A stretch of DNA of 64,000 nucleotides from Oscillospiraceae bacterium (GTDB taxonomy: Bacteria; Bacillota; Clostridia; Oscillospirales; Oscillospiraceae). The notes under the pieces were generated by a model. That model saw nothing but the letters and a program-made list of their open reading frames with translations, ran no database searches and was not told the origin of the DNA. Numbering within the stretch: the stretch's first letter is position 1; each line of letters starts with the position of its first letter. The position numbers were made by a program, and so were the translations under genes. Shown here piece by piece: positions 1 to 64,000 of this stretch. The DNA is taken from assembly GCA_009777235.1 (NCBI GenBank), contig WRMH01000014.1, positions 1 to 64,000 of the forward strand, read 5' to 3'.

Positions 1-129
1 TTCCTTTCAATAGAAAATTTCCCGGACTTAATGCTACCATATTTTATTTCCCCTACTAAATGCCACCCCCTACGCCACTGTTGCTCTTACTTTGGGAATT
101 TACTGTCTTGCAAAAAGTATTGAAATAAC

Positions 130-159
130 TTGTAATACTACAGTAAATTATGTTACAAT
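130..159 (+). promoter_or_regulatory. Candidate promoter of the deacetylase gene
   Basis: TTGTAA (130-135) and TACAAT (154-159) are separated by 18 bases, a plausible vegetative -35/-10 pair about 80 bases before the start codon at 239. Bases 1-129 hold no gene that I can support. Confidence 0.35.
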
Positions 160-238
160 GAGTTTAAAGACGAGAAGAAGAAGTGCGTACAGTGCCGTAT
201 GAGACAAACACACGGCATAATCATATAAGGGTATTACA

Positions 239-1420
239 ATGTTTAAGAAAGCATATAGCTTGATACTTATAGCCTGCTTTACTCTCACAATGGCGTTGGC
301 GCCGGTCGGCATGACGCCGACTGCCGATGCGGCGGACAATGCTTCGTATGCCGCCGTTCGCGCCGGGAACGCTTTTTTTGTCGGCGAAAATCGAGTGACC
401 TTGCGCGCATATGTAATCGGAGAGAGCATATATATAGATTTATTTGAGCTGGCTTTAAGATTTTCCGGCACAGAAAAACGCTTTTCGCCGAGCTGGGGTC
501 TCGGTATGCGGACTGTGCGCATCACGACCGGAAGAGCGTATACGGCAATAGGCGTCAGGACGTCGAAACCCGTCAAAAACAACGAAACAGCAAAACTCTC
601 GGATGCAATTGTTTATGCGGACGGCGTGAGAACAAGCATATCCTCTTATGTGATTGACGGTGAAACATACTTCAACCTGCGTGAGATTTCAAAGCTGTTG
701 GATTTCAAAATCGTGACAAACTCTGAAGATAACGCGATAATACTCGAAATCAATATGCCTTACGGAGAAGCCTCTCTCAGGAATATTGACCCCGAGCTGC
801 CAATGGTTGCCGTGACATATGATGACGGGCCTTCAAAAATTACGACGGACGCGATACTGGATATTCTGGGAGAGCATGACGCGGTTGCGACGTTCTTCGT
901 TACCGGATCATCGGTAAGAGCAAATCCCGATACTCTCTTACGCGCATTTGAAATGGGAAATGAAATCGGCAACCATACAATGGCGCATATCAATCTGAGG
1001 ACATCTTCCGTTACGACCGGAGTGGCGCAGCTTTTGGGAGTCAATGAACTTGTCGAAGGTATCACGGGTGTTTCGCCGAGATTTATGAGGCCTCCGTTTG
1101 GCGAAGTCGGGGCAAATGGCAGAGAGGTTTCCACGCAGACAAAAATGCCAATGATCATGTGGGCAATTGACCCGAGCGATTATTTGTCGGAAAATTCGCC
1201 GCAATATATAGTTGACTTTATTTTCGCAAGAGTGAAAGACGGGGATATTATACTGCTTCACGATACAAGCGCAAAAACGGCAACAACTACGGGCATACTT
1301 ATTCCCGCTCTGATAGAAAAGGGCTTTCAATTAGTTACCGTTTCGGAGCTTTTTTACTACAAGGAAATAGAACCCGTTGCGGCACACCTCTATCGCAACA
1401 TAAGAAGCGCGGAAAAATAG
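239..1420 (+). CDS. Secreted polysaccharide deacetylase (NodB) with CuAO-like N-terminal domain
   Basis: The 393-residue protein starts with a signal peptide (residues 1-31, ending near TADAA). A copper-amine-oxidase-N-type stalk domain follows (about 35-180; YVIDGETYFNLREI is typical). The NodB deacetylase domain spans about 190-375. Visible NodB motifs are TYDDGP, the metal-binding GNHTMAH, RPPFGE and LLHD. The family removes acetyl groups from peptidoglycan or other N-acetylated glycans outside the cell. AAGGG lies about 8 bases before ATG 239. Substrate is not readable from sequence. Confidence 0.9.
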   Translation: MFKKAYSLILIACFTLTMALAPVGMTPTADAADNASYAAVRAGNAFFVGENRVTLRAYVIGESIYIDLFELALRFSGTEKRFSPSWGLGMRTVRITTGRAYTAIGVRTSKPVKNNETAKLSDAIVYADGVRTSISSYVIDGETYFNLREISKLLDFKIVTNSEDNAIILEINMPYGEASLRNIDPELPMVAVTYDDGPSKITTDAILDILGEHDAVATFFVTGSSVRANPDTLLRAFEMGNEIGNHTMAHINLRTSSVTTGVAQLLGVNELVEGITGVSPRFMRPPFGEVGANGREVSTQTKMPMIMWAIDPSDYLSENSPQYIVDFIFARVKDGDIILLHDTSAKTATTTGILIPALIEKGFQLVTVSELFYYKEIEPVAAHLYRNIRSAEK

Positions 1421-1458
1421 ACAAAGGGATATGCAAAAAGTAAAAGGTGGTGCGGATT

Positions 1459-1638
1459 ATGCCTTGCATCAGGCCGATATCGGATTTAAGAAATAAATCA
1501 AATGAAATCAGCGAGTTTTGCAAAAAGAAAGGCGAGCCGGTGTTTATCACGAAAAATGGCGCGGGCGATTTGGTTGTGATGAGCATGGAGACTTACGAAA
1601 AATTAGCAAATCCGCCGGAGGAGATACATGTCAGATAA
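1459..1638 (+). CDS. Phd/YefM-type antitoxin, orphan, overlapping thrS
   Basis: This 59-residue protein has the Phd/YefM layout: MPCIRPISDLRNK at the N terminus, then EPVFITKNGAGDLVVMSMETYEKL. Such proteins bind DNA as dimers and neutralise RelE/Doc-type toxins. ATG 1459 is preferred because AAAGGTGG (1443-1450) is well placed; GTG codons at 1447 and 1450 lie inside that site. No toxin gene is adjacent. The stop codon lies 11 bases inside thrS, so the two genes are probably translationally coupled. Solitary Phd-like proteins can act as plain repressors, so regulation of this operon is possible. Confidence 0.8.
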   Translation: MPCIRPISDLRNKSNEISEFCKKKGEPVFITKNGAGDLVVMSMETYEKLANPPEEIHVR

Positions 1639-3385
1639 AGAATACACATTTGAAAACAAAGAATACAAGGACGCATACCGCCATACGGCATCGCACATAC
1701 TCGCTCAAGCGGTAAAGCGCCTGTATCCGGATGCGCGGCTTGCCATAGGTCCTGCCATAGAGAACGGTTTCTATTACGATTTTGACACAGAAAAACCGTT
1801 TACGCCAGAATCTCTCTCCGTTATTGAAGCCGAGATGCGCAAGATAATAAAAGAAAGACTGCCTTTGGAACGCTTTGAGCTGCCCCGCGCCGAGGCTATA
1901 GAATTTGTAAAAAAGCAAAACGAACCGTATAAAGCAGAGCTGATTTATGATTTGCCGGAAGATGCCGTCATCAGCTTCTACAAGCAGGGCGAATTTACCG
2001 ATATGTGCGCAGGACCGCATGTTGACACAACCGGAAGAATCAAGGCAAACGCGCTAAAGCTCATAAACTGCACAGGTGCTTATTGGCGCGGCAATGCGGA
2101 AAACAAGATGCTACGGCGTATATACGGCACTTGCTTCATGAGCAAAGAAAGTCTCGATGAATATTTAGAGCGGATAGAAGAGGCAAAGCTGCGCGATCAT
2201 AGAAAGCTCGGCCGCGAGCTTGACCTTTTCGGATTGTACGACGAAGGACCCGGATTTCCATTCTTTTACCCGAAAGGGATGGTCATCAAAAACGAACTGT
2301 TGCGTTTTTGGCGCGAAGAGCACCAAAAGGCGGGATATGTGGAAATCAGCACTCCGATAATATTAAACGAAGCCTTATGGCATCGCTCGGGACACTGGGA
2401 TCACTACAAAGACAATATGTACTTTACAAAGATTGACGACGCCGACTACGCAATCAAGCCTATGAACTGCCCGGGCGGTATGCTCGTGTATAAGCGGCGG
2501 ATGTGGAGTTATCGCGAGCTGCCCGTTCGCATGGCGGAGCTTGGCCTTGTACACCGCCACGAGCTGTCCGGCACTTTGCACGGGCTGATGCGCGTGCGCA
2601 ATTTTACGCAAGATGACGCGCATATCTTCATGATGCCGGAACATATTGCCGATGAAATAAAAGCGGCTATAGATTTGGTTGACAAAATGTACAAAGTATT
2701 TGGGTTTAAATACCGCGTTGATCTTTCGACCCGCCCGGAAAAATTCATGGGCGAGATAGAAACATGGGATAGGGCGGAAAAGATTTTAGAGAATGTGCTC
2801 GTGGAAAAAAACGTGGAATATCGCATAAACCCGGGTGACGGAGCGTTTTACGGACCGAAAATAGACTTTCACCTTGTGGATTGCTTAGATCGGTCTTGGC
2901 AGTGCGCGACCCTCCAGCTTGATTTCCAGATGCCGGAGCGTTTTGAGCTTGAGTATGTCGGAGCTGACGGCGAAAAGCACAGACCTGTTATGATACATCG
3001 CACGGTATTTGGCTCAATGGAGCGGTTTATAGCAATAATTACGGAACACTTTGGCGGGGCATTTCCGCTGTGGCTCGCCCCCGTACAGGTTATTGTGCTG
3101 CCTATTACGGATCGTGCGCATGATTACTCAAAATCCGTTGCAAGCAGCCTATCCGAGTCCGGTTTCCGTGTCGAGACGGATTTGCGAAACGAAAAAATTG
3201 GTCTGAAAATCCGTGAAGCGAGGCTTCAAAAAATACCGTATATGCTTGTGCTTGGCGATAAAGAGGTTGAAGGCGGATTTATCAACGTGCGAAGCCGCCG
3301 CGACGGGGATATCGGAGAGGCTTCTTTGACCGATTTTACGGCGGAATTAACAGAAAAAGTGCATAAAAGAGAACATAATGTGTAA
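1628..3385 (+). CDS. thrS: Threonyl-tRNA synthetase lacking the TGS domain
   Basis: This class II synthetase charges tRNA-Thr. The 585 residues begin directly at the editing domain (HTASHILAQAVKRLYP, with later CAGPHV). The catalytic core follows (NCPGGMLVYK, RHELSGTLHGLMRVRNFTQDDAHIF, RTVFGSMERF), then the C-terminal anticodon-binding domain from about 485. Most bacterial ThrRS proteins are about 640 residues with an N-terminal TGS domain, which is absent here. No T-box leader precedes the gene. It overlaps the upstream antitoxin gene. Confidence 0.97.
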   Translation: MSDKEYTFENKEYKDAYRHTASHILAQAVKRLYPDARLAIGPAIENGFYYDFDTEKPFTPESLSVIEAEMRKIIKERLPLERFELPRAEAIEFVKKQNEPYKAELIYDLPEDAVISFYKQGEFTDMCAGPHVDTTGRIKANALKLINCTGAYWRGNAENKMLRRIYGTCFMSKESLDEYLERIEEAKLRDHRKLGRELDLFGLYDEGPGFPFFYPKGMVIKNELLRFWREEHQKAGYVEISTPIILNEALWHRSGHWDHYKDNMYFTKIDDADYAIKPMNCPGGMLVYKRRMWSYRELPVRMAELGLVHRHELSGTLHGLMRVRNFTQDDAHIFMMPEHIADEIKAAIDLVDKMYKVFGFKYRVDLSTRPEKFMGEIETWDRAEKILENVLVEKNVEYRINPGDGAFYGPKIDFHLVDCLDRSWQCATLQLDFQMPERFELEYVGADGEKHRPVMIHRTVFGSMERFIAIITEHFGGAFPLWLAPVQVIVLPITDRAHDYSKSVASSLSESGFRVETDLRNEKIGLKIREARLQKIPYMLVLGDKEVEGGFINVRSRRDGDIGEASLTDFTAELTEKVHKREHNV

Positions 3386-3611
3386 AAGTTGTATGAATAT
3401 ACTCAAATATCCGTTTATTGTATTGTATTTTCAGTAATTTGGTGCAATAATTAAGGTCGGGTAGAATATTGTCGTCATCATATTGCGGCATGGCTGTATG
3501 AGTGAAATCACCACAAGGCACTATATGACATCACCGCGAAATATCTATAATATAATGCAATCCGGCATTACATAGAGATAATGCTGTGCTACAAAACGAA
3601 AGGAAACAAAC

Positions 3612-4520
3612 ATGAGCGCTTTTACAATTATGGTTGATACCAGTTATGATTTACCGGAACAGTACATAAAAGACAACGGACTTAAAATTATTCCCATACC
3701 GTTTCACCTCAACGGCGTAACGCATGAGGACGGGCGTTGGAAAGATGTTTCTGACACAGAATTCTATAATTCGCTCTCAAAGGGCGGAGTTGCCGGAACT
3801 ACGCTGATAAACCCCGAAGCCTTTGAGCAGGTTTTTACCGAATACGCGCAGCGCAGGGAGGAGCTTTTGGTTATTCTGCTTAGCAGCGGTCTTTCGGGTA
3901 CTGCTCAAAATGCCGAGCTTGCGCTCTCGGAAGTCAAAGAAAAATATCCAGACTGCAAAATTTACCCCGTAGACGGACTAAACGCGGCGGGGGGAACAGG
4001 GCTTATAACCGTGCTTGCCGTAGAAAAACGTGCCGAAGGCTTATCCGCAAAAGAAACAGCCGACTGGCTAAAAGAGAAAAGACATTCATGTTTGGCGCTC
4101 TTTACGGTTGATGACCTCATGTATCTGCACCGGGGCGGGCGTCTTGGAAAACTGCAAGCGGTCGCCGGCTCGATAATAGGCATCAAACCGTTGCTCAATG
4201 TCGCGCCCGACGGCACATTAAAGCTCAAAGATAAAGCCCGCGGACGCAAGGCGGCTTTGGAAAAGCTCACCGGGCAGTTGACGCGCACCTTAAATCCCGG
4301 CACAAAGCTGCGGACTGTCGTCATAAGTCATTCCGATTGTGAGGATGACGCCGCGAAGGTAGCCGATCTGATAAGAGAATCTGTCGAGGTTGATAAAATA
4401 TTGATTGTCATGATGGGTCCGGTTATCGGCGCTCACGTCGGGCCGGGCTGCATAGCGGTATTCTTTGAAGCTGACATGGATCGCCCCACGTATGAAGCAA
4501 AATTCTACGGCGGTAAGTAG
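3612..4520 (+). CDS. DegV family fatty-acid-binding protein
   Basis: The 302 residues cover a complete DegV fold: N-terminal MVDTSYDLPEQYI, central LLSSGLSGTAQNA, then DDLMYLHRGGRLGKLQAVAGSIIGIKPLL. Family members bind fatty acids and some act as FakB subunits that present the fatty acid to FakA kinase. No fakA is nearby. GAAAGGAAAC precedes ATG 3612. A TATAAT-like stretch at 3547-3553 in the 226-base gap after thrS may be its promoter. Confidence 0.92.
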   Translation: MSAFTIMVDTSYDLPEQYIKDNGLKIIPIPFHLNGVTHEDGRWKDVSDTEFYNSLSKGGVAGTTLINPEAFEQVFTEYAQRREELLVILLSSGLSGTAQNAELALSEVKEKYPDCKIYPVDGLNAAGGTGLITVLAVEKRAEGLSAKETADWLKEKRHSCLALFTVDDLMYLHRGGRLGKLQAVAGSIIGIKPLLNVAPDGTLKLKDKARGRKAALEKLTGQLTRTLNPGTKLRTVVISHSDCEDDAAKVADLIRESVEVDKILIVMMGPVIGAHVGPGCIAVFFEADMDRPTYEAKFYGGK

Positions 4521-4594
4521 CCTTGCTGTCAAATGTCCGGGATTTCTGTGCGCTTTGCCGCGCCGGATATTGAATTAGAAGTCTTCGTAAAAAC

Positions 4595-4632
4595 AATGCC
4601 TTCTTTAAGAGAGGGCATTATTTTTATTTATT
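4595..4632 (+). terminator. Rho-independent terminator after degV
   Basis: AATGCCTTCT and AGAGGGCATT form a 10-bp stem with one G-T pair (4595-4619), followed by a T-rich run (ATTTTTATTTATT). Confidence 0.8.
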
Positions 4633-4683
4633 ATGTGACTTTTTGCCCGAATGAAAAGTATTACATTTGTAAGGGTGTTAAAT

Positions 4684-5205
4684 ATGGACAATAAAAAAGA
4701 AACAAAAGCGGCAAAAATAGCAGAAAGCTCTGCGCATACAGGCGACAGCGCAGAAGAGATTATCAAAAAATACTCAAATATGGTCTATCGGCTTGCTTTG
4801 TCGCAGATGAAAACAGCATTTGCCGCCGACGACATATTTCAAGAGGTATTTTTAAGATACATACGGAAGAACCCGAGTTTCACATCAGAAGAACATCAAA
4901 AAGCATGGTTTCTACGCGTTACGATAAATTGCTGCAAGAGTGCCCGTTCATCAGCGCAAAAGAAGCAAACCATCCCTATAGATGAATCGCTATCGCAGAT
5001 GACAAGTGAGCAAAATGACCTTTTGCGCGAGTTACGCAAACTGCCTCAAAAATTACTTACGGTAATACATCTTTACTATTATGAAGATATGAGCATAAAT
5101 GAAATCAGCGTGATAATAAAGAAAAGCCCGTCTGCGGTCAAAATGAGGCTCGTGCGGGGGAGAGAAAGACTAAAAGAACTAATGGAGGAAGAAGATTATG
5201 TTTAA
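4684..5205 (+). CDS. ECF-like RNA polymerase sigma factor
   Basis: The 173-residue protein has region 2 (KKYSNMVYRLALSQMKTAFAADDIFQEVFLRY) and region 4 (ELRKLPQKLLTVIHLYYYEDMSINEISVIIKKSPSAVKMRLVRGRERL). It would direct RNA polymerase to a small regulon. ATG 4684 is preferred over 4651 because GTAAGGGTG lies just before it. Its last 8 bases overlap the DUF4179 gene. In Firmicutes this pairing usually means the membrane partner restrains the sigma factor. Confidence 0.9.
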   Translation: MDNKKETKAAKIAESSAHTGDSAEEIIKKYSNMVYRLALSQMKTAFAADDIFQEVFLRYIRKNPSFTSEEHQKAWFLRVTINCCKSARSSAQKKQTIPIDESLSQMTSEQNDLLRELRKLPQKLLTVIHLYYYEDMSINEISVIIKKSPSAVKMRLVRGRERLKELMEEEDYV

Positions 5206-6727
5206 AGAAAAATATTGCGCCATATATGACCAAATCACGCCAAACCCAAATCTGCTCGCAAATATACATACCGAAGGCGGCATATTAAACAAGCAGAAAG
5301 CAAAACGGTTTCGCAGGCTCGTTGCTCTGCCCGCCGGCTCTGTCCTGTCTTTATTTATTGCTTTTATTTTGGCTGTTAATTTATCACCCGCTTTCGCGCA
5401 GGAGCTGAGTAAAGTACCTGTCTTGGATGACTTGGCGGCGGCAGTTTCGTTTTCGCCATCGCTTAGCGAGGCTGTTCTACACAATTATGTGCAGCATATT
5501 GATCAGGAACAAACCGTTAATGATATCACTATAAAGGTAGATTATATCATTGTTGACGGTAAACAGCTCCATATGTTTTTGTCGGTACAATCTGAAAAAT
5601 ATGAGGATGCGGCTCCATCCGCCTCAGGCACAGTGCTTCTTAACGCTGACGGCTCGCCCATAGCCGGATATAGGCAGCGGATGTCAGGGCTTGTTACAAC
5701 CGACTACAATCATGAATATTTGACAGATGAAATGCTGCAAAACAAAACATGGCATATTATATTTGATTTTATGGATACAAAAATCCCAAACCACATTATT
5801 TTAAAGACCTCGGTGTTTGACAGTCAAAAAAGTGAAATGGTGTTAAACGAAGAGGAGACCACAGCTTTTAGCACGACGTATATGTTAGATACAATATCAG
5901 AGTTTTCTATACCAATAGATATAGATTCCAATTTAATACAACCGAGCAAAGAAATAACGGTAAACCATGATTTCATGATAGATGGTCAAATGCTGACGGT
6001 TTCCGGCGTCGAAATTTTCCCAACACACGCGTTGCTTACTATCACAGAGGGCGAGGAAAACACGGCATACTTACAGTCCTTGTCGGCCTATCTTGCAGAC
6101 GAGAACGGAAACCGATATGAGCCGCACGGATATAATGATAATCGGTGGTATTATGAAGGAAATGACGGGATAACTAAAATTTATCTTGAAAGTCCGTATT
6201 TCACAGATTTTCGCAATCTGACGCTTGCAATAACAGACGCGGTTTGGCTCGACAAAGATTATGGGCTGACAAAAATAGATTTAGTAAATAACGAAGCGTT
6301 CAACCTTCCGCCAAATGTGAGATTTATTGATGCGGCTCGGTTAAACAATGATTGGGCTATTATTTTTACAGCACCAAACAGACAGCAAGTTTTTTATGAC
6401 CCTTTCTTTGAACAGATGGGCAGGCATACCTACGATTTATTTAATAGCCGTGAGATTTATAATGAAACGGGTGATGTTTTTAGTTTTGCGACAGGGTGGA
6501 TATGGGATAACGGCTATAAAATATGGGATGACACATATAAGTTTTTTCAGATACCCGGCGAAGAGGGAGAATTTCACTCGCAGGGACGCTGGGAAGTTGT
6601 TGATGAAGCCGGCATATTTTGCAGAGCATATTTTCTCAAGGACTATTCTCACGACCTTGTATTTTTAATGCCGGCATACTCACACATGAGCAATCCGGCA
6701 GAGCCGATTGAAATAACTATTCGTTGA
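5198..6727 (+). CDS. DUF4179-type membrane protein, probable sigma-factor partner
   Basis: This is a 509-residue protein with a short cytoplasmic N terminus (about 42 residues), one membrane segment (about 47-66, SVLSLFIAFILAVNLSPAFA) and a large extracytoplasmic part beginning ELSKVPVLDDLAAAV, typical of DUF4179 proteins. The 8-base overlap with the sigma gene suggests coupled expression, and regulation of sigma activity in response to an envelope signal is the likely role. No catalytic motif is evident. Confidence 0.8.
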   Translation: MFKEKYCAIYDQITPNPNLLANIHTEGGILNKQKAKRFRRLVALPAGSVLSLFIAFILAVNLSPAFAQELSKVPVLDDLAAAVSFSPSLSEAVLHNYVQHIDQEQTVNDITIKVDYIIVDGKQLHMFLSVQSEKYEDAAPSASGTVLLNADGSPIAGYRQRMSGLVTTDYNHEYLTDEMLQNKTWHIIFDFMDTKIPNHIILKTSVFDSQKSEMVLNEEETTAFSTTYMLDTISEFSIPIDIDSNLIQPSKEITVNHDFMIDGQMLTVSGVEIFPTHALLTITEGEENTAYLQSLSAYLADENGNRYEPHGYNDNRWYYEGNDGITKIYLESPYFTDFRNLTLAITDAVWLDKDYGLTKIDLVNNEAFNLPPNVRFIDAARLNNDWAIIFTAPNRQQVFYDPFFEQMGRHTYDLFNSREIYNETGDVFSFATGWIWDNGYKIWDDTYKFFQIPGEEGEFHSQGRWEVVDEAGIFCRAYFLKDYSHDLVFLMPAYSHMSNPAEPIEITIR

Positions 6728-6759
6728 GCGGTAACAAAAATGCGGTAACAAAAACGGCA

Positions 6760-9264
6760 TTAACCATGCTCCCATACATATATCGAGACGCGGCTTTGTA
6801 TGATTTCGGCAGCTTCGCGGGCAGTATTGCGTCCGTTGAAAAAATCCTCGGCACTCTCGGAAATGATGTCGGCAAACGCTCCGTAGAGAAGCCAGTCATC
6901 GGAAGTTGGCGTCAAAGAGTTGACGAGAGCTATTATTTTATCGGCATCTTCTTGGGTGATAGTAGGGGCTAATAGCTCCCGCGTCACGGGGTGGCGGGGT
7001 ATGACATCTGACGATTCGTCCATGCACCGGATTAAAAGCTCATCAAAAGCGGCCTTGTTAGATGGAAAATTGTAAAAAGAGAGCTGAGATATTTGAAAAT
7101 CCGCGTCAAGCAAAGACCGCAAAAACTGCCATGCTCCCGCTTTGTTTTTAGAAACCGTGGTTATGCCGATGCTTTGATAGGCGGTAAAACCGTGACGGCT
7201 TCCGCTTCCCGTGGGAAAACCTTTGAAAACAATCTCCCCGCCAAGTTGGAATTTCAGATTAACATAGGTACCGATGTATAGTGGCATCTTTACATCTTGT
7301 ACAAGCTGATGCCCTGTGGCAAAAGGGTTGTTAAACTCGTTAAATGGCTCTTGCTGGTATATAGTGAGCCGCTCATCGTCGGTTAAGTATTCATCCACAA
7401 ACTCCAGCATTTCTATAAAGGTATCCGTGTTAAACATTACCTTGCCTTCGCCCCAGTTTATAAATTCCTCTATATTATATGCTATCATGCGCAGCAAAAA
7501 CGAGATCATAGACCCCGGAGTCGTATCATAGCGCGGATAGCTTTGACCGAGCGGCATATCGGCGTCCGGGTGAGCGTCAATTATGGCTTTAAGATCATTT
7601 ATAGTCCAGTTAGTGTCCGAACCCAAAACAGACGGATGCCCGGCCAAGGTGTTTATTTCAAAGTCCGGAAATATCCTGTAGAGCTTCCCGTCTGTTTCAG
7701 CCGCTTTAAAAACGCCGGTCACTAAGTCAGCTCGGCTAAGCTCGGGATCGGAGTCAATAAATGGATAAAGGTCCTCCAATAGCCCGTTTGCTGCGTAGCG
7801 GTCATACGGCAAACGAACCATATACAAAATATCCGGTATGTTTCCGGTGATAATGTCGGTGACGAGCCTGTCAATCCCTCCGTAATCGTAATAATTTCCA
7901 GAGACATATGCGTAATCTGTGACTTCTATGTGATAGTCGGCGTTCGTGCCGTTAAACCACGCGACCCTGTCTATCACGGCGTCGCTTATAAAGACGCCGG
8001 CAAGTGTGAGCACGGTTTTTTCGGAAATCTCCGATATGGGAGTTTTGGTAAGGATAAGCAAGCGCGATGTTTGCGCCCCGCCTGCGGCGGCATACGAGCG
8101 CAGATTGCAAATAATGCGCCCGTCGGGAAGCACAACAACGCTTTCCGCCCTTTCTGCGCCAGTGTTAATATTACTGCCAAGCCAGTCGAGCAGTTTTATG
8201 TGTTCTCCCGCTGCTGCCATTATTCCGTAAAGACTGCCGATTGTGCAAAGAAAAGCGTCAAACCCGCCGCTGCCGGGATATGCAAGCATACTCAGCGTTT
8301 CGGAGGGAACTTCCGTCACATCGCCGGAGAAATCCTCCGTATCGCCATCGGAATCCTCTTCACGCTCAACAACGCGCAAGCCATATGTGCCTGTGCCGTC
8401 GCCGTAGGCGTCCGTACTCAAATATGCCACGTTTCCGTTTGCCATGCGGACTATGTCGGCAGACCTCGGGAAGTAAGGGATTATATCATATAGCATATTG
8501 CCGTCGCTGCCCATGACATAGATTACCTCGCCATAGACAAAGGTCGCCATTATATCCGTAAAACTTGCAAAAAGGTAGATGTTTCCGTCCCCGCCTATGG
8601 CAAACCCTCTGGGAGCAAAACCCTGTTGCTCTTCAAAAATGCCGCCGATGTCAATAGACGACAGATAAGAGCCGGTTTTGTCGAGTTTGCGCAAGGCAGA
8701 GCCAAAATCAAGGCTTATAATGCCATAATCCCCCGCGTTGGGGCTTGCCGCGTCAAAGCCCGCAGGCAACTCATAACGGAAAAACTCCCAATGCTCCAAA
8801 ACCCACAGATTGCCCTCGTCGTCGGCGGACATTGCGGTGATTAGGACTCCGCCAAAGGCATCTTCAGGCATTTGGACGGGAGGTATATAGCCGGACAGTT
8901 CCTCAAAGCCTGTGCCGTCAATATTTATCGCGCAAATTTTTGACGAGGAAGTATATTCGGCGAGAAAAGTCCCTGAGCCGCTGTCATGATGGTTGGAAAC
9001 GAAGTATAGCCTGCCGTCTATGTAAATAACGTCTTGAATATCGCTTATGCCGTCCGGCAGCGAAAGTTCTTGCGGAACATAGACATAACCCTCTGTGTCG
9101 TCGCTGACGTTGAAAGCGGCAACCGGGCTTTCTGTGTCACCGTTGTTGTCGCCAATATCGTTTTTGCACCCCGACGTCAACGTAAAAAGCAACGCTACCG
9201 CCAACACCGCCGCCATGAGCCGCGTTGCCGTGTTTTTAACTGCCGCCACACGCCGTCCTGTCAT
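6760..9264 (-). CDS. Large lipoprotein: ABC sugar-type solute-binding domain with N-terminal extension
   Basis: The 834-residue protein has a lipoprotein signal (LAVALLFTLTSGC, Cys about 33). The N-terminal half (about 60-420) is rich in repeats such as DEGNLWVLEHW and GDGNIYLFASF, suggesting a beta-propeller-like sensor. The C-terminal half (about 425-800) resembles extracellular solute-binding protein family 1 (DILYMVRLPYDRYAANGLLEDL, then KNKAGAWQFLRSLL). It should capture a carbohydrate or similar ligand at the cell surface. No ABC permease or ATPase genes lie beside it, which is unusual. Confidence 0.75.
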   Translation of the reverse strand: MTGRRVAAVKNTATRLMAAVLAVALLFTLTSGCKNDIGDNNGDTESPVAAFNVSDDTEGYVYVPQELSLPDGISDIQDVIYIDGRLYFVSNHHDSGSGTFLAEYTSSSKICAINIDGTGFEELSGYIPPVQMPEDAFGGVLITAMSADDEGNLWVLEHWEFFRYELPAGFDAASPNAGDYGIISLDFGSALRKLDKTGSYLSSIDIGGIFEEQQGFAPRGFAIGGDGNIYLFASFTDIMATFVYGEVIYVMGSDGNMLYDIIPYFPRSADIVRMANGNVAYLSTDAYGDGTGTYGLRVVEREEDSDGDTEDFSGDVTEVPSETLSMLAYPGSGGFDAFLCTIGSLYGIMAAAGEHIKLLDWLGSNINTGAERAESVVVLPDGRIICNLRSYAAAGGAQTSRLLILTKTPISEISEKTVLTLAGVFISDAVIDRVAWFNGTNADYHIEVTDYAYVSGNYYDYGGIDRLVTDIITGNIPDILYMVRLPYDRYAANGLLEDLYPFIDSDPELSRADLVTGVFKAAETDGKLYRIFPDFEINTLAGHPSVLGSDTNWTINDLKAIIDAHPDADMPLGQSYPRYDTTPGSMISFLLRMIAYNIEEFINWGEGKVMFNTDTFIEMLEFVDEYLTDDERLTIYQQEPFNEFNNPFATGHQLVQDVKMPLYIGTYVNLKFQLGGEIVFKGFPTGSGSRHGFTAYQSIGITTVSKNKAGAWQFLRSLLDADFQISQLSFYNFPSNKAAFDELLIRCMDESSDVIPRHPVTRELLAPTITQEDADKIIALVNSLTPTSDDWLLYGAFADIISESAEDFFNGRNTAREAAEIIQSRVSIYVWEHG

Positions 9265-9285
9265 AAAACATGAACAATGAGTATT

Positions 9286-9771
9286 CTACTGCGTCAGTTT
9301 TAATGTGAATGTCATCGGGTTTACGCCAAAGTTGTCTTTTATTACACGGAAATAATAATCTTTTCCTACTGTTAGCCCATCCCATGTCCACTTAACCCCG
9401 CTCCAATATGAATTGGTGCCGAGCGAAATCTCTTTAACGTCCAGATGCGTGTTTTTTTCGCACAGAAAAATTTTCGCCTCAGCCGTACCCCAGAGAAGAT
9501 GACCGGAGAATTCAAAGTTTATTTTGCCGTTTGAATTCGGATTGAAATAATGATTTGAGAAAAAATAAGCGTTTATTGTGGCCGGGGGCGGAGTATATGG
9601 TAAAGACGTCCAATCCGTTGGCGGATGATCAAGGCGCGTGCCGCCCCCAGTATTACTGTCGTCCCGTGCGTCTTTCCCTCCGGCAATGCTGCCGTAAGCA
9701 AGCGAACTAAACGAGGCAACGATAATAAAAGAGAGACATAGCAACGCAACCAACCGGACTAATTTTTTCAT
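9286..9771 (-). CDS. Small secreted protein of unknown function
   Basis: The 161 residues start with a clear signal peptide (LVRLVALLCLSFIIVASFSSLAYG). A Thr/Pro-rich linker and a compact beta-rich domain follow (INFEFSGHLLWGTAEAKIFLC to the end), reminiscent of extracellular glycan- or surface-associated modules. I do not recognise the family. It lies just upstream of the lipoprotein on the same strand (21-base gap), so the two may be co-transcribed. Confidence 0.6.
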   Translation of the reverse strand: MKKLVRLVALLCLSFIIVASFSSLAYGSIAGGKDARDDSNTGGGTRLDHPPTDWTSLPYTPPPATINAYFFSNHYFNPNSNGKINFEFSGHLLWGTAEAKIFLCEKNTHLDVKEISLGTNSYWSGVKWTWDGLTVGKDYYFRVIKDNFGVNPMTFTLKLTQ

Positions 9772-9878
9772 GATGACTAAATCCTTTCTTTTTCAAGTTT
9801 AATGTGCTTTCGCCTCATACATTTTATTATATCAGGTATGGGAAGTCAAGCGTAAATTGGAAAATTAAATCCGTAAAT

Positions 9879-10938
9879 TGTAAGAGTACAATACATATTG
9901 GACAGCGAGTAGAAAAAAAATAGTGAAAGAGAGGTCTTCATAGCTTATAGTTTAGTTACCACACAAAACTGACCGAAAGGAAGTACCCCTCTCTCATGAA
10001 CAGTGTAACACAAGATATGAAATACAGGCAATCCCTCATGAAGTATTCTCAAAGACATGGAGTGTCAAAAGCATCGCGAAAGTACAATAAGAGCAGGTCG
10101 TATATATATTTCTGGCTGTCGCGCTATGATGGCAGCATTGAATCTCTGGAGTGCCGGTCACGGCGACCTAACAGTCACCCTAATCAACATACTGACGAAG
10201 AGTTGAAGTTGATTAAGGATATGCGGCGGCGTAATCCTGAATTGGGAATGATTGAGCTTTGGCATAGATTACGGAAACGAAATTATACACGTCGCCCTGA
10301 AAGCTTGTTTAGAGTTATGAGGAAAATGGGGATGTTTCCTGAAAGAAAGCCAAAGAAACCGTATGTTCCAAAACCGTATGAGCAAATGCAGTATCCGGGG
10401 CAAAGAGTTCAGATAGACGTGAAACATGTCCCCAAGGCTTGTCTGACAACTGCCCTTCACGGACAGAAGCTCTATCAGTATACGGCTATTGATGAATACT
10501 CCCGATTGCGGTATCTTGAAGCGTTTGAAGAAGCAAGCACTTATTCATCAGCTACATTTCTTATTAACGCACTGGCATTCTTTCAAAAACATGGATTTCG
10601 TGTAGAGTGTGTTCAGACAGATAACGGCTTTGAGTTCACCAACCGCTTGCACAATCAAGCTAAAGATTCATTAACCCTCTTTGAGCGTACCGCAAACCGC
10701 GTTTCTGTGAAACACAAACTTATTCGGCCGTATACTCCCAGACACAACGGAAAAGTTGAGCGCAGCCATCGTGAGGATAATAAGAGATTCTATGCTTCAC
10801 ACACATTTTTCTCTTTTGATGACTTTAGAAAGCAACTCCTTGTTCACATGAAACGTTCTAACAATATACCGATGAGACCTCTTCTTTGGTATTCACCTCT
10901 TGAATACCTCACTGTCCAATATGTTTGACAATCCTACA
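9879..10938 (+). mobile_element. IS481-like insertion sequence
   Basis: The element is about 1.06 kb with imperfect 27-bp terminal inverted repeats at 9879-9905 and 10912-10938. The inner 13 bases (CTGTCCAATATGT) match exactly and both outer ends read TGTA when viewed inward. The transposase stop codon lies inside the right repeat. I see no convincing target duplication. It sits at the left end of the cassette-like array, 22 bases from the last cassette gene. Confidence 0.8.
9996..10928 (+). CDS. DDE transposase, IS481-like
   Basis: The 310-residue protein has an N-terminal helix-turn-helix (KYSQRHGVSKASRKYNKSRS) and an rve-type DDE catalytic core. The acidic residues are visible in VQIDVKH, CVQTDNGFEF and HNGKVERSHRED. 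It cuts and joins the terminal repeats that flank it. GAAAGGAAG lies 5' of ATG 9996. The frame is intact, so the element may be active. Confidence 0.9.
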   Translation: MNSVTQDMKYRQSLMKYSQRHGVSKASRKYNKSRSYIYFWLSRYDGSIESLECRSRRPNSHPNQHTDEELKLIKDMRRRNPELGMIELWHRLRKRNYTRRPESLFRVMRKMGMFPERKPKKPYVPKPYEQMQYPGQRVQIDVKHVPKACLTTALHGQKLYQYTAIDEYSRLRYLEAFEEASTYSSATFLINALAFFQKHGFRVECVQTDNGFEFTNRLHNQAKDSLTLFERTANRVSVKHKLIRPYTPRHNGKVERSHREDNKRFYASHTFFSFDDFRKQLLVHMKRSNNIPMRPLLWYSPLEYLTVQYV

Positions 10939-10960
10939 CGACTGTTTTTGGTCTATTTCC

Positions 10961-11740
10961 TTATTCTATCGCACAAAATTTGAGATTAAAGAGTTTTACC
11001 GCATTATCGCATAAAATTAAGTGTTTATTGAAGTCATCAATATCTAACGAATTAACTAGGTCAATATGGGATTTTATGCTACACATTCCATAGTCGGAAC
11101 CGAAAATAATTCTATGAGCATCTTTTTCTGCAATATGGTTTAACGAGCTTCGCGTTTTCTCAAGATGATTTGCTTCATATGCCAAGCTCGAAATGTCATA
11201 GAAGATATTTGGATATTCCGATGTCAAACGATAACATAAGTCAATATCCGGCCACCAAAGATGACAAATTATAATACGCAAAGCAGAGTGTTCTTCTGCT
11301 ATTTTTGCAAAATACTTTGGATGATTGTACTGTGCGTTGTCCCAACCTGTATGTACAGCTAAAGGCACATCATGTTTTTTGCATAGTTTGTATACTTCAT
11401 CCAATCTTGAATCGTCCATATAGAAAGATTCATGTCCGGGATACAGCTTACAGGCAACCATCAACCCTCTTTCAAGGTAACTGTCTATCTGTACCATGCG
11501 GGCTTCAAAATCTATTATTGGGCTAATACCGCCCATGACAAAAATATTCCCTGTGTCAGAAAACAGCTCGACGCATTCTTTCGGCGTTCCGATAGCGCTG
11601 GACAGTTCGGAATCTGCTATAACGATAGCTCCATCTACCCCTGATATGACAAGGTCGCGTAAAAGTCGTCCCTTCTTATCATTAAGGGTCAGTAGCGTAT
11701 CTTCGCAACAAGGTAAATGAAGGTGCGCATCAACAATCAT
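10961..11740 (-). CDS. TIM-barrel amidohydrolase family protein
   Basis: The 259-residue protein has the metal-dependent hydrolase signature: MIVDAHLHLP, then PLAVHTGWDN, IICHLWWPDI and FGSDYGMCS. Members hydrolyse or decarboxylate small cyclic or amide substrates; the substrate is not predictable here. It is the last gene of the minus-strand cassette-like array. The attC-like site at 11821-11897 lies before its start. Its own downstream site, if any, was lost near the IS. Confidence 0.8.
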   Translation of the reverse strand: MIVDAHLHLPCCEDTLLTLNDKKGRLLRDLVISGVDGAIVIADSELSSAIGTPKECVELFSDTGNIFVMGGISPIIDFEARMVQIDSYLERGLMVACKLYPGHESFYMDDSRLDEVYKLCKKHDVPLAVHTGWDNAQYNHPKYFAKIAEEHSALRIIICHLWWPDIDLCYRLTSEYPNIFYDISSLAYEANHLEKTRSSLNHIAEKDAHRIIFGSDYGMCSIKSHIDLVNSLDIDDFNKHLILCDNAVKLFNLKFCAIE

Positions 11741-11820
11741 CTACATAAATCCTCCTGATAGTATTTCTTGTATAATGTAAAAAAATAGTTCTAAAAATAC
11801 CCTCGCAATAGGGTTATGGG

Positions 11821-11897
11821 ACATAACGTCCGGCGGCTTGGTGAAGTGGCAAACGAGGTGCGCTGAGACTCGAACTATTTCTATGGATATGTTAAGT
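11821..11897 (-). repeat. attC-like site following the PH-domain gene
   Basis: On the minus strand the site opens with ACTTAAC, a perfect match to the R'' consensus RYYYAAC, and closes with GTTATGT. The inner arm GGCGGCTTGGTGAAGTGGC (11832-11850, plus strand) matches the arm of the site at 19608-19738. CCCTATTGCG follows the closing box, as after the other elements. The opposite arm is degenerate. Confidence 0.6.
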
Positions 11898-11921
11898 TTA
11901 TCCGATAGGGCAATCAAATAG

Positions 11922-12800
11922 TCACTTCGGGGAAAACGCTTCTATCATTTCACTAAATACCGCTCTTGTTGTCTCGCCATTACGAAAACTTATAAAAATA
12001 TCTCCGCCGCGACTACGCTCAATCCTTATTGTTGGAGAGGAATTTGTTCGGACAAAAAGCACATGAGAATCATAACGACTCGATTGAAAATGCCCCTTCA
12101 ATGTGCCGCCGAAACCGCCATATCCATTTGCCCTGTGCCCTGAGTCACCGTCACGCATATCTCTCATGCTTTGCTCGATAAGCTCTATTGAATCAATACT
12201 GTCAAATCCAATGTTCAAGCCGTACATGGCTTGTATTCGTATACCGTCATCGCTAACATTAACGGCAGGCTCCATCTCTCCGTATGCAATCATAATCCCA
12301 ATCACAAGGAGCGGTATTCCGGCCAATAGAATAATCACCAATTTAACACATTTCGACATAGGCTTAACATCAGCGGTTATCTCTATGTTCTCATTTTTCG
12401 TTTTTAACTCTTCAAAAAAGCCTTGCCAATCTTTTGGAGAAATAATAACGGTATCGCTAAAGCTACCTTTCTTGAACTTAATCTCAATACGGTCGAGCGA
12501 TGGAGCGGGTGACGATATTGGATTTCTTGTTTTGCTGGCACTTATGATTGCGGTGTAGGGTATTTTTATACCTTTGCCAAGCCCGCATTTTATGCGCAAT
12601 CCGTCTTCGTCAAATTGATAATATGTCCTTAGCCAAATTGGGATAAAGAGAAATACTGTTAACGGCGTAAAAACAATAGCTACCACCCAAGCTCCAAGTC
12701 CGCCCCCCGTGAATATAGATACGATAGCCCAGATATTTCCAAGTGTAAAACCTGCAAAGATGAGAAGAATCCACCAATCATATTTTGACCTAAACAGCAC
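11922..12800 (-). CDS. PH-domain-like membrane protein
   Basis: The 292-residue protein has two N-terminal membrane segments (about 8-32 and 36-58), a soluble bacterial-PH-like region (YYQFDEDGLRIKCGLGKGIKIPYTAI), and another hydrophobic segment near 150-172. A second PH-like half follows with a Gly-rich loop (RANGYGGFGG). Function is unknown; bPH proteins often act in envelope stress. It is a single-gene module flanked by repeat elements on both sides. Confidence 0.6.
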   Translation of the reverse strand: MLFRSKYDWWILLIFAGFTLGNIWAIVSIFTGGGLGAWVVAIVFTPLTVFLFIPIWLRTYYQFDEDGLRIKCGLGKGIKIPYTAIISASKTRNPISSPAPSLDRIEIKFKKGSFSDTVIISPKDWQGFFEELKTKNENIEITADVKPMSKCVKLVIILLAGIPLLVIGIMIAYGEMEPAVNVSDDGIRIQAMYGLNIGFDSIDSIELIEQSMRDMRDGDSGHRANGYGGFGGTLKGHFQSSRYDSHVLFVRTNSSPTIRIERSRGGDIFISFRNGETTRAVFSEMIEAFSPK

Positions 12801-12826
12801 AGCAAGTCTCCTCCAAATTATTCCGC

Positions 12827-12863
12827 CACAGTGGGGCTAATTTCGCATAACCGCTTGTTATGC
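12827..12863 (-). repeat. Compact attC-like element after the DUF2442 gene
   Basis: On the minus strand GCATAAC, the spacer AAGCG and GTTATGC form a compact palindrome (12845-12863). A conserved tail follows, reading CCCCACTGTGG. It shares AACAAGCGG and GCGAAATT with the element at 18961. Confidence 0.5.
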
Positions 12864-12998
12864 GATGTATGTCACGGACGGCATCTCTCTCCGCACTCTA
12901 CCATTTTATTAGCAAATTATCAAAAGGAAGTAACGCCATTCCGAGATAAGGGATTGCCTTTAAAAGTTGCAGACCACCAAGGGTGATGTGAATAATAC

Positions 12999-13253
12999 TT
13001 AACGAATTGCCGCTTGAGTAGGTACAGAATAATCGTAAAGCTCGTGCGGGGCAATGTCTTGACCTCCCGCCCATTCGATTGTGTTACCGGCAATACGCAC
13101 TGTATTGAAAACCTCGATATTCCTTAGTTTCCCAAACCAATCTCCACTGATATATGGCATTACATCAAAAATTCTAGCCTCCCCCGTGTCAAAGGTAACT
13201 ATCACTTTGTAATCAGCCAGCGGAGTAACGTCAATCGCTCTTGGTTGTAGCAT
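12999..13253 (-). CDS. DUF2442 domain protein
   Basis: The 84-residue DUF2442 protein has VIVTFDTGEARIFDVMPYI and TIEWAGGQDIAPHELYD. The family is small, basic and usually paired with DUF4160, as here, 11 bases downstream of it. The pair has been suspected to be a toxin-antitoxin-like module, but I know of no demonstrated activity. GATAGGAGGT precedes the start. A second copy of the pair lies at 14598-15116. Confidence 0.85.
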   Translation of the reverse strand: MLQPRAIDVTPLADYKVIVTFDTGEARIFDVMPYISGDWFGKLRNIEVFNTVRIAGNTIEWAGGQDIAPHELYDYSVPTQAAIR

Positions 13254-13264
13254 GGCAGTACCTC

Positions 13265-13531
13265 CTATCTCAACGGATCGATTCTAAAGTATTCCCGACC
13301 TTCGCTTAATAACTTCCAATTTGCTTCAAGATCTTCTTTATGTATTTCTGCCCATGCGGTTACCAGCTTTAGTTTCTTTAGAGGAATGCTCCCCTCCAGT
13401 ATCTCACCTTCAAAACTAATTGCAACTTCTTGCCCTTGGTATTCTGCATGAAAATGTGGAATATGGTGCTTGCCTCCAATTTCGCGATACATGGTAATTA
13501 TAATTCCATAGAAAACGCTCAGTGTTGGCAT
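13265..13531 (-). CDS. DUF4160 domain protein
   Basis: The 88 residues carry the DUF4160 hallmarks GIIITMYREIGGKHHIPHFHAEY and WAEIHKEDLEANWKLL. It is the upstream partner of the DUF2442 gene. Start ATG 13531 follows GAGGAGG. The HHxPHFHA motif suggests a metal or nucleic-acid contact, though function is unproven. Confidence 0.85.
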   Translation of the reverse strand: MPTLSVFYGIIITMYREIGGKHHIPHFHAEYQGQEVAISFEGEILEGSIPLKKLKLVTAWAEIHKEDLEANWKLLSEGREYFRIDPLR

Positions 13532-13613
13532 TACTAAAACCTCCTCAACATTCTAAAACGAAGCTGTTTTATTTTAGATTAAGGTATTTTTCAAGATTTG
13601 TCAATAACTTCAC

Positions 13614-13652
13614 ACCGCAGTGGGGTAGATGTCGCATACCCTGATGTTAAAA
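13614..13652 (-). repeat. Compact attC-like element after the GNAT gene
   Basis: On the minus strand a GTTAAAA-complement and GTATGCGACAT flank a 5-base spacer. CCCCACTGCGGTG follows, the tail conserved across the array. Confidence 0.45.
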
Positions 13653-13658
13653 ATGCCC

Positions 13659-14207
13659 TTAATTGCGTAAAGACAGCCAATGCTCTTTAATGATTCCATA
13701 ACGGGCAACATCACGGAAAACACCTTTGATTTTTACTCCTTGTACGCTAACTCCCTCAAAGGTCATCCCACACTTTTGCATTACTTTGCCCGATGCTTCA
13801 TTGCCAATGTAATGAAACGCCTCAACGCGGTTCAAGTCAAGATTTTCAAAGCATAGCCTCATTATGGCTGATAAAACTTCAGTCATATAACCTTTGTTCC
13901 AATATTCGCGATTCAAAACATACCCAAAACCGGTTTTATCATGTTCAGGCTCTATCCTAATATCAATCGCTCCAATACATTTTTTCGTTTCTTTCAGTTC
14001 TATCGCCCAAACGCCGGGTTTCGACCAATGAAAGTATATTATCCCTGTCACAACTTCATCAACCGTCTTAGCACCTGCCCAATCTAAATACCTAACTGTA
14101 TCCTCATCAGCGGCATATTCAAGCATATCCGGAGCATCATCTTTTCTGGCCTTTCTTAGAATAAGCCGTTCTGTTTCCAATCTTTCATTGTCATACAGTA
14201 TTTCCAT
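13659..14207 (-). CDS. GNAT acetyltransferase, RimJ/RimL-like
   Basis: The protein is about 182 residues from ATG 14207 and has the typical opening LETERLILRKARKDDA, the acetyl-CoA region GFGYVLNREYWNKGYMTEVLSAIM, and the closing NEASGKVMQKCGMTFEGV. It should transfer acetyl from acetyl-CoA to an amine; the substrate is unknown. Its 5' end overlaps the truncated nucleotidyltransferase frame, which suggests a deletion joined the two. The start is not well supported by a ribosome-binding site. Confidence 0.8.
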   Translation of the reverse strand: MEILYDNERLETERLILRKARKDDAPDMLEYAADEDTVRYLDWAGAKTVDEVVTGIIYFHWSKPGVWAIELKETKKCIGAIDIRIEPEHDKTGFGYVLNREYWNKGYMTEVLSAIMRLCFENLDLNRVEAFHYIGNEASGKVMQKCGMTFEGVSVQGVKIKGVFRDVARYGIIKEHWLSLRN

Positions 14208-14422
14208 ATAATTTTCGACCACTCAAAACACCCCCTTTTTACAAAATGATTGCATCGATTTCTCACCACGCTATCAAAAACAATAGCGATGTCTATATCA
14301 CTGTCATTATGCGGGTTGCCATTGACATAGGAGCCAAAGATAATTATTTGCTTTGGATTATAGAGTTGCCGCACCTTATCTGTGTATTTTGTGGCTATTT
14401 CCCTAACTTCTCTTTTATCCAA
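14156..14422 (-). pseudogene. Truncated MNT-type nucleotidyltransferase
   Basis: The N-terminal half of a small antitoxin-type nucleotidyltransferase is recognisable: IIIFGSYVNGNPHNDSDIDIAIVFD with the GS...DxD signature. After that the frame runs into unrelated residues and into the GNAT gene. A TTG at 14422 behind GGAGAGG is the likely start. The missing C-terminal half indicates a deletion between this gene and its neighbour. Confidence 0.7.
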
Positions 14423-14519
14423 CAGCAGTTTTCCTCTCCATATTACAGACATTCCGCTTTGTACAATTCTAAGCACTTTTCAAAGAACTGTCAATAAATT
14501 TGAACCGCAAAACTTGCGC

Positions 14520-14557
14520 CGCAGTAGAGTAACGTGCGCCAAACCGTTTGCATTGTG
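14520..14557 (-). repeat. Compact attC-like element after the nucleotidyltransferase remnant's upstream cassette
   Basis: The element lies between the DUF2442 stop (14598) and the next module. On the minus strand it reads GGCACAATGCAAACGGTTTG, then CTCTACTGCGG. It is the most degenerate copy. Confidence 0.4.
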
Positions 14558-14597
14558 CCGTTTAATCGGACTAAATCCACTTACTATTAACTAATGC

Positions 14598-14846
14598 TTA
14601 CTCGATAACGTCTAAGCCTTTATCATATAGCGTATGCGGGCAGTAATCCTGCCCTGTCGCCCATTCGATTTCCCCTCCGGTCACCATAACTTTGCAAAAT
14701 AAAGCATTATCTTTCAACACACTATAGAACGGATGACTCAAGTTTGGGGCAAAGTCGAAAACCTTCTTTTCACCGTTAGAAAATAACAGCAAAAGATTGT
14801 AATCTTTCCATGCAGTTGCTTCTATCAGCTTGGGATAGCTTTTCAT
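14598..14846 (-). CDS. DUF2442 domain protein (second copy)
   Basis: The 82-residue protein has NLLLLFSNGEKKVFDFAPNL and GEIEWATGQDYCPHTLYD, the same family as the gene at 12999-13253. It follows a frameshifted DUF4160 gene directly (2-base gap), reproducing the pair arrangement. Confidence 0.85.
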   Translation of the reverse strand: MKSYPKLIEATAWKDYNLLLLFSNGEKKVFDFAPNLSHPFYSVLKDNALFCKVMVTGGEIEWATGQDYCPHTLYDKGLDVIE

Positions 14847-14848
14847 AA

Positions 14849-15116
14849 CTACTCCAACCCCTTTATCTTAAAAAATTGGTCATCTGTCTGCATAATGTCC
14901 CAGAGTGCCGACAATTCATCTCTATGAATGTCAGCCCGAGCAACAATGTATTTTGTTTGCTTTATGGGGAATTTACCGGATAAAGGATTTCCATCTAAAT
15001 CAAAAGATGCTTCATATTCGCCATATTTTGCGGCTCAAATGCGGTATGTGGTGTTGTTCGTCATCGTTAAAATACATACGAACAACAATCCCATAAAAAT
15101 GTGAAATAATCGGCAA
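14849..15116 (-). pseudogene. Frameshifted DUF4160 gene
   Basis: From a TTG start at 15116 (behind GGAGGTGG) the frame reads LPIISHFYGIVVRMYFNDD and EQHHIPHLS. It then needs a one-base shift near 15025-15035 to continue AKYGEYEASFDLDGN and on to IHRDELSALWDIMQ, ending at the stop 14849-14851. The shift makes a stop in the original frame. Both halves are clearly DUF4160, so this is a recent single-base lesion or a sequencing error. Confidence 0.8.
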
Positions 15117-15328
15117 ATCTACCACCTCCCTAAATATTGCATTTATCGCTAAATACTAAACTATCAAACAAAAGCACTCGGCATACAATATGCAATTAAA
15201 AGAATAGCACTGCAAAAAACTGAAAAGCACCAATATTACAATGAAACCATGTGCGTATCATAAACTGACTGTATTGCATCATTCACCTCAGTATAGGCTT
15301 TTTTCAAGGATATGTCAACAAAACCACA

Positions 15329-15365
15329 CCGCAGTAGAGTCAATGTCACATACCGTTTATTATGT
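15329..15365 (-). repeat. Compact attC-like element after the nitroreductase gene
   Basis: On the minus strand the element reads GGCACATAATAAACGGTATG then TGACAT and CTCTACTGCGGTG. It lies 17 bases beyond the nitroreductase stop. Confidence 0.5.
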
Positions 15366-15381
15366 GCCGGGTTGGCGTTTT

Positions 15382-16008
15382 TTACCATTTATTATAATGA
15401 ATTTTATCCTTTATTTTATGTTTTATTTGCTCAGGGCTTTTCACCTTGGTTAAAGGATAACCAATAGCCAAATAACACGGCATGAAATAATTTTTCGGGT
15501 GATTTATTGTTTCCAATATGTGTTGAGTTTCTTTTTCAAATGGTATTCTAAGTGCACAACCTAATTTTTCAGCAGTTGCCGCAAGTAAAATATTTTCTAT
15601 ACAACACCAAATAGAAGCAAAACTATTTAATGCACTTAAATTTTTTGGTTTTAATAACGGCTCTGTTTGTTTTAAAAACGGTAATATTAAACAACCGGAT
15701 TGAATAAGCATACTAAATTGTTTTGGTATTGCATCTTTATATGTTTCCTTCTGCAAAGGAGCATTTACCTTCCATGAATTTATTATAAAATCAACTCTTT
15801 TTTCGGAAATCGTCTTAGGGATTGGTTTTATAAGTTTCTCAATCATTTCTCTTTCTGTAATTACCACAAACTCCCAATTTCGTAAATGGTCATTCGTAGG
15901 AGCTTTTAACCCCGCAGATAAAATCCGTTCTATAGTTTTTTTATCCACTTTTTTATCAGAAAAATCTCTTATTGTTTTTCTTGATTTTACAACATCATAA
16001 AAATCCAT
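15382..16008 (-). CDS. Nitroreductase family protein
   Basis: The 208-residue flavin protein has the nitroreductase start MDFYDVVKSRKTIRDFSDKKV, LKAPTNDHLRNWEFVVIT, and the C-terminal LAIGYPLTK. Such enzymes use FMN and NAD(P)H to reduce nitro compounds, quinones or enoates. AAGGAG precedes ATG 16008. The low G+C and AT-rich codon use differ from the neighbouring core genes, consistent with a captured cassette. Confidence 0.9.
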   Translation of the reverse strand: MDFYDVVKSRKTIRDFSDKKVDKKTIERILSAGLKAPTNDHLRNWEFVVITEREMIEKLIKPIPKTISEKRVDFIINSWKVNAPLQKETYKDAIPKQFSMLIQSGCLILPFLKQTEPLLKPKNLSALNSFASIWCCIENILLAATAEKLGCALRIPFEKETQHILETINHPKNYFMPCYLAIGYPLTKVKSPEQIKHKIKDKIHYNKW

Positions 16009-16078
16009 CTAAATCTCCTTGTTTATAATAAAATCAAAACAGTATTACGTTGTCAAATCTTTATTTTATTTAATTCCA

Positions 16079-16234
16079 TTATTTTATCCAATACTCAGCG
16101 TCTTCTCTCAAATATGGAAATTTTACCATTGCAAGCCATTTTGACACATTATAATTATTCAGTCCCTCGAGTAAATCTTCTATATCATTTTCTTGCCAAT
16201 TCCTTAGAATTAATCTATTTGTTTCAAATTCCAT
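16079..16234 (-). pseudogene. 5' fragment of a GNAT acetyltransferase
   Basis: Only about 51 residues remain: MEFETNRLILRNWQENDIEDL, then NVSKWLAMVKFPY, ending at YWIK. This is the first quarter of a RimJ/RimL-like acetyltransferase, cut by a stop. It has a good GGTGGG site. It lies upstream of the nitroreductase in the same module. Confidence 0.7.
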
Positions 16235-16329
16235 ATTCCCACCTCTTATTACTGTATTCCAATACTTTGTTTTAATCAAGTACCTTCATAAATTTTTTAT
16301 TATTTTTGAGCATATTTGGATTTTATTTC

Positions 16330-16352
16330 GCCTAACGGGGGGCGGGTATACG
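16330..16352 (-). repeat. Compact attC-like element after the flavodoxin gene
   Basis: On the minus strand CGTATAC is followed by CCGCCCCCC and a canonical GTTAGGC box, then GAAAT. The flank CCGGGCAAACG is shared with the element at 18961. Confidence 0.5.
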
Positions 16353-16381
16353 ACGTTTGCCCGGACAAGTATAATTTCATA

Positions 16382-16963
16382 CTAACGTTCTGCTAATTTG
16401 TTCAGAAGCTGTACCGCAAAACCTTTAGCACCACTTACAGAGTTTTCGGTTTGGAACGAAGCTAAATTATCTTCATCTCTCACAGAATACATACCTAAAT
16501 ATTTCAGGTTAGAGTGTTCACATAGACGCTTAATGCCTGTTTCAAATGGCTCCGCTCCATATTCAGCGTCATATCCGTGAGTGGCCACGATTGCGACGCT
16601 CTTTCCTTGCCATAAAGAGCCTTTCGCTTTTCCATAAAACTTGTTTAAGCCGTAATGTCGGTCTAGAAGCGCTTTCATTGGCGCAGTACAGTACCATGTG
16701 TAAATAGGTGTTGCAAAAACAACACAGTCACTATCTATTATTACATTCATAATATGGGTGACATCATCATTCTGCACACAACCATAATATCCATCAACGT
16801 CCTGACAAGCATAACACCCTTTGCATGGGAGGATGTTCTTATCTGCTAAAGCAATATACTCAACTTTGCAATCACGATTCAAAAGTTCGCCAATCAGCGG
16901 TTTTAGCAATTCCGCAGTGTTACCATTTAGCCTCGGACTACCCATAAGAACGCAAAATTTCAT
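16382..16963 (-). CDS. Flavodoxin-fold NAD(P)H-dependent oxidoreductase
   Basis: The 193 residues show MKFCVLMGSPRLNGNTAELL (FMN phosphate loop), a Cys-rich loop (LPCKGCYACQD) and FATPIYTWYCTAPMKALLDR. It is an iron-sulfur-flavoprotein-like or NADPH-dependent FMN reductase-type enzyme. GGAGG precedes ATG 16963. It is a single-gene module between two repeat elements. Confidence 0.88.
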   Translation of the reverse strand: MKFCVLMGSPRLNGNTAELLKPLIGELLNRDCKVEYIALADKNILPCKGCYACQDVDGYYGCVQNDDVTHIMNVIIDSDCVVFATPIYTWYCTAPMKALLDRHYGLNKFYGKAKGSLWQGKSVAIVATHGYDAEYGAEPFETGIKRLCEHSNLKYLGMYSVRDEDNLASFQTENSVSGAKGFAVQLLNKLAER

Positions 16964-17066
16964 AATTCGACCTCCACGGTTTGAACAAAGTGTTTCCTCT
17001 TCTACAAAGGACTAGGGTAATTTCAATTGATTGCCAAAAAATACGCACCGCAGTAGGGTGAATGTC

Positions 17067-17242
17067 GCCTAACGGGCGGCGGGTAGACGCTGTGGCGCTA
17101 AGGTGGCGCTTGCGCCGCCGAAGCGGCATGGTGAAGTGGCGGAGTGAGCGCGTGTTAACTTGAGTTTTCACAAACGGTCAAGGAGAGCAGAAGACTTTAG
17201 GTTTCCACCCCGACCGACATTTCGCTAAGCTGCTTGTTATGT
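17067..17242 (-). repeat. Full-length attC-like site after the metallophosphatase gene
   Basis: On the minus strand the site opens with ACATAAC (R''-like, 17236-17242) and closes with GTTAGGC (17067-17073), a perfect R' box. A 22-bp arm (17214-17235) pairs imperfectly (16 of 22) with 17121-17142. Between the inner arm and GTTAGGC is an extra GC-rich hairpin region (GGCGCTTGCGCC). The segment at 17180-17240 is nearly identical to 19690-19738. Confidence 0.7.
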
Positions 17243-17272
17243 GAAGTTTGGCGGATTTCTGTTTTTATATAT

Positions 17273-18211
17273 TTAATCGTTTTTCTTATCACACCATGCT
17301 TCATAGGCAGAACACCAAGTTTCCTTTTTAAAAGGACGTGTATTATCTTGAATATCAGTTGCATACCGCTCTGCGAATTCTAAGAATGGATCTGCCTGTG
17401 CCCTAGCTGTTTCCAGTTCTTTTGTGATGATGCCGGACCATACCTTATTTTTCTTTGAATAATCAGATTTTCGCGTATAATTCAATGTTTCATTTACATC
17501 ATAGGCAACTCTTCTTAATGTCGCTTTATAAGAGTTTTCAGTAATTTCTAATATACCATATGACGCATTGCAATTAAAATCAAGCGGTAAACCACAAGAG
17601 CCGGGATTTAAAAGCAGTTTCCCTTCGTATTCCCAGCATAAAGGGATATGAGTATGTCCAAAAACATAAACTCCCGATTCCATAAATGAAATAAGTTTAT
17701 GCAACTCTATATCATTACATAATATATTCTCTGAATGTGTCCCATATGATAAACAATCAAACTTTTTTTCATCCATGCCTCTAACAAAATACTGCGGATT
17801 TAAAAAACAAGGACTTGTATCAAGAAAATACCGTTGAGGTTTGTGAAAAATAAATACAGGAGGGAAATTATCTTTTTTTATTATTATTTCTTGGGGAAGA
17901 CTAAATAAATAGCTCCGATTCGAATCAAATAATGTCTGATACATCCATGATATTACTCCAAACTGTCCCACCGGCCATTTTTCTCGCCCAATTGAAGATA
18001 AAGGTGTAAGAGCTTCTTCTTCATTTCCGCTAACAGTAAAACAAGATTCCATTGAACGGATACGACCAACAACTTCATTTGGGTATCCCAATCCCACACA
18101 ATAATCCCCTAAAAGAATAAATTGATTAACATGGTTTTTTCTTGCGTCATGAATAACAGCTTCTAAAGCAGGTAAGTTGCCATGTATATCCGAAATTACT
18201 GCATATCTCAT
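17273..18211 (-). CDS. Calcineurin-like metallophosphoesterase
   Basis: The 312-residue protein carries all metallophosphatase blocks: ISDIHGNLPALEAV, ILLGDYCVGLGYP, SGNEEEAL, and FGHTHIPLCWEYEGKLLLNPG. It should hydrolyse a phosphodiester with two bound metals; the substrate is unknown (YfcE/ApaH-like folds act on nucleotides). AAAGGAG lies before ATG 18211. The gene ends 31 bases before a full attC-like element. Confidence 0.9.
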   Translation of the reverse strand: MRYAVISDIHGNLPALEAVIHDARKNHVNQFILLGDYCVGLGYPNEVVGRIRSMESCFTVSGNEEEALTPLSSIGREKWPVGQFGVISWMYQTLFDSNRSYLFSLPQEIIIKKDNFPPVFIFHKPQRYFLDTSPCFLNPQYFVRGMDEKKFDCLSYGTHSENILCNDIELHKLISFMESGVYVFGHTHIPLCWEYEGKLLLNPGSCGLPLDFNCNASYGILEITENSYKATLRRVAYDVNETLNYTRKSDYSKKNKVWSGIITKELETARAQADPFLEFAERYATDIQDNTRPFKKETWCSAYEAWCDKKND

Positions 18212-18290
18212 ATTATAAATCTCCTTTTACTAAGGCTATCACTCTTGCTAATAATCCTCTTGGCGTTTCTGCCAGTGTAAGCCAAATTTC

Positions 18291-18310
18291 GCATAACGTT
18301 CTGGTTGTAT
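18291..18310 (-). repeat. Compact attC-like element after the P-loop kinase gene
   Basis: On the minus strand the element reads GTATACAACCAGAAC then GTTATGC and GAAAT. Its flank CGGGCACAAC resembles that of the elements at 16330 and 18961. Confidence 0.45.
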
Positions 18311-18348
18311 ACGAAGTTGTGCCCGTACTTTTAATTTACTTAATCAAT

Positions 18349-18870
18349 TTATTTAAACGTTTCAAATACCTTATTTAAAATCATTTCTGCACATTCCTCT
18401 GGTGTATTTTTGTCAGAATAAACAATAAAATCCAGTGTAACCGTTTTATCGATTATTTTATCCTGTTCGTGAGATTGAAATTCACCTCTGTCACCACGTT
18501 TCAAATTACGTTGCCTACATATTTCCAAAGGACAAACGACATTTACAGTTAACAGAGGATTATTATCAATGATATTTATCATCTTCTGATAGTGATTAGG
18601 TAATTCGGAAGTTTCAAATAAAAGGCAGTCAATAATTACGTTTTTTCCCATATCAGATAATAATTTTGCAAAATGGTACATATCAATAAACATCTCGAAC
18701 TCATATTTACTATAATTATTTAGTCTATGTTTTTCACCAACCATATCCATTAAAATGTCACTTCCTATTAAATAGAAAAATTCATCCGCTGTATCTTGAA
18801 TTCTCCTTGCAATTGATGTTTTACCCGTACTTGTAACACCATTTAAATACACAATTTTACCCTTTTTCAT
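18349..18870 (-). CDS. P-loop kinase, chloramphenicol-phosphotransferase-like
   Basis: The 173-residue NTPase opens with KIVYLNGVTSTGKTSIARRI, a Walker A motif of the CPT/AAA_33 type. CPLEICRQRNLKRGDRGEFQS, an arginine-rich lid, follows. Family members phosphorylate small molecules such as chloramphenicol or nucleosides. A resistance role is possible but not proven. GGGGGAACATAA precedes ATG 18870. Confidence 0.75.
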   Translation of the reverse strand: MKKGKIVYLNGVTSTGKTSIARRIQDTADEFFYLIGSDILMDMVGEKHRLNNYSKYEFEMFIDMYHFAKLLSDMGKNVIIDCLLFETSELPNHYQKMINIIDNNPLLTVNVVCPLEICRQRNLKRGDRGEFQSHEQDKIIDKTVTLDFIVYSDKNTPEECAEMILNKVFETFK

Positions 18871-18960
18871 TTATGTTCCCCCTTAATGATTCTATCAAAA
18901 TTTATGCTATTGTATCAAGTATATTTTTTATTATTTTCAAACAATTTAGGGCACAATTTC

Positions 18961-18979
18961 GCTAAGCCGCTTGTTATCT
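18961..18979 (-). repeat. Compact attC-like element after the GNAT gene
   Basis: On the minus strand AGATAACAAGCGGCTTAGC is followed by GAAATTGTGCCC. It retains the R''/L''-like half of a full site but ends in GCTTAGC rather than a GTT box. Confidence 0.5.
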
Positions 18980-19007
18980 GCCGTTTGCCCGGATATAGAT
19001 GGTATTC

Positions 19008-19517
19008 TTATCGAGCATTAGTAACAATCTCAATATAAGTCCGTGTATCATTTACTCTTTCAATTATTCCTCCATTACTTAGAGCCACCTGCACAGAAGC
19101 TGTGTTAAAGTTTTGGATTGTAATTAAAAGACGGTCTATGTCCATTTTCTTAGCTTCATAAATTAGTGATTTTAAAAGAAGTTTGCCATAACCGCGGCTT
19201 CGATACGAAGGAGCAATTGCATAACCAATATGTCCACCTTCTTCTTTTAACTTTTCTGTCAGTCGGTGGCGGAGTTTCCCCATACCTACAGGTTTTCCAC
19301 CTATATATAACCAATATGTATTTTGCGGAACCATCCAATCTTCTAACCCTATTCCGTTTGCCATATTATCGCTGTGAATTAGCCACTCTTTATACTCGTC
19401 ATAAGAAAGACCGTTGCAACCATTTACAAGCCCATTCTCATCCTTTGGTATTTCTTGAAGCATATTATAAATATCTATTCCATCAGTAACCGACAGCTTC
19501 TTTAGTTCAATATCCAT
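19008..19517 (-). CDS. GNAT acetyltransferase
   Basis: The 169-residue protein has the acetyl-CoA site HIGYAIAPSYRSRGYGKLLLKSLI and the C-terminal QNFNTASVQVALSNGGIIERV. It is related to predicted acetyltransferases that start with MDIELKKLSVTDG. The substrate is unknown. AGGAGAGAG precedes ATG 19517. Acetyltransferases are common cargo of integron cassettes. Confidence 0.9.
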   Translation of the reverse strand: MDIELKKLSVTDGIDIYNMLQEIPKDENGLVNGCNGLSYDEYKEWLIHSDNMANGIGLEDWMVPQNTYWLYIGGKPVGMGKLRHRLTEKLKEEGGHIGYAIAPSYRSRGYGKLLLKSLIYEAKKMDIDRLLITIQNFNTASVQVALSNGGIIERVNDTRTYIEIVTNAR

Positions 19518-19607
19518 ACTCTCTCCTATCCAAAATACTAAATTCTTTCATCGCAAAAATACCAGAAGACGTTTTACTCAGTATACCACCGCGCTAGGGC
19601 ATATGGC

Positions 19608-19738
19608 AGATAACGGGGGGCGGGTTGGCGAAGTGGCGGATGGGGCGCGCCGCACCTTAGAATACCATAAGCGGTCAAGGGTGCAGAAGGCTTTAGGTTT
19701 CCACTCCGACCGCCATTTCGCTAAACCGCCTGTTATGT
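19608..19738 (-). repeat. Full-length attC-like site after the Imm5-like gene
   Basis: This is the best preserved site (131 bp). The minus strand opens with ACATAAC (19732-19738) and ends with GTTATCT (19608-19614). Two 21-base arms (19619-19639 and 19710-19730) are complementary at 18 of 21 positions, containing GGCGAAGTGGCGG and GCGAAATGGCGG. The loop is about 70 bases. This is the R''-L''-L'-R' geometry of integron attC sites, oriented as expected for a cassette whose gene reads leftward. Confidence 0.72.
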
Positions 19739-19766
19739 GCCGTATGCCCGGATGTAGGTAATACTC

Positions 19767-20366
19767 TTATACTGTGCTTGCACTCTGCTCTTTCTTATCT
19801 CTCAATAGCTTTTCTTTATTTGGGGCATCTTCTTTTAACAGAAATTGCGCCCAAGGCATTAGAACGGCATCGGCATTTTCTTCCCAATACCGTAATCGTT
19901 TATATAGTCTGTCACATTCTTCTGCAACGACCGTTTGTGCGTTATCTTTGCCGTGTTCGTATGATAATGCTGTCAACGCATAAATCGGTCCACCAATAGC
20001 ATGAGTTTCAACATGAACTGTTGCAATTACTTGACCGATAGCACGAGCAATAGAGCAAAAAACAATATCATCAGCTATTTCGGTTGCGGCATTGTGTACG
20101 GCATGAATGGCTTTTTTCGCAAAAGGCATTTTCACTTCACCACGTGCCCAGGCTCTACACGCTTTTACGGCTTCGCGTGGTCTGTGTTCAGTAGGATATT
20201 TAGATTCAAATTTATCTACCAACTCCTCAGCATATTCTAGAGCCCACAATACAAGCGTTCTTTTTCTCTGCTTTTCAATGAGAGATAGCAGTGGCTGTAA
20301 ACAATCGCTTTCTCGATTATATAATACTCTTTTTATTTTTATTCGTCTGCACCTCCACGAAAACAT
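19767..20366 (-). CDS. Imm5-like putative immunity protein
   Basis: The 199-residue helical protein has RTLVLWALEYAEELVDKFE, RPREAVKACRAWARGEVKM and AKKAIHAVHNAATEIADD. These are hallmarks of the 'putative immunity protein' Imm5-like family, proposed to protect against polymorphic toxins. ATG 20366 is used, but a strong GGAGGTG site inside the 5' end (about 20346) lacks a good start codon after it, so the true N terminus is uncertain. Confidence 0.7.
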   Translation of the reverse strand: MFSWRCRRIKIKRVLYNRESDCLQPLLSLIEKQRKRTLVLWALEYAEELVDKFESKYPTEHRPREAVKACRAWARGEVKMPFAKKAIHAVHNAATEIADDIVFCSIARAIGQVIATVHVETHAIGGPIYALTALSYEHGKDNAQTVVAEECDRLYKRLRYWEENADAVLMPWAQFLLKEDAPNKEKLLRDKKEQSASTV

Positions 20367-20410
20367 CTGCGGCGTTAATGATATAATTTATAACCACTCT
20401 CAATACTCCA

Positions 20411-20448
20411 CCGCAGTAGGGCATATGTCGCATAACTACTTATTACAC
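20411..20448 (-). repeat. Compact attC-like element, right end of the array
   Basis: On the minus strand GTGTAATAAGTAGTTATGC is followed by GACATATGCCCTACTGCGG. It directly follows the stop of a truncated coding remnant (20450-20527). It is the rightmost element I can find. Confidence 0.5.
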
Positions 20449-20449
20449 G

Positions 20450-20527
20450 CTATTCTTCAGCCAATATACGCCATCCAAAATTATCGCCGTCTTTTCCCCG
20501 TAAAGCCTTGAAATACACCGCTCCGCA
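20450..20527 (-). pseudogene. 3' remnant of a lost cassette gene
   Basis: Reading leftward, an open stretch ends AVYFKALRGKDGD, NFGWRILAEE, stop. It has no start and is cut off by a stop codon at its upstream side. It sits just before an attC-like element exactly where other array genes end, so it is probably the tail of a deleted cassette gene. The gap to 20665 also holds two copies of TATTGAAAATRCGCCAT, 20529-20585. Confidence 0.4.
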
Positions 20528-20665
20528 TTATTTTTCTATTGAAAATACGCCATAACTTTTAGCGTAATTTTATTGAAAATGCGCCATGCTTTCTATTTGT
20601 TTTGCGTAGCATTTGGTTGCGGGTGTTCTTCGGCAGTGTTCACGTTCTTTTACATGCAACTGAGC

Positions 20666-21406
20666 TTAGTTCCCGTATTGTCCTTTCACATAAGGCAATA
20701 TCGCCCATGTTACTTGGTCGGCGGTGATTGTACGTGTGTGAATTTCAGGCGGCCAACCTGCTGTTTTCAAACAAGTAGAATAATTATCGCAAGCCCAACA
20801 TTTTTCAATACCTTTCGCCTTTCTGCAATCCGCGCTTTCAACAGTACAGTCGGGGAAATGGCAACCGTCGCAATTTTCCTCCCAAGAAATATCGCCGTAA
20901 ACCGCCTTATGGCAAGCCAATCTCCACTCTTTTTCCTCGGCTGTGAAAGAGGTTTTACCTTTATAATGGATACATAAATCACAACGATGTCCGCAATTAG
21001 CAATATGGATATGAGTTTTAGAGAAAGGCTTACGGTTCGGGTTTTTCTTAATCAAAATCATATGCTTTACAGCTTCCAACATTTCCAGATTATCTACCCG
21101 AATCAACATCCACAATCCGTCATGTAACGCACGGGAATTGTTATAGAGGTCTTGTATTGATTTTGGAAACTCGTCAAGACGAGCCTCGAATTTTTCTCTT
21201 TCAGCTTTACCGTAGATAATTTGAAAATCGTAGTGTTCGTCGTGTATGTTGATTGATAAGATTGTTTTCCTGCCTTGACGGAATTTCAAGCAATCAATAT
21301 CATAGTATTTGCCCGGTATTTCATCAAGTTTATACTTACCCCTCATAAAACGCATGATTTCTTCGCTGACCTTTTGCAACTCCGCTTTATCGCTTTTATT
21401 GCTCAT
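20666..21406 (-). CDS. DUF3788-DUF3795 fusion protein
   Basis: From ATG 21406 (GGAGG 11 bases before it) the protein has about 246 residues. The first 150 match DUF3788 (IMRFMRGKYKLDEIPGKYYD). The rest is a Cys-rich DUF3795-like module (NCGHRCDLCIHYKG, CDGCHFPDCTV, CWACDNYSTCL) that probably binds metal. Function is unknown. I find no attC-like element at its 3' end, so it may lie outside the array. Confidence 0.75.
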   Translation of the reverse strand: MSNKSDKAELQKVSEEIMRFMRGKYKLDEIPGKYYDIDCLKFRQGRKTILSINIHDEHYDFQIIYGKAEREKFEARLDEFPKSIQDLYNNSRALHDGLWMLIRVDNLEMLEAVKHMILIKKNPNRKPFSKTHIHIANCGHRCDLCIHYKGKTSFTAEEKEWRLACHKAVYGDISWEENCDGCHFPDCTVESADCRKAKGIEKCWACDNYSTCLKTAGWPPEIHTRTITADQVTWAILPYVKGQYGN

Positions 21407-21437
21407 AGCATTTATTTCCTCCATACTATATATTGAG

Positions 21438-21935
21438 CTATTCCTGTGCAAGCACCCGCCCGCACGAAAGGTCAATACCTTTTGCTGAGTTGCGGTATGG
21501 CTTAGGGTTTGGGTTCTTTGCGAAGTATACGCGGTCGGTATCATGGTCTACGGTATAGTTGAAGTATTCAAGCACATTCTCACCCAACACCTCTGCGATT
21601 TCGATGTCCTCAAGCGGCACAAGTATTTGCACATTTTCCACAGTATGCTTTCCGATTGCAATCTTTGGCACAACCACAATCTCAGCCTTATCAGACCCGC
21701 GTTCCTTGTTAAAGCCGGTCAAATTCACGGTATACTCGCCGGTTAACGGCAATCCAATTAGTTGGGCGTTTAACCGAGTCAGAACAGTAATATAAGCACC
21801 GGAATCTACAATAAACGGCATCTTCGTAACAGTGCCTTCATGCGAAAACACGTGTATGTCTACCAACATATGTCCTTTTTCTCGTGTAAATTCAGCATAA
21901 TTCCAAGGGCTATACGCGTACGCTATCGGCTTCAT
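21438..21935 (-). CDS. Retropepsin-like aspartic protease
   Basis: This protein of about 165 residues has the single aspartic-protease motif FIVDSGAYITVL, followed by a beta-rich fold with VVVPKIAIGKHTVENVQILV and a hydrophobic LGENVLEYFNY flap-end motif. Such bacterial single-lobe proteases act as dimers. ATG 21935 follows AAAGG. It overlaps the upstream 102-residue gene by 26 bases, so the two are coupled. Confidence 0.8.
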   Translation of the reverse strand: MKPIAYAYSPWNYAEFTREKGHMLVDIHVFSHEGTVTKMPFIVDSGAYITVLTRLNAQLIGLPLTGEYTVNLTGFNKERGSDKAEIVVVPKIAIGKHTVENVQILVPLEDIEIAEVLGENVLEYFNYTVDHDTDRVYFAKNPNPKPYRNSAKGIDLSCGRVLAQE

Positions 21936-22218
21936 TGCTTCCACCTTTCGGCAAAAAAGTTATACTTTTTAGCAGATAATCGAAGTCTAAAAGATTATGA
22001 CCATAAGTTTCACCAAAACGCTCGCTATCTCTGTAAACATCATATATTCCATCGTTAACGCCCTCTGCTTGTTTATCTGCCACCACTCTCGGAATGCCAC
22101 GAATTAACTTGCTTCCCGGCGTAAACTCGCAATTAGTCAAGTAAATCCATTTGCCGTCATATAGTTCTTTGATTTCTTCTCTTGTCAGCATTTCTGCGTT
22201 ATTTAATACGGTATACAT
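21910..22218 (-). CDS. Small protein coupled to the retropepsin-like protease
   Basis: The 102 residues, with LTREEIKELYDGKWIYLTNCEF and IYDVYRDSERFGETYGHN, are not a family I can name. Its stop lies inside the protease gene. Similar short genes commonly precede single retropepsin-like genes in Firmicutes, which hints at a partner or substrate. A 28-bp palindrome lies 37 bases before its start. Confidence 0.65.
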   Translation of the reverse strand: MYTVLNNAEMLTREEIKELYDGKWIYLTNCEFTPGSKLIRGIPRVVADKQAEGVNDGIYDVYRDSERFGETYGHNLLDFDYLLKSITFLPKGGSNEADSVRV

Positions 22219-22254
22219 GGATAATCACCTCACATTTCATTGTATAAGTTTTGG

Positions 22255-22282
22255 TTTGGTACATGACATATCATGTACCAAA
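22255..22282 (-). promoter_or_regulatory. 28-bp palindromic operator upstream of the protease pair
   Basis: TTTGGTACATGA (22255-22266) and TCATGTACCAAA (22271-22282) are perfect 12-bp inverted repeats around CATA. It sits in the promoter region of the 22218 gene and looks like a dimeric regulator site. Confidence 0.6.
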
Positions 22283-22385
22283 TATACCATATCTGCATAG
22301 GGTATACAACAGCGTGTTTATGATTAATCAATTATTAAAGCAGAAAGGTCTATGTATGCCGGGAATTCTGTCTTTGTATCGCGAA

Positions 22386-22784
22386 TTAGACCAGCGTGTC
22401 TACGCTCTTAAGATATTCAGGAGCATCTACAGCCTTTCCCAAAATCTGAATAGTAAAATTCAAAGACCCGGTCTCAGTGCCGCCTCTCGTCTCAGACTGT
22501 CTCACGAGATACCCGGTTTCTGTAACTCGTACTGTAGGGTCATCAAGGTATTTGACGTTTTCCGGGTCATACAATTGAAAATCTCTGCCGGCGTAATTGG
22601 CGATAATGTACGATTCCTGCTGCAATGTCATCCCGCCAGACCCGGGTGGATTTTTTGATGCTAAGGCTTTTGAAAAATCGATATTATCAAATCTCCCGGC
22701 ATCTGCCGCACTCTTAACGCTGCCTATTGCAAGCTGCCAATACCTCGCATTTTGATTTGCCGTGTTATTGATACTAAGCGACAT
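22386..22784 (-). CDS. Hypothetical protein controlled by LytTR-type repeats
   Basis: The 132-residue soluble protein (TANQNARYWQLAIGSVKSA, then LQQESYIIANYAGRDFQLYD) has no signal peptide and no family I recognise. AAGGAGG precedes ATG 22784. Three 21-bp direct repeats lie about 97 bases upstream, next to the LytTR gene, so it is the probable target of that regulator. TAGAAT near 22805-22812 may be its -10 element. Confidence 0.6.
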   Translation of the reverse strand: MSLSINNTANQNARYWQLAIGSVKSAADAGRFDNIDFSKALASKNPPGSGGMTLQQESYIIANYAGRDFQLYDPENVKYLDDPTVRVTETGYLVRQSETRGGTETGSLNFTIQILGKAVDAPEYLKSVDTLV

Positions 22785-22880
22785 GATTCATTCCTCCTTG
22801 TAATTATTCTACGCCAAATCCTTTAGACGTAAGGCTAAAAAAGTCCTCATATTAAGTTTTCGCTAAAATAACTTAAATCT

Positions 22881-22943
22881 TTATGTTTTTGGTGCGAACG
22901 GTTGTGTTTTTGGTGCGAATGGATAATTTTTTAGTGTCAACGG
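22881..22943 (-). promoter_or_regulatory. Three tandem 21-bp repeats, candidate LytTR binding sites
   Basis: Three contiguous 21-base units (22881-22901, 22902-22922, 22923-22943) share GGTGCGAAYGG or AGTGTCAACGG; on the minus strand each begins CCGTTCGCACC, CCATTCGCACC or CCGTTGACACT. LytTR regulators bind direct repeats of about 9 bp repeated every 21 bp, so the period fits. They lie between the LytTR stop and the 132-residue gene. Confidence 0.65.
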
Positions 22944-22951
22944 CTATCGAG

Positions 22952-23302
22952 CTACCGGTTTCCTCTTGCGGTTGTGAGCATACAAGCAAAATGAGAATAT
23001 CGCCTGCGTGAAAGGGGAATTCTAATCTTATTTTCCAACTCGACAACGGAAGATGTATAACTCGTGACATATTTCATATTGATTATATAGCAGCGATGAA
23101 CACGGTAGAATGTAGAACCTAGCATTTCTTCCAGATAGCTTATCTTTTGACGACATTCTATTTTGCCACTCAGAGTATAGAGAATGACTGAATTGTTACT
23201 GCTTTCGATATACAAAATGTCCGATAACCGAATCATTTTGTTTTCGCCATCACTTTTCACCAATACCTGTTGTTTATTCACCGAAGCACTAACAATACGC
23301 AT
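22952..23302 (-). CDS. Stand-alone LytTR DNA-binding regulator
   Basis: The 116-residue protein consists only of a LytTR domain: IRLSDILYIESSNNSVILYT, RQKISYLEEMLGSTFYRVHRCYIIN, and ELENKIRIPLSRRRYSHF. There is no receiver domain and no kinase gene nearby. Such proteins bind tandem repeats with 21-bp spacing; an exact array follows its stop codon. Control could come from its own level or from an untethered partner. Confidence 0.85.
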   Translation of the reverse strand: MRIVSASVNKQQVLVKSDGENKMIRLSDILYIESSNNSVILYTLSGKIECRQKISYLEEMLGSTFYRVHRCYIINMKYVTSYTSSVVELENKIRIPLSRRRYSHFACMLTTARGNR

Positions 23303-23456
23303 ATAACACCTACCTCTTCGACCCTTTTCTTATACCCCTCTCCGGTGCGCGGCGAGTATTTTCATACCTTGCGGTACATCTATTATTATTATACTCATGT
23401 TTCCCAAAAAGTCCCGCTATTTTTTTGCACAGCTTAGAAAATCCCGCCGTTTTACA

Positions 23457-23948
23457 TTAGAAGACCCCGCCGTTTTCCATTATGGTCTTATTTACAAAAT
23501 CCATATGGTATAACTTTTCCCAATGGTTAATATTTAATGTTCCTTTTGTGAGGCGAATTGCTAAAATACAGCAATTTTCGTCTTTTTCATTATTTGCCAT
23601 GTCATACCACTGCGCAAAAGTTTTTCGGAGCTTAGTCCTCAGCTCGGCGTTTTTTGGGTCTAATACCCAACCGAGATTTTCACCGATTCCGCTTGCGGTG
23701 AACATTTCAGGGCAAGTCGCAATCGAAACCTCTGCGTTTTGAGCGATTTGCCGCATTTTGTTTGATTGTCCGTGAGTTGTAACATAGAACGCGCCGTTTT
23801 CATAGTAGGCATCCACAGTGCGGACGACAGGGCGGGGGCTTCCCTCAGCATTTGGCTCACGAGCGACAGTCGCAAGCGAGATAGCATTGTCTTTCCAATT
23901 GCCGAACTTTTCATCAAGTAGCTTTAATCCTTCTTCATATTCACTCAT
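23457..23948 (-). CDS. Pyridoxamine 5'-phosphate oxidase-like flavin protein
   Basis: The protein has about 163 residues from ATG 23948 (TTGGAGGAACAG before it). Recognisable parts are NAISLATVAREPNAEGSPRPVVRTVDAYYENGAFYVTTHG and NKMRQIAQNAEVSIATC, the split-barrel FMN-binding fold of general-stress 26-like proteins. It probably binds flavin; the reaction is unknown. The last codons and the sequence just after them contain a short direct repeat around CCCGCCGTTTT. Confidence 0.8.
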   Translation of the reverse strand: MSEYEEGLKLLDEKFGNWKDNAISLATVAREPNAEGSPRPVVRTVDAYYENGAFYVTTHGQSNKMRQIAQNAEVSIATCPEMFTASGIGENLGWVLDPKNAELRTKLRKTFAQWYDMANNEKDENCCILAIRLTKGTLNINHWEKLYHMDFVNKTIMENGGVF

Positions 23949-24005
23949 TTGCTGTTCCTCCAAAATAAAAATTATTGCCAATATCGGCGTTATTCAGTTT
24001 TCTCC

Positions 24006-24473
24006 CTATTTGTTAACGACTTCCCATGTTGATTCGTCGCCGCTCCAATATATAAGCACCTCGCTATATTTGCCGTACTCGTGGTACAACGGCGAAAGCG
24101 CGTAATGCTCGCAAGAAAGCCTCTCTTTGGGTGTAGCTAACAATTTGTCAATGCCAAGCCAAAAATATTCGCCCTCATCGTTATTGGCGATTAACTCACC
24201 GCTGTATTCTGTCGTTTTGTACATAAAGCAAACATATCGCCCGTCGTCTTCGCGGTTAATCCAATGAAGAACTCCGCAGAGTTTAAGGTTTGATATATCA
24301 AGCCCTGTTTCTTCTTTAATCTCCCGCACCGCGCAGTCATATATGCTTTCACCGCACTCAACGTGACCGCCGGGGAAGCACCATCCCGGATATTTTCGCT
24401 TGCGGTTTTGAACAACAACCTCTTTTGTGTCGGGGTTTTGTATCATTACGTTGGTTACCATTTCAATATTCAC
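24006..24473 (-). CDS. NUDIX hydrolase, MutT/8-oxo-dGTPase-like
   Basis: The 155 residues contain the full NUDIX box GGHVECGESIYDCAVREIKEETGLDI, preceded by RKRKYPGWCFP. It should hydrolyse nucleoside diphosphate-X compounds, possibly 8-oxo-dGTP. GTG 24473 is used because GAGGAG lies 9 bases before it. Confidence 0.9.
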   Translation of the reverse strand: MNIEMVTNVMIQNPDTKEVVVQNRKRKYPGWCFPGGHVECGESIYDCAVREIKEETGLDISNLKLCGVLHWINREDDGRYVCFMYKTTEYSGELIANNDEGEYFWLGIDKLLATPKERLSCEHYALSPLYHEYGKYSEVLIYWSGDESTWEVVNK

Positions 24474-24639
24474 GTTGCTGTTCTCCTCGCTTCAATCAAC
24501 GGTTCTTATATCGCAAATATCACAAACAATCGAGTTTGCTCAATATAGGCTGAAAAATTTATCTCAGTTTTAAGAAGTATATCACAAAATTATGTAAGAG
24601 AGTATCTTCTTACAAGACGATTTATCTGTTTGCTCATTT

Positions 24640-25354
24640 TTATTGGCACTTTTCTTCGGAGTCTTCGGAAGCCCAAGCATTTTTGCCCTTATTCCAAACA
24701 AGAGGGCTTATTTGTGAATCTATAAACGGGGTTAAGAAACTCGTCAAGTAATTGTAAAGTGCGTAAAATTCAGGCTTCGCGCTTACTCTACGTAGCTTTT
24801 CGTATGAGTGGCAAAGCTCGTCTTTGCGGTTTACGAAAGCGTTAAAATCTCCGATTATGCGGTTTTCACGTTTCCAAATGCGGCGGATGTTTTCGGTTTC
24901 CACAGTTATACAATGCGTTAGTGCGTATATGTCAATCAAATCTTTAGCGCGGCGTAACCCCCTGAAACGTCACATTGCCGAACTGATACGTTCGACTGTC
25001 AACAGCGGCTCGCATATCAATGTCAATAGACATAGATAACTCGTTGTTTGATAAATCAATAATGTCATAAGAAGCTGACATCTTATCGCCGTGTTCACGC
25101 ACAGCAACAGCTTTTAGTTTTAAGTACGTCAAAGCTCGATTAAGCATTTCACTCAACAGTTCCATCGGTGGAGGGGTCTCGCCAACCCAGCTTGCATCTA
25201 TGTCACGTGTCTCGCGCATAAAGTCATCAAATTGGTTTTCTTGTAAAATTAACTTGGTAACTAAAGCACCTTTATAGATGACGGGAACATCGCTGTTTGC
25301 AATCGCGCCCATCACTTTATACATTCTCTTTTCTTGTTCTGTTAATTTAATCAT
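24640..25354 (-). pseudogene. Decayed AbiEii-like nucleotidyltransferase toxin
   Basis: The N-terminal part (25354 to about 24945) has IYKGALVTKLILQENQFDDF and RETRDIDASWVGETPPPMELL, typical of AbiEii/AbiGii toxins. It ends at NVTFQGVTPR stop. The C-terminal part continues in another frame as RRAKDLIDIYALTHCI and VNRKDELCHSYEKLRR. Family members have about 18 residues between these blocks, including an invariant DK pair. They are missing here, so a short out-of-frame deletion near 24950 inactivated the gene. Confidence 0.8.
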
Positions 25355-25787
25355 GGTAGTAAAATTCTATTGCCCAATCCCTAATAGAGTTGAAACGCTC
25401 CGTGTACTGTGGCGCAATTTGCAACCTGTCGAAGCTCCTGCCGTTACGATAGTAAAATCTGGCAAGTGCTTGAACCAGCGATTGCTCGTCAATCATATCG
25501 TAATCGCGGAGCATGTCATTTACAGTCTGGTTGAGCGAGGTGCAACGCAAATCGCCGACTCTGACAATATCCAATTCGTCGTAGCTGTCAACGATATATT
25601 GATTAACATTTTCGTAAGGCTGACGGATAGTCGTATAAATGTCTATTTGGTTTTCGTTGACGTAACCGGGGAACTGCCCCAAGCACTCAAGCGCAGAGGT
25701 ATGACAAAGCACAACGTCCTTGCCGCCGAGCGCACTGCGAAACCATTCACGGTTTGATGTGTAGTTACTGCGGGTATCAACACGCAT
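25347..25787 (-). CDS. Putative partner (antitoxin) of the AbiE-like module
   Basis: The protein has about 146 residues from ATG 25787 (GAGGT 9-10 bases before it). It carries KDVVLCHTSALECLGQFPGYV, and ends close to FNSIRDWAIEFYYHD. Its position, overlapping the toxin start by 8 bases, and its length match the antitoxin slot of AbiE-like modules. It appears intact although the toxin is broken. Confidence 0.6.
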   Translation of the reverse strand: MRVDTRSNYTSNREWFRSALGGKDVVLCHTSALECLGQFPGYVNENQIDIYTTIRQPYENVNQYIVDSYDELDIVRVGDLRCTSLNQTVNDMLRDYDMIDEQSLVQALARFYYRNGRSFDRLQIAPQYTERFNSIRDWAIEFYYHD

Positions 25788-26017
25788 TTTGGAGTACCTC
25801 ATTTTTGACCACTTCGTATAATACATTATGCCGTAGAATCGTTGATTTGTAAAGCGAGAGTTTAATGATAAAAGAAAATCTCGCAGAAAACTTGTTACCA
25901 AAAAATCCCGCTTGACAAAAGGTGGCACAATGAATACAGTACATATAGCATTTCATTGTGAAGTATTAGCGGGGGGAAAACACATGACAGACATTCTCGG
26001 CGGCGGGCGTTTTGTAA

Positions 26018-26149
26018 GTGCTGAAGCAAGCGCAGGATGTTCTGCGTTGGTATGACAATATGCAAAATCCCATACCGACATGGTATCTCAAAGACTTCTA
26101 TATCCAGTACGTAGACGGCGTGCCGTATAAAATCAAACCGCCAAAATGA
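26018..26149 (+). CDS. Small ORF in a chain of overlapping genes, or gene remnant
   Basis: The 43 codons from GTG 26018 encode LKQAQDVLRWYDNMQNPIPT and KDFYIQYVDGVPYKIKPPK. Its stop overlaps the next start (ATGA, 26146-26149). The composition looks like real coding sequence, but the weak ribosome-binding site leaves open that it is the tail of a truncated gene. The rest of the gap from 25929 holds only the divergent promoter of the AbiE-like pair. Confidence 0.4.
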   Translation: MLKQAQDVLRWYDNMQNPIPTWYLKDFYIQYVDGVPYKIKPPK

Positions 26150-26214
26150 GAGAGCGTGGCGAATTTGTCGAACGCCATGAGTTCTTGTTTGATTTGCTGA
26201 AAGGTGTAATATAA
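26146..26214 (+). CDS. 22-residue coupled small ORF before the GNAT gene
   Basis: ATG 26146 overlaps the previous stop and encodes MRERGEFVERHEFLFDLLKG VI; its TAA shares a base with the GNAT start (TAATG). It may be a leader peptide that couples translation, or a fragment of a longer ancestral gene. Confidence 0.35.
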   Translation: MRERGEFVERHEFLFDLLKGVI

Positions 26215-26840
26215 TGAAAGAAACACAAGAAATTAATCCAAGCGTTAATTACTACAACCCCAATATTGTTTGCCGCCCTGCGGTATATGCAGACATAGAC
26301 CAAATTATTCCGCTTGAACGTGAAAAATGGCAGGGTTATGTGTTGCCGTTTCACTATATTTCGCATAATTACTACGAAGTGGAAATTGCCCGCTCCGACA
26401 ATAATTTCAACGTGTCGTTTGTCAAAAAGCCTTTTGACGCGCCGTTTGAGTACAAGTCGGAAAAAGATTGCGATAAACTGTTTGAACCGTGGTGGGACAA
26501 CATAAAAGCATGGGGGATTGTAAAAGACGGACGGTTGATTGCCGCCGTCGAAACGGCAGTTGAGGAATGGAGCAATCGCCTTCGCGTAACCGAGCTTTGG
26601 ATTGACGACGCCTACCGCCGACAAGGTATAGCGACAGCCTTGATGGATATTGCCGTAAAACGGGCAAAGGACGAGAAACGCCGCGCGATAATGCTCGAAA
26701 CACAATCCCGCAATGAGGGCGCTATTGGATTTTATTTAGCATACGGACTTTCGCTGATAGGCTTCAATGCCTGTGAATATCAAAACAACGATTTGGAGCG
26801 CAAGGAAGTTCGCATGGAACTGGGGATATTGCTGACATGA
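26214..26840 (+). CDS. GNAT acetyltransferase, streptothricin-acetyltransferase-like
   Basis: The 208-residue protein has NIVCRPAVYADIDQIIPLE, LRVTELWIDDAYRRQGIATALMDIAVKRA and RRAIMLETQSRNEGAIGFYLAYG, the arrangement seen in streptothricin and related acetyltransferases. An antibiotic-modifying role is possible but unproven. GAAAGG lies before ATG 26214. A 40-base piece of its 5' coding sequence recurs at 31165-31210. Confidence 0.85.
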   Translation: MKETQEINPSVNYYNPNIVCRPAVYADIDQIIPLEREKWQGYVLPFHYISHNYYEVEIARSDNNFNVSFVKKPFDAPFEYKSEKDCDKLFEPWWDNIKAWGIVKDGRLIAAVETAVEEWSNRLRVTELWIDDAYRRQGIATALMDIAVKRAKDEKRRAIMLETQSRNEGAIGFYLAYGLSLIGFNACEYQNNDLERKEVRMELGILLT

Positions 26841-26970
26841 TGTGCAGAAAACGCTAACTATTCGAGGCGTAGATTTCCGCTTGATTTAGAAGTAGTCGGA
26901 CAAGGCGCGACGACATCAATACGCTTAGATGACGGGTCTGACTGCTTGCGACAAGGTTTTCCGAAGTTTA

Positions 26971-27058
26971 TTTTTCTAACTTTTTCTAACTTTCTGCTTG
27001 ACTTTCGAGTTAGAATAAGTTAGAATGAGTTATAATAAGTTAGATAGAGTTAGAACAA
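26971..27058 (+). promoter_or_regulatory. Decamer operator array overlapping a promoter
   Basis: Five consecutive 10-bp units begin at 27009: GTTAGAATAA, GTTAGAATGA, GTTATAATAA, GTTAGATAGA, GTTAGAACAA. Two inverted copies (TTTTTCTAAC) lie at 26971-26990. TTGACT (26998-27003) and TAGAAT (27021-27026), 17 bases apart, form a promoter inside the array. This looks like a cooperative operator for the adjacent AlbA_2 regulator. Confidence 0.7.
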
Positions 27059-27085
27059 GGTGGGAATCAGGAGGCTTGTGTGGTT

Positions 27086-28387
27086 ATGAAGTTCAAAGAA
27101 AGCGAAACCGTAGAGCTTAAAAGAATGGTCGTTGATGATATTAAAAAGACCATTGTTGCGTTTGCCAACTCGGACGGAGGTAAGCTGTATATCGGCGTGG
27201 AGGATAGCGGCGATGTTCTCGGCGTTGATAAAGCCGATGAAGTATTATTGAAAGTGAATAATATGATTCGCGATTCTATCAAACCCGATGTAACGATGTT
27301 CGCACAAAGCGCAGAGGAAGAAGCGGACGGCAAGCGAATTGTTTCCGTTACAGTCAGCCGCGGTTCTGATCGCCCATACTACCTTGCCGGAAAAGGCTTA
27401 CGACCCGAAGGGGTGTTTGTACGACATGGAACGGCATCTGTCCCCGCGACCGACACCGCTATTCGCCGCATGATTAAGGAAACGGACGGCGACAGCTTTG
27501 AAGAAGTACGCTCTATCAATCAAGATTTGACTTTCAAAGCCGCCTCCGCAGTATTTAAGGAACGCAACATAGATTTTGGTGCGGCGCAGATGATGACATT
27601 GAAACTGACGGGCAAGGAAAATATGTATACCAACCTTGGTTTGCTTTTGTCCGACCAATGCACTCATACCGTAAAGACTGCGGTTTTTCAGGACGAAACT
27701 ATGAAAGTTTTTAAGGACAGGCGCGAATTTAGCGGTTCATTGTTTAAGCAACTCGACGATGCTCACGCATTTATTGATATGCACAACCCCATCAAAGCCA
27801 CTTTCAACAAGCTGTTAAGGATTGATACCCGTGGCTTCCCGGAGGATGCCGTTCGTGAAGCACTTTTGAATGCGTTGGTTCACCGCGAATATTCTATGAG
27901 TGGAAGCATTTTGATAAAGCTGTTTACTGACCGTATCGAGTTTATATCCGTCGGCGGGCTGCTTCGTGGAATTGAAGTGGCTGATATTATGAGCGGGTTT
28001 TCTATTTGCCGAAATCAGAACCTTGCCGCCGTTTTTTATCGCTTGCATTTGATTGAAGCCTACGGTACGGGTATGCAAAAGATTACAGAAGCCTACGTCG
28101 GAAGCGGGAAAGAACCTATCATTGAAGTTACGCCCAACGTGTTCAAGGTGGTATTGCCGAATATCAACAGCGAAAAAGCGGCGCAGTCCAACGCTCCCAC
28201 CGTAATGACACCCGAAGAACAGATACGAAGCTTGGCGGTCGAAAATGGCTCAATAGACAGAAAAGGTGTGGAATCTTTGCTTGGGTTATCACAAACCCCT
28301 GCCGGGCAGTTATTGAAGAAACTGACCGACAGCGGTGTTCTTATTAAAAAAGGAAACGGAAAAAACACAAGATACTATACCGCCTAA
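27086..28387 (+). CDS. AlbA_2-domain ATP-binding transcriptional regulator
   Basis: The protein has about 433 residues. It has an N-terminal Schlafen AlbA_2 domain (FKESETVELKRMVVDDIKKT, AFANSDGGKLYIGVEDSG), a central HATPase-like region (EDAVREALLNALVHREYS), and a C-terminal winged helix (GSIDRKGVESLLGLSQTPAGQLLKKL). Such proteins are putative DNA-binding regulators. The decamer array just upstream suggests autoregulation. GTG 27080 is an alternative start, both being close to AGGAGG (27069-27074). Confidence 0.85.
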   Translation: MKFKESETVELKRMVVDDIKKTIVAFANSDGGKLYIGVEDSGDVLGVDKADEVLLKVNNMIRDSIKPDVTMFAQSAEEEADGKRIVSVTVSRGSDRPYYLAGKGLRPEGVFVRHGTASVPATDTAIRRMIKETDGDSFEEVRSINQDLTFKAASAVFKERNIDFGAAQMMTLKLTGKENMYTNLGLLLSDQCTHTVKTAVFQDETMKVFKDRREFSGSLFKQLDDAHAFIDMHNPIKATFNKLLRIDTRGFPEDAVREALLNALVHREYSMSGSILIKLFTDRIEFISVGGLLRGIEVADIMSGFSICRNQNLAAVFYRLHLIEAYGTGMQKITEAYVGSGKEPIIEVTPNVFKVVLPNINSEKAAQSNAPTVMTPEEQIRSLAVENGSIDRKGVESLLGLSQTPAGQLLKKLTDSGVLIKKGNGKNTRYYTA

Positions 28388-28433
28388 CCTCGCCCCGAAA
28401 ACTGTATAGTATGCAGTTGAACCTCTTGAAATT

Positions 28434-28553
28434 ATGAGTGACGAAATGAGGATACAGCTTTTGAAGTTAATCAACAAATGGAACAACACAATGAACAAAG
28501 CCGGGCATGAAAGGCTGCGTTTTTATAGTGGGTTAGATGAAATGAGAGCTTGA
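28434..28553 (+). CDS. 39-residue ORF directly before a radical SAM gene
   Basis: ATG 28434 to TGA 28551-28553 encodes MSDEMRIQLLKLINKWNNTM and NKAGHERLRFYSGLDEMRA. It ends three bases before the radical SAM start and has no good Shine-Dalgarno site. It could be a peptide substrate, a leader, or the tail of a lost gene. Confidence 0.4.
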   Translation: MSDEMRIQLLKLINKWNNTMNKAGHERLRFYSGLDEMRA

Positions 28554-28556
28554 ATA

Positions 28557-29510
28557 ATGAGCCAATACATGAACCTCAACCGAATAGAGTTTGTCATAAC
28601 CGATGCTTGTAGCGGTCGGTGCAAGCATTGTTCAAATGCCGAACGGTTGGATAAAAATGGCAGTGTAGATGCTGATGCGGCGGTTATTGCCGTAAAGAAA
28701 CTCGCAAAAAGATTTGCCATTGATTCGATTATGACTTTTGGTGGCGAACCGCTTTTATTCGCCGATACGGTGTGTAAAATCCACGCCGCCGCCCGTGATT
28801 GCGGTATTTCTAAACGACAGCTGATAACAAACGGGTTTTTCTCGAAAGACAATCAAAAGATAGATGATGTGGCAAAGGCTCTCTGTGTGTCAGGTGTGAA
28901 TGATGTCTTATTATCCGTTGATGTATTTCATCAAGAATTTATTCCGCTTGAACCTGTAATGCAGTTTGCAAAGGCTCTGTTGAGGCATAATGTTCCATCC
29001 TTGCGGGTGCATCCGGCATGGGTTGTGAATGAAGAAAACGAAAACCCATACAACACAGAAACAAGACGGTTATTAAAATTGTTTGAGGATATGAGTATTC
29101 GGGCAAGCGACGGTAACAATATTTTCCCGTCCGGTAACGCTTTGAAGTACCTTTCCGAATACTTCGCGCCGTCGGAGAAACTTGATTTATCCGTTTTATG
29201 CGGGTCTGCTCCGTATACATCAAGGTTGGACGAAATAGACTGTATCAACATAAGCCCGAACGGAAATATTGAGGAATGTTCGATAACGATAGGGAATATA
29301 TACACCGATGATGTGCTTGACATTGTTGACAGATATGACCCATACAGCAATCCCGCATGGAGTGCCGTATTAAACGGCGGCGTAATTGAGCTGTTGCAAT
29401 ATGCCCAAACACAGGGGATAACAGTTGATATAACCGATTGTCGCAGTGCTTGTGGCGTTTGCCGCAAGGTAATGGCGGCTTTGAAGGCGAGAGCGAAACG
29501 AAAACATTGA
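28557..29510 (+). CDS. Radical SAM protein with C-terminal Cys cluster
   Basis: The 317-residue protein has the cluster-binding motif CSGRCKHC near residue 19-26, FGGEPLLF (the GGE motif) and QLITNGFF. The late cysteines (VLCGSAPY, ECSITIG, DCRSACGVCRK) may hold an auxiliary iron-sulfur cluster, as in SPASM proteins. These enzymes generate a 5'-deoxyadenosyl radical, often to modify peptides. The 39-residue ORF just upstream is the only adjacent candidate substrate. Confidence 0.85.
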   Translation: MSQYMNLNRIEFVITDACSGRCKHCSNAERLDKNGSVDADAAVIAVKKLAKRFAIDSIMTFGGEPLLFADTVCKIHAAARDCGISKRQLITNGFFSKDNQKIDDVAKALCVSGVNDVLLSVDVFHQEFIPLEPVMQFAKALLRHNVPSLRVHPAWVVNEENENPYNTETRRLLKLFEDMSIRASDGNNIFPSGNALKYLSEYFAPSEKLDLSVLCGSAPYTSRLDEIDCINISPNGNIEECSITIGNIYTDDVLDIVDRYDPYSNPAWSAVLNGGVIELLQYAQTQGITVDITDCRSACGVCRKVMAALKARAKRKH

Positions 29511-29555
29511 AAATAGATTTCATTTATCAGTTGTACATGGGGAGGAAGCCATAAC

Positions 29556-30122
29556 ATGAAAACAGATGTACCAGAATTATTATTCCCCACACGCGCTGAC
29601 TTCCGCGCATGGCTAATCGAAAACGCCGAAACAAGCGAGGGCGTGTGGCTTATATTCGGGAAAGCAAAAGCCTCGACTTTATCAGCCGTCGAGGCTTTGG
29701 AAGAAGCGTTGTGCTTCGGTTGGATTGACGGGCAAATGAAAAGCATTGACGAAACTAAATACCGAAAATACTTTGCACGCCGCCGTGCCAAAAGCGTTTG
29801 GTCTGACAAGAATAAAAAACTTGTAGATGCGTTACGGTCGAAAGGGATAATGACCGAGCTTGGCGAAAATGCTGTGGAAACCGCAAAGAAAAACGGCACA
29901 TGGGACGCGCCAAAGGGCAATCCGATAGCCGACGAACAAATAGCGGCGTTCGCGGGAAAACTAATCGGCATATCGCCTGCATACGAAAACTTTTGCAATA
30001 TGCCGCCGTCAGTTCAGCGAACATATACGATGAGATACCTTTCGTTCAAGACTGACGAAGCGCGGGAGCGGGATTTTGCAAAAATCGTTGACAGGCTTAA
30101 TAATAATCTGAAACCAATGTGA
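29556..30122 (+). CDS. YdeI/OmpD-associated family protein
   Basis: The 188 residues contain FRAWLIENAETSEGVWLIFGK, CFGWIDGQMKSIDETKYRKYF and PPSVQRTYTMRYLSFKTDEARERDF, the complete YdeI fold. In other bacteria members affect resistance to antimicrobial peptides. The molecular role is unknown. GGGGAGGAAG precedes ATG 29556. Confidence 0.88.
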   Translation: MKTDVPELLFPTRADFRAWLIENAETSEGVWLIFGKAKASTLSAVEALEEALCFGWIDGQMKSIDETKYRKYFARRRAKSVWSDKNKKLVDALRSKGIMTELGENAVETAKKNGTWDAPKGNPIADEQIAAFAGKLIGISPAYENFCNMPPSVQRTYTMRYLSFKTDEARERDFAKIVDRLNNNLKPM

Positions 30123-30185
30123 TAACAGGGAGCAGGAGGTTACTATAGTTGCCGTGCGGCGCCGCATAAAACAAAATTTTATGAT

Positions 30186-30268
30186 ATAATGATTGCTCCG
30201 CAATCATTATACGTTTATTTTAGTCATTTTTCTCGCCGCTGACGCGGCACCAGTTTCCTGCGGGAAAC
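30186..30268 (+). terminator. Cluster of short hairpins after the YdeI gene
   Basis: ATAATGATTGC and GCAATCATTAT (30186-30210) form a perfect 11-bp stem followed by a T-rich stretch, a likely terminator. Smaller hairpins follow at 30235-30248 (GCCGC, GCGGC) and 30253-30268 (GTTTCC, GGAAAC). Confidence 0.6.
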
Positions 30269-30281
30269 AAAAAGATGACAC

Positions 30282-30307
30282 ATTATATCATGTAAACATG
30301 ATATAAT
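30282..30307 (+). promoter_or_regulatory. Palindromic operator shared with the DtxR-like gene
   Basis: ATTATATCATGT (30282-30293) and ACATGATATAAT (30296-30307) are perfect inverted repeats around AA. Read on the minus strand the site matches 33858-33880 at nearly every position. It lies 36 bases before the methyltransferase gene. Confidence 0.6.
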
Positions 30308-30343
30308 TACCGCGTACGAAAACAATCCCGGAGGTTGCCTTAT

Positions 30344-31162
30344 ATGAAAGATAATCCATCAAAGCAAGTAAGCGAAATCAGCCTGATTGGTAACTATTAC
30401 AGTAATTACGACGAAGAGGGACGGCTGGAATCTAAACATGGGCAAGTAGAATTTCTGACAACGATGCAGTTTGTTGATAAATACTTAACACCCGGAGCGA
30501 AGGTTATCGAAATAGGCGCGGCAACAGGACGATACAGCCGGGCTATTGCGGATATGGGTTATGAGGTGGATGCTGTGGAGCTTGTACCTCACAATATTGA
30601 GATATTCAAAGCAAAACTAAAGCCTGAACAAAAAATACGCATATCACAAGGTAACGCGCTTGATTTATCGGCGTTTTCTGATAATACTTTCGACGTTACT
30701 CTGCTTTTGGGTCCGATGTATCACCTTTACACTTGTGATGATAAGCAAAAAGCGATCTCGGAGGCGTTGCGGGTAACAAAACCCGGCGGCGTCATCTTTT
30801 CGGCCTATGCCATCAGCGACGGTTCTATTATTTTAAGCGGATTTCAGCGCAAAATTTTTGATATTGCGGACTATATAAAGCGCGGGAAAATTAACCCTGA
30901 GACATTTGATACATTTTCGGTACCGGAGGATATTTTTGAGCTTGTCCGCAAAGAGGATATTGACCGATTGATGAGCGGGTTTGATGTCGAGCGGTTACAT
31001 TATGTATCAACAGATTTATTCACCAACTATATGCGCGGAGCGATAGACGCAATGACCGATGAAGAATTTGCCATTTATATGAGTTATCATTTCGCTGTGT
31101 GCGAGCGGCGGGATATGGCCGGAATTGGGCATCACAGCTTGGATATATTTAGAAAAAAGTAA
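30344..31162 (+). CDS. Class I SAM-dependent methyltransferase
   Basis: The protein has about 272 residues from ATG 30344 (GGAGG 9 bases before it). The SAM-binding motif KVIEIGAATGRYSRAIADMG is near 50-70, and DVTLLLGPMYHLYTCDDKQKAI is typical of small-molecule methyltransferases. The C-terminal half is probably the substrate cap. Its promoter carries a palindrome also found before the DtxR-like regulator, suggesting co-regulation. Confidence 0.9.
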   Translation: MKDNPSKQVSEISLIGNYYSNYDEEGRLESKHGQVEFLTTMQFVDKYLTPGAKVIEIGAATGRYSRAIADMGYEVDAVELVPHNIEIFKAKLKPEQKIRISQGNALDLSAFSDNTFDVTLLLGPMYHLYTCDDKQKAISEALRVTKPGGVIFSAYAISDGSIILSGFQRKIFDIADYIKRGKINPETFDTFSVPEDIFELVRKEDIDRLMSGFDVERLHYVSTDLFTNYMRGAIDAMTDEEFAIYMSYHFAVCERRDMAGIGHHSLDIFRKK

Positions 31163-31164
31163 TA

Positions 31165-31210
31165 ACCCCAATATTATTTGCCGCCTTGCGGTACAAGCAG
31201 ACACTGGGGC
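31165..31210 (+). pseudogene. Duplicated 5' fragment of the GNAT gene
   Basis: This stretch repeats about 40 bases of 26262-26305 with about 6 changes (CCCCAATATT, TTTGCCGCC, TGCGGTA, GCAGACA). It would encode NPNIICRLAVQAD, a trace of a second acetyltransferase. Confidence 0.45.
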
Positions 31211-31227
31211 AATAACATCAGCTTCCA

Positions 31228-31959
31228 CTAAGCTAAAAACCCTAAAATAACCTGATACAATACGGGTATGAAAATAGCGGGCAGAAGGTTTCCCGTTTTT
31301 ATTTTCGATATATGCAGCATATTCAGCCCGATGGCCATAATAAGCACGGAGCCGATAAGGGACATCTGGGTTATGAGCGTGTCGGACAGATATGGGGCAA
31401 CGGATATGGCCAAAATAGTTATCGTGCCCTGATACACGCCCACGGGGATAGCGGAAAACAAGACTCCGATTCCCAAGGTTGACGCAAAAATCATTGCCGT
31501 AACCGCGTCTAAAGTGGATTTGGCGAACAAAATGTCGCTGTTTTTGTTAATGCCGTCCTCAAGCGACCCGACAATCGCCATTGAACCCACGCAAAACACA
31601 AGCGTCGCCGTGACAAAGCCCTGTGTGAACGTAGACTCGCTGCCGGGCTTTTTGAGCTTACTTTCACAAAAAACCGCAAACGAATCAAGCCTCTTTTCGA
31701 TTCCAATCAGCTCGCCGATCAAACCTCCGATAACAAGCGATATTATCATCAAAAGAATATGATCGGAGGAAATGCCGCCGTCAACAATCTTAAAGACAGA
31801 GCTTAAAGCTCCGCTTATGCCGATGATGATGACGGCAAGTCCCACGCCTTGCATTACAGTTTCGGCGATACGCTTTGGCAAATACTTTTTTAAGATAAGA
31901 CCCGCCAAGCCGCCGATTAAAATCGTTGCGGCATTGACAATGGTTCCGATACCAATCAT
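31228..31959 (-). CDS. DUF554 family membrane protein
   Basis: The 243-residue polytopic membrane protein opens GIGTIVNAATILIGGLAGLIL and carries IGGLIGELIGIEKRLDSF and TLVFCVGSMAIVGSLEDGI, typical of DUF554. About seven membrane segments are visible. Transport function has been assumed but not shown. AAAAGG precedes ATG 31959. It follows the lyase gene on the same strand after 35 bases, so the two may share the T-box transcript. Confidence 0.9.
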   Translation of the reverse strand: MIGIGTIVNAATILIGGLAGLILKKYLPKRIAETVMQGVGLAVIIIGISGALSSVFKIVDGGISSDHILLMIISLVIGGLIGELIGIEKRLDSFAVFCESKLKKPGSESTFTQGFVTATLVFCVGSMAIVGSLEDGINKNSDILFAKSTLDAVTAMIFASTLGIGVLFSAIPVGVYQGTITILAISVAPYLSDTLITQMSLIGSVLIMAIGLNMLHISKIKTGNLLPAIFIPVLYQVILGFLA

Positions 31960-31994
31960 ACAATCAACCTTTTTTGGCGCAATGCAAAAACTCC

Positions 31995-33443
31995 CTAAAG
32001 GCTCTCGCCAAAATCTTCCCTAAATTTTTTGACCAGCAGCTCCGGCCAGTTGCCAATCGGCTTCAGGCGGCCAAAGAAGAAACGAAGCACGCGGGGTTCT
32101 TCCACAAATTCCAGTCCGCCAATGAGCTTGCGGTTTTCCCAGAGCCATGAAATGCGGTCGGCTGTGTATTTTAGCTGCGACAGTGTGAAAACGCGGCGGG
32201 GTATCGCAAGCCTGAGCAATTCCATTTCCGCGAGGCGTTCGCTGCCGTCCTCATTGCGCTGCTCGCTCAACGTGCCGCGCTCCATACCCCTGACGCCGCT
32301 GCTTATAAAAACAGAAGCTCCAAGCGCGCCGGCTCTATACTGTGTCTGCGGTATATGCGAGCAAAACGCGGAAGCGTCAACATGGCAGCCCAAACCGCCG
32401 GGAGGCGTTACAACGGGAACTCCTTTGGATATTAGCTCATTGCACAAGGCTTCCACGAAAATCGGAGTCTGGTTGACTATGTCCATATCCATCGCTTCTT
32501 TAATACCGACGGCCATAGCTTCCATTTCGCGCACCGACATACCGCCGTAGGTCAAAAATCCCTCATAGAGAGGCACTAATTCGCGCATTTTCAAAAATAG
32601 TTCCCTATCCGAGACCAGTATGCCGCCGCCGCGCGCGGAACCCAGCTTGCGGCCCGAGAAGTAGACAATATCCATCATTGAGGCTATTTCACGGGTTATA
32701 TCCTTGATATCGGCATCTTTATATTTTTCGTCGCGTATTTTGATGAAGTATAAATTGTCGGTCAAAAGGCTTGCGTCATAAACAAGCGGTATGCCCTCCT
32801 TGCGGCATATGCGCGATACCTCTCGCATATTATCCATTGATACGGGTTGGCCGCCCACGAGGTTGGTTCCGGCCTCGATACGCATAAAGGCGATTTTGTC
32901 CTTACCAAGCCGTGAAATGGCTTCGTTTAGCTTGTTGATGTCTATGTCGCCTTTAAAGGGCGCGGTGCTTTGGATTTTCAGCCCCTCGTCGGATATAATC
33001 TCCTCAACGCTGCCGCCCATGACGGTAATATGCGCCTTGGTTGTGGTGAAATGATAATTCATCAGAGCCACACTGCCGGGCTTTACGAGGATTTGCGATA
33101 TGATGTTTTCACATGCGCGTCCCTGATGCGCGGGCAAAAAGTATTCCATGCCGAATACGTCTTGCAGTACCGACTCTAAGCGGTAAAAGGTTTCAGAACC
33201 CGCGTAGCTGTCGTCGGCTTGCATCATCGCCGCGTACTGGTTTTCGCTCATTGCGTTGACCCCGCTGTCGGTCAGCATATCGAGGAATACGTCGCGGTTT
33301 TTCAGCAAGAATGTGTTAAAACCGGCCTCTTCAATACAGCGTTTACGTTCTTCGATTGGCAGCAGTTTTAACTTCTGGATCATGCGTACTTTGTGCATTT
33401 CGAGCGGAATGTTTTCTCCCGAGAAAAGTGTTACATTAGACAT
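31995..33443 (-). CDS. Beta-eliminating lyase (tyrosine phenol-lyase/tryptophanase family)
   Basis: The 482-residue PLP enzyme has ENQYAAMMQADDSYAGSETF, YFLPAHQGRACENI, NLVGGQPVSMDNMREV, and a PLP-lysine region reading YFSGRKLGSARGGG. Known tyrosine phenol-lyases and tryptophanases have KKD at that place, so specificity may differ. The family cleaves Tyr or Trp to phenol or indole, pyruvate and ammonia, and TPL can run in reverse. ATG 33443 follows AAAAGGAG. A T-box leader precedes it. Confidence 0.88.
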   Translation of the reverse strand: MSNVTLFSGENIPLEMHKVRMIQKLKLLPIEERKRCIEEAGFNTFLLKNRDVFLDMLTDSGVNAMSENQYAAMMQADDSYAGSETFYRLESVLQDVFGMEYFLPAHQGRACENIISQILVKPGSVALMNYHFTTTKAHITVMGGSVEEIISDEGLKIQSTAPFKGDIDINKLNEAISRLGKDKIAFMRIEAGTNLVGGQPVSMDNMREVSRICRKEGIPLVYDASLLTDNLYFIKIRDEKYKDADIKDITREIASMMDIVYFSGRKLGSARGGGILVSDRELFLKMRELVPLYEGFLTYGGMSVREMEAMAVGIKEAMDMDIVNQTPIFVEALCNELISKGVPVVTPPGGLGCHVDASAFCSHIPQTQYRAGALGASVFISSGVRGMERGTLSEQRNEDGSERLAEMELLRLAIPRRVFTLSQLKYTADRISWLWENRKLIGGLEFVEEPRVLRFFFGRLKPIGNWPELLVKKFREDFGESL

Positions 33444-33482
33444 AGTGCGTTCTCCTTTTAGTTTTTTCTTGCTCGCTACAAA

Positions 33483-33812
33483 TCCCTGAGCAAGTCGGGA
33501 CTTGCTCAGGGACGAGGTTGTCTTTCCCGCGGTACCACCCTGATTGCGGCCAAAAGCAAGGCCGCCGCTCAACGGAGTTATAACAAATAACCCCTGCCCC
33601 TGTGACGGTGGGCATCCGTACGCTCCTACTTGAAATATGCGCTACGCATTATGCGTTATGCACGAACCTTTTCAAAGCATCCGCTCGGGAGTGTATTTAC
33701 ATATCCGTCAGCACCTGCTTGCACCAACCGCAGTATCTCTAACGCCGGCGTCACGCCGAACATGCTAAGTGAGGATATCTTTCTCTCCGTCATGGCGTTT
33801 GTTAAAACTTAA
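33483..33812 (-). promoter_or_regulatory. T-box leader upstream of the lyase gene
   Basis: The minus strand contains the T-box AGGGTGGTACCGCGG (33527-33541). A strong terminator hairpin follows (33483-33495 with 33500-33512, CCCTGAGCAAGT). Stem-I-like sequence covers about 33600-33812, with a GGTTGGTGCAAGC distal part. A candidate specifier is TAC (complement of 33693-33695) just before ACTCCCGAGC, which would mean tRNA-Tyr. T-boxes raise expression when the matching tRNA is uncharged. Confidence 0.85.
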
Positions 33813-33857
33813 CACAGAAAACCCGCCGTGTCAAGCGTTTTAATTCAAGCGTGTATT

Positions 33858-33891
33858 ATTATATCATGTTTACAGGATATTGTGTTATAAT
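33858..33891 (+). promoter_or_regulatory. Operator and -10 box before the DtxR-like gene
   Basis: ATTATATCATGTTTACAGG and the following ATAT (33858-33880) match the palindrome at 30282-30307. TATAAT at 33886-33891 is a likely -10 element, so the operator would cover the -35 region. The same gap carries the divergent T-box transcript's promoter. Confidence 0.6.
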
Positions 33892-33931
33892 ACCATAGAT
33901 GGGTGAAACTGGTGTACAAGGCGGTGACGAT

Positions 33932-34303
33932 TTGGAAATTCGAGAATCGGCGGAAAATTACTTAGAAACGATATTGATGCTCAGCGGCAGGAAAAGCCCG
34001 ATACGAGCCATAGATATTGTCAATGAGCTTGACTTTACTAAGCCGAGCGTGAGCGTCGCGATGAAAAAACTGCGTAAGAGCGGGTATATAGAGGTTGATG
34101 CCGACGGCTATATCACGCTGACCGAAAGCGGCCAAAAAATAGCAAAATCAATGTACGAACGGCATGAGCTTATTTCCGGGTGGCTTATTTCTCTGGGCGT
34201 GGACAAAGAAACCGCCGTAAATGACGCGTGCAGAATAGAGCATGGTATCAGCGAAATGAGTTTTTTGGCGATAAAAAAACATATATTAGAGAAAAAGGCG
34301 TAA
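33932..34303 (+). CDS. DtxR/MntR-type metal-dependent regulator
   Basis: The protein has about 123 residues from TTG 33932, placed behind AAGGCGGTGA, almost a perfect Shine-Dalgarno; ATG 33899 is an alternative. It shows the winged helix (EIRESAENYLETILMLSG, LDFTKPSVSVAMKKLRKSGYI) and the metal-binding dimer region (ERHELISGWLISLGV, CRIEHGISEMS). The family represses metal uptake genes when loaded with Mn or Fe. Its probable operator recurs before the methyltransferase gene. Confidence 0.85.
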   Translation: MEIRESAENYLETILMLSGRKSPIRAIDIVNELDFTKPSVSVAMKKLRKSGYIEVDADGYITLTESGQKIAKSMYERHELISGWLISLGVDKETAVNDACRIEHGISEMSFLAIKKHILEKKA

Positions 34304-34343
34304 AGGAAAGAAATAAACAGCATAGCTTAGGAGGCTGTATTTA

Positions 34344-35348
34344 ATGATAGCGGTACTAAAACCAAACGCGACGCAGGAACAAACGGATAATCTTACAAAA
34401 TGGTTAGAAAGCCGGGGGCTTAGCGTCCATATTTCAAAAGGTGAAACAATGACGGTCGTCGGATTGATTGGCGACACAAGCAAAATTGATTCGGAACTTC
34501 TCGAAGGCTTGGAAATGGTCGAGAGCGTAAAACGAATCAGCGAGCCCTTTAAGAGCGCGAATCGAAAATTCCATCCCGACGACAGCATTATAGACATTGG
34601 CGGCTTGAAAATAGGCGGTCCTCATTTCCAACTGATAGCCGGGCCGTGTTCGGTAGAATCTTTGGAGCAAATACTAACGATAACAAAAAGCGTCCAAGCC
34701 TCGGGCGCGGCGATTTTACGCGGAGGGACATTCAAACCGCGCACCTCGCCCTATGACTTTCAAGGATTACGCGCCGACGGCGTCGAATTGCTTTTGGAAG
34801 CGAAAAAGCAAACAGGTATGCCGATAATCACCGAAATAATGAACGCAAACCACCTCCCCATGTTCGAGAATGTGGATATAATTCAGGTAGGCGCGCGCAA
34901 TATGCAAAACTTTGAGCTGCTTAAAGAACTCGGTATGTCAAAAAAGCCCATATTGTTAAAGCGCGGGCTGGCAAATACGATAAATGAGCTGCTTATGAGC
35001 GCGGAATATATCATGGCAGGGGGCAACCATAACATCATACTTTGTGAGCGCGGCATCCGCACATTTGAAACATACACGCGCAACACGCTTGATCTTTCGG
35101 CAATACCGGTACTCCGCGAGCTTACGCATTTGCCGATCGTCGTTGATCCGAGCCATGCACTGGGCGTGGCGCGTTTTATACAGCCAATGGCAATGGCGGC
35201 GACGGCAGCTTTGGCGCATGGACTTATGATCGAGGTTCATAATGACCCTGCCAACGCGCTGTGCGACGGCGCGCAATCGCTCACGCCAGAGCAATTTGCC
35301 GAGCTGTCAAAGAAAGTCCGAAGAATACGCGAGGTGGCCTCTGAATGA
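34344..35348 (+). CDS. aroF: DAHP synthase (3-deoxy-7-phosphoheptulonate synthase)
   Basis: This enzyme condenses phosphoenolpyruvate and erythrose 4-phosphate, the first step to chorismate. The 334 residues have an N-terminal ferredoxin-like regulatory domain (about 1-75), then the barrel with IAGPCSVESLEQI, RGGTFKPRTSPYDFQGL, LKRGLANTINELLMSAEYI and VVDPSHALG. This AroF/AroG2-like form is common in Firmicutes. TAGGAGG precedes ATG 34344. It overlaps the prephenate dehydrogenase gene by 4 bases. Confidence 0.95.
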   Translation: MIAVLKPNATQEQTDNLTKWLESRGLSVHISKGETMTVVGLIGDTSKIDSELLEGLEMVESVKRISEPFKSANRKFHPDDSIIDIGGLKIGGPHFQLIAGPCSVESLEQILTITKSVQASGAAILRGGTFKPRTSPYDFQGLRADGVELLLEAKKQTGMPIITEIMNANHLPMFENVDIIQVGARNMQNFELLKELGMSKKPILLKRGLANTINELLMSAEYIMAGGNHNIILCERGIRTFETYTRNTLDLSAIPVLRELTHLPIVVDPSHALGVARFIQPMAMAATAALAHGLMIEVHNDPANALCDGAQSLTPEQFAELSKKVRRIREVASE

Positions 35349-36175
35349 ACATTGGGATAGTCGGCTTGGGATTGATCGGCGGCTCTTTGGCAAAGGCATA
35401 TCGGGGCGCGGGGCATACCGTATACGGTTTTGACACAGACAGCGCCACTTTGGGTTTTGCGCGGCTATCTAACGCGGTGGACGGGAAACTTGACGAAAAT
35501 TCCATCGGGCTGTGCGAGGCGATGTTTATAGCCATCAACCCGAATGACGCGGTCGCCTATATAGAAAACACTGCATCAAAAATAGCAAAAAATACAATAG
35601 TTTTCGACTGCTGCGGCATAAAGCGCGTTGTCTGTGAGCGTTGCTTTCCGCTTGCCGAGAAGTATGGTTTTATCTTTGTCGGAGGGCATCCGATGGCAGG
35701 AAGCCATAGGGCGGGGTTTAAAAACAGCAGGGAGGACCTTTTTCGCGGAGCCTCAATGATTCTCGTGCCTCCGGTCTATGACGACGCGGCTTTATTCGGG
35801 CGCATAGAGGAAGTGTTAAAGCCCGTCGGATTTGGCCGCCTTACTATATCAACGGATGAAAAACATGATGAGATGATCGCCTTTTCGTCCCAGATGGCGC
35901 ATATCGTCTCAAACGCTTTTATTAAAAGCCCTGCCGCCCGCGGCCATAAGGGATATTCCGCCGGGAGCTACAAAGACCTGACGCGTGTGGCGCGGCTGAA
36001 CGCTGATATGTGGTCGGAGCTGCTTATAGGAAATTCGGATTTTCTGATAAAAGAATTGGATATTTTCGTAAACGCGGTAGAAAAATACAAAAACGCGCTC
36101 GCCGCGCAAGACAAAGAAACCATAAAAACCCTCTTGGAGGAAGGCAGCCGTATGAAAGAGGAGCTGGATCGCTGA
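35345..36175 (+). CDS. tyrA: Prephenate dehydrogenase
   Basis: The 276-residue protein has the NAD-binding MNIGIVGLGLIGGSLAKAY, and GGHPMAGSHRAGF, the substrate-pocket His motif. ISTDEKHDEMIAFSSQMAHIVS follows. It converts prephenate to 4-hydroxyphenylpyruvate in tyrosine synthesis. There is no C-terminal ACT domain, so Tyr feedback may be absent or act elsewhere. Starts and stops overlap those of both neighbours (ATGA and TGATG), indicating tight coupling. Confidence 0.92.
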   Translation: MNIGIVGLGLIGGSLAKAYRGAGHTVYGFDTDSATLGFARLSNAVDGKLDENSIGLCEAMFIAINPNDAVAYIENTASKIAKNTIVFDCCGIKRVVCERCFPLAEKYGFIFVGGHPMAGSHRAGFKNSREDLFRGASMILVPPVYDDAALFGRIEEVLKPVGFGRLTISTDEKHDEMIAFSSQMAHIVSNAFIKSPAARGHKGYSAGSYKDLTRVARLNADMWSELLIGNSDFLIKELDIFVNAVEKYKNALAAQDKETIKTLLEEGSRMKEELDR

Positions 36176-37233
36176 TGAAAACGATTTGTGTCAAAGTTTC
36201 AAAAACATACGATATTCTCATCGGAGACGGTATTTTGGAAAATGCCGGAGCTATCTTAAAAGATACCGTCGGAGGGCAGGCGGCGGCTATTATAACAGAC
36301 GACAATGTGGCAAAGCTCTACGGAGAGCGGCTTTTGTCAATCCTCGCGCAAAACGGCTATCGCACAGCCTCTTTTATTTTTCCAAACGGCGAATCGTCAA
36401 AGAGCGGCGGCACATTTCTCTCGCTCCTTGATTTTCTCGCGGCGGAAAAACTGGGCCGCGCGGATGTCGTCGTCGCGCTGGGAGGCGGCGTGACGGGCGA
36501 CTTGGCGGGTTTTGCTGCGGCGTGCTATATGAGGGGAATCCGTTTCGCGCAAATCCCCACGACCTTGCTTGCGGCGGTAGATTCATCCGTCGGCGGAAAA
36601 ACCGCCGTAAATCTTGACGCCGGAAAAAATTTGGCAGGCGCGTTTTATCAGCCGGACGTCGTTTTGTGCGACATAGCCTTGCTTTCGACGCTGACGCCGC
36701 AGACCTTTAGAGACGGAGTCGCCGAAGTGATCAAATATGGCGTCATAGCAGACAAAGACCTGTTTGAAGCCTTAAAGATACCTATACGCGATCAGCTCGA
36801 AGATATAATTGCCCGATGTGTTACGATCAAGCGCGACATTGTCTCCGGGGACGAATTTGAGTATGGCAATAGAAAGCTGCTCAATTTCGGGCATACCGTC
36901 GGACACGCGATCGAGCTTTTGAGCGAATATTCCGTATCGCACGGTCATGCGGTTGCTGCCGGAATGGCAATCGCGGGCCGGGCGGCGGCACGCATGGGAT
37001 TGTGCGGGGAGGACTCTTCACGGAGCATTACACAGATGATTTTGAGTTATGATTTGCCGGATAATACGCGCTATGACGCACAAATGCTTGCCGAGGCTTG
37101 CCTGTCCGACAAAAAACGGGAAGGGGAGAGTATCACCATGATATTTCCCAAAGAAATCGGAAAATGCGTTTTAAAGAAAATCCCGGTGGGGCAAATGAAA
37201 GCTGTAATCGCTTCCGGGCTGGAAGAGCTGTAG
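36175..37233 (+). CDS. aroB: 3-dehydroquinate synthase
   Basis: The enzyme cyclises DAHP to 3-dehydroquinate using NAD and a divalent metal. The protein has 352 residues from ATG 36175. Visible motifs are FPNGESSKS, VVALGGGVTGDLAGFAAA, PTTLLAAVDSSVGGKTAVN and LLNFGHTVGHAIE (metal ligands). The ATG overlaps the upstream TGA. It is followed by aroA after 71 bases. Confidence 0.96.
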   Translation: MKTICVKVSKTYDILIGDGILENAGAILKDTVGGQAAAIITDDNVAKLYGERLLSILAQNGYRTASFIFPNGESSKSGGTFLSLLDFLAAEKLGRADVVVALGGGVTGDLAGFAAACYMRGIRFAQIPTTLLAAVDSSVGGKTAVNLDAGKNLAGAFYQPDVVLCDIALLSTLTPQTFRDGVAEVIKYGVIADKDLFEALKIPIRDQLEDIIARCVTIKRDIVSGDEFEYGNRKLLNFGHTVGHAIELLSEYSVSHGHAVAAGMAIAGRAAARMGLCGEDSSRSITQMILSYDLPDNTRYDAQMLAEACLSDKKREGESITMIFPKEIGKCVLKKIPVGQMKAVIASGLEEL

Positions 37234-37304
37234 TAAAAATAATTTTCCCTTTACTTAAGTTGTTTTACCGTAAACGGCGAAATATCGAACGGAGCAATAT
37301 AAAC

Positions 37305-38582
37305 ATGACCGTGCAGCTAACAAAACCGATACAAGGCGGCTCCGTCAGAGCCATTGCGTCAAAAGCCGAGGCACATCGGCTGTTGATTTGCGCGGCGCTT
37401 GCCGACGGCGAGTCTTTTGTTGAGTGCCGCGAGCGCTGTGAAGATATTGACGCGACGGTGCGCTCTTTGGAAGCCTTGGGGGCATCCTTCCGATATGAAA
37501 GTCAAGGTTTTCGGGTAATTTCGCGCTCGGCGGGTTTGCAAGAAGAAAAAAATAAGGGGCGTTACGCGCTCGATTGCGGCGAGAGCGGCTCTACATTGCG
37601 CTTTTTGCTGCCGGTTTGCGGCGCGCTCTCTTTGCCGGTGTCTTTTTATATGGGCGGGCAATTGCCTGTGCGCCCGCTCACGGGTCTATACGAAGAGATG
37701 ACCTCACACGGCTGCAAGCTCTCTGCTCCGGGCACATCACCGCTGGCCTGCGAAGGCTCGTTAAAAAGCGGCATATATACGCTGCCCGGCAATATTTCTT
37801 CCCAATTTGTCAGCGGGCTTTTATTCTCGCTCCCCATGCTTCAAGGTGAGAGCGTCATTCGTATAACAGACATCTTGCAATCACGCCCGTATGTTGATAT
37901 GACCTTAGACGCCATCAAAATGTTTGGCATAATGATTTATGAAGAAAATGAGCGGATTTTCCGCATACCGGGAGGGCAAAAATTCCGGTCGGTAAAATAT
38001 ATCAGAGCCGGAGGCGATTGGTCTAACGCGGCTTTTTGGCTGGCGGCGGGCGCGATAGGGGATGCTCGGATCGTCTGCACCGGACTTGACCTGTCTTCGC
38101 GGCAAGGCGACAAAGCCGTCATAGAGCTGCTCGAGCGTTTTGGCGCGTGTGTCACGATAAAAGAGGATGCTGTCACGGTGTCCAAAGAAAATCTAAAAGG
38201 CATAGACATTGATGCCGGGAACACGCCGGACCTTGTTCCCATACTCGCTGCCGTGGCAGCTGTCGCGCAGGGAAAAACCAATATTTACAACGCCGCCCGT
38301 TTGCGAATCAAAGAAAGCGACCGTTTGCATACTGTATGCGCGTCGCTAAAGAGCCTCGGCGCGGATATTGAGGAGACAAAAGACGGCTTGGTGATAAACG
38401 GCAAAGAAAATTTGCCGGGCGGGGAAACGAAGTCTTTTGGGGATCACCGTATAGCTATGGCGGCGGCGGTTCTTTCAAGCGCCTGCACCGGAACTGTGCA
38501 AATCAGCGGCGCCGAGGCGGTGCGAAAATCATATCCGGGCTTCTTTGACGATTTTTGCGCCTTGGGCGGGGAAATCACTTAA
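37305..38582 (+). CDS. aroA: EPSP synthase (3-phosphoshikimate 1-carboxyvinyltransferase)
   Basis: The enzyme transfers the enolpyruvyl group from PEP to shikimate 3-phosphate. The 425 residues include ASKAEAHRLLICAALADGES (normally GSKSxxHR), CGESGSTLRFLLPV, LPGNISSQFVSGLLFSLP, NAARLRIKESDRL and FGDHRIAMAAAVL. The first motif deviates from the usual GSKS pattern, of interest for glyphosate response. ATG 37305 follows ACGGAG. Confidence 0.95.
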   Translation: MTVQLTKPIQGGSVRAIASKAEAHRLLICAALADGESFVECRERCEDIDATVRSLEALGASFRYESQGFRVISRSAGLQEEKNKGRYALDCGESGSTLRFLLPVCGALSLPVSFYMGGQLPVRPLTGLYEEMTSHGCKLSAPGTSPLACEGSLKSGIYTLPGNISSQFVSGLLFSLPMLQGESVIRITDILQSRPYVDMTLDAIKMFGIMIYEENERIFRIPGGQKFRSVKYIRAGGDWSNAAFWLAAGAIGDARIVCTGLDLSSRQGDKAVIELLERFGACVTIKEDAVTVSKENLKGIDIDAGNTPDLVPILAAVAAVAQGKTNIYNAARLRIKESDRLHTVCASLKSLGADIEETKDGLVINGKENLPGGETKSFGDHRIAMAAAVLSSACTGTVQISGAEAVRKSYPGFFDDFCALGGEIT

Positions 38583-38618
38583 AAACAGCGGCTTTGCGCC
38601 GGGAAACGGGAGGATTAT

Positions 38619-39563
38619 ATGAACACGTACGGCAAAATGATCAAACTTTCTATTTTTGGAGAATCCCACGGCGCGGCAATCGGCGTGGTCATTGACGGCT
38701 TGCCGCCGGGATTTGCCCCGGATATGGATTTTGCGGCGCGGGAAATGGCTCGCCGCGCTCCGGGCAAAAACGCCCTGTCCACCCCCCGCGCCGAAGCGGA
38801 CAGTGTAGAAATATTAAGCGGCCTGTTTGAGGGAAAGACGACAGGGTCTCCGCTTTGCGCTATGATCCGCAATACAAATACGAAATCGGAAGATTATAAC
38901 AAAAACCTTCCGCGCCCCGGCCATGCAGATTATACGGCGCATATAAAATACAAAGGGTTTGCGGATTATCGCGGAGGAGGTCATTTTTCGGGCCGTTTGA
39001 CCGCGCCCATAGTATTCGCGGGAGCTTTGGCAAAGCAATTGCTGATAGGCGTGGAGATTGCGGCAAAAGCTGTGCTGATTGAAGGAAAACCTCCGCAGGA
39101 CGACACGATTTTAAGAGCGAAAGATGACGGCGACAGCGTTGGAGGCGTGATTTCCTGTGTGGCAAAGGGAATCCCGGCAGGCTTGGGCGAACCGTTTTTC
39201 GGCTCTGTCGAAAGCTGTTTGTCGGCCTTGCTGTTTTCGATTCCCGCCATAAAAGCCGTAGAGTTTGATGATGGATTCGCGCTGGCCGATATGCGCGGCT
39301 CACAGTCAAACCGCACGGACTTTGGTATTTTGGGCGGCATAACAACGGGAAAACCCATAAACTTTCGCGTGGCGATCAAGCCCACGCCGTCAATAGCCGC
39401 TCTACAAGATACCTTTGACATAACGACAAACCGCCCGGCGAAAATTACCGCAGCGGGGCGGCACGACCCTTGCATAGTGCCGCGCGCGATTGCGGTTGTG
39501 GAAGCGGCGGCGGCAATTGGGCTGCTCGACCTTTGGCTTATGAGCGGAGAGGAAATAAAATGA
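38619..39563 (+). CDS. aroC: Chorismate synthase, compact form
   Basis: The enzyme makes chorismate from EPSP using reduced FMN. The 314 residues have FGESHGAAIGVVIDGLPPG, RPGHADYTAHIKY, GGGHFSGRLTAPIVFAGA and AAGRHDPCIVPRA, all expected. The length is well below the usual 350-390. The stretch after DMRGSQSN reads directly into RTDFGILGGITTG, where most enzymes carry a longer loop. The active-site blocks are intact, so it is probably functional. Confidence 0.93.
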   Translation: MNTYGKMIKLSIFGESHGAAIGVVIDGLPPGFAPDMDFAAREMARRAPGKNALSTPRAEADSVEILSGLFEGKTTGSPLCAMIRNTNTKSEDYNKNLPRPGHADYTAHIKYKGFADYRGGGHFSGRLTAPIVFAGALAKQLLIGVEIAAKAVLIEGKPPQDDTILRAKDDGDSVGGVISCVAKGIPAGLGEPFFGSVESCLSALLFSIPAIKAVEFDDGFALADMRGSQSNRTDFGILGGITTGKPINFRVAIKPTPSIAALQDTFDITTNRPAKITAAGRHDPCIVPRAIAVVEAAAAIGLLDLWLMSGEEIK

Positions 39564-39868
39564 GCTTGGAAGAATTGCGAAAGCAGATTGACGAAATAGA
39601 CGACGAATTGACGGCATTGTTTCAAAAGCGGATGGATATTTGCGCCAAAATCGCGTCAGCAAAGAAGCAAAACAACCTGCCGGTATACGATCCGAAAAGA
39701 GAGCGGCAAAAGCTCCGCGACCTGTCAGATAAGGCAAAAAAAGGTCGTGAAACGCAAATTGCCGCGCTGTATTCATTGATATTTGAGTTAAGCCGCGCGG
39801 AGCAGGAGCGTATAATAAATCCAAAATCCGAGCTGATGGATAAGAGTTCAAACTCGGAGGTGGTATGA
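39560..39868 (+). CDS. Chorismate mutase (AroQ fold)
   Basis: The 102-residue all-helical enzyme has LEELRKQIDEIDDELTALFQ, KRMDICAKIASAKK and the terminal helix IAALYSLIFELSRAEQE. It converts chorismate to prephenate, feeding the dehydrogenase encoded upstream. It overlaps aroC and the next gene by 4 bases each. Confidence 0.93.
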   Translation: MSLEELRKQIDEIDDELTALFQKRMDICAKIASAKKQNNLPVYDPKRERQKLRDLSDKAKKGRETQIAALYSLIFELSRAEQERIINPKSELMDKSSNSEVV

Positions 39869-41103
39869 TGCGGCGATGCGGCTTGCTTGGAGAGCGGCTG
39901 TCTTATAGCTATTCCCCGCAAATTCACGCCATGCTCGGCGATTATGAATACCGTTTGTATGAAAAACAGCCAAACCAACTGGAAGATTTTCTTAAAAACG
40001 GGGATTTTCACGGACTCAATGTCACGATCCCCTATAAAAAAGCCGTGATGGAGTTTTGCGGAGAAGTTTCCGAGACCGCCCGCGCCATTGGCAGCGTGAA
40101 CACTCTCACGCGCCGCCCTGACGGTTTGCTATATGGCGATAATACGGATTTTTTCGGATTTAGCTATTTGCTGGAAAAATCGGGGGTTGATATAACCTCG
40201 GGAAAAACAATAATACTTGGCAGCGGGGGTTCTTCGCTGACCGCGCAGGCTGTGCTTAAAAAAATGGGTGCGCGGGAAATCGTCATAGTCTCAAGGAGCG
40301 GGACGAATAATTATGAAAACATAAATAATCACAGCGACGCGGAGATAATAATCAACGCTACCCCGGTGGGCACTTATCCAAACAATGGGATTTCACCGAT
40401 AGCCGATCCGGGAATTTTTAAAAAATGCCGCGCGGTTATAGATTTGATTTATAATCCCGCCAAAACGGAGCTGCTGCTGCAAGCCGAGGAGCGTAAAATA
40501 ACGGCTGTAAACGGGCTTGCAATGTTGGCCGCGCAGGCAAAAAAGTCGGCCGAAATCTTTACGGGAGAGAGCATAGCGGACGAAGTAACAGAAGAGATCA
40601 TCAAAAAGATAACCCTCTTCACGCAAAACATTGTGCTGATAGGTATGCCCGGCTGCGGCAAAACAAGCATTGGCTCGGCTTTGGCAAAGAGGATAAACCG
40701 TAAATTTGCCGACACGGACATGGCTGTAGTTGAAGCTGCCGGAAAAACTGTCGGGGATATTTTTGCTCAAGACGGCGAGTGCGCGTTTCGCAACTTAGAG
40801 ACAAAAGCGTTAGAGCAGATTTGCAAGCAGAGTGGTATGGTAGTAGCGACGGGCGGGGGCGTGGTAACGCGCCCGGAAAATCTGCGGCTTATACGGCAAA
40901 ACGGTATAATCGTATATTTAGACCGTGACATTTCCCGGCTGCCCGTTTCAGACAGGCCGCTTTCCATGCAAAAGGGAATTGACGCTTTGGCGGAGGCGCG
41001 GCTGCCTTTGTACAGGCAGTGGGCGGAGCATACGGCAGAGGTCTGCGGTGTTTTGCAAACAGCGGAAAATATTTATGAAATGATTTTCGGCAGTGTAAAG
41101 TAA
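39865..41103 (+). CDS. aroEK: Shikimate dehydrogenase-shikimate kinase fusion
   Basis: One 412-residue chain carries two consecutive pathway enzymes. Residues 1-245 are AroE (GERLSYSYSPQIHAM, GLNVTIPYKKAVM, GDNTDFFGF, ILGSGGSSLTAQAVLKKMG). Residues 250-412 are AroK (IVLIGMPGCGKTSIGSALA, FADTDMAVVEAAG, VVATGGGVVTRPENL, RPLSM). It reduces 3-dehydroshikimate and then phosphorylates shikimate. Such fusions are uncommon among bacteria. Confidence 0.95.
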   Translation: MMRRCGLLGERLSYSYSPQIHAMLGDYEYRLYEKQPNQLEDFLKNGDFHGLNVTIPYKKAVMEFCGEVSETARAIGSVNTLTRRPDGLLYGDNTDFFGFSYLLEKSGVDITSGKTIILGSGGSSLTAQAVLKKMGAREIVIVSRSGTNNYENINNHSDAEIIINATPVGTYPNNGISPIADPGIFKKCRAVIDLIYNPAKTELLLQAEERKITAVNGLAMLAAQAKKSAEIFTGESIADEVTEEIIKKITLFTQNIVLIGMPGCGKTSIGSALAKRINRKFADTDMAVVEAAGKTVGDIFAQDGECAFRNLETKALEQICKQSGMVVATGGGVVTRPENLRLIRQNGIIVYLDRDISRLPVSDRPLSMQKGIDALAEARLPLYRQWAEHTAEVCGVLQTAENIYEMIFGSVK

Positions 41104-41172
41104 TCTATGAAAACCAACCGTTAAATAATTAGAAATTATGAATTTATAAATTGAAAAGAAAGGGTATCTTAA

Positions 41173-41625
41173 ATGAAAAGAATATTAGTTATAAACGGCC
41201 CTAACATCAATCTTTTGGGGTTGCGCGAGCCGGATATTTACGGCACAAAAAGCTATGCCGACCTTGTTTCATTTATCCGTGAAGCATCATCAAAAGCCGG
41301 ATTGACAGCGGACTGTTTTCAATCAAACTCGGAAGGAGCCATCGTTGATGAAATCCAAAAAGCATACGGCAATTTTGACGGGATAGTCATAAACCCCGCC
41401 GCGTATACGCACACGAGCATTGCCATACCCGACGCGCTCAAAGCCGTGGGCATACCGGCGGTCGAGGTGCATCTGTCCGACATAAACAGCAGAGAGCCGT
41501 ACAGGAGGGTTTCGTACACGTCCGATGCCTGCATAGCGACGGTGGCCGGAAAAGGCTTTGAGGGATATGAGGAGGCGATCCGTATTTTGCAAACAGCCGT
41601 CTGCGGCGGAAAAAGCCGCGCGTAA
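41173..41625 (+). CDS. aroQ: 3-dehydroquinate dehydratase, type II
   Basis: The 150-residue protein has VINGPNINLLGLREPDIYG, NPAAYTHTSIAIPDAL and VEVHLSDINSREPYRRVSY. It dehydrates 3-dehydroquinate to 3-dehydroshikimate. With it, the operon holds every step from DAHP to prephenate. AAGAAAGGG precedes ATG 41173. Confidence 0.96.
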   Translation: MKRILVINGPNINLLGLREPDIYGTKSYADLVSFIREASSKAGLTADCFQSNSEGAIVDEIQKAYGNFDGIVINPAAYTHTSIAIPDALKAVGIPAVEVHLSDINSREPYRRVSYTSDACIATVAGKGFEGYEEAIRILQTAVCGGKSRA

Positions 41626-41674
41626 CAAGCCCGCCGCCAAAACAGCAAAAACCGTCAAAAATGAAAGCATAGCG

Positions 41675-41712
41675 AAACCGGCTTCAAGACGATAAAGCAT
41701 TGAAGCCGGTTT
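41675..41712. terminator. Bidirectional terminator between convergent genes
   Basis: AAACCGGCTTCAA (41675-41687) and TTGAAGCCGGTTT (41700-41712) form a perfect 13-bp stem between aroQ and the minus-strand DUF3048 gene. Confidence 0.75.
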
Positions 41713-41729
41713 ATAGATGGATATAAGGA

Positions 41730-42938
41730 CTAACTGAAACTTGGCTCTAAGGTGTCTTTTATAATGCAAATATATGTTTTGCCAACGCCCATTTCAAGCG
41801 GCGTGCCATCGGTGAGACTGAAGCTGTATGGGGAAGTCAGCTCCGGGCGAGACCATGTGATTTCGATATATTTACCGCCATTTATATAATATCCCGTGCC
41901 CTCTCCGACCGATTTAATATATCTGTGCCCGTGCTCGTTGCCATAAGGGCGCACTTCGGTCTTTAGGACTATAAGATTGGTAAAGCTAAGTCTTTCCCTG
42001 CTTTCATAATCGGTGACATCCTTGCCGTATTGCCGTACATTGTATTTGCCGCTATTTGCGTCATAGTTGAAGTATGTCAGCTTTTCGTCTGTGTAGAAGC
42101 GAACGTCCACGCTGTTTGCCGTCTGCCCGTTTGCGGGAGTGCCGTCCGCTTTGAAAGCCATTGATTGATCATATCCGGACTCATGCTCTGTTCTGTATGA
42201 GCTTGGCAGATTTTCCGTGAGCCTTTCGCCCGATGTTACGGCATTGTGCGGGGAGACCTTGCCTCTATAGCGATAGCCCAAAGAACCCCAAGACGCATCA
42301 ATACTGCCTCTGCGAGTCACAGGATTTCCGGGTATTTCATCACCGTTATATTCCCTGCCGATCCAATGCACGAATATAGCGTCAAATCCGGCGGATATTT
42401 CATACGAAGAACTGCGGAAACTGCGAATCCCGCCAATTGCCCCGACATATGAAACATCTTGGTATAACGCCATGATTCTTGTTGTGCCCTCAACCACATA
42501 TTCAAGAATTATATCGGCTTTGCCTATGCCAAGTTGCGGCATAGCATCGGTGGTGTTGCCTATCGCGACGGCAAACGGCCTCTTTGAGCTTACATCTTCG
42601 TGCCATGACTCACCCGTGAGGGGATTTGCAAACAGGCTGTCCACGGGGGGCGGCGTGGGCGGCGGCGTCGGCAGAGTATCCGATGAGTTAATGCTTGGAT
42701 CGTCAACCATAGGCGTCTCCACGGGCGGGGTATCATATACATCCGGCGTTGATGTCTCCGATACCGACGGGTCGGGTGTTGCCGTCGGCTCAGGCAAGCT
42801 CGTATTCCATGGCGCGCTAATTAAGAGCAGCACGATAGCGACTGCCATAACAAGACCCAGCATAAAGAACCGCCTAAACATTCTGTTGGCTGCCAAATTC
42901 GCGATGATTTCATTTATCGGTGTTTTGCGATTTCTCAT
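41730..42938 (-). CDS. DUF3048 (YerB-like) membrane-anchored protein
   Basis: The protein has about 402 residues from ATG 42938 (GGAG 8 bases before it). One membrane anchor (about 26-46, FMLGLVMAVAIVLLLISAP) is followed by a Pro/Thr/Ser-rich linker (PVETPMVDD, PTPPPTPPPVD) and the DUF3048 domain (LTGESW, PFAVAIGNTTDAMPQLGIGKADIILEYVVEG). Function is unknown; YerB-like proteins are secreted in Firmicutes. Confidence 0.88.
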   Translation of the reverse strand: MRNRKTPINEIIANLAANRMFRRFFMLGLVMAVAIVLLLISAPWNTSLPEPTATPDPSVSETSTPDVYDTPPVETPMVDDPSINSSDTLPTPPPTPPPVDSLFANPLTGESWHEDVSSKRPFAVAIGNTTDAMPQLGIGKADIILEYVVEGTTRIMALYQDVSYVGAIGGIRSFRSSSYEISAGFDAIFVHWIGREYNGDEIPGNPVTRRGSIDASWGSLGYRYRGKVSPHNAVTSGERLTENLPSSYRTEHESGYDQSMAFKADGTPANGQTANSVDVRFYTDEKLTYFNYDANSGKYNVRQYGKDVTDYESRERLSFTNLIVLKTEVRPYGNEHGHRYIKSVGEGTGYYINGGKYIEITWSRPELTSPYSFSLTDGTPLEMGVGKTYICIIKDTLEPSFS

Positions 42939-43033
42939 AAAATTCACTCCATAGCAATAAATTATATTTTGGTGTCAAATAGTAACAAAAAGTATCATAC
43001 CAGAAATATCTATACTATGCAACTATATTATGC

Positions 43034-43046
43034 TATAATTTATGTA
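43034..43046 (+). promoter_or_regulatory. -10 element abutting the DUF4364 start codon
   Basis: TATAAT (43034-43039) ends six bases before ATG 43046, so transcription would begin at or next to the start codon. No Shine-Dalgarno sequence is present. Confidence 0.5.
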
Positions 43047-43567
43047 TGGAAGGCTATTTTGGCATAATTTATGACGAAGTCGAAATAAGAACGCTCATAC
43101 TTTTCATTATGCGGCGATTGTCTGAACCCGTCACCTTAGATGTGCTTGCCGAACTTACGATTCGCGATGAAAGCATAAGTTATTTTGACGTCACAGAATG
43201 TATACTAAAACTTGCCCAAACAGGTCATTTATCGCTTAAAGACGAAAAATATTCGCTGACGGCAAAGGGCGTCAGAAACGGTGAAGTTCTCGAAAACAAC
43301 CTGCCCTATGCGGTCAGGCAAAAGGCGGAAGAGGCCGCCGCATATTTAAGCGCGCTTCAAAAACGCGATAAATTGATAAAGACCGGTTACTCCGCCGATG
43401 ATAAAGGCGCATACAAGGTCATGTTGTCTTTGTCGGACGGCATAGGGGATATATTCTCCGCCCAGCTTCTTGCCGCAAATGAAGAACAAGCGGAAAAGCT
43501 GATAAAAGGATTTCGCAAAAACGCGGAAAATATATACCACAGGCTTGTGGAAAGCATTATTTCTTAG
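43046..43567 (+). CDS. DUF4364 family protein
   Basis: The 173-residue protein has the typical family opening GIIYDEVEIRTLILFIMRRL and a winged-helix-like part (SYFDVTECILKLAQTGHLSLKDE). It may be a transcription regulator, but no target is known. The start matches family members, so the unusually short leader is probably real. Confidence 0.85.
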   Translation: MEGYFGIIYDEVEIRTLILFIMRRLSEPVTLDVLAELTIRDESISYFDVTECILKLAQTGHLSLKDEKYSLTAKGVRNGEVLENNLPYAVRQKAEEAAAYLSALQKRDKLIKTGYSADDKGAYKVMLSLSDGIGDIFSAQLLAANEEQAEKLIKGFRKNAENIYHRLVESIIS

Positions 43568-43693
43568 TAAGCCGCCCCGATTTTCACGCTGTCACATTAC
43601 ACCGTTTTTATCTTTTTGCGCCGTCACTATACAATCCATTGCGCGAGGCAATTATATTCAAGCGAAGCTATTTTTTACGCGAGGTCAGAAATT

Positions 43694-44494
43694 ATGCGCA
43701 AATCCGCTTTCATAATACCGATATTTTCAATCTTTGCAGGAGCCGCCGCGTTTTATCTGCGCACAGAAGAGCTGCAAAGCGTGTTTGACCCGCATACGGG
43801 GCTTCCCGCTCGCGGCGCGTTTATTACATCGTCGCTTATTGCCTTGTCGGTATTCTTTTTGCTTGTGCTCGCGATGTTTTCAATAATCGCGGCGATTAGA
43901 TACAGATCGCCAAAAAAAGTCGGCAACGCGTTTGGAATCAGCTCTGTCGCATATCCTCTGATTTTTATTTTACTCGGGGTCATCTGGATTTGCGGGACGT
44001 TTATACATCTTCTCAACCTTATCCGCAGCGAGGCGCTTGATGATATTGGCCTTATATTTTGCGTGGTATCGGTTCTCGCCGCTCTTTGCGTCTCTCTTTG
44101 CGCAATTTACATATATAAAGACCCAAATCGCCGCTCGCCATATGTACTGTGTATTGTGCCGATTGTTTTTATGTGCCTATGGCTTGTTTTACTGTATAGA
44201 GAAAATGCCGCAAACCCGATTTTAATCAGCTATGTATACAGATGTCTCGCAATCGCGGCAGTCGCGCTCGGTTTCTACTACACCTCCGGTTTTATATACG
44301 AGGCGCCTTCGCCGGGTAAGGCAATCGTTGCCTACGGGAGCTCGATCTATTTTTGCATAGTATCTCTTGCCGATAACCTCGGCGTTGGCACCGGGTTGAT
44401 ATTTTGCTCATACATTATTATAAGCGTCATTCATTTGGCGATGCTTTTGCGCCGTCTGACGCCAAAACGTCGAAATGTGCAAAATGACAGTTGA
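43694..44494 (+). CDS. Polytopic membrane protein, unknown
   Basis: The protein has about 266 residues from ATG 43694 and seven or so hydrophobic segments (such as FIIPIFSIFAGAAAFYL and LICVVSVLAALCVSLCAIYI-like stretches). I do not recognise the family. AGGTC precedes the start. It ends 42 bases before tRNA-Leu. Confidence 0.6.
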   Translation: MRKSAFIIPIFSIFAGAAAFYLRTEELQSVFDPHTGLPARGAFITSSLIALSVFFLLVLAMFSIIAAIRYRSPKKVGNAFGISSVAYPLIFILLGVIWICGTFIHLLNLIRSEALDDIGLIFCVVSVLAALCVSLCAIYIYKDPNRRSPYVLCIVPIVFMCLWLVLLYRENAANPILISYVYRCLAIAAVALGFYYTSGFIYEAPSPGKAIVAYGSSIYFCIVSLADNLGVGTGLIFCSYIIISVIHLAMLLRRLTPKRRNVQNDS

Positions 44495-44536
44495 CAAATT
44501 AGCGTATCGTTTATATAATCTACCTCATATCAATAT

Positions 44537-44622
44537 GCGCGAGTGCTGGAATTGGTAGACAGGCATGGTTGAGGGCCATGTATCTTATGGGTGTGGGGGT
44601 TCAAGTCCCCCCTCGCGCACCA
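44537..44622 (+). tRNA. tRNA-Leu (GAG)
   Basis: The acceptor stem is GCGCGAG/CTCGCGC, the anticodon stem-loop is ATGG TTGAGGG CCAT with anticodon GAG, and the variable arm is long, as in class II tRNAs. The T arm is GGGGGTTCAAGTCCCCC. CCA is encoded. A strong hairpin follows. Confidence 0.93.
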
Positions 44623-44648
44623 TATTAGTATCACACTATTGATACAAT

Positions 44649-44681
44649 GAAAATCCCTTGATTTCAAGGGATTTTCGGCTT
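44649..44681 (+). terminator. Terminator hairpin after tRNA-Leu
   Basis: GAAAATCCCTTGA and TCAAGGGATTTTC form a perfect 13-bp stem with a TT loop, followed by GGCTTTTC. A second stem (GGCGGTG, CACCGCC) lies near 44697-44722. Confidence 0.65.
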
Positions 44682-44741
44682 TTCGGGCTCAAAACGGCGG
44701 TGGATTATTCACCGCCATTGCCCTGACATTAGATTTTTTCG

Positions 44742-44834
44742 ACGAGCGGTTTCAAACAATTTCACGATGGGTAGGCAACGTGAAAAGGTGTAACCGCATG
44801 AAATAGCGGTTTCATACTTTTTCACGAAAGGTAG
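44742..44834 (+). promoter_or_regulatory. Paired repeats upstream of the AbiE operon
   Basis: Two direct copies of a ~28-base unit, sharing GCGGTTTCA, TTTCACGA and GGTAG, lie at about 44744-44772 and 44805-44833, 61 bases apart. AbiEi antitoxins are known to repress their own promoter through repeats, so these are likely operators. The rest of the gap to 44959 shows nothing else I can support. Confidence 0.55.
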
Positions 44835-44959
44835 CAGAATCATAATCGAGGAAGCGGAAAACCGTGACTACGGCTTTTTTCGTCAAAAAACAAAACCGAA
44901 ACTTCTTTACTTTCACGCCTATATCGGTTACAATATGAGCGTGAAAGTAAGGTGATGGC

Positions 44960-45553
44960 ATGAACAGTAAGGAAAAGCTAAACTTCCTGCTACAAGAAAA
45001 TAGAGGATACTTGAAAACATCAGATGCTGTATCAGCAGGCGTATCAAGAACAGTTCTTGCTGATTTCGTGTGCGAGAATGGGCTTGAGCGTGTTGCACAC
45101 GGATTGTATATGTCACAGGATGCATGGGAGGACGGTATGTTCGTCATTCAGGCACGATACCCGAAAGCGGTGTTCTCCCATGAAACTGCACTTTACCTCC
45201 TAAACCTCGCAAACCGTGAACCTATACCATTTTCGGTCACGTTGAAAACGAGGACAAATACGACGGGGCTGTCTAAGCAGGGAGTCAAGGTTTATACGAT
45301 TAAAGAGGAGCTTTTTGATGAAGGCATCATTGAAGTCACAACTCAAGCAGGACACATGGTAAGAGCATATAACGCCGAGCGGACAATCTGCGACTTGTTC
45401 CGTAGCCGCCGAAATATTGAAATTCAAGACCTACAGACGGCGGTTAAAGAATATGTCCGCCTAAAAGAGAAAAATATTCCGCTGCTTATGCGTTACGCTC
45501 AAAAACTCTCGGTAGAAAAAATCGCTCGGCAGTATTTGGAGGTGCTTTTATGA
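44960..45553 (+). CDS. abiEi: AbiEi antitoxin (type IV toxin-antitoxin)
   Basis: The 197-residue protein has an N-terminal winged helix (ENRGYLKTSDAVSAGVSRTVLADFV, ERVAHGLYMSQDAWED) and the C-terminal AbiEi_4-like domain (RTICDLFRSRRNIEIQDLQTAVKEYV). It represses the operon and counters AbiEii. AAGGTGATG lies before ATG 44960. It overlaps abiEii by 4 bases. It is the first gene downstream of tRNA-Leu. Confidence 0.92.
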   Translation: MNSKEKLNFLLQENRGYLKTSDAVSAGVSRTVLADFVCENGLERVAHGLYMSQDAWEDGMFVIQARYPKAVFSHETALYLLNLANREPIPFSVTLKTRTNTTGLSKQGVKVYTIKEELFDEGIIEVTTQAGHMVRAYNAERTICDLFRSRRNIEIQDLQTAVKEYVRLKEKNIPLLMRYAQKLSVEKIARQYLEVLL

Positions 45554-46392
45554 TGATACGCACATCAAGGCAATTAAAAGCCCTCGTCAGGAATATCTCA
45601 AAAGGCGACAGCGCGAAAGCGCAGACAATTATTCGCAACTACGCGATGGAGCGTTTTCTTGAGCGGCTTTCGTTTTCACAATACAAAAACAATTTAATTC
45701 TGAAAGGCGGGGCGTTGGTCGCCGCCATGGTTGGGCTGGACAACCGTTCTACAATGGATATGGACGCAACGCTCAAGAATCTGCCGTTAAGCGAGGAAAA
45801 CGCAAGGGAAATAGTCGGCGAAATCATCGGCATACAGCTTGATGATGCAATGACATTTGAACTCAAAAGCGTAGCCCCAATTATGGATGAAGCTGATTAT
45901 CCGGGTATTCGCATAGTACTCGATGCAACGCTTGAGAGTATGCGGACACCGTTGAAAATCGACTTTTCCACAGATGATGTGATAACGCCTCGCGAAGTGT
46001 CATACTCATTTCGTCTGCTCTTTGAGGAACGCTCGATATCCATACTCGCGTATAATTTAGAAACGGTGTTGGCTGAGAAAATCGAAACGCTCCTCGCCAG
46101 AGGTACTGCAAATTCTCGAATGAGGGACTACTACGACCTCTATGCGCTTACCTGTTTGCAGCCGCATGACATTAACAATGCCACCCTCAAGGATGCGTTT
46201 GCTAACACAGCCAAAAAGCGCGGTTCCATTGCATTGTTGCAGGATTCAGATTTAATATTGAAAGAAATATCGGAAAGTAAGGCACTCGTTGACCTTTGGC
46301 AAAACTATCAACGTAAGTTTGATTATGCAAAGGACATTGTTTGGGATGATGTGATGGAATCTGTCAGGGGGTTGCTTAAAATCTTAAAGTGA
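45550..46392 (+). CDS. abiEii: AbiEii nucleotidyltransferase toxin
   Basis: The 280-residue protein has LILKGGALVAAMVGLDNRSTMDMDATLKN (the GG...D-D-D nucleotidyltransferase core), YNLETVLAEKIETLLARG with the EK pair, and RMRDYYDLYAL. The family blocks growth, apparently by modifying RNA, giving abortive infection. It appears intact, unlike the AbiE-like toxin at 24640-25354. It ends 8 bases from the convergent recombinase gene. Confidence 0.92.
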   Translation: MMIRTSRQLKALVRNISKGDSAKAQTIIRNYAMERFLERLSFSQYKNNLILKGGALVAAMVGLDNRSTMDMDATLKNLPLSEENAREIVGEIIGIQLDDAMTFELKSVAPIMDEADYPGIRIVLDATLESMRTPLKIDFSTDDVITPREVSYSFRLLFEERSISILAYNLETVLAEKIETLLARGTANSRMRDYYDLYALTCLQPHDINNATLKDAFANTAKKRGSIALLQDSDLILKEISESKALVDLWQNYQRKFDYAKDIVWDDVMESVRGLLKILK

Positions 46393-46400
46393 AGAAATCA

Positions 46401-47405
46401 TTAGTTTGATGAATTTCCCAACTCTGTCTTAAATGCATCCCTCTTTTGACTGTATCGGGTTGATTTTCTCTTTGCGCCATGCTCGGTAACATCTATGTTG
46501 CTTCTTCGCGCTTTTTCCGTTTGAACGGCGTTAAAGGTCTCTTTTGAGATAATCGCCGGATGGTTTGAAACGCACATATACCGGTCGGCTTCGCCATTGT
46601 TCTTTTTTCGCTTTTTGATTTTTTCGGGCGATAGCTGAATTGTGGAATAAGATTTGAAAAGAATAACATCGCCACAATATTTCTCGTTTGAAAGCAACTT
46701 ATCCAAAGTGTTTTTGCTCCATTTTTCTTTTCCGGTAGCTGTCTTTACGCCACCCGATTCCAACTTTCGTATGACCCCGACAAGGCTCTCACCGCTGAGA
46801 TACATTTCGAATATAGAGCGTACAATCGTGGCCTCATCATCGTTAATCTGTAAATCACCATTTCTATCAGTATAATATCCAAAGCATCTGCGTTTGTATA
46901 GCCCCGAAGAGCCGTTTTTCGCCCTCATCACAAGCCCTCTCTTGGTGTTGGCGCTTCGAGATTCGTTTTCAGCTTGGGCGTATGCTTCTATAATAGTGGT
47001 GATAAACTCGCTGTCGGCTTCGACCGTGGAAATCATTTCTTCATCAAATAGAACAGCAATACCCAGTTCCCGTAGTTCTCTGATGGCAGTTAACAATTCA
47101 ACGGTATCGCGCCCAAAACGGCTGATACTACGGGTAATCACTAAATCAATTTCACCATTGCGGCAATCCTTCATGAGTCGTAAAAATTCCGGGCGAGAAG
47201 AAATTGTTTCAGCAGATTTTATGTCGATGTAGATGTCCGTCAGATACCATCCCGGATAATTCATTACAGCTCGAGTAAAATACGAAACCTGATTAGCAAG
47301 GCTTGCCAACTGTTCTTCGTGTTTTGAACTGACCCTGCAATATATGCCCACACGCTTCATAGTCGGGAGCGTGGGTCTCGGTTGGATTTGTGTGACAATT
47401 GGCAA
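46401..47405 (-). CDS. Serine site-specific recombinase
   Basis: The 334-residue protein has the resolvase domain (RVGIYCRVSSKHEEQL with catalytic Ser, DLVITRSISRFGRDTVELL), the recombinase domain (KRRCFGYYTDRNGDLQI, DDEATIVRSIFEMYLSG) and a short C terminus. It lacks the long zinc-ribbon and coiled coil of large phage integrases, so it may be a shortened transposon or island recombinase. It would cut at an attachment site usually near its own gene, possibly in 47406-47575. Confidence 0.9.
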   Translation of the reverse strand: MPIVTQIQPRPTLPTMKRVGIYCRVSSKHEEQLASLANQVSYFTRAVMNYPGWYLTDIYIDIKSAETISSRPEFLRLMKDCRNGEIDLVITRSISRFGRDTVELLTAIRELRELGIAVLFDEEMISTVEADSEFITTIIEAYAQAENESRSANTKRGLVMRAKNGSSGLYKRRCFGYYTDRNGDLQINDDEATIVRSIFEMYLSGESLVGVIRKLESGGVKTATGKEKWSKNTLDKLLSNEKYCGDVILFKSYSTIQLSPEKIKKRKKNNGEADRYMCVSNHPAIISKETFNAVQTEKARRSNIDVTEHGAKRKSTRYSQKRDAFKTELGNSSN

Positions 47406-47575
47406 AACGGTTCTCTCCTACATTCTTTGATGCTGAAAGTATTATAGCTTATAAATGTGTATATGTCGATATTCAATTAGTCCACTAAATTGTGATTTGT
47501 GTCAATATGTGCAGTTATTATTTATGGTTTGACAACTCTGTAATTTAAATGATTTGTGGGTTTGTGTCCCCTTAA

Positions 47576-48103
47576 AAATGTGTTAGTCCTAACATCGCAA
47601 TAATTAAAACAGACACAAATGTCGTCGAATTCGGTGTATTAAAGAATTGCGGGGCTATCGCACCATACTTGATTGATTTTGTTGATGAGAATTTGCCGAT
47701 AAGCGTTTCAAGCACGGACATAAAAAGTGGGATAATATCATGCGGTTGTGTAACGGGCAAACCTGTACACATAAAAGATGAAGGAAAAGACTCTCTCAAT
47801 GCACATTTCTATAATCTATCAGAAGTAGATGGAATCGCACAATCTGACGAAAAAGTTGTGTTCTTCTGTAAAAATCCAGAACTTGTTTTGCTGGATTTGT
47901 TGGACAAGTATAATCCCAAAAACATCGGATTTGTATTTGAAAATTGTGCAATGGGTGCACATTTAGCGGTAGTTCTCCGCGAAAAGGGTGTCCCTGCGAT
48001 AAAAGTGCCGTTGTCATCGTGGGGAACATCTCAACATGAAATCTGCACCATCGATGCAAAAACACCTAATATATCACAAAAGGAGCGATTGAAATATGAG
48101 TAA
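47576..48103 (+). pseudogene. Unknown gene without a usable start, possibly 5'-truncated
   Basis: The coding frame (VSPNIAIIKTDTNVVEFGVL, KNCGAIAPYLIDFVDENLP, continuing to the stop at 48103) is clearly real for about 175 residues. Upstream it meets a TAA at 47573-47575. An in-frame ATG at 47549 lies before that stop. The first possible start inside is TTG 47669, which would lose conserved-looking sequence. The gene overlaps the DHH gene by 8 bases. I do not recognise the family. Confidence 0.5.
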
Positions 48104-49022
48104 ATATCACGCCAATATTGTAACGTCATATCCTAACCCGGACACGGATGGAGTCGCGTGTTCAATTGCGATGGCAAATCTTTTATCTTCACAAAAGGAG
48201 GAATGGATTCCTGTTGTTTTAGGTTCAATAGGAGACGAAACATCATTTGTCCTTAAGCATTTAGGGCTAACACCGCCGGATTCGGATGCGTTTTTGAGTG
48301 GAACTGAAAAAATCACACTTGTCGACACTCACCACAAAGCGCAATTACCGCCCGACTTCCCATTTGACAAGGTCGTATCCATCGTTGACCACCACCCTAA
48401 TGGCAATGAGGATTTATTTTCAAATGCAACCATCGTCAACGAAAAGGTCGGTGCTGCGGCAAGCCTTGTTGCTCAAATGCATTTTGAAAGAAAAAGAATC
48501 GACAAGCCCATATTGGCACTGTTAGGATTTGCTATATTGTCAAATACTCTCAATTTTTCCGCGCCGTCAACCACAGAATTTGACAGGAATATGTTTAATG
48601 AGATAATAGGCATTGTTCCCATTTCAGATGACTTGATTGACGAAATGCTGGAACAAAGAAGTCTCGTGCTTAAGAGAGATATGTATACGGCACTATGTTC
48701 AGACTTTAAGGTTTTTGATACGAAGTCCGGCGAAGTTGGGATTTCTCAAATTGAAGCCTATAACCTTGAGGCACTCATTGACATTCCGCAAACCATAGCT
48801 GCGTTACAGTGCATTGCCGCAGAAAAGCAACTTACGTTCTGCCTGTTTAATGGTGCTGACATTAAATCCAAAAGAAGCATTGTTCTCGGAGTGAACGATG
48901 AGTCAAAAAAATTGTTGTGTTCGATATTCCAATTAGAGCAATATGAAGAACCGCAAATATTTGATAGAATATTGCTACGAAAAACAGACTTCATACCCCA
49001 GTTAAATATGGAGATGATTTAA
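48096..49022 (+). CDS. DHH-DHHA2 phosphoesterase (Mn-dependent pyrophosphatase-like)
   Basis: The 308-residue protein shows the DHH motifs YPNPDTDGVACSIAMA, LVDTHHKAQL and VSIVDHHPNG, and a DHHA2 C terminus (LLRKTDFIPQL in place of the usual SRKKQ signature). It resembles family II inorganic pyrophosphatases but could cleave another phosphate compound. It overlaps the unknown gene before it and the cysteine desulfurase after it, so the three form one transcript. Confidence 0.85.
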   Translation: MSKYHANIVTSYPNPDTDGVACSIAMANLLSSQKEEWIPVVLGSIGDETSFVLKHLGLTPPDSDAFLSGTEKITLVDTHHKAQLPPDFPFDKVVSIVDHHPNGNEDLFSNATIVNEKVGAAASLVAQMHFERKRIDKPILALLGFAILSNTLNFSAPSTTEFDRNMFNEIIGIVPISDDLIDEMLEQRSLVLKRDMYTALCSDFKVFDTKSGEVGISQIEAYNLEALIDIPQTIAALQCIAAEKQLTFCLFNGADIKSKRSIVLGVNDESKKLLCSIFQLEQYEEPQIFDRILLRKTDFIPQLNMEMI

Positions 49023-50173
49023 TGATATATTTAGACAATGCCGCTACCACAAGGATAAGCGACGAAGTCTTGTCTGCCATGATGCCATATCTGACAGACA
49101 AGTACGGCAATGCTTCTTCATCACACACGTTTGGTCGGGGCATTGCAGGAACAATTGATAGTGCGCGGACGATTGTAGCCGAATGCATTAAGGCACAAGT
49201 CGATGAGATATTTTTTACAAGTAGCGGCAGTGAAAGTGATAACTGGGCTATCCGTTCGTTAGCATACGCAGGCTTGGTAAACGGGAAAAGAAAAATTGTG
49301 TCTTCTGCATTTGAACACCACGCTGTAATACGCACACTTGAACTTCTGCAAAAGGAAAGCTTCGAAATAATTCTCTTGCCAGTTTATGAAAACGGGGTTG
49401 TTGTTGTGTCTGACTTAGAGCGAGTATTGAATGAATCGGCAGACGATGTCGCTTTTGTGACAATTATGCACGTTAACAATGAAATCGGCACAATTCAGCC
49501 AATTGAAGAAATTGGGCTTGTGTGTAATGAATATGGAGTGCCGTTCCATACCGACGCAGTTCAGTCAATAGGAAACGTAGAGATTGATGTCCAAAAGCAA
49601 AGGATGGGATTGATGTCTCTTTCGGGTCATAAAATTCACGCACCAAAGGGCATCGGAATTCTTTACGCAAAAAAAGAATTTGAACTTACGCCACTCATTA
49701 TAGGCGGAAAGCAAGAACGCGGTTATCGAGCTGGCACCGAAAATGTTATGGCAATCATTGGCGTAGCTAAGGCTATTCAGATAGCCACAACGAGCATCTT
49801 GCCAAAGAACGAAAAACTAAGAAAACTGGCAAAAAAGATAATGGAGAACTTTGATAAAATTGAGAAATCCAAACTTAATGGCGATAGGGAAAAACGCATT
49901 GGTGGGATTGTCAACTATTCGTTTGAAGGCATTGTCGGTGATATGCTTGTAAATACGCTTGACTGTCAAGGAATATATGTTTCGAATGGGTCAGCTTGCG
50001 CATCGGATTCATTGGACGCCTCGCACGTATTATTATCACTTGGTCTTTCCCGTGAAATGGCTCTCGCCAATTTGCGGATTTCAATGTCGGAATATACGAC
50101 GGAAGACGAAATTGACAAATTGATTAACGCTGTGCCTGTTGTCGTTGAAGGATTGCGCTCTATGGGAAATTGA
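49022..50173 (+). CDS. Cysteine desulfurase (NifS/IscS family)
   Basis: The 383-residue PLP enzyme has MIYLDNAATTRISDEVLSAM, SSGSESDNWAI, FHTDAVQSIG, LSGHKIHAPKGIG (PLP lysine) and the sulfur-carrying loop SNGSACASDSLDASHVLL. It takes sulfur from cysteine. It is not beside iscU or tRNA-thiolation genes. Its placement in a defence island suggests a special sulfur use, as in DNA phosphorothioation, but no dnd or ssp gene is visible. Its stop overlaps a TTG-initiated small ORF. Confidence 0.92.
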   Translation: MIYLDNAATTRISDEVLSAMMPYLTDKYGNASSSHTFGRGIAGTIDSARTIVAECIKAQVDEIFFTSSGSESDNWAIRSLAYAGLVNGKRKIVSSAFEHHAVIRTLELLQKESFEIILLPVYENGVVVVSDLERVLNESADDVAFVTIMHVNNEIGTIQPIEEIGLVCNEYGVPFHTDAVQSIGNVEIDVQKQRMGLMSLSGHKIHAPKGIGILYAKKEFELTPLIIGGKQERGYRAGTENVMAIIGVAKAIQIATTSILPKNEKLRKLAKKIMENFDKIEKSKLNGDREKRIGGIVNYSFEGIVGDMLVNTLDCQGIYVSNGSACASDSLDASHVLLSLGLSREMALANLRISMSEYTTEDEIDKLINAVPVVVEGLRSMGN

Positions 50174-50310
50174 AAAAAACGACACAAAGGAACAAGACGT
50201 TTTTGGTAGAAAAAATATGCTGTGGTTTTCTTGACAACTTTATCACACAGTCAGAGAACAACAATCAAATCATCGGCAATGTCGGAACGCTGATAATAAA
50301 CAACGATTAA
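50170..50310 (+). CDS. 46-residue ORF ending in an Asn/Gln/Ile-rich segment
   Basis: TTG 50170 overlaps the desulfurase stop (TTGA). The product begins MKKTTQRNKTFLVEKICCGF and ends ITQSENNNQIIGNVGTLIIN ND. The ending resembles the N-terminal segments of the next two proteins (QTGDKNTQIA...). The short ORF could be a free amyloid-like peptide, or the tail of a lost longer gene. Start and expression are uncertain. Confidence 0.4.
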   Translation: MKKTTQRNKTFLVEKICCGFLDNFITQSENNNQIIGNVGTLIINND

Positions 50311-50322
50311 GGGGGACGCGGA

Positions 50323-51273
50323 ATGAAAACTGAACTTCAGCCAATCGAGGCGGCGAACTTGCCAAATGCCATTCTTCCTCCGTTGTCGCAGACTGGGGAC
50401 AAGAATACACAGATAGCCCAAGCAGAAGTCGTAAACATTTACAACAACACAGAACTGCAAATAAACACAGATGTGCAGCCAAGTCTCAATTTTGGGTTTG
50501 GCGTTTCTTTTGCCGCTAAGAACATCAAAATTGACGTAATCACCGAAGATGGGATCAGACGAGCGTTTGAGGGAGATTATTGTATCTGTGAAGCAGATGA
50601 ATGGACAACTGAAACAAAAAACCAAATAATGAAATGGTATGTACAGGGACAAAAAGAACCGTTTATGGTTCTCGTTGAAGATAAACGCATCGCCCACATA
50701 AAATCGTTGCTTGCCGATATCGAAGAAAAGTTAGCCGTAAATGAAGAACTTATTCTCGAAGAACAAATACGCTATAACAACTTAGGCATATTAATCCAGG
50801 CGGTTGATTCAGAGCGTCGTGCTAAAGAAAAAGCCATCACGGTTTATTTGAAGGATAGACTCTTCCAAGCGTATTGCCATGTTGGATTTTATACCGACTT
50901 GCTCGATATGATAGGAGAGATTCTAAATTTTCCTTATAGACGGGGTGGTAGTCGAGGTGCTGAATACCGTGAAATGTTTAAATCATTTGATGTATATACC
51001 TCGACCGTGAAGAAGGAATATCGAGGACAATTTGTGGTCGACTTGCTTGTCGCAGATGTCAAGGATGCATTCAACAGAGACGCTCTTCTTCAATTTCCGG
51101 GTAGCTTCGTCTGTGATTGGGGTCTTGAAATGGCAAAGAAAATAGCGGTACAATACTATGTCCAGTATATAGGACGTCAAATAATAGACCATGAACGCCC
51201 AATTTTAGAAACCGATGAATATCTTAACGATTCGAATACGAGCATCGAGAGTTGGCGTATAGGTCCGCATTGA
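50323..51273 (+). CDS. NACHT-associated protein with shared N-terminal motif
   Basis: The protein has 316 residues. The first 40 (PIEAANLPNAILPPLSQTGD, KNTQIAQAEVV) nearly repeat the start of the downstream NACHT protein. The remaining part (EDKRIAHIKSLLADIEEKLA, YRRGGSRGAEYREMFKSFDV, VYTSTVKKEYRGQFVVDLLV) is a soluble helical domain that I cannot name. An effector or adaptor that joins the NACHT protein through the common segment is a reasonable guess. GGGGGACG precedes ATG 50323. Confidence 0.7.
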   Translation: MKTELQPIEAANLPNAILPPLSQTGDKNTQIAQAEVVNIYNNTELQINTDVQPSLNFGFGVSFAAKNIKIDVITEDGIRRAFEGDYCICEADEWTTETKNQIMKWYVQGQKEPFMVLVEDKRIAHIKSLLADIEEKLAVNEELILEEQIRYNNLGILIQAVDSERRAKEKAITVYLKDRLFQAYCHVGFYTDLLDMIGEILNFPYRRGGSRGAEYREMFKSFDVYTSTVKKEYRGQFVVDLLVADVKDAFNRDALLQFPGSFVCDWGLEMAKKIAVQYYVQYIGRQIIDHERPILETDEYLNDSNTSIESWRIGPH

Positions 51274-51287
51274 GGAGGGATCACAGA

Positions 51288-53306
51288 ATGAAAACAGAAC
51301 CTCAGCCAATCGAATCGGCAAATTTACCGACTGCCGTTCTGTCCCCGTTGTCTCAAACCGGAGACAAAAACACGCAGATTGCACACGCTGGAAAAGTCGT
51401 CATCAACCACATCTACCAAAACCAGCCCATTATAGATGCAGTCCCAGCAGACGATAGTTTCGATAGTGGTTGGGTGGACACATACCACAAAAAAGCCATA
51501 GCCGAATATGGAAAAATGCGTACTGTAGCTGACAAGACGGCGAAAGATTTCTATTCTTTCTATGTTTGTTGTGACATAAAAAGCGACGATGAAATACTTC
51601 ATGCTGCAGATGTCGCAAAGTTGTGTTCCCTATCTCGTCGCATCATTATTTCTGCTTCGGGTGGATTTGGGAAGTCAACGATGATGCGGTATTTGTTGCT
51701 GTCCGCAATTGAGCAATACGGGGAATTTGGCTTAGTGCCGATTTTCGTAAGGCTTGGAGATTATGCGTACAGCAGCGCAACGGATATGTTGGAGTACATA
51801 CTTGAACAATCTAACTGCTTTGGGGCGGAGGTAAGGAAGGAAGAACTCGTTTCGTTTCTCAAAAAAGGGAAATGCTGTCTGCTTTTGGATGGATTGGATG
51901 AAGCGTCTACTCAAGAGATAGGACGGCTTGATTACATAATGCGTCCATTTTTCGCTATGTACGCAGATAATTTTTTTGTTGTGACTACTCGACCATACCC
52001 AATTCACAAGCTAAATTCTCTGACGGGCTTTGACATCATGGAGTTGCAACCATTGAGATATGAGCAAGCTGTTGAGTTGGTGCGGAAGCAAGAAACCTTC
52101 TCTATCGACACCAATAAAATAACTGCCAAACATTTTAATACTTTGACTCGATCTCTCTTTGAAAAACAAAAAATCCTTATGTGCAATCCGAGAACTCTGA
52201 CTATGCTGGCAAAGAAATACGAAAGACGATGGAATACTCTTCCTGATGATTTACATCGCGAGGTTGTGATAAGCTATGCCGAATTGTACGATACAGAATG
52301 CGGCAATCCTCATCGAATGTTGAAAACGAGATTGAACGTGCGAGATATCGTGAGCCGTTTCGCCGTGCTATGCTACAAAGCCTACGAAAAAGGCGAATAC
52401 GAGTTCACACAACAAACCATTGACAGCTACCTTCGACAAGTTGACAGCGAGATTGATGGGGATGATTTCTTATTCGATGTGTGCGAAAATCTTTCTTTTC
52501 TCGAAGAAGGTGGCGGCAAATTTCGTTTTTCACACCGCTCTGTGCAAGAATATTTTTGTGCGAGTTATCTATCCCGATTGCAACCAGAACAATTAACGGG
52601 ATTTAGAAATGTCTTGCTCACTCGATTCCAAGAATATAGTGAAAGCGTACTGCGTTTTCATTACGAAATGATGCCGGGCTTGGTGGAGGAACATATCTTC
52701 TTACCGTTCTTGACGAAGTTATTCAGCAATTCTAAAAAGCATACTGGATACTACAATTATCTGTTTTCTCAATACCCCGTCATTTATTATGACCACGAAG
52801 AGCCGTTAGAGGAATCGGATAACCAACCTCTCTCTCCATTGGTTCAGTTCCTTCTTGTTATGCTTGACGTGCAATCCGAACACGCATTGAATGACTTCCC
52901 GTTTTATGAGGAATTTGCCGTGTGGGTTACGGCAATGCCTGTGTGGACATTCGCGAATGATGCTACGACTAACACGATAATAAGAAGTTTGGAGGACGAT
53001 TCCGCATTTGCCTTTGATTCAAATTTTGGTTTTTTGGATATAGCAAATGAGGTGATGCCGCCGAAACGAATTCCATATGCTGTATACGCTGCAGATGACG
53101 GAGATGAAATTTACGATGGGGCATTTGGTTGGGAACTTGAATTCAAGACGCAGGATGTTTATGCGGCATATAAAAAAGAAGGCAAATACGGAGATATTCT
53201 AAGAGTCCTCGACAGCGATGACTTTGAACTCAAAGCGGAGTACCTTGCGTTGTTCAACTACTATGAAACGCTGAAGTTACGATATGACGCTAAAGATAAT
53301 TCATAA
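51288..53306 (+). CDS. NACHT-type NLR-like ATPase
   Basis: This protein has 672 residues from ATG 51288 (GAGGAGGGATC before it). N-terminal motif: residues 1-40 (SQTGDKNTQIAHAGKVVIN). NACHT core: Walker A SGGFGKST (about 124-131), Walker B CCLLLDGLDEA (196-206), then FFVVTTRPY. A winged-helix-like part (FRFSHRSVQEYFCASYLS) follows near 420. No LRR or TPR repeats are evident. Bacterial NACHT proteins act in antiphage immunity. Here it lies between a desulfurase module and DISARM. Confidence 0.88.
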   Translation: MKTEPQPIESANLPTAVLSPLSQTGDKNTQIAHAGKVVINHIYQNQPIIDAVPADDSFDSGWVDTYHKKAIAEYGKMRTVADKTAKDFYSFYVCCDIKSDDEILHAADVAKLCSLSRRIIISASGGFGKSTMMRYLLLSAIEQYGEFGLVPIFVRLGDYAYSSATDMLEYILEQSNCFGAEVRKEELVSFLKKGKCCLLLDGLDEASTQEIGRLDYIMRPFFAMYADNFFVVTTRPYPIHKLNSLTGFDIMELQPLRYEQAVELVRKQETFSIDTNKITAKHFNTLTRSLFEKQKILMCNPRTLTMLAKKYERRWNTLPDDLHREVVISYAELYDTECGNPHRMLKTRLNVRDIVSRFAVLCYKAYEKGEYEFTQQTIDSYLRQVDSEIDGDDFLFDVCENLSFLEEGGGKFRFSHRSVQEYFCASYLSRLQPEQLTGFRNVLLTRFQEYSESVLRFHYEMMPGLVEEHIFLPFLTKLFSNSKKHTGYYNYLFSQYPVIYYDHEEPLEESDNQPLSPLVQFLLVMLDVQSEHALNDFPFYEEFAVWVTAMPVWTFANDATTNTIIRSLEDDSAFAFDSNFGFLDIANEVMPPKRIPYAVYAADDGDEIYDGAFGWELEFKTQDVYAAYKKEGKYGDILRVLDSDDFELKAEYLALFNYYETLKLRYDAKDNS

Positions 53307-53333
53307 CAAATCATAACAATTCACATATTATCC

Positions 53334-53362
53334 TTGTAATTATCGTTTGCGTGTGATATAAT
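53334..53362 (+). promoter_or_regulatory. Promoter of the DISARM operon
   Basis: TTGTAA (53334-53339) and TATAAT (53357-53362) are 17 bases apart, 47 bases before the HTH gene. Confidence 0.6.
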
Positions 53363-53408
53363 AATATCGTGGTTTGATTGCGAGATGAATCCAAGAGGAG
53401 GGGTGAAA

Positions 53409-53606
53409 ATGTCTAACGAGCCTGAGAAGTGGTCAAATATCGAGGAAATAGCCGCTCACCTCGGCGTGAGCAAAGACACCATCCGTAACTGGATTAAGAA
53501 GGATGCCATTCCTCACAAGCGTATCGGTAAACAGTATAAGTTCAGAATTTCGGAAGTGGACACATGGGTCGAAAGCGGCAAGAGTGCGGAAATAGACCCG
53601 GCGTAG
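53409..53606 (+). CDS. Excisionase-type helix-turn-helix protein
   Basis: The 65-residue protein (WSNIEEIAAHLGVSKDTIRN, WIKKDAIPHKRIGKQYKFR) is a MerR/excisionase-fold DNA-binding protein. ATG 53409 follows AGGAGG (53395-53400). As the first gene of the DISARM operon it is probably its regulator; similar genes lead many restriction-type systems. Confidence 0.85.
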   Translation: MSNEPEKWSNIEEIAAHLGVSKDTIRNWIKKDAIPHKRIGKQYKFRISEVDTWVESGKSAEIDPA

Positions 53607-53670
53607 AAAATCTGTCTTGAGGCGCGGCAAGCGTGAAATACAACTAAAAAAGGAAGTTGGAGGTGGCGAT

Positions 53671-55236
53671 GTGGCTCAACGCACACAGGCACAAATAAGC
53701 TATAACATGAGTCGCATACGCGACCGTGATACAAAAATAGAAAAACTTCTCCGCAATGAATTGATTCGGAGAGGGATTACGACATTCGTATCCAACGAAA
53801 AGTCAATCGTAGGCAAGCCCGACTTTGCATTTCCTGCCAGAAAAATCGCCGTATTTTGCGATTCTGAATTTTGGCACGGGCATGACTGGGAAAGCCGCAA
53901 AAAAGACTTTAAGACCAACGAGCAGTCTTGGATTCCAAAAATCGAAAAAAACATAGCCAGAGATGCTTTTGTGACGCAAACCCTCCGCAATAACGGATGG
54001 CGGGTTTTGCGCTTTTGGGGAGAAGAAATCAAACGGGATGTGTACATTTGTGTAAACGAAATTGAGGGATTACTACGCATTACTCCTGTTCGTCCGTTTA
54101 GGGTCGTTGACCTTTGTGCCGGAATAGGCGGCATCAGACGCGGTTTCGAGCGCGGGCTTGGCGTTGAAACCGTATTGACTGCTGAAATTGATAAATATGC
54201 CTGTGCAACTTATGAACATATCTTCGGCACAAATCCGCACAATGATTTGACAACCGCCGAGTTCAAAACACTTGTTGGTGAGACCGATTACGAGATTCTG
54301 CTCGCGGGGTTTCCCTGTCAGACATTCAGCAGAGTCGGACTGAAAGAAGGATTTGAAAACGAGGAAAAGGGACAGATATTTTTCCATATCGCCAAAATCA
54401 TAGAAGCCACCCGCCCGGCTGCATTTTTTCTTGAAAATGTCGACCATATTGTGACAAGGGACAATGGCAATACGTTTAAATTGATTATAGAAACACTGGA
54501 AGCAGAATTGAAATATAAGGTAATCGGTGTAACAACTGATTCGGAAGCCACCTCTGTGTATAGGGCGAGGGATTTTGTAAGAAACTCACGTGCTTTCGGT
54601 GTACCGCAAAACCGTCCGCGTACATATATTATCGGATTCGACAAGGAGCGTTTCAGACCCGAAAGACTGGCTCTCTTGCCTTCGGAATTGCCGAAAGGCA
54701 GAAAACAAACTCTTTACGGAGACCTTAATGACTTGTTGGAACGAGACGTGCCTCCGAGGTATTATATGGCTTCGGGATACTTCGAGACCCTTGTCAGGCA
54801 CAGGGAGAGACAGGAGGGCAGAGGTTACGGTTTCGGGTACAGAATCATCAACGAACCAGATATCGAACATCCCGTTGCCAACACAATCCTTGCGACAGGC
54901 GGCTCTGGCAGGGAGAGAAATTTGATTCGCGATCCCCGTGAAGGCATTGCCGGAATGATGGTTCAAGGAAAAAAAACACCATTGAATGACCAGGGTATTC
55001 GTGTAATGACTCCGACGGAATGGGGGAAATTGCAAGGGTTTATTAATTACGGATTTTTACGGGAAGACGGAACGGAGGGTTTTTCGTTTCCGGAGGATAT
55101 GCCCGATATTCAGAAATATAAGCAATTCGGTAATTCTGTTACTATCCCTGCAGTCGAAGAGATGGCGCGTTTTATGGGGGAATGCTTCGACATACTCCGT
55201 GAAGGCAGAGAGCAAGGCGGAGGTGAGCGGTTATGA
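53671..55236 (+). CDS. drmMII: Vsr endonuclease-C5 cytosine methyltransferase fusion (DrmMII)
   Basis: The protein has 521 residues from GTG 53671 (GGAGG 7 bases before). Residues 1-135 are Vsr-like: RDRDTKIEKLLRNELIRRGI, GKPDFAF, FCDSEFWHGHDWE. Residues 143-515 are a C5 methyltransferase: VVDLCAGIGGIRRGFE, GFPCQTFSRVGLKEG (catalytic Cys about 216), FFLENVDHIV, NRPRTYIIGF and QFGNSVTIPAVEEMA. It would mark host DNA for the DISARM system, and the Vsr half could nick T:G mismatches made by deamination. It overlaps drmE by 4 bases. Confidence 0.92.
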   Translation: MAQRTQAQISYNMSRIRDRDTKIEKLLRNELIRRGITTFVSNEKSIVGKPDFAFPARKIAVFCDSEFWHGHDWESRKKDFKTNEQSWIPKIEKNIARDAFVTQTLRNNGWRVLRFWGEEIKRDVYICVNEIEGLLRITPVRPFRVVDLCAGIGGIRRGFERGLGVETVLTAEIDKYACATYEHIFGTNPHNDLTTAEFKTLVGETDYEILLAGFPCQTFSRVGLKEGFENEEKGQIFFHIAKIIEATRPAAFFLENVDHIVTRDNGNTFKLIIETLEAELKYKVIGVTTDSEATSVYRARDFVRNSRAFGVPQNRPRTYIIGFDKERFRPERLALLPSELPKGRKQTLYGDLNDLLERDVPPRYYMASGYFETLVRHRERQEGRGYGFGYRIINEPDIEHPVANTILATGGSGRERNLIRDPREGIAGMMVQGKKTPLNDQGIRVMTPTEWGKLQGFINYGFLREDGTEGFSFPEDMPDIQKYKQFGNSVTIPAVEEMARFMGECFDILREGREQGGGERL

Positions 55237-57887
55237 CAAACGAACAAGCCTTTCTCCGCTTGACGGAAAAATGCGATATTTATTTTGAGGAGTCGCTGAT
55301 TTCAAAGGAGCGGCTTATTCAAAAATATGTCGAATTCTTCTCATCCGCATTTGATAAACAAGAGTATTCCCTGTCTGTCGCCCAGCACACAGGCTCGATT
55401 TGTTTTGATGTTGTATCTTTTTTGATAGCCGCCCTTGGATGCTTGGCTCTAAACGAAACCGAGAACGACGATATTATCCGTGGTTTCGAGGACGGGGAAA
55501 TTGTGCTTATGTCTTTGAATCGCAGTAAAGAACGCCGTATTTGGCGCGGGTTTTATACACCAAACAAAGATAGGGGGTTCGATGTATCCGATTTTGACAA
55601 TGCGAAATTTGCCATGCTCGAACAACCCGAGCAACACTCAAAGCACTATATCCCCAGAAAAGACTGGTATCGCATATCGCCGTACAAGGGGACTTCTACT
55701 CGCACGGATGGGCGCGGAATAAAAAGACAAAAATCTAACCGCAACGAATTCATCTCGTTCTTATTCGACATTCCGGTCGCCTCGATACCGAGCGTTGTCG
55801 GTGTTTCGACGGTCATCGTAAGCGACAGAGAACTTTTCGGGCGAATCGCAAACGGTGTCCGTGTCGAATACGGAAACGGCAACTCCGTCGGATTGCTTGA
55901 CCTTGTCGCGGCATCTTATTACACGTCAAACTTGGAAGAACACAGATTCGGGGCAAACCCCGCAAAAATCGAACCGAGTTTAAAGATTACATCCAGAATC
56001 TCAGCAGCACGGGAGTTGGTGCTGGATAAGAGCGGGAATAAGACAGTCGGATTTATGATTGTCAGTACGGATTCGGTTTCAAGCCACGATTCTGAGCTTA
56101 CAGAATTGCTTGAACGTAAGTCGCTGAAATTCTCACTACTCACATCCTCCGTTGACTCCGGCGTTGCTCAGGAGGTAATCAAGGCAAAGGACGAGGCATC
56201 GATATTTGTTTGCACAAAGGAATTCTTGCTTCATCATTCAGAGCCGCTAAAAGAAGCGAATCCCTTAACCGTTGAGTTGGATTCGCAAGTAGAGCATATA
56301 GTCAATAACGAGATTTCCCCTATTCTTGTTGATGGAATTGCGACATGGCAGGAAATAAAAGCGTTGAAAAATGCTCTTTTTGCGATAAAGCGTTCCGATA
56401 TAAAAAGCGAGAATAAGGACGATTTTATCGTTACGGCACACGCCCTGACGAATCTGATATTAACGGCCGCCTTTCCTTTGGAACGCTTAAACAAAGCTTT
56501 TGAACAAGGCGGCTTTGCAACAAGGGCGACCTCGCCGATAGTTAAGTTGGATGAACTTTGGCGACTTGCGGAGAAGTCCACGGAATTGGTGGATTGTTTT
56601 CTTGATGCCACGGATGCGATAGACCGACTGTACTATTCCATATTGATGAACTGTCCAAAACACAATGCGCTTGTCGGACTGCTTGAAAAATATGCCGACA
56701 AAAGGACGGCGGTAATTGTCCCAAAGGGATACTATGCGGACATCCTAAAAGAAGATGCTGCACTACGGAAAAACAGTATCACTGTCGTAACCGCAAATCG
56801 CTTTGACGGGAAAGAGCAATATGATGTAATCATTGTTGTCGGAGACTTTATGGGTACGCATTTCAATCCGTTCAAATGCCGCTCTGCTTCCGACATCCTT
56901 GTTTTGCTTTATGATGGAGAAGCCAAATTTTTCGCGCATAAAAAACGTCAGGCAGAGGCATACGAAAAATCAATCAACGACAGGCTCGGCATTGAGGCAG
57001 AGGATGATTTTGGAGAGACCCCCGATGATGAATCGGATTTTGAAGATATTGTGTCTGTGGCTTCTGCAGACGGCGAGTTGGAGACCTACATAGATAAAAT
57101 TACTTCCTTTAATGTGGATTCCTTTGTAAAAAGCATCTCGGGGTATTCGGGAAACGCTCCGGCCACAGATATTTATGCGGTCGGAAGCTTCATAAGCGGT
57201 GAGCAAATATTGTTCACGCGCTACTATCAGGCGGTTGTTTTCGATGAATCGAGCGGTTCTGTTTCGGAAAAGGACGTGGATTCTCTGCGCTCCGGCGATA
57301 CATTGGTGTTTGCCAAACGCGACGACAACACCAAAAATATGGTGGATTATATCTTTGAACAATTGCAACAAACCGATCGTCTTTCCAATGCGGTGGTCGA
57401 TGCAACAGAAAAATCCTTGTATTGGAAGTTGGCGTTGCGCGAATATAGGGAGAATCACAATCTTTCATTCAGAGAAGTCGCCAAAAGACTCCAGGGGCTA
57501 GGACTCTCGATTCAAGAGGTATCTGTCAGGCAATGGCTGATTGACGAAAGCCGCATTATAGGTCCGAGAGAAGAAAATACGCTTATGCAAATTGCCAATC
57601 TGACCCAAGACCCGTTTCTGCTCGATGATGTACGCGGTTATTTTGATGCCTGTGAAGTTGTCCGCAAACAGCGTAAAAACATCCTGAAGCTGATAGGAAA
57701 AGCAATCACGGATAAGTTGAGCGGATTTGCCCCGACAGGAGATAAGTTGTTGGAGTTCATCTTTGAGAATGTGGAAAAATTGTCGGAAACAGTAGAGTTG
57801 GATGATATTTCTGGTTTGGACAGGCTGATTTCCGTTCCGACCACTTTCACCAACAGGCCGATTAAAGATATGGAGGTAGGGTTATGA
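55233..57887 (+). CDS. drmE: DISARM protein DrmE
   Basis: The 884-residue protein occupies the drmE position of class 2 DISARM, between the methyltransferase and DrmA. It has no motif I can assign except an HTH-like stretch (NHNLSFREVAKRLQGLGLSI, about 730-760) and an acidic linker (EDDFGETPDDESDFED, about 590). The long length and the neighbours drive the call. DrmE has no known biochemical activity. It shares 4 bases with each neighbour. Confidence 0.75.
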   Translation: MTNEQAFLRLTEKCDIYFEESLISKERLIQKYVEFFSSAFDKQEYSLSVAQHTGSICFDVVSFLIAALGCLALNETENDDIIRGFEDGEIVLMSLNRSKERRIWRGFYTPNKDRGFDVSDFDNAKFAMLEQPEQHSKHYIPRKDWYRISPYKGTSTRTDGRGIKRQKSNRNEFISFLFDIPVASIPSVVGVSTVIVSDRELFGRIANGVRVEYGNGNSVGLLDLVAASYYTSNLEEHRFGANPAKIEPSLKITSRISAARELVLDKSGNKTVGFMIVSTDSVSSHDSELTELLERKSLKFSLLTSSVDSGVAQEVIKAKDEASIFVCTKEFLLHHSEPLKEANPLTVELDSQVEHIVNNEISPILVDGIATWQEIKALKNALFAIKRSDIKSENKDDFIVTAHALTNLILTAAFPLERLNKAFEQGGFATRATSPIVKLDELWRLAEKSTELVDCFLDATDAIDRLYYSILMNCPKHNALVGLLEKYADKRTAVIVPKGYYADILKEDAALRKNSITVVTANRFDGKEQYDVIIVVGDFMGTHFNPFKCRSASDILVLLYDGEAKFFAHKKRQAEAYEKSINDRLGIEAEDDFGETPDDESDFEDIVSVASADGELETYIDKITSFNVDSFVKSISGYSGNAPATDIYAVGSFISGEQILFTRYYQAVVFDESSGSVSEKDVDSLRSGDTLVFAKRDDNTKNMVDYIFEQLQQTDRLSNAVVDATEKSLYWKLALREYRENHNLSFREVAKRLQGLGLSIQEVSVRQWLIDESRIIGPREENTLMQIANLTQDPFLLDDVRGYFDACEVVRKQRKNILKLIGKAITDKLSGFAPTGDKLLEFIFENVEKLSETVELDDISGLDRLISVPTTFTNRPIKDMEVGL

Positions 57888-60800
57888 ACGCAGGGGAAAT
57901 AAGGACACAAATGATACCTGTCCGCGATAAATATATTGATTTGGTAAAGCGGGAGTTGGCGGGACCGGGTTCTGAGTTTTCGATACCCGGTGCTGGGCAT
58001 GAACTTATTTCCAGCAGTCCGACATCTCGATATTCGGTCGGCATTCTTTATCCGCAGGGGAATCAAATCAATCAAGACAACGACGAAACCGTTCCTGTAG
58101 TAGCGGGCGATGATACTGATGCCGATGATGATATGAAAGACGAAGAGGGGAACACAACCCAAGAACCGCCGCTGGAAGACAAACCAAAATTTTCAGAAAA
58201 TGACGAAACCGCCGACGAAAATCTTGACGAAGAGGTCGGTTTGTCTTCGCAGTATATGCCTTCCTCGATGGGGATAACCTTTCTCGTGAAAGGAAGCGCA
58301 GATACTATTCGGGGCAAGGTTTCATTTGCGACTTACAGGAGCGCAAAAGTGTCGGACTGTGTAATTCCGTTTTACCCGGATAACCCGGACGGTTATTCCG
58401 TCCCGCCGCAACTGTCCCACAAAATCACTTACGATAAAGAAAATAAGGTTCTTTGTCTTGTCGACGCTATAAAAGTCAAGGACGTATCTTTGGTTAAAAG
58501 CGACATTCCCGATAATCTGGTAAATGTTGCGTATCGTTTTGCCGATTTTTGCAAAAGCGGTTTCGTGCGCGAACCGCGCAAAGCTCCTTTTGAGTTGGAT
58601 TTTTCCGAGAGCGATTATATAGACCGCAACAAAGATATTGACGGAACTTCGGCAAAAATTACCGCCCTGAGAACAAAAATCCGTGAAGGGCTTTGGTCTG
58701 TTACGGTTATGTTAGTGAACGGATTAAACGAAGCACCTGCCAAAGACCACCACTGTCTTTTTCAGCCCAAGATTGAAATATCAACCGCAGACAACAGCTT
58801 CATCTTTGTGGAAACGAATCTGTACGCCGATCAAGATAATATGGACGAAGAGGAGCGTTCTCTTGAATTGCTTTACAGAAACAAAAAAATATACGGAACG
58901 GGACTCGGTGTTGCCGTCGATTGGACGATAGACTGTTCCGGCAAGGGGATTCTTTGGAGCGAATATTTCCCTCAAGCCGAAGTGCCGCAGATGAATTTCG
59001 ATTTACCTCAAAACGATGCAGTTTCTGCGGCTCAGTTATCCATGAAATATCTTTCGGATTTGGACAATTCCGATAAGGCACAAAAAATATCCGCGTTGCG
59101 GGGACTTGTGGGCGTATATGAGACATGGGTCAACGGCTTGGAAACAAATACAAAGACACTTGATTCCCGATACCAATCGGCCGCTGTCGGGAACATTGCC
59201 GAGTGCCGCCGCGCTTATATAAGGATGTATGAGGGAATCCAAACACTCGAAGAAAACTCTCACGCTTGGTCGGCTTTTCAACTTGCAAATCGGGCAATGT
59301 TCATGCAACGGGTTCATTTGGGGCTACAAGATAAAACCTCCGACATAAACAGATATCCGGGAGATGCCGATATTTCTGCGTTGCTCCGAGATATGGATTA
59401 CTACAAACATGATGATAATAACGCCATTTGGAGACCGTTCCAGATAGCTTTCCTGTTAATGGATATCAACTCCATAGTCAATGATGATTCGCCTGACCGC
59501 AGTCTTGTGGATTTGATTTGGTTTCCCACAGGCGGTGGCAAAACAGAAGCCTATCTCGGATTGACTGCATTTGCGATTTTTTATCGCAGGCTTGTTCATT
59601 TGCCGGATTCGGCAGGAACGGCGGTTATCATGCGTTATACATTGCGTTTACTTGCTGCACAACAATTCACGAGAGCTGCCACGTTGATTTGCGCCTGCGA
59701 GTATATCCGCAGCGACAGGACAAAAAAATATCCGAATTATTCGTTGGGAGAAGAACCTATAACCATCGGGCTTTGGATTGGAGGCTCTCATATTCCAAAC
59801 AAAAACATCGGCAGCAAAAACAGTGCGAAATATCATCTGGACGAACTTATGAGCGCAACCGTTTCCAACATTCGCTACGCTCTGGAACGCCACAATAAAT
59901 TTCAGGTTCTCAAATGCCCTTGGTGTGGGACAAGAATGATTAAGTCCGCCGAAGACAAAAAGCTCATCGGGCGGTGGGGATACGCAATGAAAAACAACAG
60001 GCACTTTTATTTGCATTGCACTCACGAAGATTGTCCGTTTGAGATACGCCTTCCGATTTTAATCATCGACGAGGAATTGTATGCAGCCCCTCCGACTTTG
60101 TTATTCGGAACGGTGGATAAATTTGCAATGATGCCGTGGAACGGAAACGTTGGTGCGTTCTTTGCCGCCGGTCGGGATAGTCGCGCTCCTGAATTAATAA
60201 TTCAAGACGAGTTGCACTTGATTTCGGGCGCACTCGGAACTGTTGTCGGTCTGTATGAAACCGCCGTCGATGCATTGTGTTCGCAAAAAGGCATCAGAAC
60301 AAAAATAATCGCTTCCACGGCAACAATTCGCAGGGCAAAAGAACAATGTTCCGTTTTGTATGACCGGGATGTGGTTCAATTCCCCGCTCCCGGACTTGAT
60401 GCCGAAGATTCGTTTTTCGCCCGTGAGCGGAAGATATCGCTCGAGGAAGGCGTATTCGGGCGCAGATATGTGGGGATTATGCCATCCGGAAAGACAAAAG
60501 CGATGACGGAAATCAGAGCAATGGCCGACTTGATGCAGACGGTTTACACCATGAGGCTGCCCGATGAGGTAAGGGATAAATTATGGACACTTACAGTGTA
60601 TTTTAACAGCCTTAAAGATTTGGGGAAAGCATCCACGATGGTGGATGATGACGTTAAGGATTTCATAGTACGCATGGCAAACAGGATGTTCCGCCAAAGA
60701 AGACTCATTGTGCAAGCCGACGAACTTACAAGCCGCGTTACCACAACGGGTCTTAATGAAACGCTCGACAAGCTCGAGAAAGTCGAGTATTCGGCACAAA

Positions 60801-61552
60801 ATATGGAGAACCGCCGTTATGCTTCAAGTGTACTTCTTGCGACAAACATGATTTCTGTCGGAATAGACGTTGCAAGGTTGAATGTAATGCTGATGGTAGG
60901 ACAGCCAAAATTAACAAGCGAGTATATTCAGGCCTCCAGCCGTGTTGGACGTTCATATCCGGGAACCGTATTCATTCAATATGATGCGACAAAAAGCCGT
61001 GACCGTTCGCATTATGAACGCTTCAAACCGTACCATGATTCGTTTTATCGGTTTGTAGAACCGACCGGAGCCACGCCGTTTTCCAAACCCGCACGAGACC
61101 GTGCGCTCCACGCTGTTCTCACATCGATAATGCGGCATCGCAGTACGGTTGCGCTTGTCAATGATCGCGATGCGATAGAATTTGATGCTGAGTATTTTGC
61201 CGACGATATTTTGGCAATCAAAGAATTTGTCTTGAAACGGGTTAAGAATATAAACGAGAGGGCCGACAATGGGCTTCGTGACGATATTACCGAAATCGAG
61301 TCCGAAATCGAAGAGTTCTTTCGCTCTTGGCAAAGAATCGCCAACGATTCGCAAGATAAAAAGATGGCTTTCGGTTTCGGGTACAAATTTATCGTCGCGC
61401 CGTTTTCCGGCTCAGAGCGACGTCTGCTAAAGCCCTATAATTCGCCGGGGAAAGACGATTCATTTGAAACACTTACATCAATGCGTAATGTAGACACCCC
61501 GGTTCGCGGGAAAGTTGTGATTTGGGAGGAGAGCGATAATGGAAAAGGTTAA
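57884..61552 (+). CDS. drmA: DISARM helicase DrmA
   Basis: The 1222-residue protein has the DrmA signature DLIWFPTGGGKTEAYLGLTA (Walker A near 548-556), ELIIQDELHLISGALGT (DEXH-like, near 773) and the helicase C motif TSEYIQASSRVGRSYPG (near 1010). CPWCGTRM and HCTHEDCPF are a possible zinc site. DrmA with DrmB binds and translocates on DNA to stop phage. The N-terminal 150 residues are acidic (DDTDADDDMKDEEGN). Confidence 0.93.
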   Translation: MNAGEIRTQMIPVRDKYIDLVKRELAGPGSEFSIPGAGHELISSSPTSRYSVGILYPQGNQINQDNDETVPVVAGDDTDADDDMKDEEGNTTQEPPLEDKPKFSENDETADENLDEEVGLSSQYMPSSMGITFLVKGSADTIRGKVSFATYRSAKVSDCVIPFYPDNPDGYSVPPQLSHKITYDKENKVLCLVDAIKVKDVSLVKSDIPDNLVNVAYRFADFCKSGFVREPRKAPFELDFSESDYIDRNKDIDGTSAKITALRTKIREGLWSVTVMLVNGLNEAPAKDHHCLFQPKIEISTADNSFIFVETNLYADQDNMDEEERSLELLYRNKKIYGTGLGVAVDWTIDCSGKGILWSEYFPQAEVPQMNFDLPQNDAVSAAQLSMKYLSDLDNSDKAQKISALRGLVGVYETWVNGLETNTKTLDSRYQSAAVGNIAECRRAYIRMYEGIQTLEENSHAWSAFQLANRAMFMQRVHLGLQDKTSDINRYPGDADISALLRDMDYYKHDDNNAIWRPFQIAFLLMDINSIVNDDSPDRSLVDLIWFPTGGGKTEAYLGLTAFAIFYRRLVHLPDSAGTAVIMRYTLRLLAAQQFTRAATLICACEYIRSDRTKKYPNYSLGEEPITIGLWIGGSHIPNKNIGSKNSAKYHLDELMSATVSNIRYALERHNKFQVLKCPWCGTRMIKSAEDKKLIGRWGYAMKNNRHFYLHCTHEDCPFEIRLPILIIDEELYAAPPTLLFGTVDKFAMMPWNGNVGAFFAAGRDSRAPELIIQDELHLISGALGTVVGLYETAVDALCSQKGIRTKIIASTATIRRAKEQCSVLYDRDVVQFPAPGLDAEDSFFARERKISLEEGVFGRRYVGIMPSGKTKAMTEIRAMADLMQTVYTMRLPDEVRDKLWTLTVYFNSLKDLGKASTMVDDDVKDFIVRMANRMFRQRRLIVQADELTSRVTTTGLNETLDKLEKVEYSAQNMENRRYASSVLLATNMISVGIDVARLNVMLMVGQPKLTSEYIQASSRVGRSYPGTVFIQYDATKSRDRSHYERFKPYHDSFYRFVEPTGATPFSKPARDRALHAVLTSIMRHRSTVALVNDRDAIEFDAEYFADDILAIKEFVLKRVKNINERADNGLRDDITEIESEIEEFFRSWQRIANDSQDKKMAFGFGYKFIVAPFSGSERRLLKPYNSPGKDDSFETLTSMRNVDTPVRGKVVIWEESDNGKG

Positions 61553-63368
61553 TCTGAATGAAGTCACCCATTCGGTCAGGGCTTCTCAGGCGGTGCTTCA
61601 ATACGGTGTCGGGGCGATGGTGGATTTTCCCGACCAAACACTGATGACCGCCGCTCCCGAATATTGGAGCGGAAAAGCCAAAGTGGAGGACGAACGCTTT
61701 GCAAAAGCCCTCGGTGTGGATTATTTCGCTGTTCCGACCGATATTTCGTATGCCCGATTCCCCGAATGGTATTTTTGCCCGAAGTGCCGTAAATTTCAGC
61801 CTATATCAAAGTGGTTGAATGAGTATAAGAGACGTGCATCACAAAGGGCGCAACAATCGGACTCACACATGGTTAAGCATATGCAATGTCAAGATTGCCG
61901 TCAGGATTTGGTTGTCGCCCGTATCGTGACGGTATGTGAACACGGTCATATAAATGATTTTCCGTGGGTAGAGTGGGTTCATAAAATATCCAAAAAGCCG
62001 ATTTGCTCCAATCCGAGGCTTTATTTCAAGACCGGAGCATCGGGAACAGAGGGATTGGAAGGTCTCAGTGTTTCTTGTGATGAATGCAGGGCATTTGCAA
62101 CGTTGAAGGGTGCTTTCGATAAAGACAAGTTTGAAAGGCTGGACAAAGACTCCGAAGAACCTCAATTCCGTTGCCGTGGAGGACATCCACACAAAAACGA
62201 AAAGGAAAAGTGCATACTGCATCCGAAAACCGTCCAGAGAGGCTCATCTTCCGTGTATTTCCCCGTGGTATACAGTTCTTTGGTAATACCGCCGTATGCC
62301 GACAAACTTAATTCCAAAATAGTCAACAGTCAAGCCTTTGAACAGGCAGAAATCACCCTGTCGCAATTGCCGGACATGAGAGAAGCTGTTCTGCAATCGA
62401 AATTCAAAGACTGGATAAAGGCAATCGGCAAAGAAATCGGCGCAAGCGAATCCGATATTGAAAAAATCCTACACAGAAAGTGGCTTGAAGATAGTTCTGA
62501 TATTGATGTAATGAGCGTACAGTATCGGGCAGAGGAGTATTCCGCATTGAGCGGGGAAGTGACAACAACGAGTTCGTTGGGGGAGTTTTCTCGTGAAAAT
62601 ATGCCAATCGCAAATTACAGACTTCCGCATATCAAGTCGATTGCATTGATTGATAAAGTTCGTGTGGTTAACGCCCTAATAGGATTTTCGCGACTCAATC
62701 CCGTTATGTATAAAGATGATCCCGGTTTTGTTCATGTCAAAGAACCAACAACTCGATGGTATCCAGCTTATGAGGTTCGCGGCGAAGGTATATTCATCGA
62801 GTTTGAAAAAGACGATGTCGCAAGGTGGATTGAAAGCCATCCGAAAATTACAGACAGAGCAAAACGAATCAATTCCAATTATACACAGTCTTTTATCGGC
62901 CAGTCGTACCCTCGCACAATTACGCCAAAATTTATCATGCTCCATACTTTATCTCATTTACTGATTAAGCAATTAAGTTTTGAATGTGGATACAGCATTG
63001 CTTCCTTGAGTGAACGGATATATTGTGCTGAAGAATCCGACGGCAAAGACATGGCCGGAATATTTATCTATACCGCGAGCGGCGACTCCGAAGGCACTTT
63101 GGGAGGGCTTGTCAGGCAAGGTCGCCCGGATGCTTTCCCAAAAGTCTTTAAAAAGGCTGTGACCGGGGCAAAAACTTGTTCAAACGATCCTGTTTGCATT
63201 CTCAGCCACGGACAGGGTCGGGAATCTCTGAATCTCGCGGCGTGTCATGCCTGTGCTCTGCTCCCTGAAACTTGTTGCGAAGAGAGAAACGCTTTCTTGG
63301 ACAGAGGTCTGATTGTAGGTACTTTCGATGAATACGATTTTGGGTTTTATAAAGAGTTTATCGGTTAA
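61539..63368 (+). CDS. drmB: DISARM protein DrmB (DUF1998)
   Basis: The 609-residue protein has YFCPKCRKFQPISKWL, MQCQDCRQDLV and TVCEHGHINDFPWVEWVH (zinc-binding), and the C-terminal DUF1998 region with HTLSHLLIKQLSFECGYSIA, SGDSEGTLGGLVRQGRPD and CHACALLPETCCEERNAFLD. DrmB forms the core complex with DrmA. It overlaps drmA by 14 bases. Confidence 0.95.
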   Translation: MEKVNLNEVTHSVRASQAVLQYGVGAMVDFPDQTLMTAAPEYWSGKAKVEDERFAKALGVDYFAVPTDISYARFPEWYFCPKCRKFQPISKWLNEYKRRASQRAQQSDSHMVKHMQCQDCRQDLVVARIVTVCEHGHINDFPWVEWVHKISKKPICSNPRLYFKTGASGTEGLEGLSVSCDECRAFATLKGAFDKDKFERLDKDSEEPQFRCRGGHPHKNEKEKCILHPKTVQRGSSSVYFPVVYSSLVIPPYADKLNSKIVNSQAFEQAEITLSQLPDMREAVLQSKFKDWIKAIGKEIGASESDIEKILHRKWLEDSSDIDVMSVQYRAEEYSALSGEVTTTSSLGEFSRENMPIANYRLPHIKSIALIDKVRVVNALIGFSRLNPVMYKDDPGFVHVKEPTTRWYPAYEVRGEGIFIEFEKDDVARWIESHPKITDRAKRINSNYTQSFIGQSYPRTITPKFIMLHTLSHLLIKQLSFECGYSIASLSERIYCAEESDGKDMAGIFIYTASGDSEGTLGGLVRQGRPDAFPKVFKKAVTGAKTCSNDPVCILSHGQGRESLNLAACHACALLPETCCEERNAFLDRGLIVGTFDEYDFGFYKEFIG

Positions 63369-63415
63369 TAATTCTTGCAATTGCAGCGAAAAATAAAACG
63401 ATGGAGGTGTCCACA

Positions 63416-64000
63416 ATGCCATTTAACTTCCCCGAAGAACGCAACAGAATCGAATACAAATCGCAAGTGCCGGATGATTTTGAGGAAACCGTGGTGGCGT
63501 TCCTCAACTATTCCGAGGGCGGCGAGATTTTTGTCGGCATTGACGACAAGGCGAAAGCCGTTGTCGGCGTGGCGAACCTTGACCTTGTTCAACGGCAAAT
63601 TACCGACAGAATCAAGAACAATATACAGCCGCACACGCTCGGCTTGTTCGATATTCTCATAGAAAAGATTGACGGCGTTGAGGTCATCAAAGTTGTCGTT
63701 TCCAGCGGCATTGAGAAGCCGTATTATCTGCGTAAAAAGGGAATGTCCCCAGAAGGATGCTTTGTTCGTGTTGGCAGTTCTAACCAGCATATGACCAAAG
63801 ACCAAATCGAAGCGATGTACGCCAAGCGCATACCGTTTCGTCTGAGCAATATGCGGTCTCCGAGGCAGAATCTTACGTTCAAACAGCTCGAAATCTACTA
63901 TTCAGAACAGAAACTGAAACTCAACAAGGAGTTTTTGTCTTCGCTGGATTTGCTTGATGATGACGAGCGTTTCAATTACGCCGCCTATCTGTTGGCGGAT
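63416..64000 (+). CDS. AlbA_2-domain protein, cut by the right window edge
   Basis: 195 codons are visible from ATG 63416 (GGAGGT 7 bases before it). The AlbA_2 domain is clear: PEERNRIEYKSQVPDDFEE, LNYSEGGEIFVGIDDKAKAV and KPYYLRKKGMSPEGCFVRVG. It is related to the protein at 27086. It follows drmB by 47 bases, where drmC is often found, and may be an added DISARM component or regulator. Confidence 0.85.
   Translation, partial: MPFNFPEERNRIEYKSQVPDDFEETVVAFLNYSEGGEIFVGIDDKAKAVVGVANLDLVQRQITDRIKNNIQPHTLGLFDILIEKIDGVEVIKVVVSSGIEKPYYLRKKGMSPEGCFVRVGSSNQHMTKDQIEAMYAKRIPFRLSNMRSPRQNLTFKQLEIYYSEQKLKLNKEFLSSLDLLDDDERFNYAAYLLAD

Follow-up and report, generated by a model that had tools for sequence, protein, structure and literature searches.

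A residual, CALIN-like cassette array in an Oscillospiraceae genome, probably derived from an integron lineage without the I2 insertion

The window, a 64,000-nt stretch of an Oscillospiraceae genome (contig WRMH01000014.1), carries at 10961–20450 a cassette array in which ten repeated attC-like elements separate eleven minus-strand modules, A–K (Table 1), and which is probably the residue of an integron lineage devoid of the I2 helix, with its integrase gene lost and its sites partly decayed. A sequence-only reading had described about ten such modules with repeated elements, and this description has been borne out, as the 14 minus-strand open reading frames of at least 70 aa in 10900–20450 (shorter overlapping ones removed) have been grouped into eleven modules. 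The array is regarded as integrase-less and CALIN-like because the window retains no integrase and no integrase of this lineage has been found in the genome. A partly decayed state, residual rather than newly captured, is supported, since an attI-like head has been retained, int is absent from window and genome, and cassettes are common to arrays with different neighbours; a recently captured array has been rejected.

Table 1. Modules, sites and flanking element of the array (window coordinates)
Feature	Position	Strand	Evidence or remark
attI-like array head	20411..20609	-	direct repeats ATGGCGCATTTTCAATA + ATGGCGTATTTTCAATAG; simple site ending TAGTTATGCGAC
Cassette A: Imm5-like putative immunity protein	19767..20366	-	Pfam Imm5_like E 2.7e-38
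Full attC-like site A/B	19605..19739	-	R1 140.6 bits, E 3.8e-37 (training row); recombining strand expected +
Cassette B: GNAT acetyltransferase	19008..19517	-	Pfam; start vs own R'' 9/11
Short site B/C: R''-L'' half followed by R'-like box	18955..18998	-	nhmmer E 5e-4 (18955-18979)
Cassette C: chloramphenicol-phosphotransferase-like P-loop kinase	18349..18870	-	Pfam CPT E 7e-25
Short site C/D	18259..18306	-	
Cassette D: metallophosphoesterase	17273..18211	-	Pfam; self-match 9/11
Full attC-like site D/E, longer terminal structure	17059..17243	-	R1 106.1 bits, E 2.1e-27 (17107-17243; not training); nhmmer
Cassette E: NADPH-dependent FMN reductase	16382..16963	-	Pfam FMN_red; self-match 7/11
Short site E/F	16325..16365	-	
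Cassette F: 66-aa ORF (16079-16279, no Pfam family) + nitroreductase (15382-16008)	15382..16279	-	
Short site F/G	15329..15369	-	followed by promoter-like pair TTGACA-17-TATACT (15318-15290)
Cassette G: DUF2442	14598..14846	-	no intact DUF4160 partner of at least 60 aa listed
Short degenerate site G/H	14509..14562	-	
Cassette H: nucleotidyltransferase (14156-14476) + GNAT (13659-14222)	13659..14476	-	
Short degenerate site H/I	13608..13650	-	
Cassette I: DUF4160 + DUF2442	12999..13531	-	self-match 8/11
Short site I/J, 9-bp palindrome (CGCATAACC..TTATGCG on +)	12826..12870	-	fold z -4.8 (12835-12870)
Cassette J: bacterial PH domain protein	11922..12800	-	Pfam bPH_4
Partial attC-like site J/K	11818..11897	-	R1 47.7 bits, E 6.3e-11 (11818-11975; not training); nhmmer E 3e-10 (11821-11881)
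Cassette K: amidohydrolase, final module ahead of the insertion sequence	10961..11740	-	Pfam Amidohydro_2
Insertion sequence at distal array limit, rve-type transposase (9996-10928)	9879..10938	+	inverted arms 31 nt, 77%; Pfam rve

An attC model search, performed with our own covariance model R1 (25 elements: one from the window, nine from contig C16 and 15 from genus-mates), has given matches at three window sites. Two of the copies previously read as full, A/B and D/E, are strong matches, and the third, J/K, has turned out to be partial. The R''-L''-L'-R' hairpin has been recognized by model and folds in three of the ten elements; the other seven are short forms, in which an R''-like box is closely followed by an R'-like box and the L''/L' hairpin is missing, and their mobility is doubtful. 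The folding check proposed earlier has been passed in part: the A/B element reaches −31.3 kcal/mol on the bottom strand (z −3.5, equalled by 0/200 shuffles) versus −22.9 kcal/mol on the top (z −1.5), and one short element also beats its shuffles, but the two short sites at 18945–18995 (z +1.5) and 20405–20450 (z +1.4) do not. A 26-nt pattern of R' plus leader (up to 3 mismatches) has 11 matches in the whole genome, all on a single strand, and 0 in the controls. The Rfam search has returned a T-box, a chance miRNA match and no attC-like match; to our knowledge, Rfam holds no attC family. CALINs are described, in the parts of the literature used here, as two or more attC sites with a spacing below 4 kb in the absence of an integrase (PMC9668308, PMC9024848). 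The strong sites and the weak J/K site are separated by 2.5 kb and 5.3 kb between neighbours, and only the first pair lies within 4 kb unless the short sites are counted, a result of our own model and not of the standard attC model.

The attI-like head, with its putative crossover at the GTT starting at 20436, matches the sequence that immediately follows the int stop codon in genus-mate G003 (locus L069; blastn, 76 nt at 75%, E 1.5e-8). It has been placed in a five-way alignment with L074, L079, L069 and L071, and the 26-nt pattern matches at 20411–20436. Further evidence has been obtained from the cassette ends. For 28 hand-placed cassettes of six arrays (one L121 pair, scoring 8/11, was left out), the 5' end matches the reverse complement of the cassette's own R'' at a mean of 8.8/11 versus 5.9 after permutation (p ≤ 5e-5), and comparison with R' of the same site gives 5.4. 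Among 20 type-1 cassettes the values are 6.8 versus 5.9 (p 0.0013), with the wobble described below in 18/20; an automatic comparison on C16 with free choice of the AAC triplet has shown no signal (12 pairs, p 0.45), and p 0.0013 is obtained with the box fixed (20 pairs). In the window, five of the ten cassettes match well (8, 9, 9, 7 and 8 of 11) and are consistent with a G^TT circle crossover; the remainder score 1, 3, 2, 2 and 3. Such self-matching is the footprint that G^TT recombination of cassette circles would be expected to leave. The shuffling of modules anticipated from the sequence has been observed as well: gene order is not conserved, and the better preserved array on contig C16 of the same genome shares cassette sequence with L074 (81.5% over 466 nt) and with L071 (70.5% over 1048 nt, a stretch that contains a site), in both cases next to different neighbours.

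Attachment sites of the same type are carried by three genus-mates, and intact int-attI-cassette loci have been found in an Oscillospiraceae MAG of the window's genus (L074) and a Lachnospiraceae MAG (L079), in which an int of 287 aa stands directly before the attI-like region and codirectional hairpin-site cassettes. These loci agree with the Firmicute host proposed earlier; a T-box leader lies at 33505–33802 of the window (Rfam). Array genomes are mostly MAGs, so that misbinning is possible, and the arrays recur in several genomes. Relics of int that keep the 3' end have been found at the array heads of three contigs from two genus-mates (L069, 199 aa; L071, 45 aa; L067, 23 aa), and arrays reach the contig ends in L067, L068, L069 and L071. 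By sequence comparison, attI appears to adjoin an intact integrase gene in L074 and L079 and a relic in L069 and L071, with the attI-like region alone left in the window, where no int remnant has been detected (best tblastn E 0.093). Of the earlier suggestion that the integrase lies elsewhere in the chromosome or was lost, the second half is favoured: int is absent from the window and kept in relatives, and genome searches of the MAG (~92% complete) have found no match to this int lineage.

Beyond these families, nine class-mate int genes (38–44% identity) have been followed downstream, as an out-of-sample test, with a strict self-match-plus-wobble rule. This rule has given 34 pairs, whereas 20 shuffles yield 3.6 on average (maximum 7) and the reversed sequence yields 11. 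In 6/9 loci, 66–95 nt separate the int stop from the first pair; the reversed count equals the forward count at L139 (2) and L142 (4), and by this rule no array is present at L143 and L144. With an unguided chain finder, L069 (4) and six consecutive cassettes of L121 have been recovered, together with chance chains elsewhere, and since the pairs are palindromic, its opposite-strand count is no control. A generic hairpin scanner has proven too strict (one site in the Vibrio control, two in the reversed control). The order-wide protein search for int has given 0/394, the search itself being uninformative, and a family search has matched in 3/400, two of which, G005 and G551, cluster in the tree with the IS91-associated group. 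On viral contig L082, a 72%-identical int is broken off by other recombinases and an array is absent, as is a downstream array at L080 (Bacteroidales, int of 60% identity). Related loci are present elsewhere in Clostridia and on plasmids of Bacteroidota; rAID clusters perhaps contain them too.

The integron definition, as given in the available portions of the sources, requires an integrase with PF00589 and an IntI-specific additional domain (PMC9668308, PMC2426708). The array-linked int possesses PF00589 and an IntI-like C-terminal end (SPLDxL) but is devoid of 43 residues in which the IntI-specific I2 helix resides. The insertion region comprises 26 residues versus 69 in the IntI4 structure 2a3v, and the distance between motifs is 58–63 residues in 18 recombinases and 63–65 in four Xer-like enzymes versus 101 in three IntI. 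As the IntI-specific domain is missing, the relatives' recombinase is not a standard IntI, and even at the intact loci a standard survey would therefore record CALINs. The earlier proposal of an integrase-less integron-type array is supported as to the residual array but not as to a standard integrase. The two intact int genes (dN 0.143, dS 1.645) are under purifying selection.

Integrons and CALINs resemble the present arrays in the attI-like head with direct repeats, the codirectional cassettes, each with an R''-L''-L'-R' hairpin at its end, the G^TT cassette ends, the varied accessory genes and the occurrence of integrase-less arrays. Differences have been noted in the recombinase (58 versus 101 residues between motifs), in the orientation of int, which points towards the cassettes here and away from them in the Vibrio control, and in the attC stems. 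Type-1 stems do not contain the extrahelical bases that are docked by I2 and that a strict integron shows in the bottom-strand stem. In the 18 resolved of 26 folded sites, the 3' side of the L stem has no single-base bulge (one site has a 4-nt bulge there), whereas G, T and T are extrahelical in the 4/10 Vibrio sites that resolved. A single G bulge in 2/5 resolved type-2 sites (of 9) might act as an extrahelical base. The R stem carries a conserved wobble (bottom strand T.G, top strand A.C), and the bottom strand folds lower in 20/25 type-1, 7/9 type-2 and 6/9 class-mate sites, which is a modest bias.

These features bear on a possible but rather unlikely alternative, in which cassettes move as double strands by Xer-like action on short palindromic R''/R' boxes of the dif type and the hairpin is a by-product. 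Xer/dif modules use short dif-like sites of two recombinase boxes with a 6-bp spacer, on which the host XerC/D act. The int shares domain layout and length with XerA, XerC and XerD, its best structure match is XerA (5hxy) followed by IntI4 (2a3v), and the short window sites resemble two inverted half-sites around a variable spacer of 5–11 nt. Yet the enzyme is linked to arrays of long hairpin sites and not to one dif site, and the long L''/L' stems have been retained, with equal arms (21/21) in 19/25 type-1 sites and 22/21 arms in 6/25. RNAalifold has found both-sided change in only 1/24 type-1 pairs, but both sides of the type-2 L stems change together (GGTATACG/CGTATACC, GGTAGCTG/CAGCTACC, GGTAACTG/CAGTTACC), and the conserved wobble makes the strands unequal.

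It is improbable that a standard, I2-bearing IntI outside the assemblies built the arrays, with the I2-less enzyme as an unrelated neighbour or resident Xer-like protein. R box and spacer do resemble standard attC (TAAC..GGGCGTTA, which the Vibrio control also shows), and assemblies break at the arrays; against this, int stands directly ahead of attI in L074 and L079 with relics at three more array heads, the gene order is repeated in the Bacteroidota plasmid L121 and six class-mate loci, and type-1 stems lack the bulges present in Vibrio sites. TIGR02249 exceeds its cut-off in none of the 19 genus genomes, and a standard IntI within the genome has been rejected. Least credible is a reading of the elements as mere palindromic repeats or terminators that separate unrelated genes and have no role in recombination (plain terminators and REP repeats have been rejected). 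It has on its side several short window sites that fold no better than shuffles, with terminator-like matches at chance (5 versus 6.6), and against it the single orientation of the elements, the exact matching of cassette ends, the cassettes common to different arrays and the linkage to a recombinase.

Among other systems, the IS91-family-adjacent tyrosine recombinases L075 and L122 belong to the same 18-row group and also miss the insertion, but adjoin a transposase, and no cassette array has been noted there; L075 (34% identity) has been rejected as cognate enzyme. The rAID (recombinase-associated acquired interbacterial defence) loci of Bacteroidales combine, in the sections of the source considered, a recombinase, co-oriented orphan immunity genes and conserved intergenic motifs (PMC12247911). 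They share with the present arrays a tyrosine recombinase of the 18-row group, short co-oriented genes and conserved intergenic motifs, and differ in their immunity cargo, in a right box ATTA instead of GTTA and in the wobble (0/4); the window has mixed cargo and a single Imm5-like gene. At L127, a Parabacteroides plasmid locus that we take to be rAID, four hand-placed cassettes self-match (7.5/11 versus 5.2, p 0.04), and the chain finder has found no array.

In the favoured reading of a residue from an I2-less lineage, the parent system would have stored single genes as cassettes, with a tyrosine recombinase whose gene lay immediately ahead of attI and was read in the direction of the cassettes. 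The recombinase would join a cassette circle, each carrying its own R''-L''-L'-R' hairpin, to attI with crossover at G^TT. This lineage would sit beside standard IntI without the I2-bearing insertion, and the R-stem wobble, together with L-stem wobbles and an uneven spacer, may discriminate the strands in place of extrahelical bases. The sequences themselves establish the modules, the sites, the attI-like head, the self-matching of cassettes, the intact and relic int genes beside arrays of relatives, the absence of the insertion and the purifying selection; we infer that int recombines the array sites, that its substrate is single-stranded and that the strand is set by the wobble. In the window, the integrase gene would have been lost upstream of the surviving attI-like site and the attC sites would have decayed in part into short forms. 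Evidence is evenly balanced on the wider proposal of a second integron branch in Clostridia and Bacteroidota, which never had or has lost I2, uses attC hairpins without extrahelical bases and includes rAID as a specialised form.

The I2 helix is held necessary for cassette capture in the portions of published work consulted, and a working array system with an I2-less integrase would change this account and provide a natural test of the role of I2 and extrahelical bases. A survey of complete genomes reports, in the part used here, one complete integron in Firmicutes (PMC9024848); as the domain missing here is the one by which surveys recognize IntI, an I2-less lineage would explain part of the Firmicutes CALINs. 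It also offers a mechanism for gene gain by rAID clusters, which their authors, in the sections considered, regard as an active research area (PMC12247911). If the wider proposal is true, cassette capture would be independent of I2, integrons may predate I2, and the integrases behind many CALINs may be invisible to surveys.

The array consists of eleven small modules (A-K) separated by ten related elements (see the table), seven of which are short, with the R'' and R' boxes retained and the L''/L' hairpin absent. Of the three copies described as full in the sequence-only reading, two have been found to be full hairpins and one is just partial. A shared leader (CCCTACTGCGGTG) lies downstream of many R' boxes, and some modules also have a good sigma-70-type promoter there. 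Across the whole array region, 40 promoter-like sites have been counted, close to the chance expectation (32.2, sd 6.4). The IS at the distal border may have cut the array's distal end.

Features and their positions
Feature	Sequence	Positions	Strand	Remarks
Cassette array	window	10961-20450	minus	modules A-K
Modules A-D	window		minus	A Imm5-like protein; B GNAT; C CPT-like kinase; D metallophosphoesterase
Modules E-H	window		minus	E FMN reductase; F nitroreductase + small ORF; G DUF2442; H nucleotidyltransferase + GNAT
Modules I-K	window		minus	I DUF4160 + DUF2442; J PH-domain protein; K amidohydrolase
Full attC-like hairpin	window	19605-19739		
Full attC-like hairpin	window	17059-17243		
Partial attC-like element	window	11818-11897		
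IS	window	9879-10938		distal border of array; rve-type transposase; 31-nt imperfect inverted ends
T-box leader	window	33505-33802		95.6 bits
int relic	L069 (G003)			5' end cut off
int relic	L071 (G001)			45 residues left
int relic	L067			head of another G003 array; 23-residue tail
int locus	L078			Oscillospiraceae MAG; same record as L074
int locus	L079			Lachnospiraceae MAG; 82% identity to L078
int locus	L080			Bacteroidales MAG; 60% identity; no array
int locus	L081			G003 record
int gene	L082	45-4101		region of a viral-database contig with an int (72% identity) that ends where three other opposite-strand tyrosine recombinases follow
Shared DNA	C16 / L074	3150-3613 / 11313-11764		81.5%
Shared DNA	C16 / L071	11142-12179 / 7072-8066		70.5%; site included
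attC sites	L079	11739-12038; 13539-13803		loop-region tandem repeats close to AATTGCAGAAGCAAGTGT
209-nt element	L119	6874-7082; 8969-9177; 11350-11558		hairpin-rich; three copies (90-98%) beside cassette boundaries
Recombinase and cassettes	L121	6960-11822		Pontibacter kalidii plasmid
Immunity-gene cluster	L127	10920-15416		Parabacteroides distasonis plasmid

Should cassettes be circles that are cut at G^TT, each 5' start would have to pair with the R'' box of the same cassette rather than with its neighbour's. For 28 hand-placed cassettes this self-match has been found at 8.8 of 11 free positions versus 5.9 when permuted within arrays (p<=5e-5), and the R'' box agrees with the next cassette's start at 5.4 of 11 (22 comparisons). 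These cassettes came from L074 (p 0.017, n=5), L079 (0.0003, n=7), L069 (0.04, n=4) and the plasmid loci L121 (0.007, n=5), L119 (0.17, n=3) and L127 (0.04, n=4). Twenty type-1 cassettes, whose sites form one of two attC-like classes, have shown a mean of 6.8 vs 5.9 (p 0.0013). At one position the start nearly always has A where the matched box has G: in 18 of these 20, in 19/19 cassettes of L074, L079, L069 and L119, in 2/5 of L121 and in 0/4 of L127. This corresponds to a T.G wobble on the bottom strand and an A.C mismatch on the top strand; four chained pairs of the Vibrio control lack it. The ten window cassettes match at 8, 9, 1, 9, 7, 3, 2, 2, 8 and 3 of 11 positions, and half of their ends are intact, half decayed.

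Five heads aligned after the array-linked tyrosine recombinase (int) have in common a pair of direct repeats resembling GGCGTATTTTCAATAG, plus a simple site that approximates GGCGTCTATnnnGTAGTTATRTGC; attI1 likewise comprises two direct repeats and a simple site (PMC8946536). As the window retains attI-like repeats without int, its head has lost the integrase and kept the attI-like region. The proposal of an integrase-less array is upheld: the window holds a decayed cassette array of this kind.

The window's genome (2.63 Mb, 58 contigs, ∼92% complete) holds a second array on contig C16, and contigs C12 and C15 have one site each. A covariance model (R1) of the 25 type-1 elements (1 window, 9 C16, 15 genus-mates) has matched 4/119 relatives (window's genome 21, G001 15, G003 16, G014 1, counts that take in weaker echoes from the opposite strand). 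R1 has also recovered, in the array of L074, a site on which it had not been trained (31.7 bits, E 2e-6); blastn has given matches in 7/119, three being 19-25 nt stretches in other genera. The 102 ORFs from eleven arrays include 15 similar pairs (E<=1e-5), and in some of these both members belong to a single array. Module shuffling in relatives, as had been anticipated, is borne out by two cassette stretches common to arrays of different genomes with differing neighbours, the ORFs beside both stretches having no partner.

Nineteen of the 25 type-1 sites have L arms of the same length (21/21), and the other six have arms of 22/21. In the 18/26 type-1 folds that resolved, single-base bulges are absent from the 3' side of the L stem, where one fold shows a bulge of 4 nt. 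In the Vibrio control 4/10 sites resolved as a long hairpin, and in each of them G, T and T bulge out from this side. Five of nine type-2 sites have been resolved, two of the five with a G bulge near the spacer that might act as an extrahelical base. The bottom strand is lower-folding than the top in 20/25 type-1 (means -28.8 vs -26.0), 7/9 type-2 and 6/9 class-mate sites. Two-sided change has been observed in 1/24 type-1 pairs (RNAalifold), and type-2 L stems, read by eye, vary on both sides.

A standard integron integrase has not been found in the genus, TIGR02249 scoring below cut-off in 19/19 genomes; array heads instead carry a tyrosine recombinase with an SPLDxL C-terminal end. One scan of named genomes with array-head proteins has yielded four loci (L078-L081). 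In L074 and L079, which are presumably of termite-gut origin judging by isolate names, an intact 287-aa int, an attI-like region and cassettes all run in the same direction, and dN of 0.143 against dS of 1.645 between the two int genes indicates purifying selection on the protein.

Surveys define IntI by its additional domain (PMC9668308, PMC2426708), whose helix I2 is described as docking extrahelical bases and as necessary for cassette capture (PMC7790495). The alignment of int to the IntI4 structure 2a3v breaks there (69 residues in IntI vs 26 in int), and between two conserved motifs in 25 proteins we have counted 58-63 residues in the int group's 18 rows, 63-65 in four Xer-like and 101 in three IntI rows. 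The predicted structure (model from four sequences; pLDDT 73.9, pTM 0.50) lacks a helix across residues 195-210, and among solved structures XerA and IntI4 match best. In NCBIfam int stays under the cut-off of both TIGR02249 (208 bits, cut-off 265) and the XerA model (212 bits, cut-off 220). In an unrooted tree the int group is separate from the IntI rows (100/99) and from the Xer-like ones (99/97), its own support being modest (88/87), so that the group may either have lost I2 or have lacked it from the outset. No paper on I2-less integrons has been found in the open literature, subscription papers and most preprints being outside this scope, and such integrons may be new.

In a class-wide sample, int relatives (E<=1e-60) occur in 20/391 genomes and 16/223 genera. 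From nine of these 20 genomes, 11 regions have been taken, two of which end too soon after int, leaving nine loci (int identity 38-44%). By strict self-match plus wobble, a rule learned on other loci, 34 pairs have been found downstream of int (L139 2, L140 10, L141 7, L142 4, L145 4, L147 5, L149 1, L143 1, L144 0), the first beginning 66-95 nt past the int stop in six loci. Twenty shuffles have given 3.6 pairs on average (at most 7), the reversed sequence 11 (L139 and L142 the same as forward) and 0.9-1.3 kb upstream of int none. The class-mate G1076 has four int relatives; three of the loci have been read (contig C2; L142, L143, L144), and a cassette-like array follows just one of them, L142, which is the closest relative.

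Among plasmids, 519 records hold int relatives, with identity under 60%. L121, in which the recombinase is followed by six consecutive self-matching cassettes with short attC-like hairpins, is apparently a complete I2-less integron on a plasmid. L119 (Chryseobacterium) has three self-matching cassettes, and at the Bacteroidota relatives L118, L120, L125, L126 and L128 no clear array has been seen. In L127 the immunity genes follow a recombinase of the int group, and their matching cassette ends suggest that rAID clusters, defined in PMC12247911 without "integron" in its main text, may be built the integron way. From linkage, anatomy and cassette-end statistics one may boldly postulate a lineage of integrons that lack I2 and have an attC design of their own.
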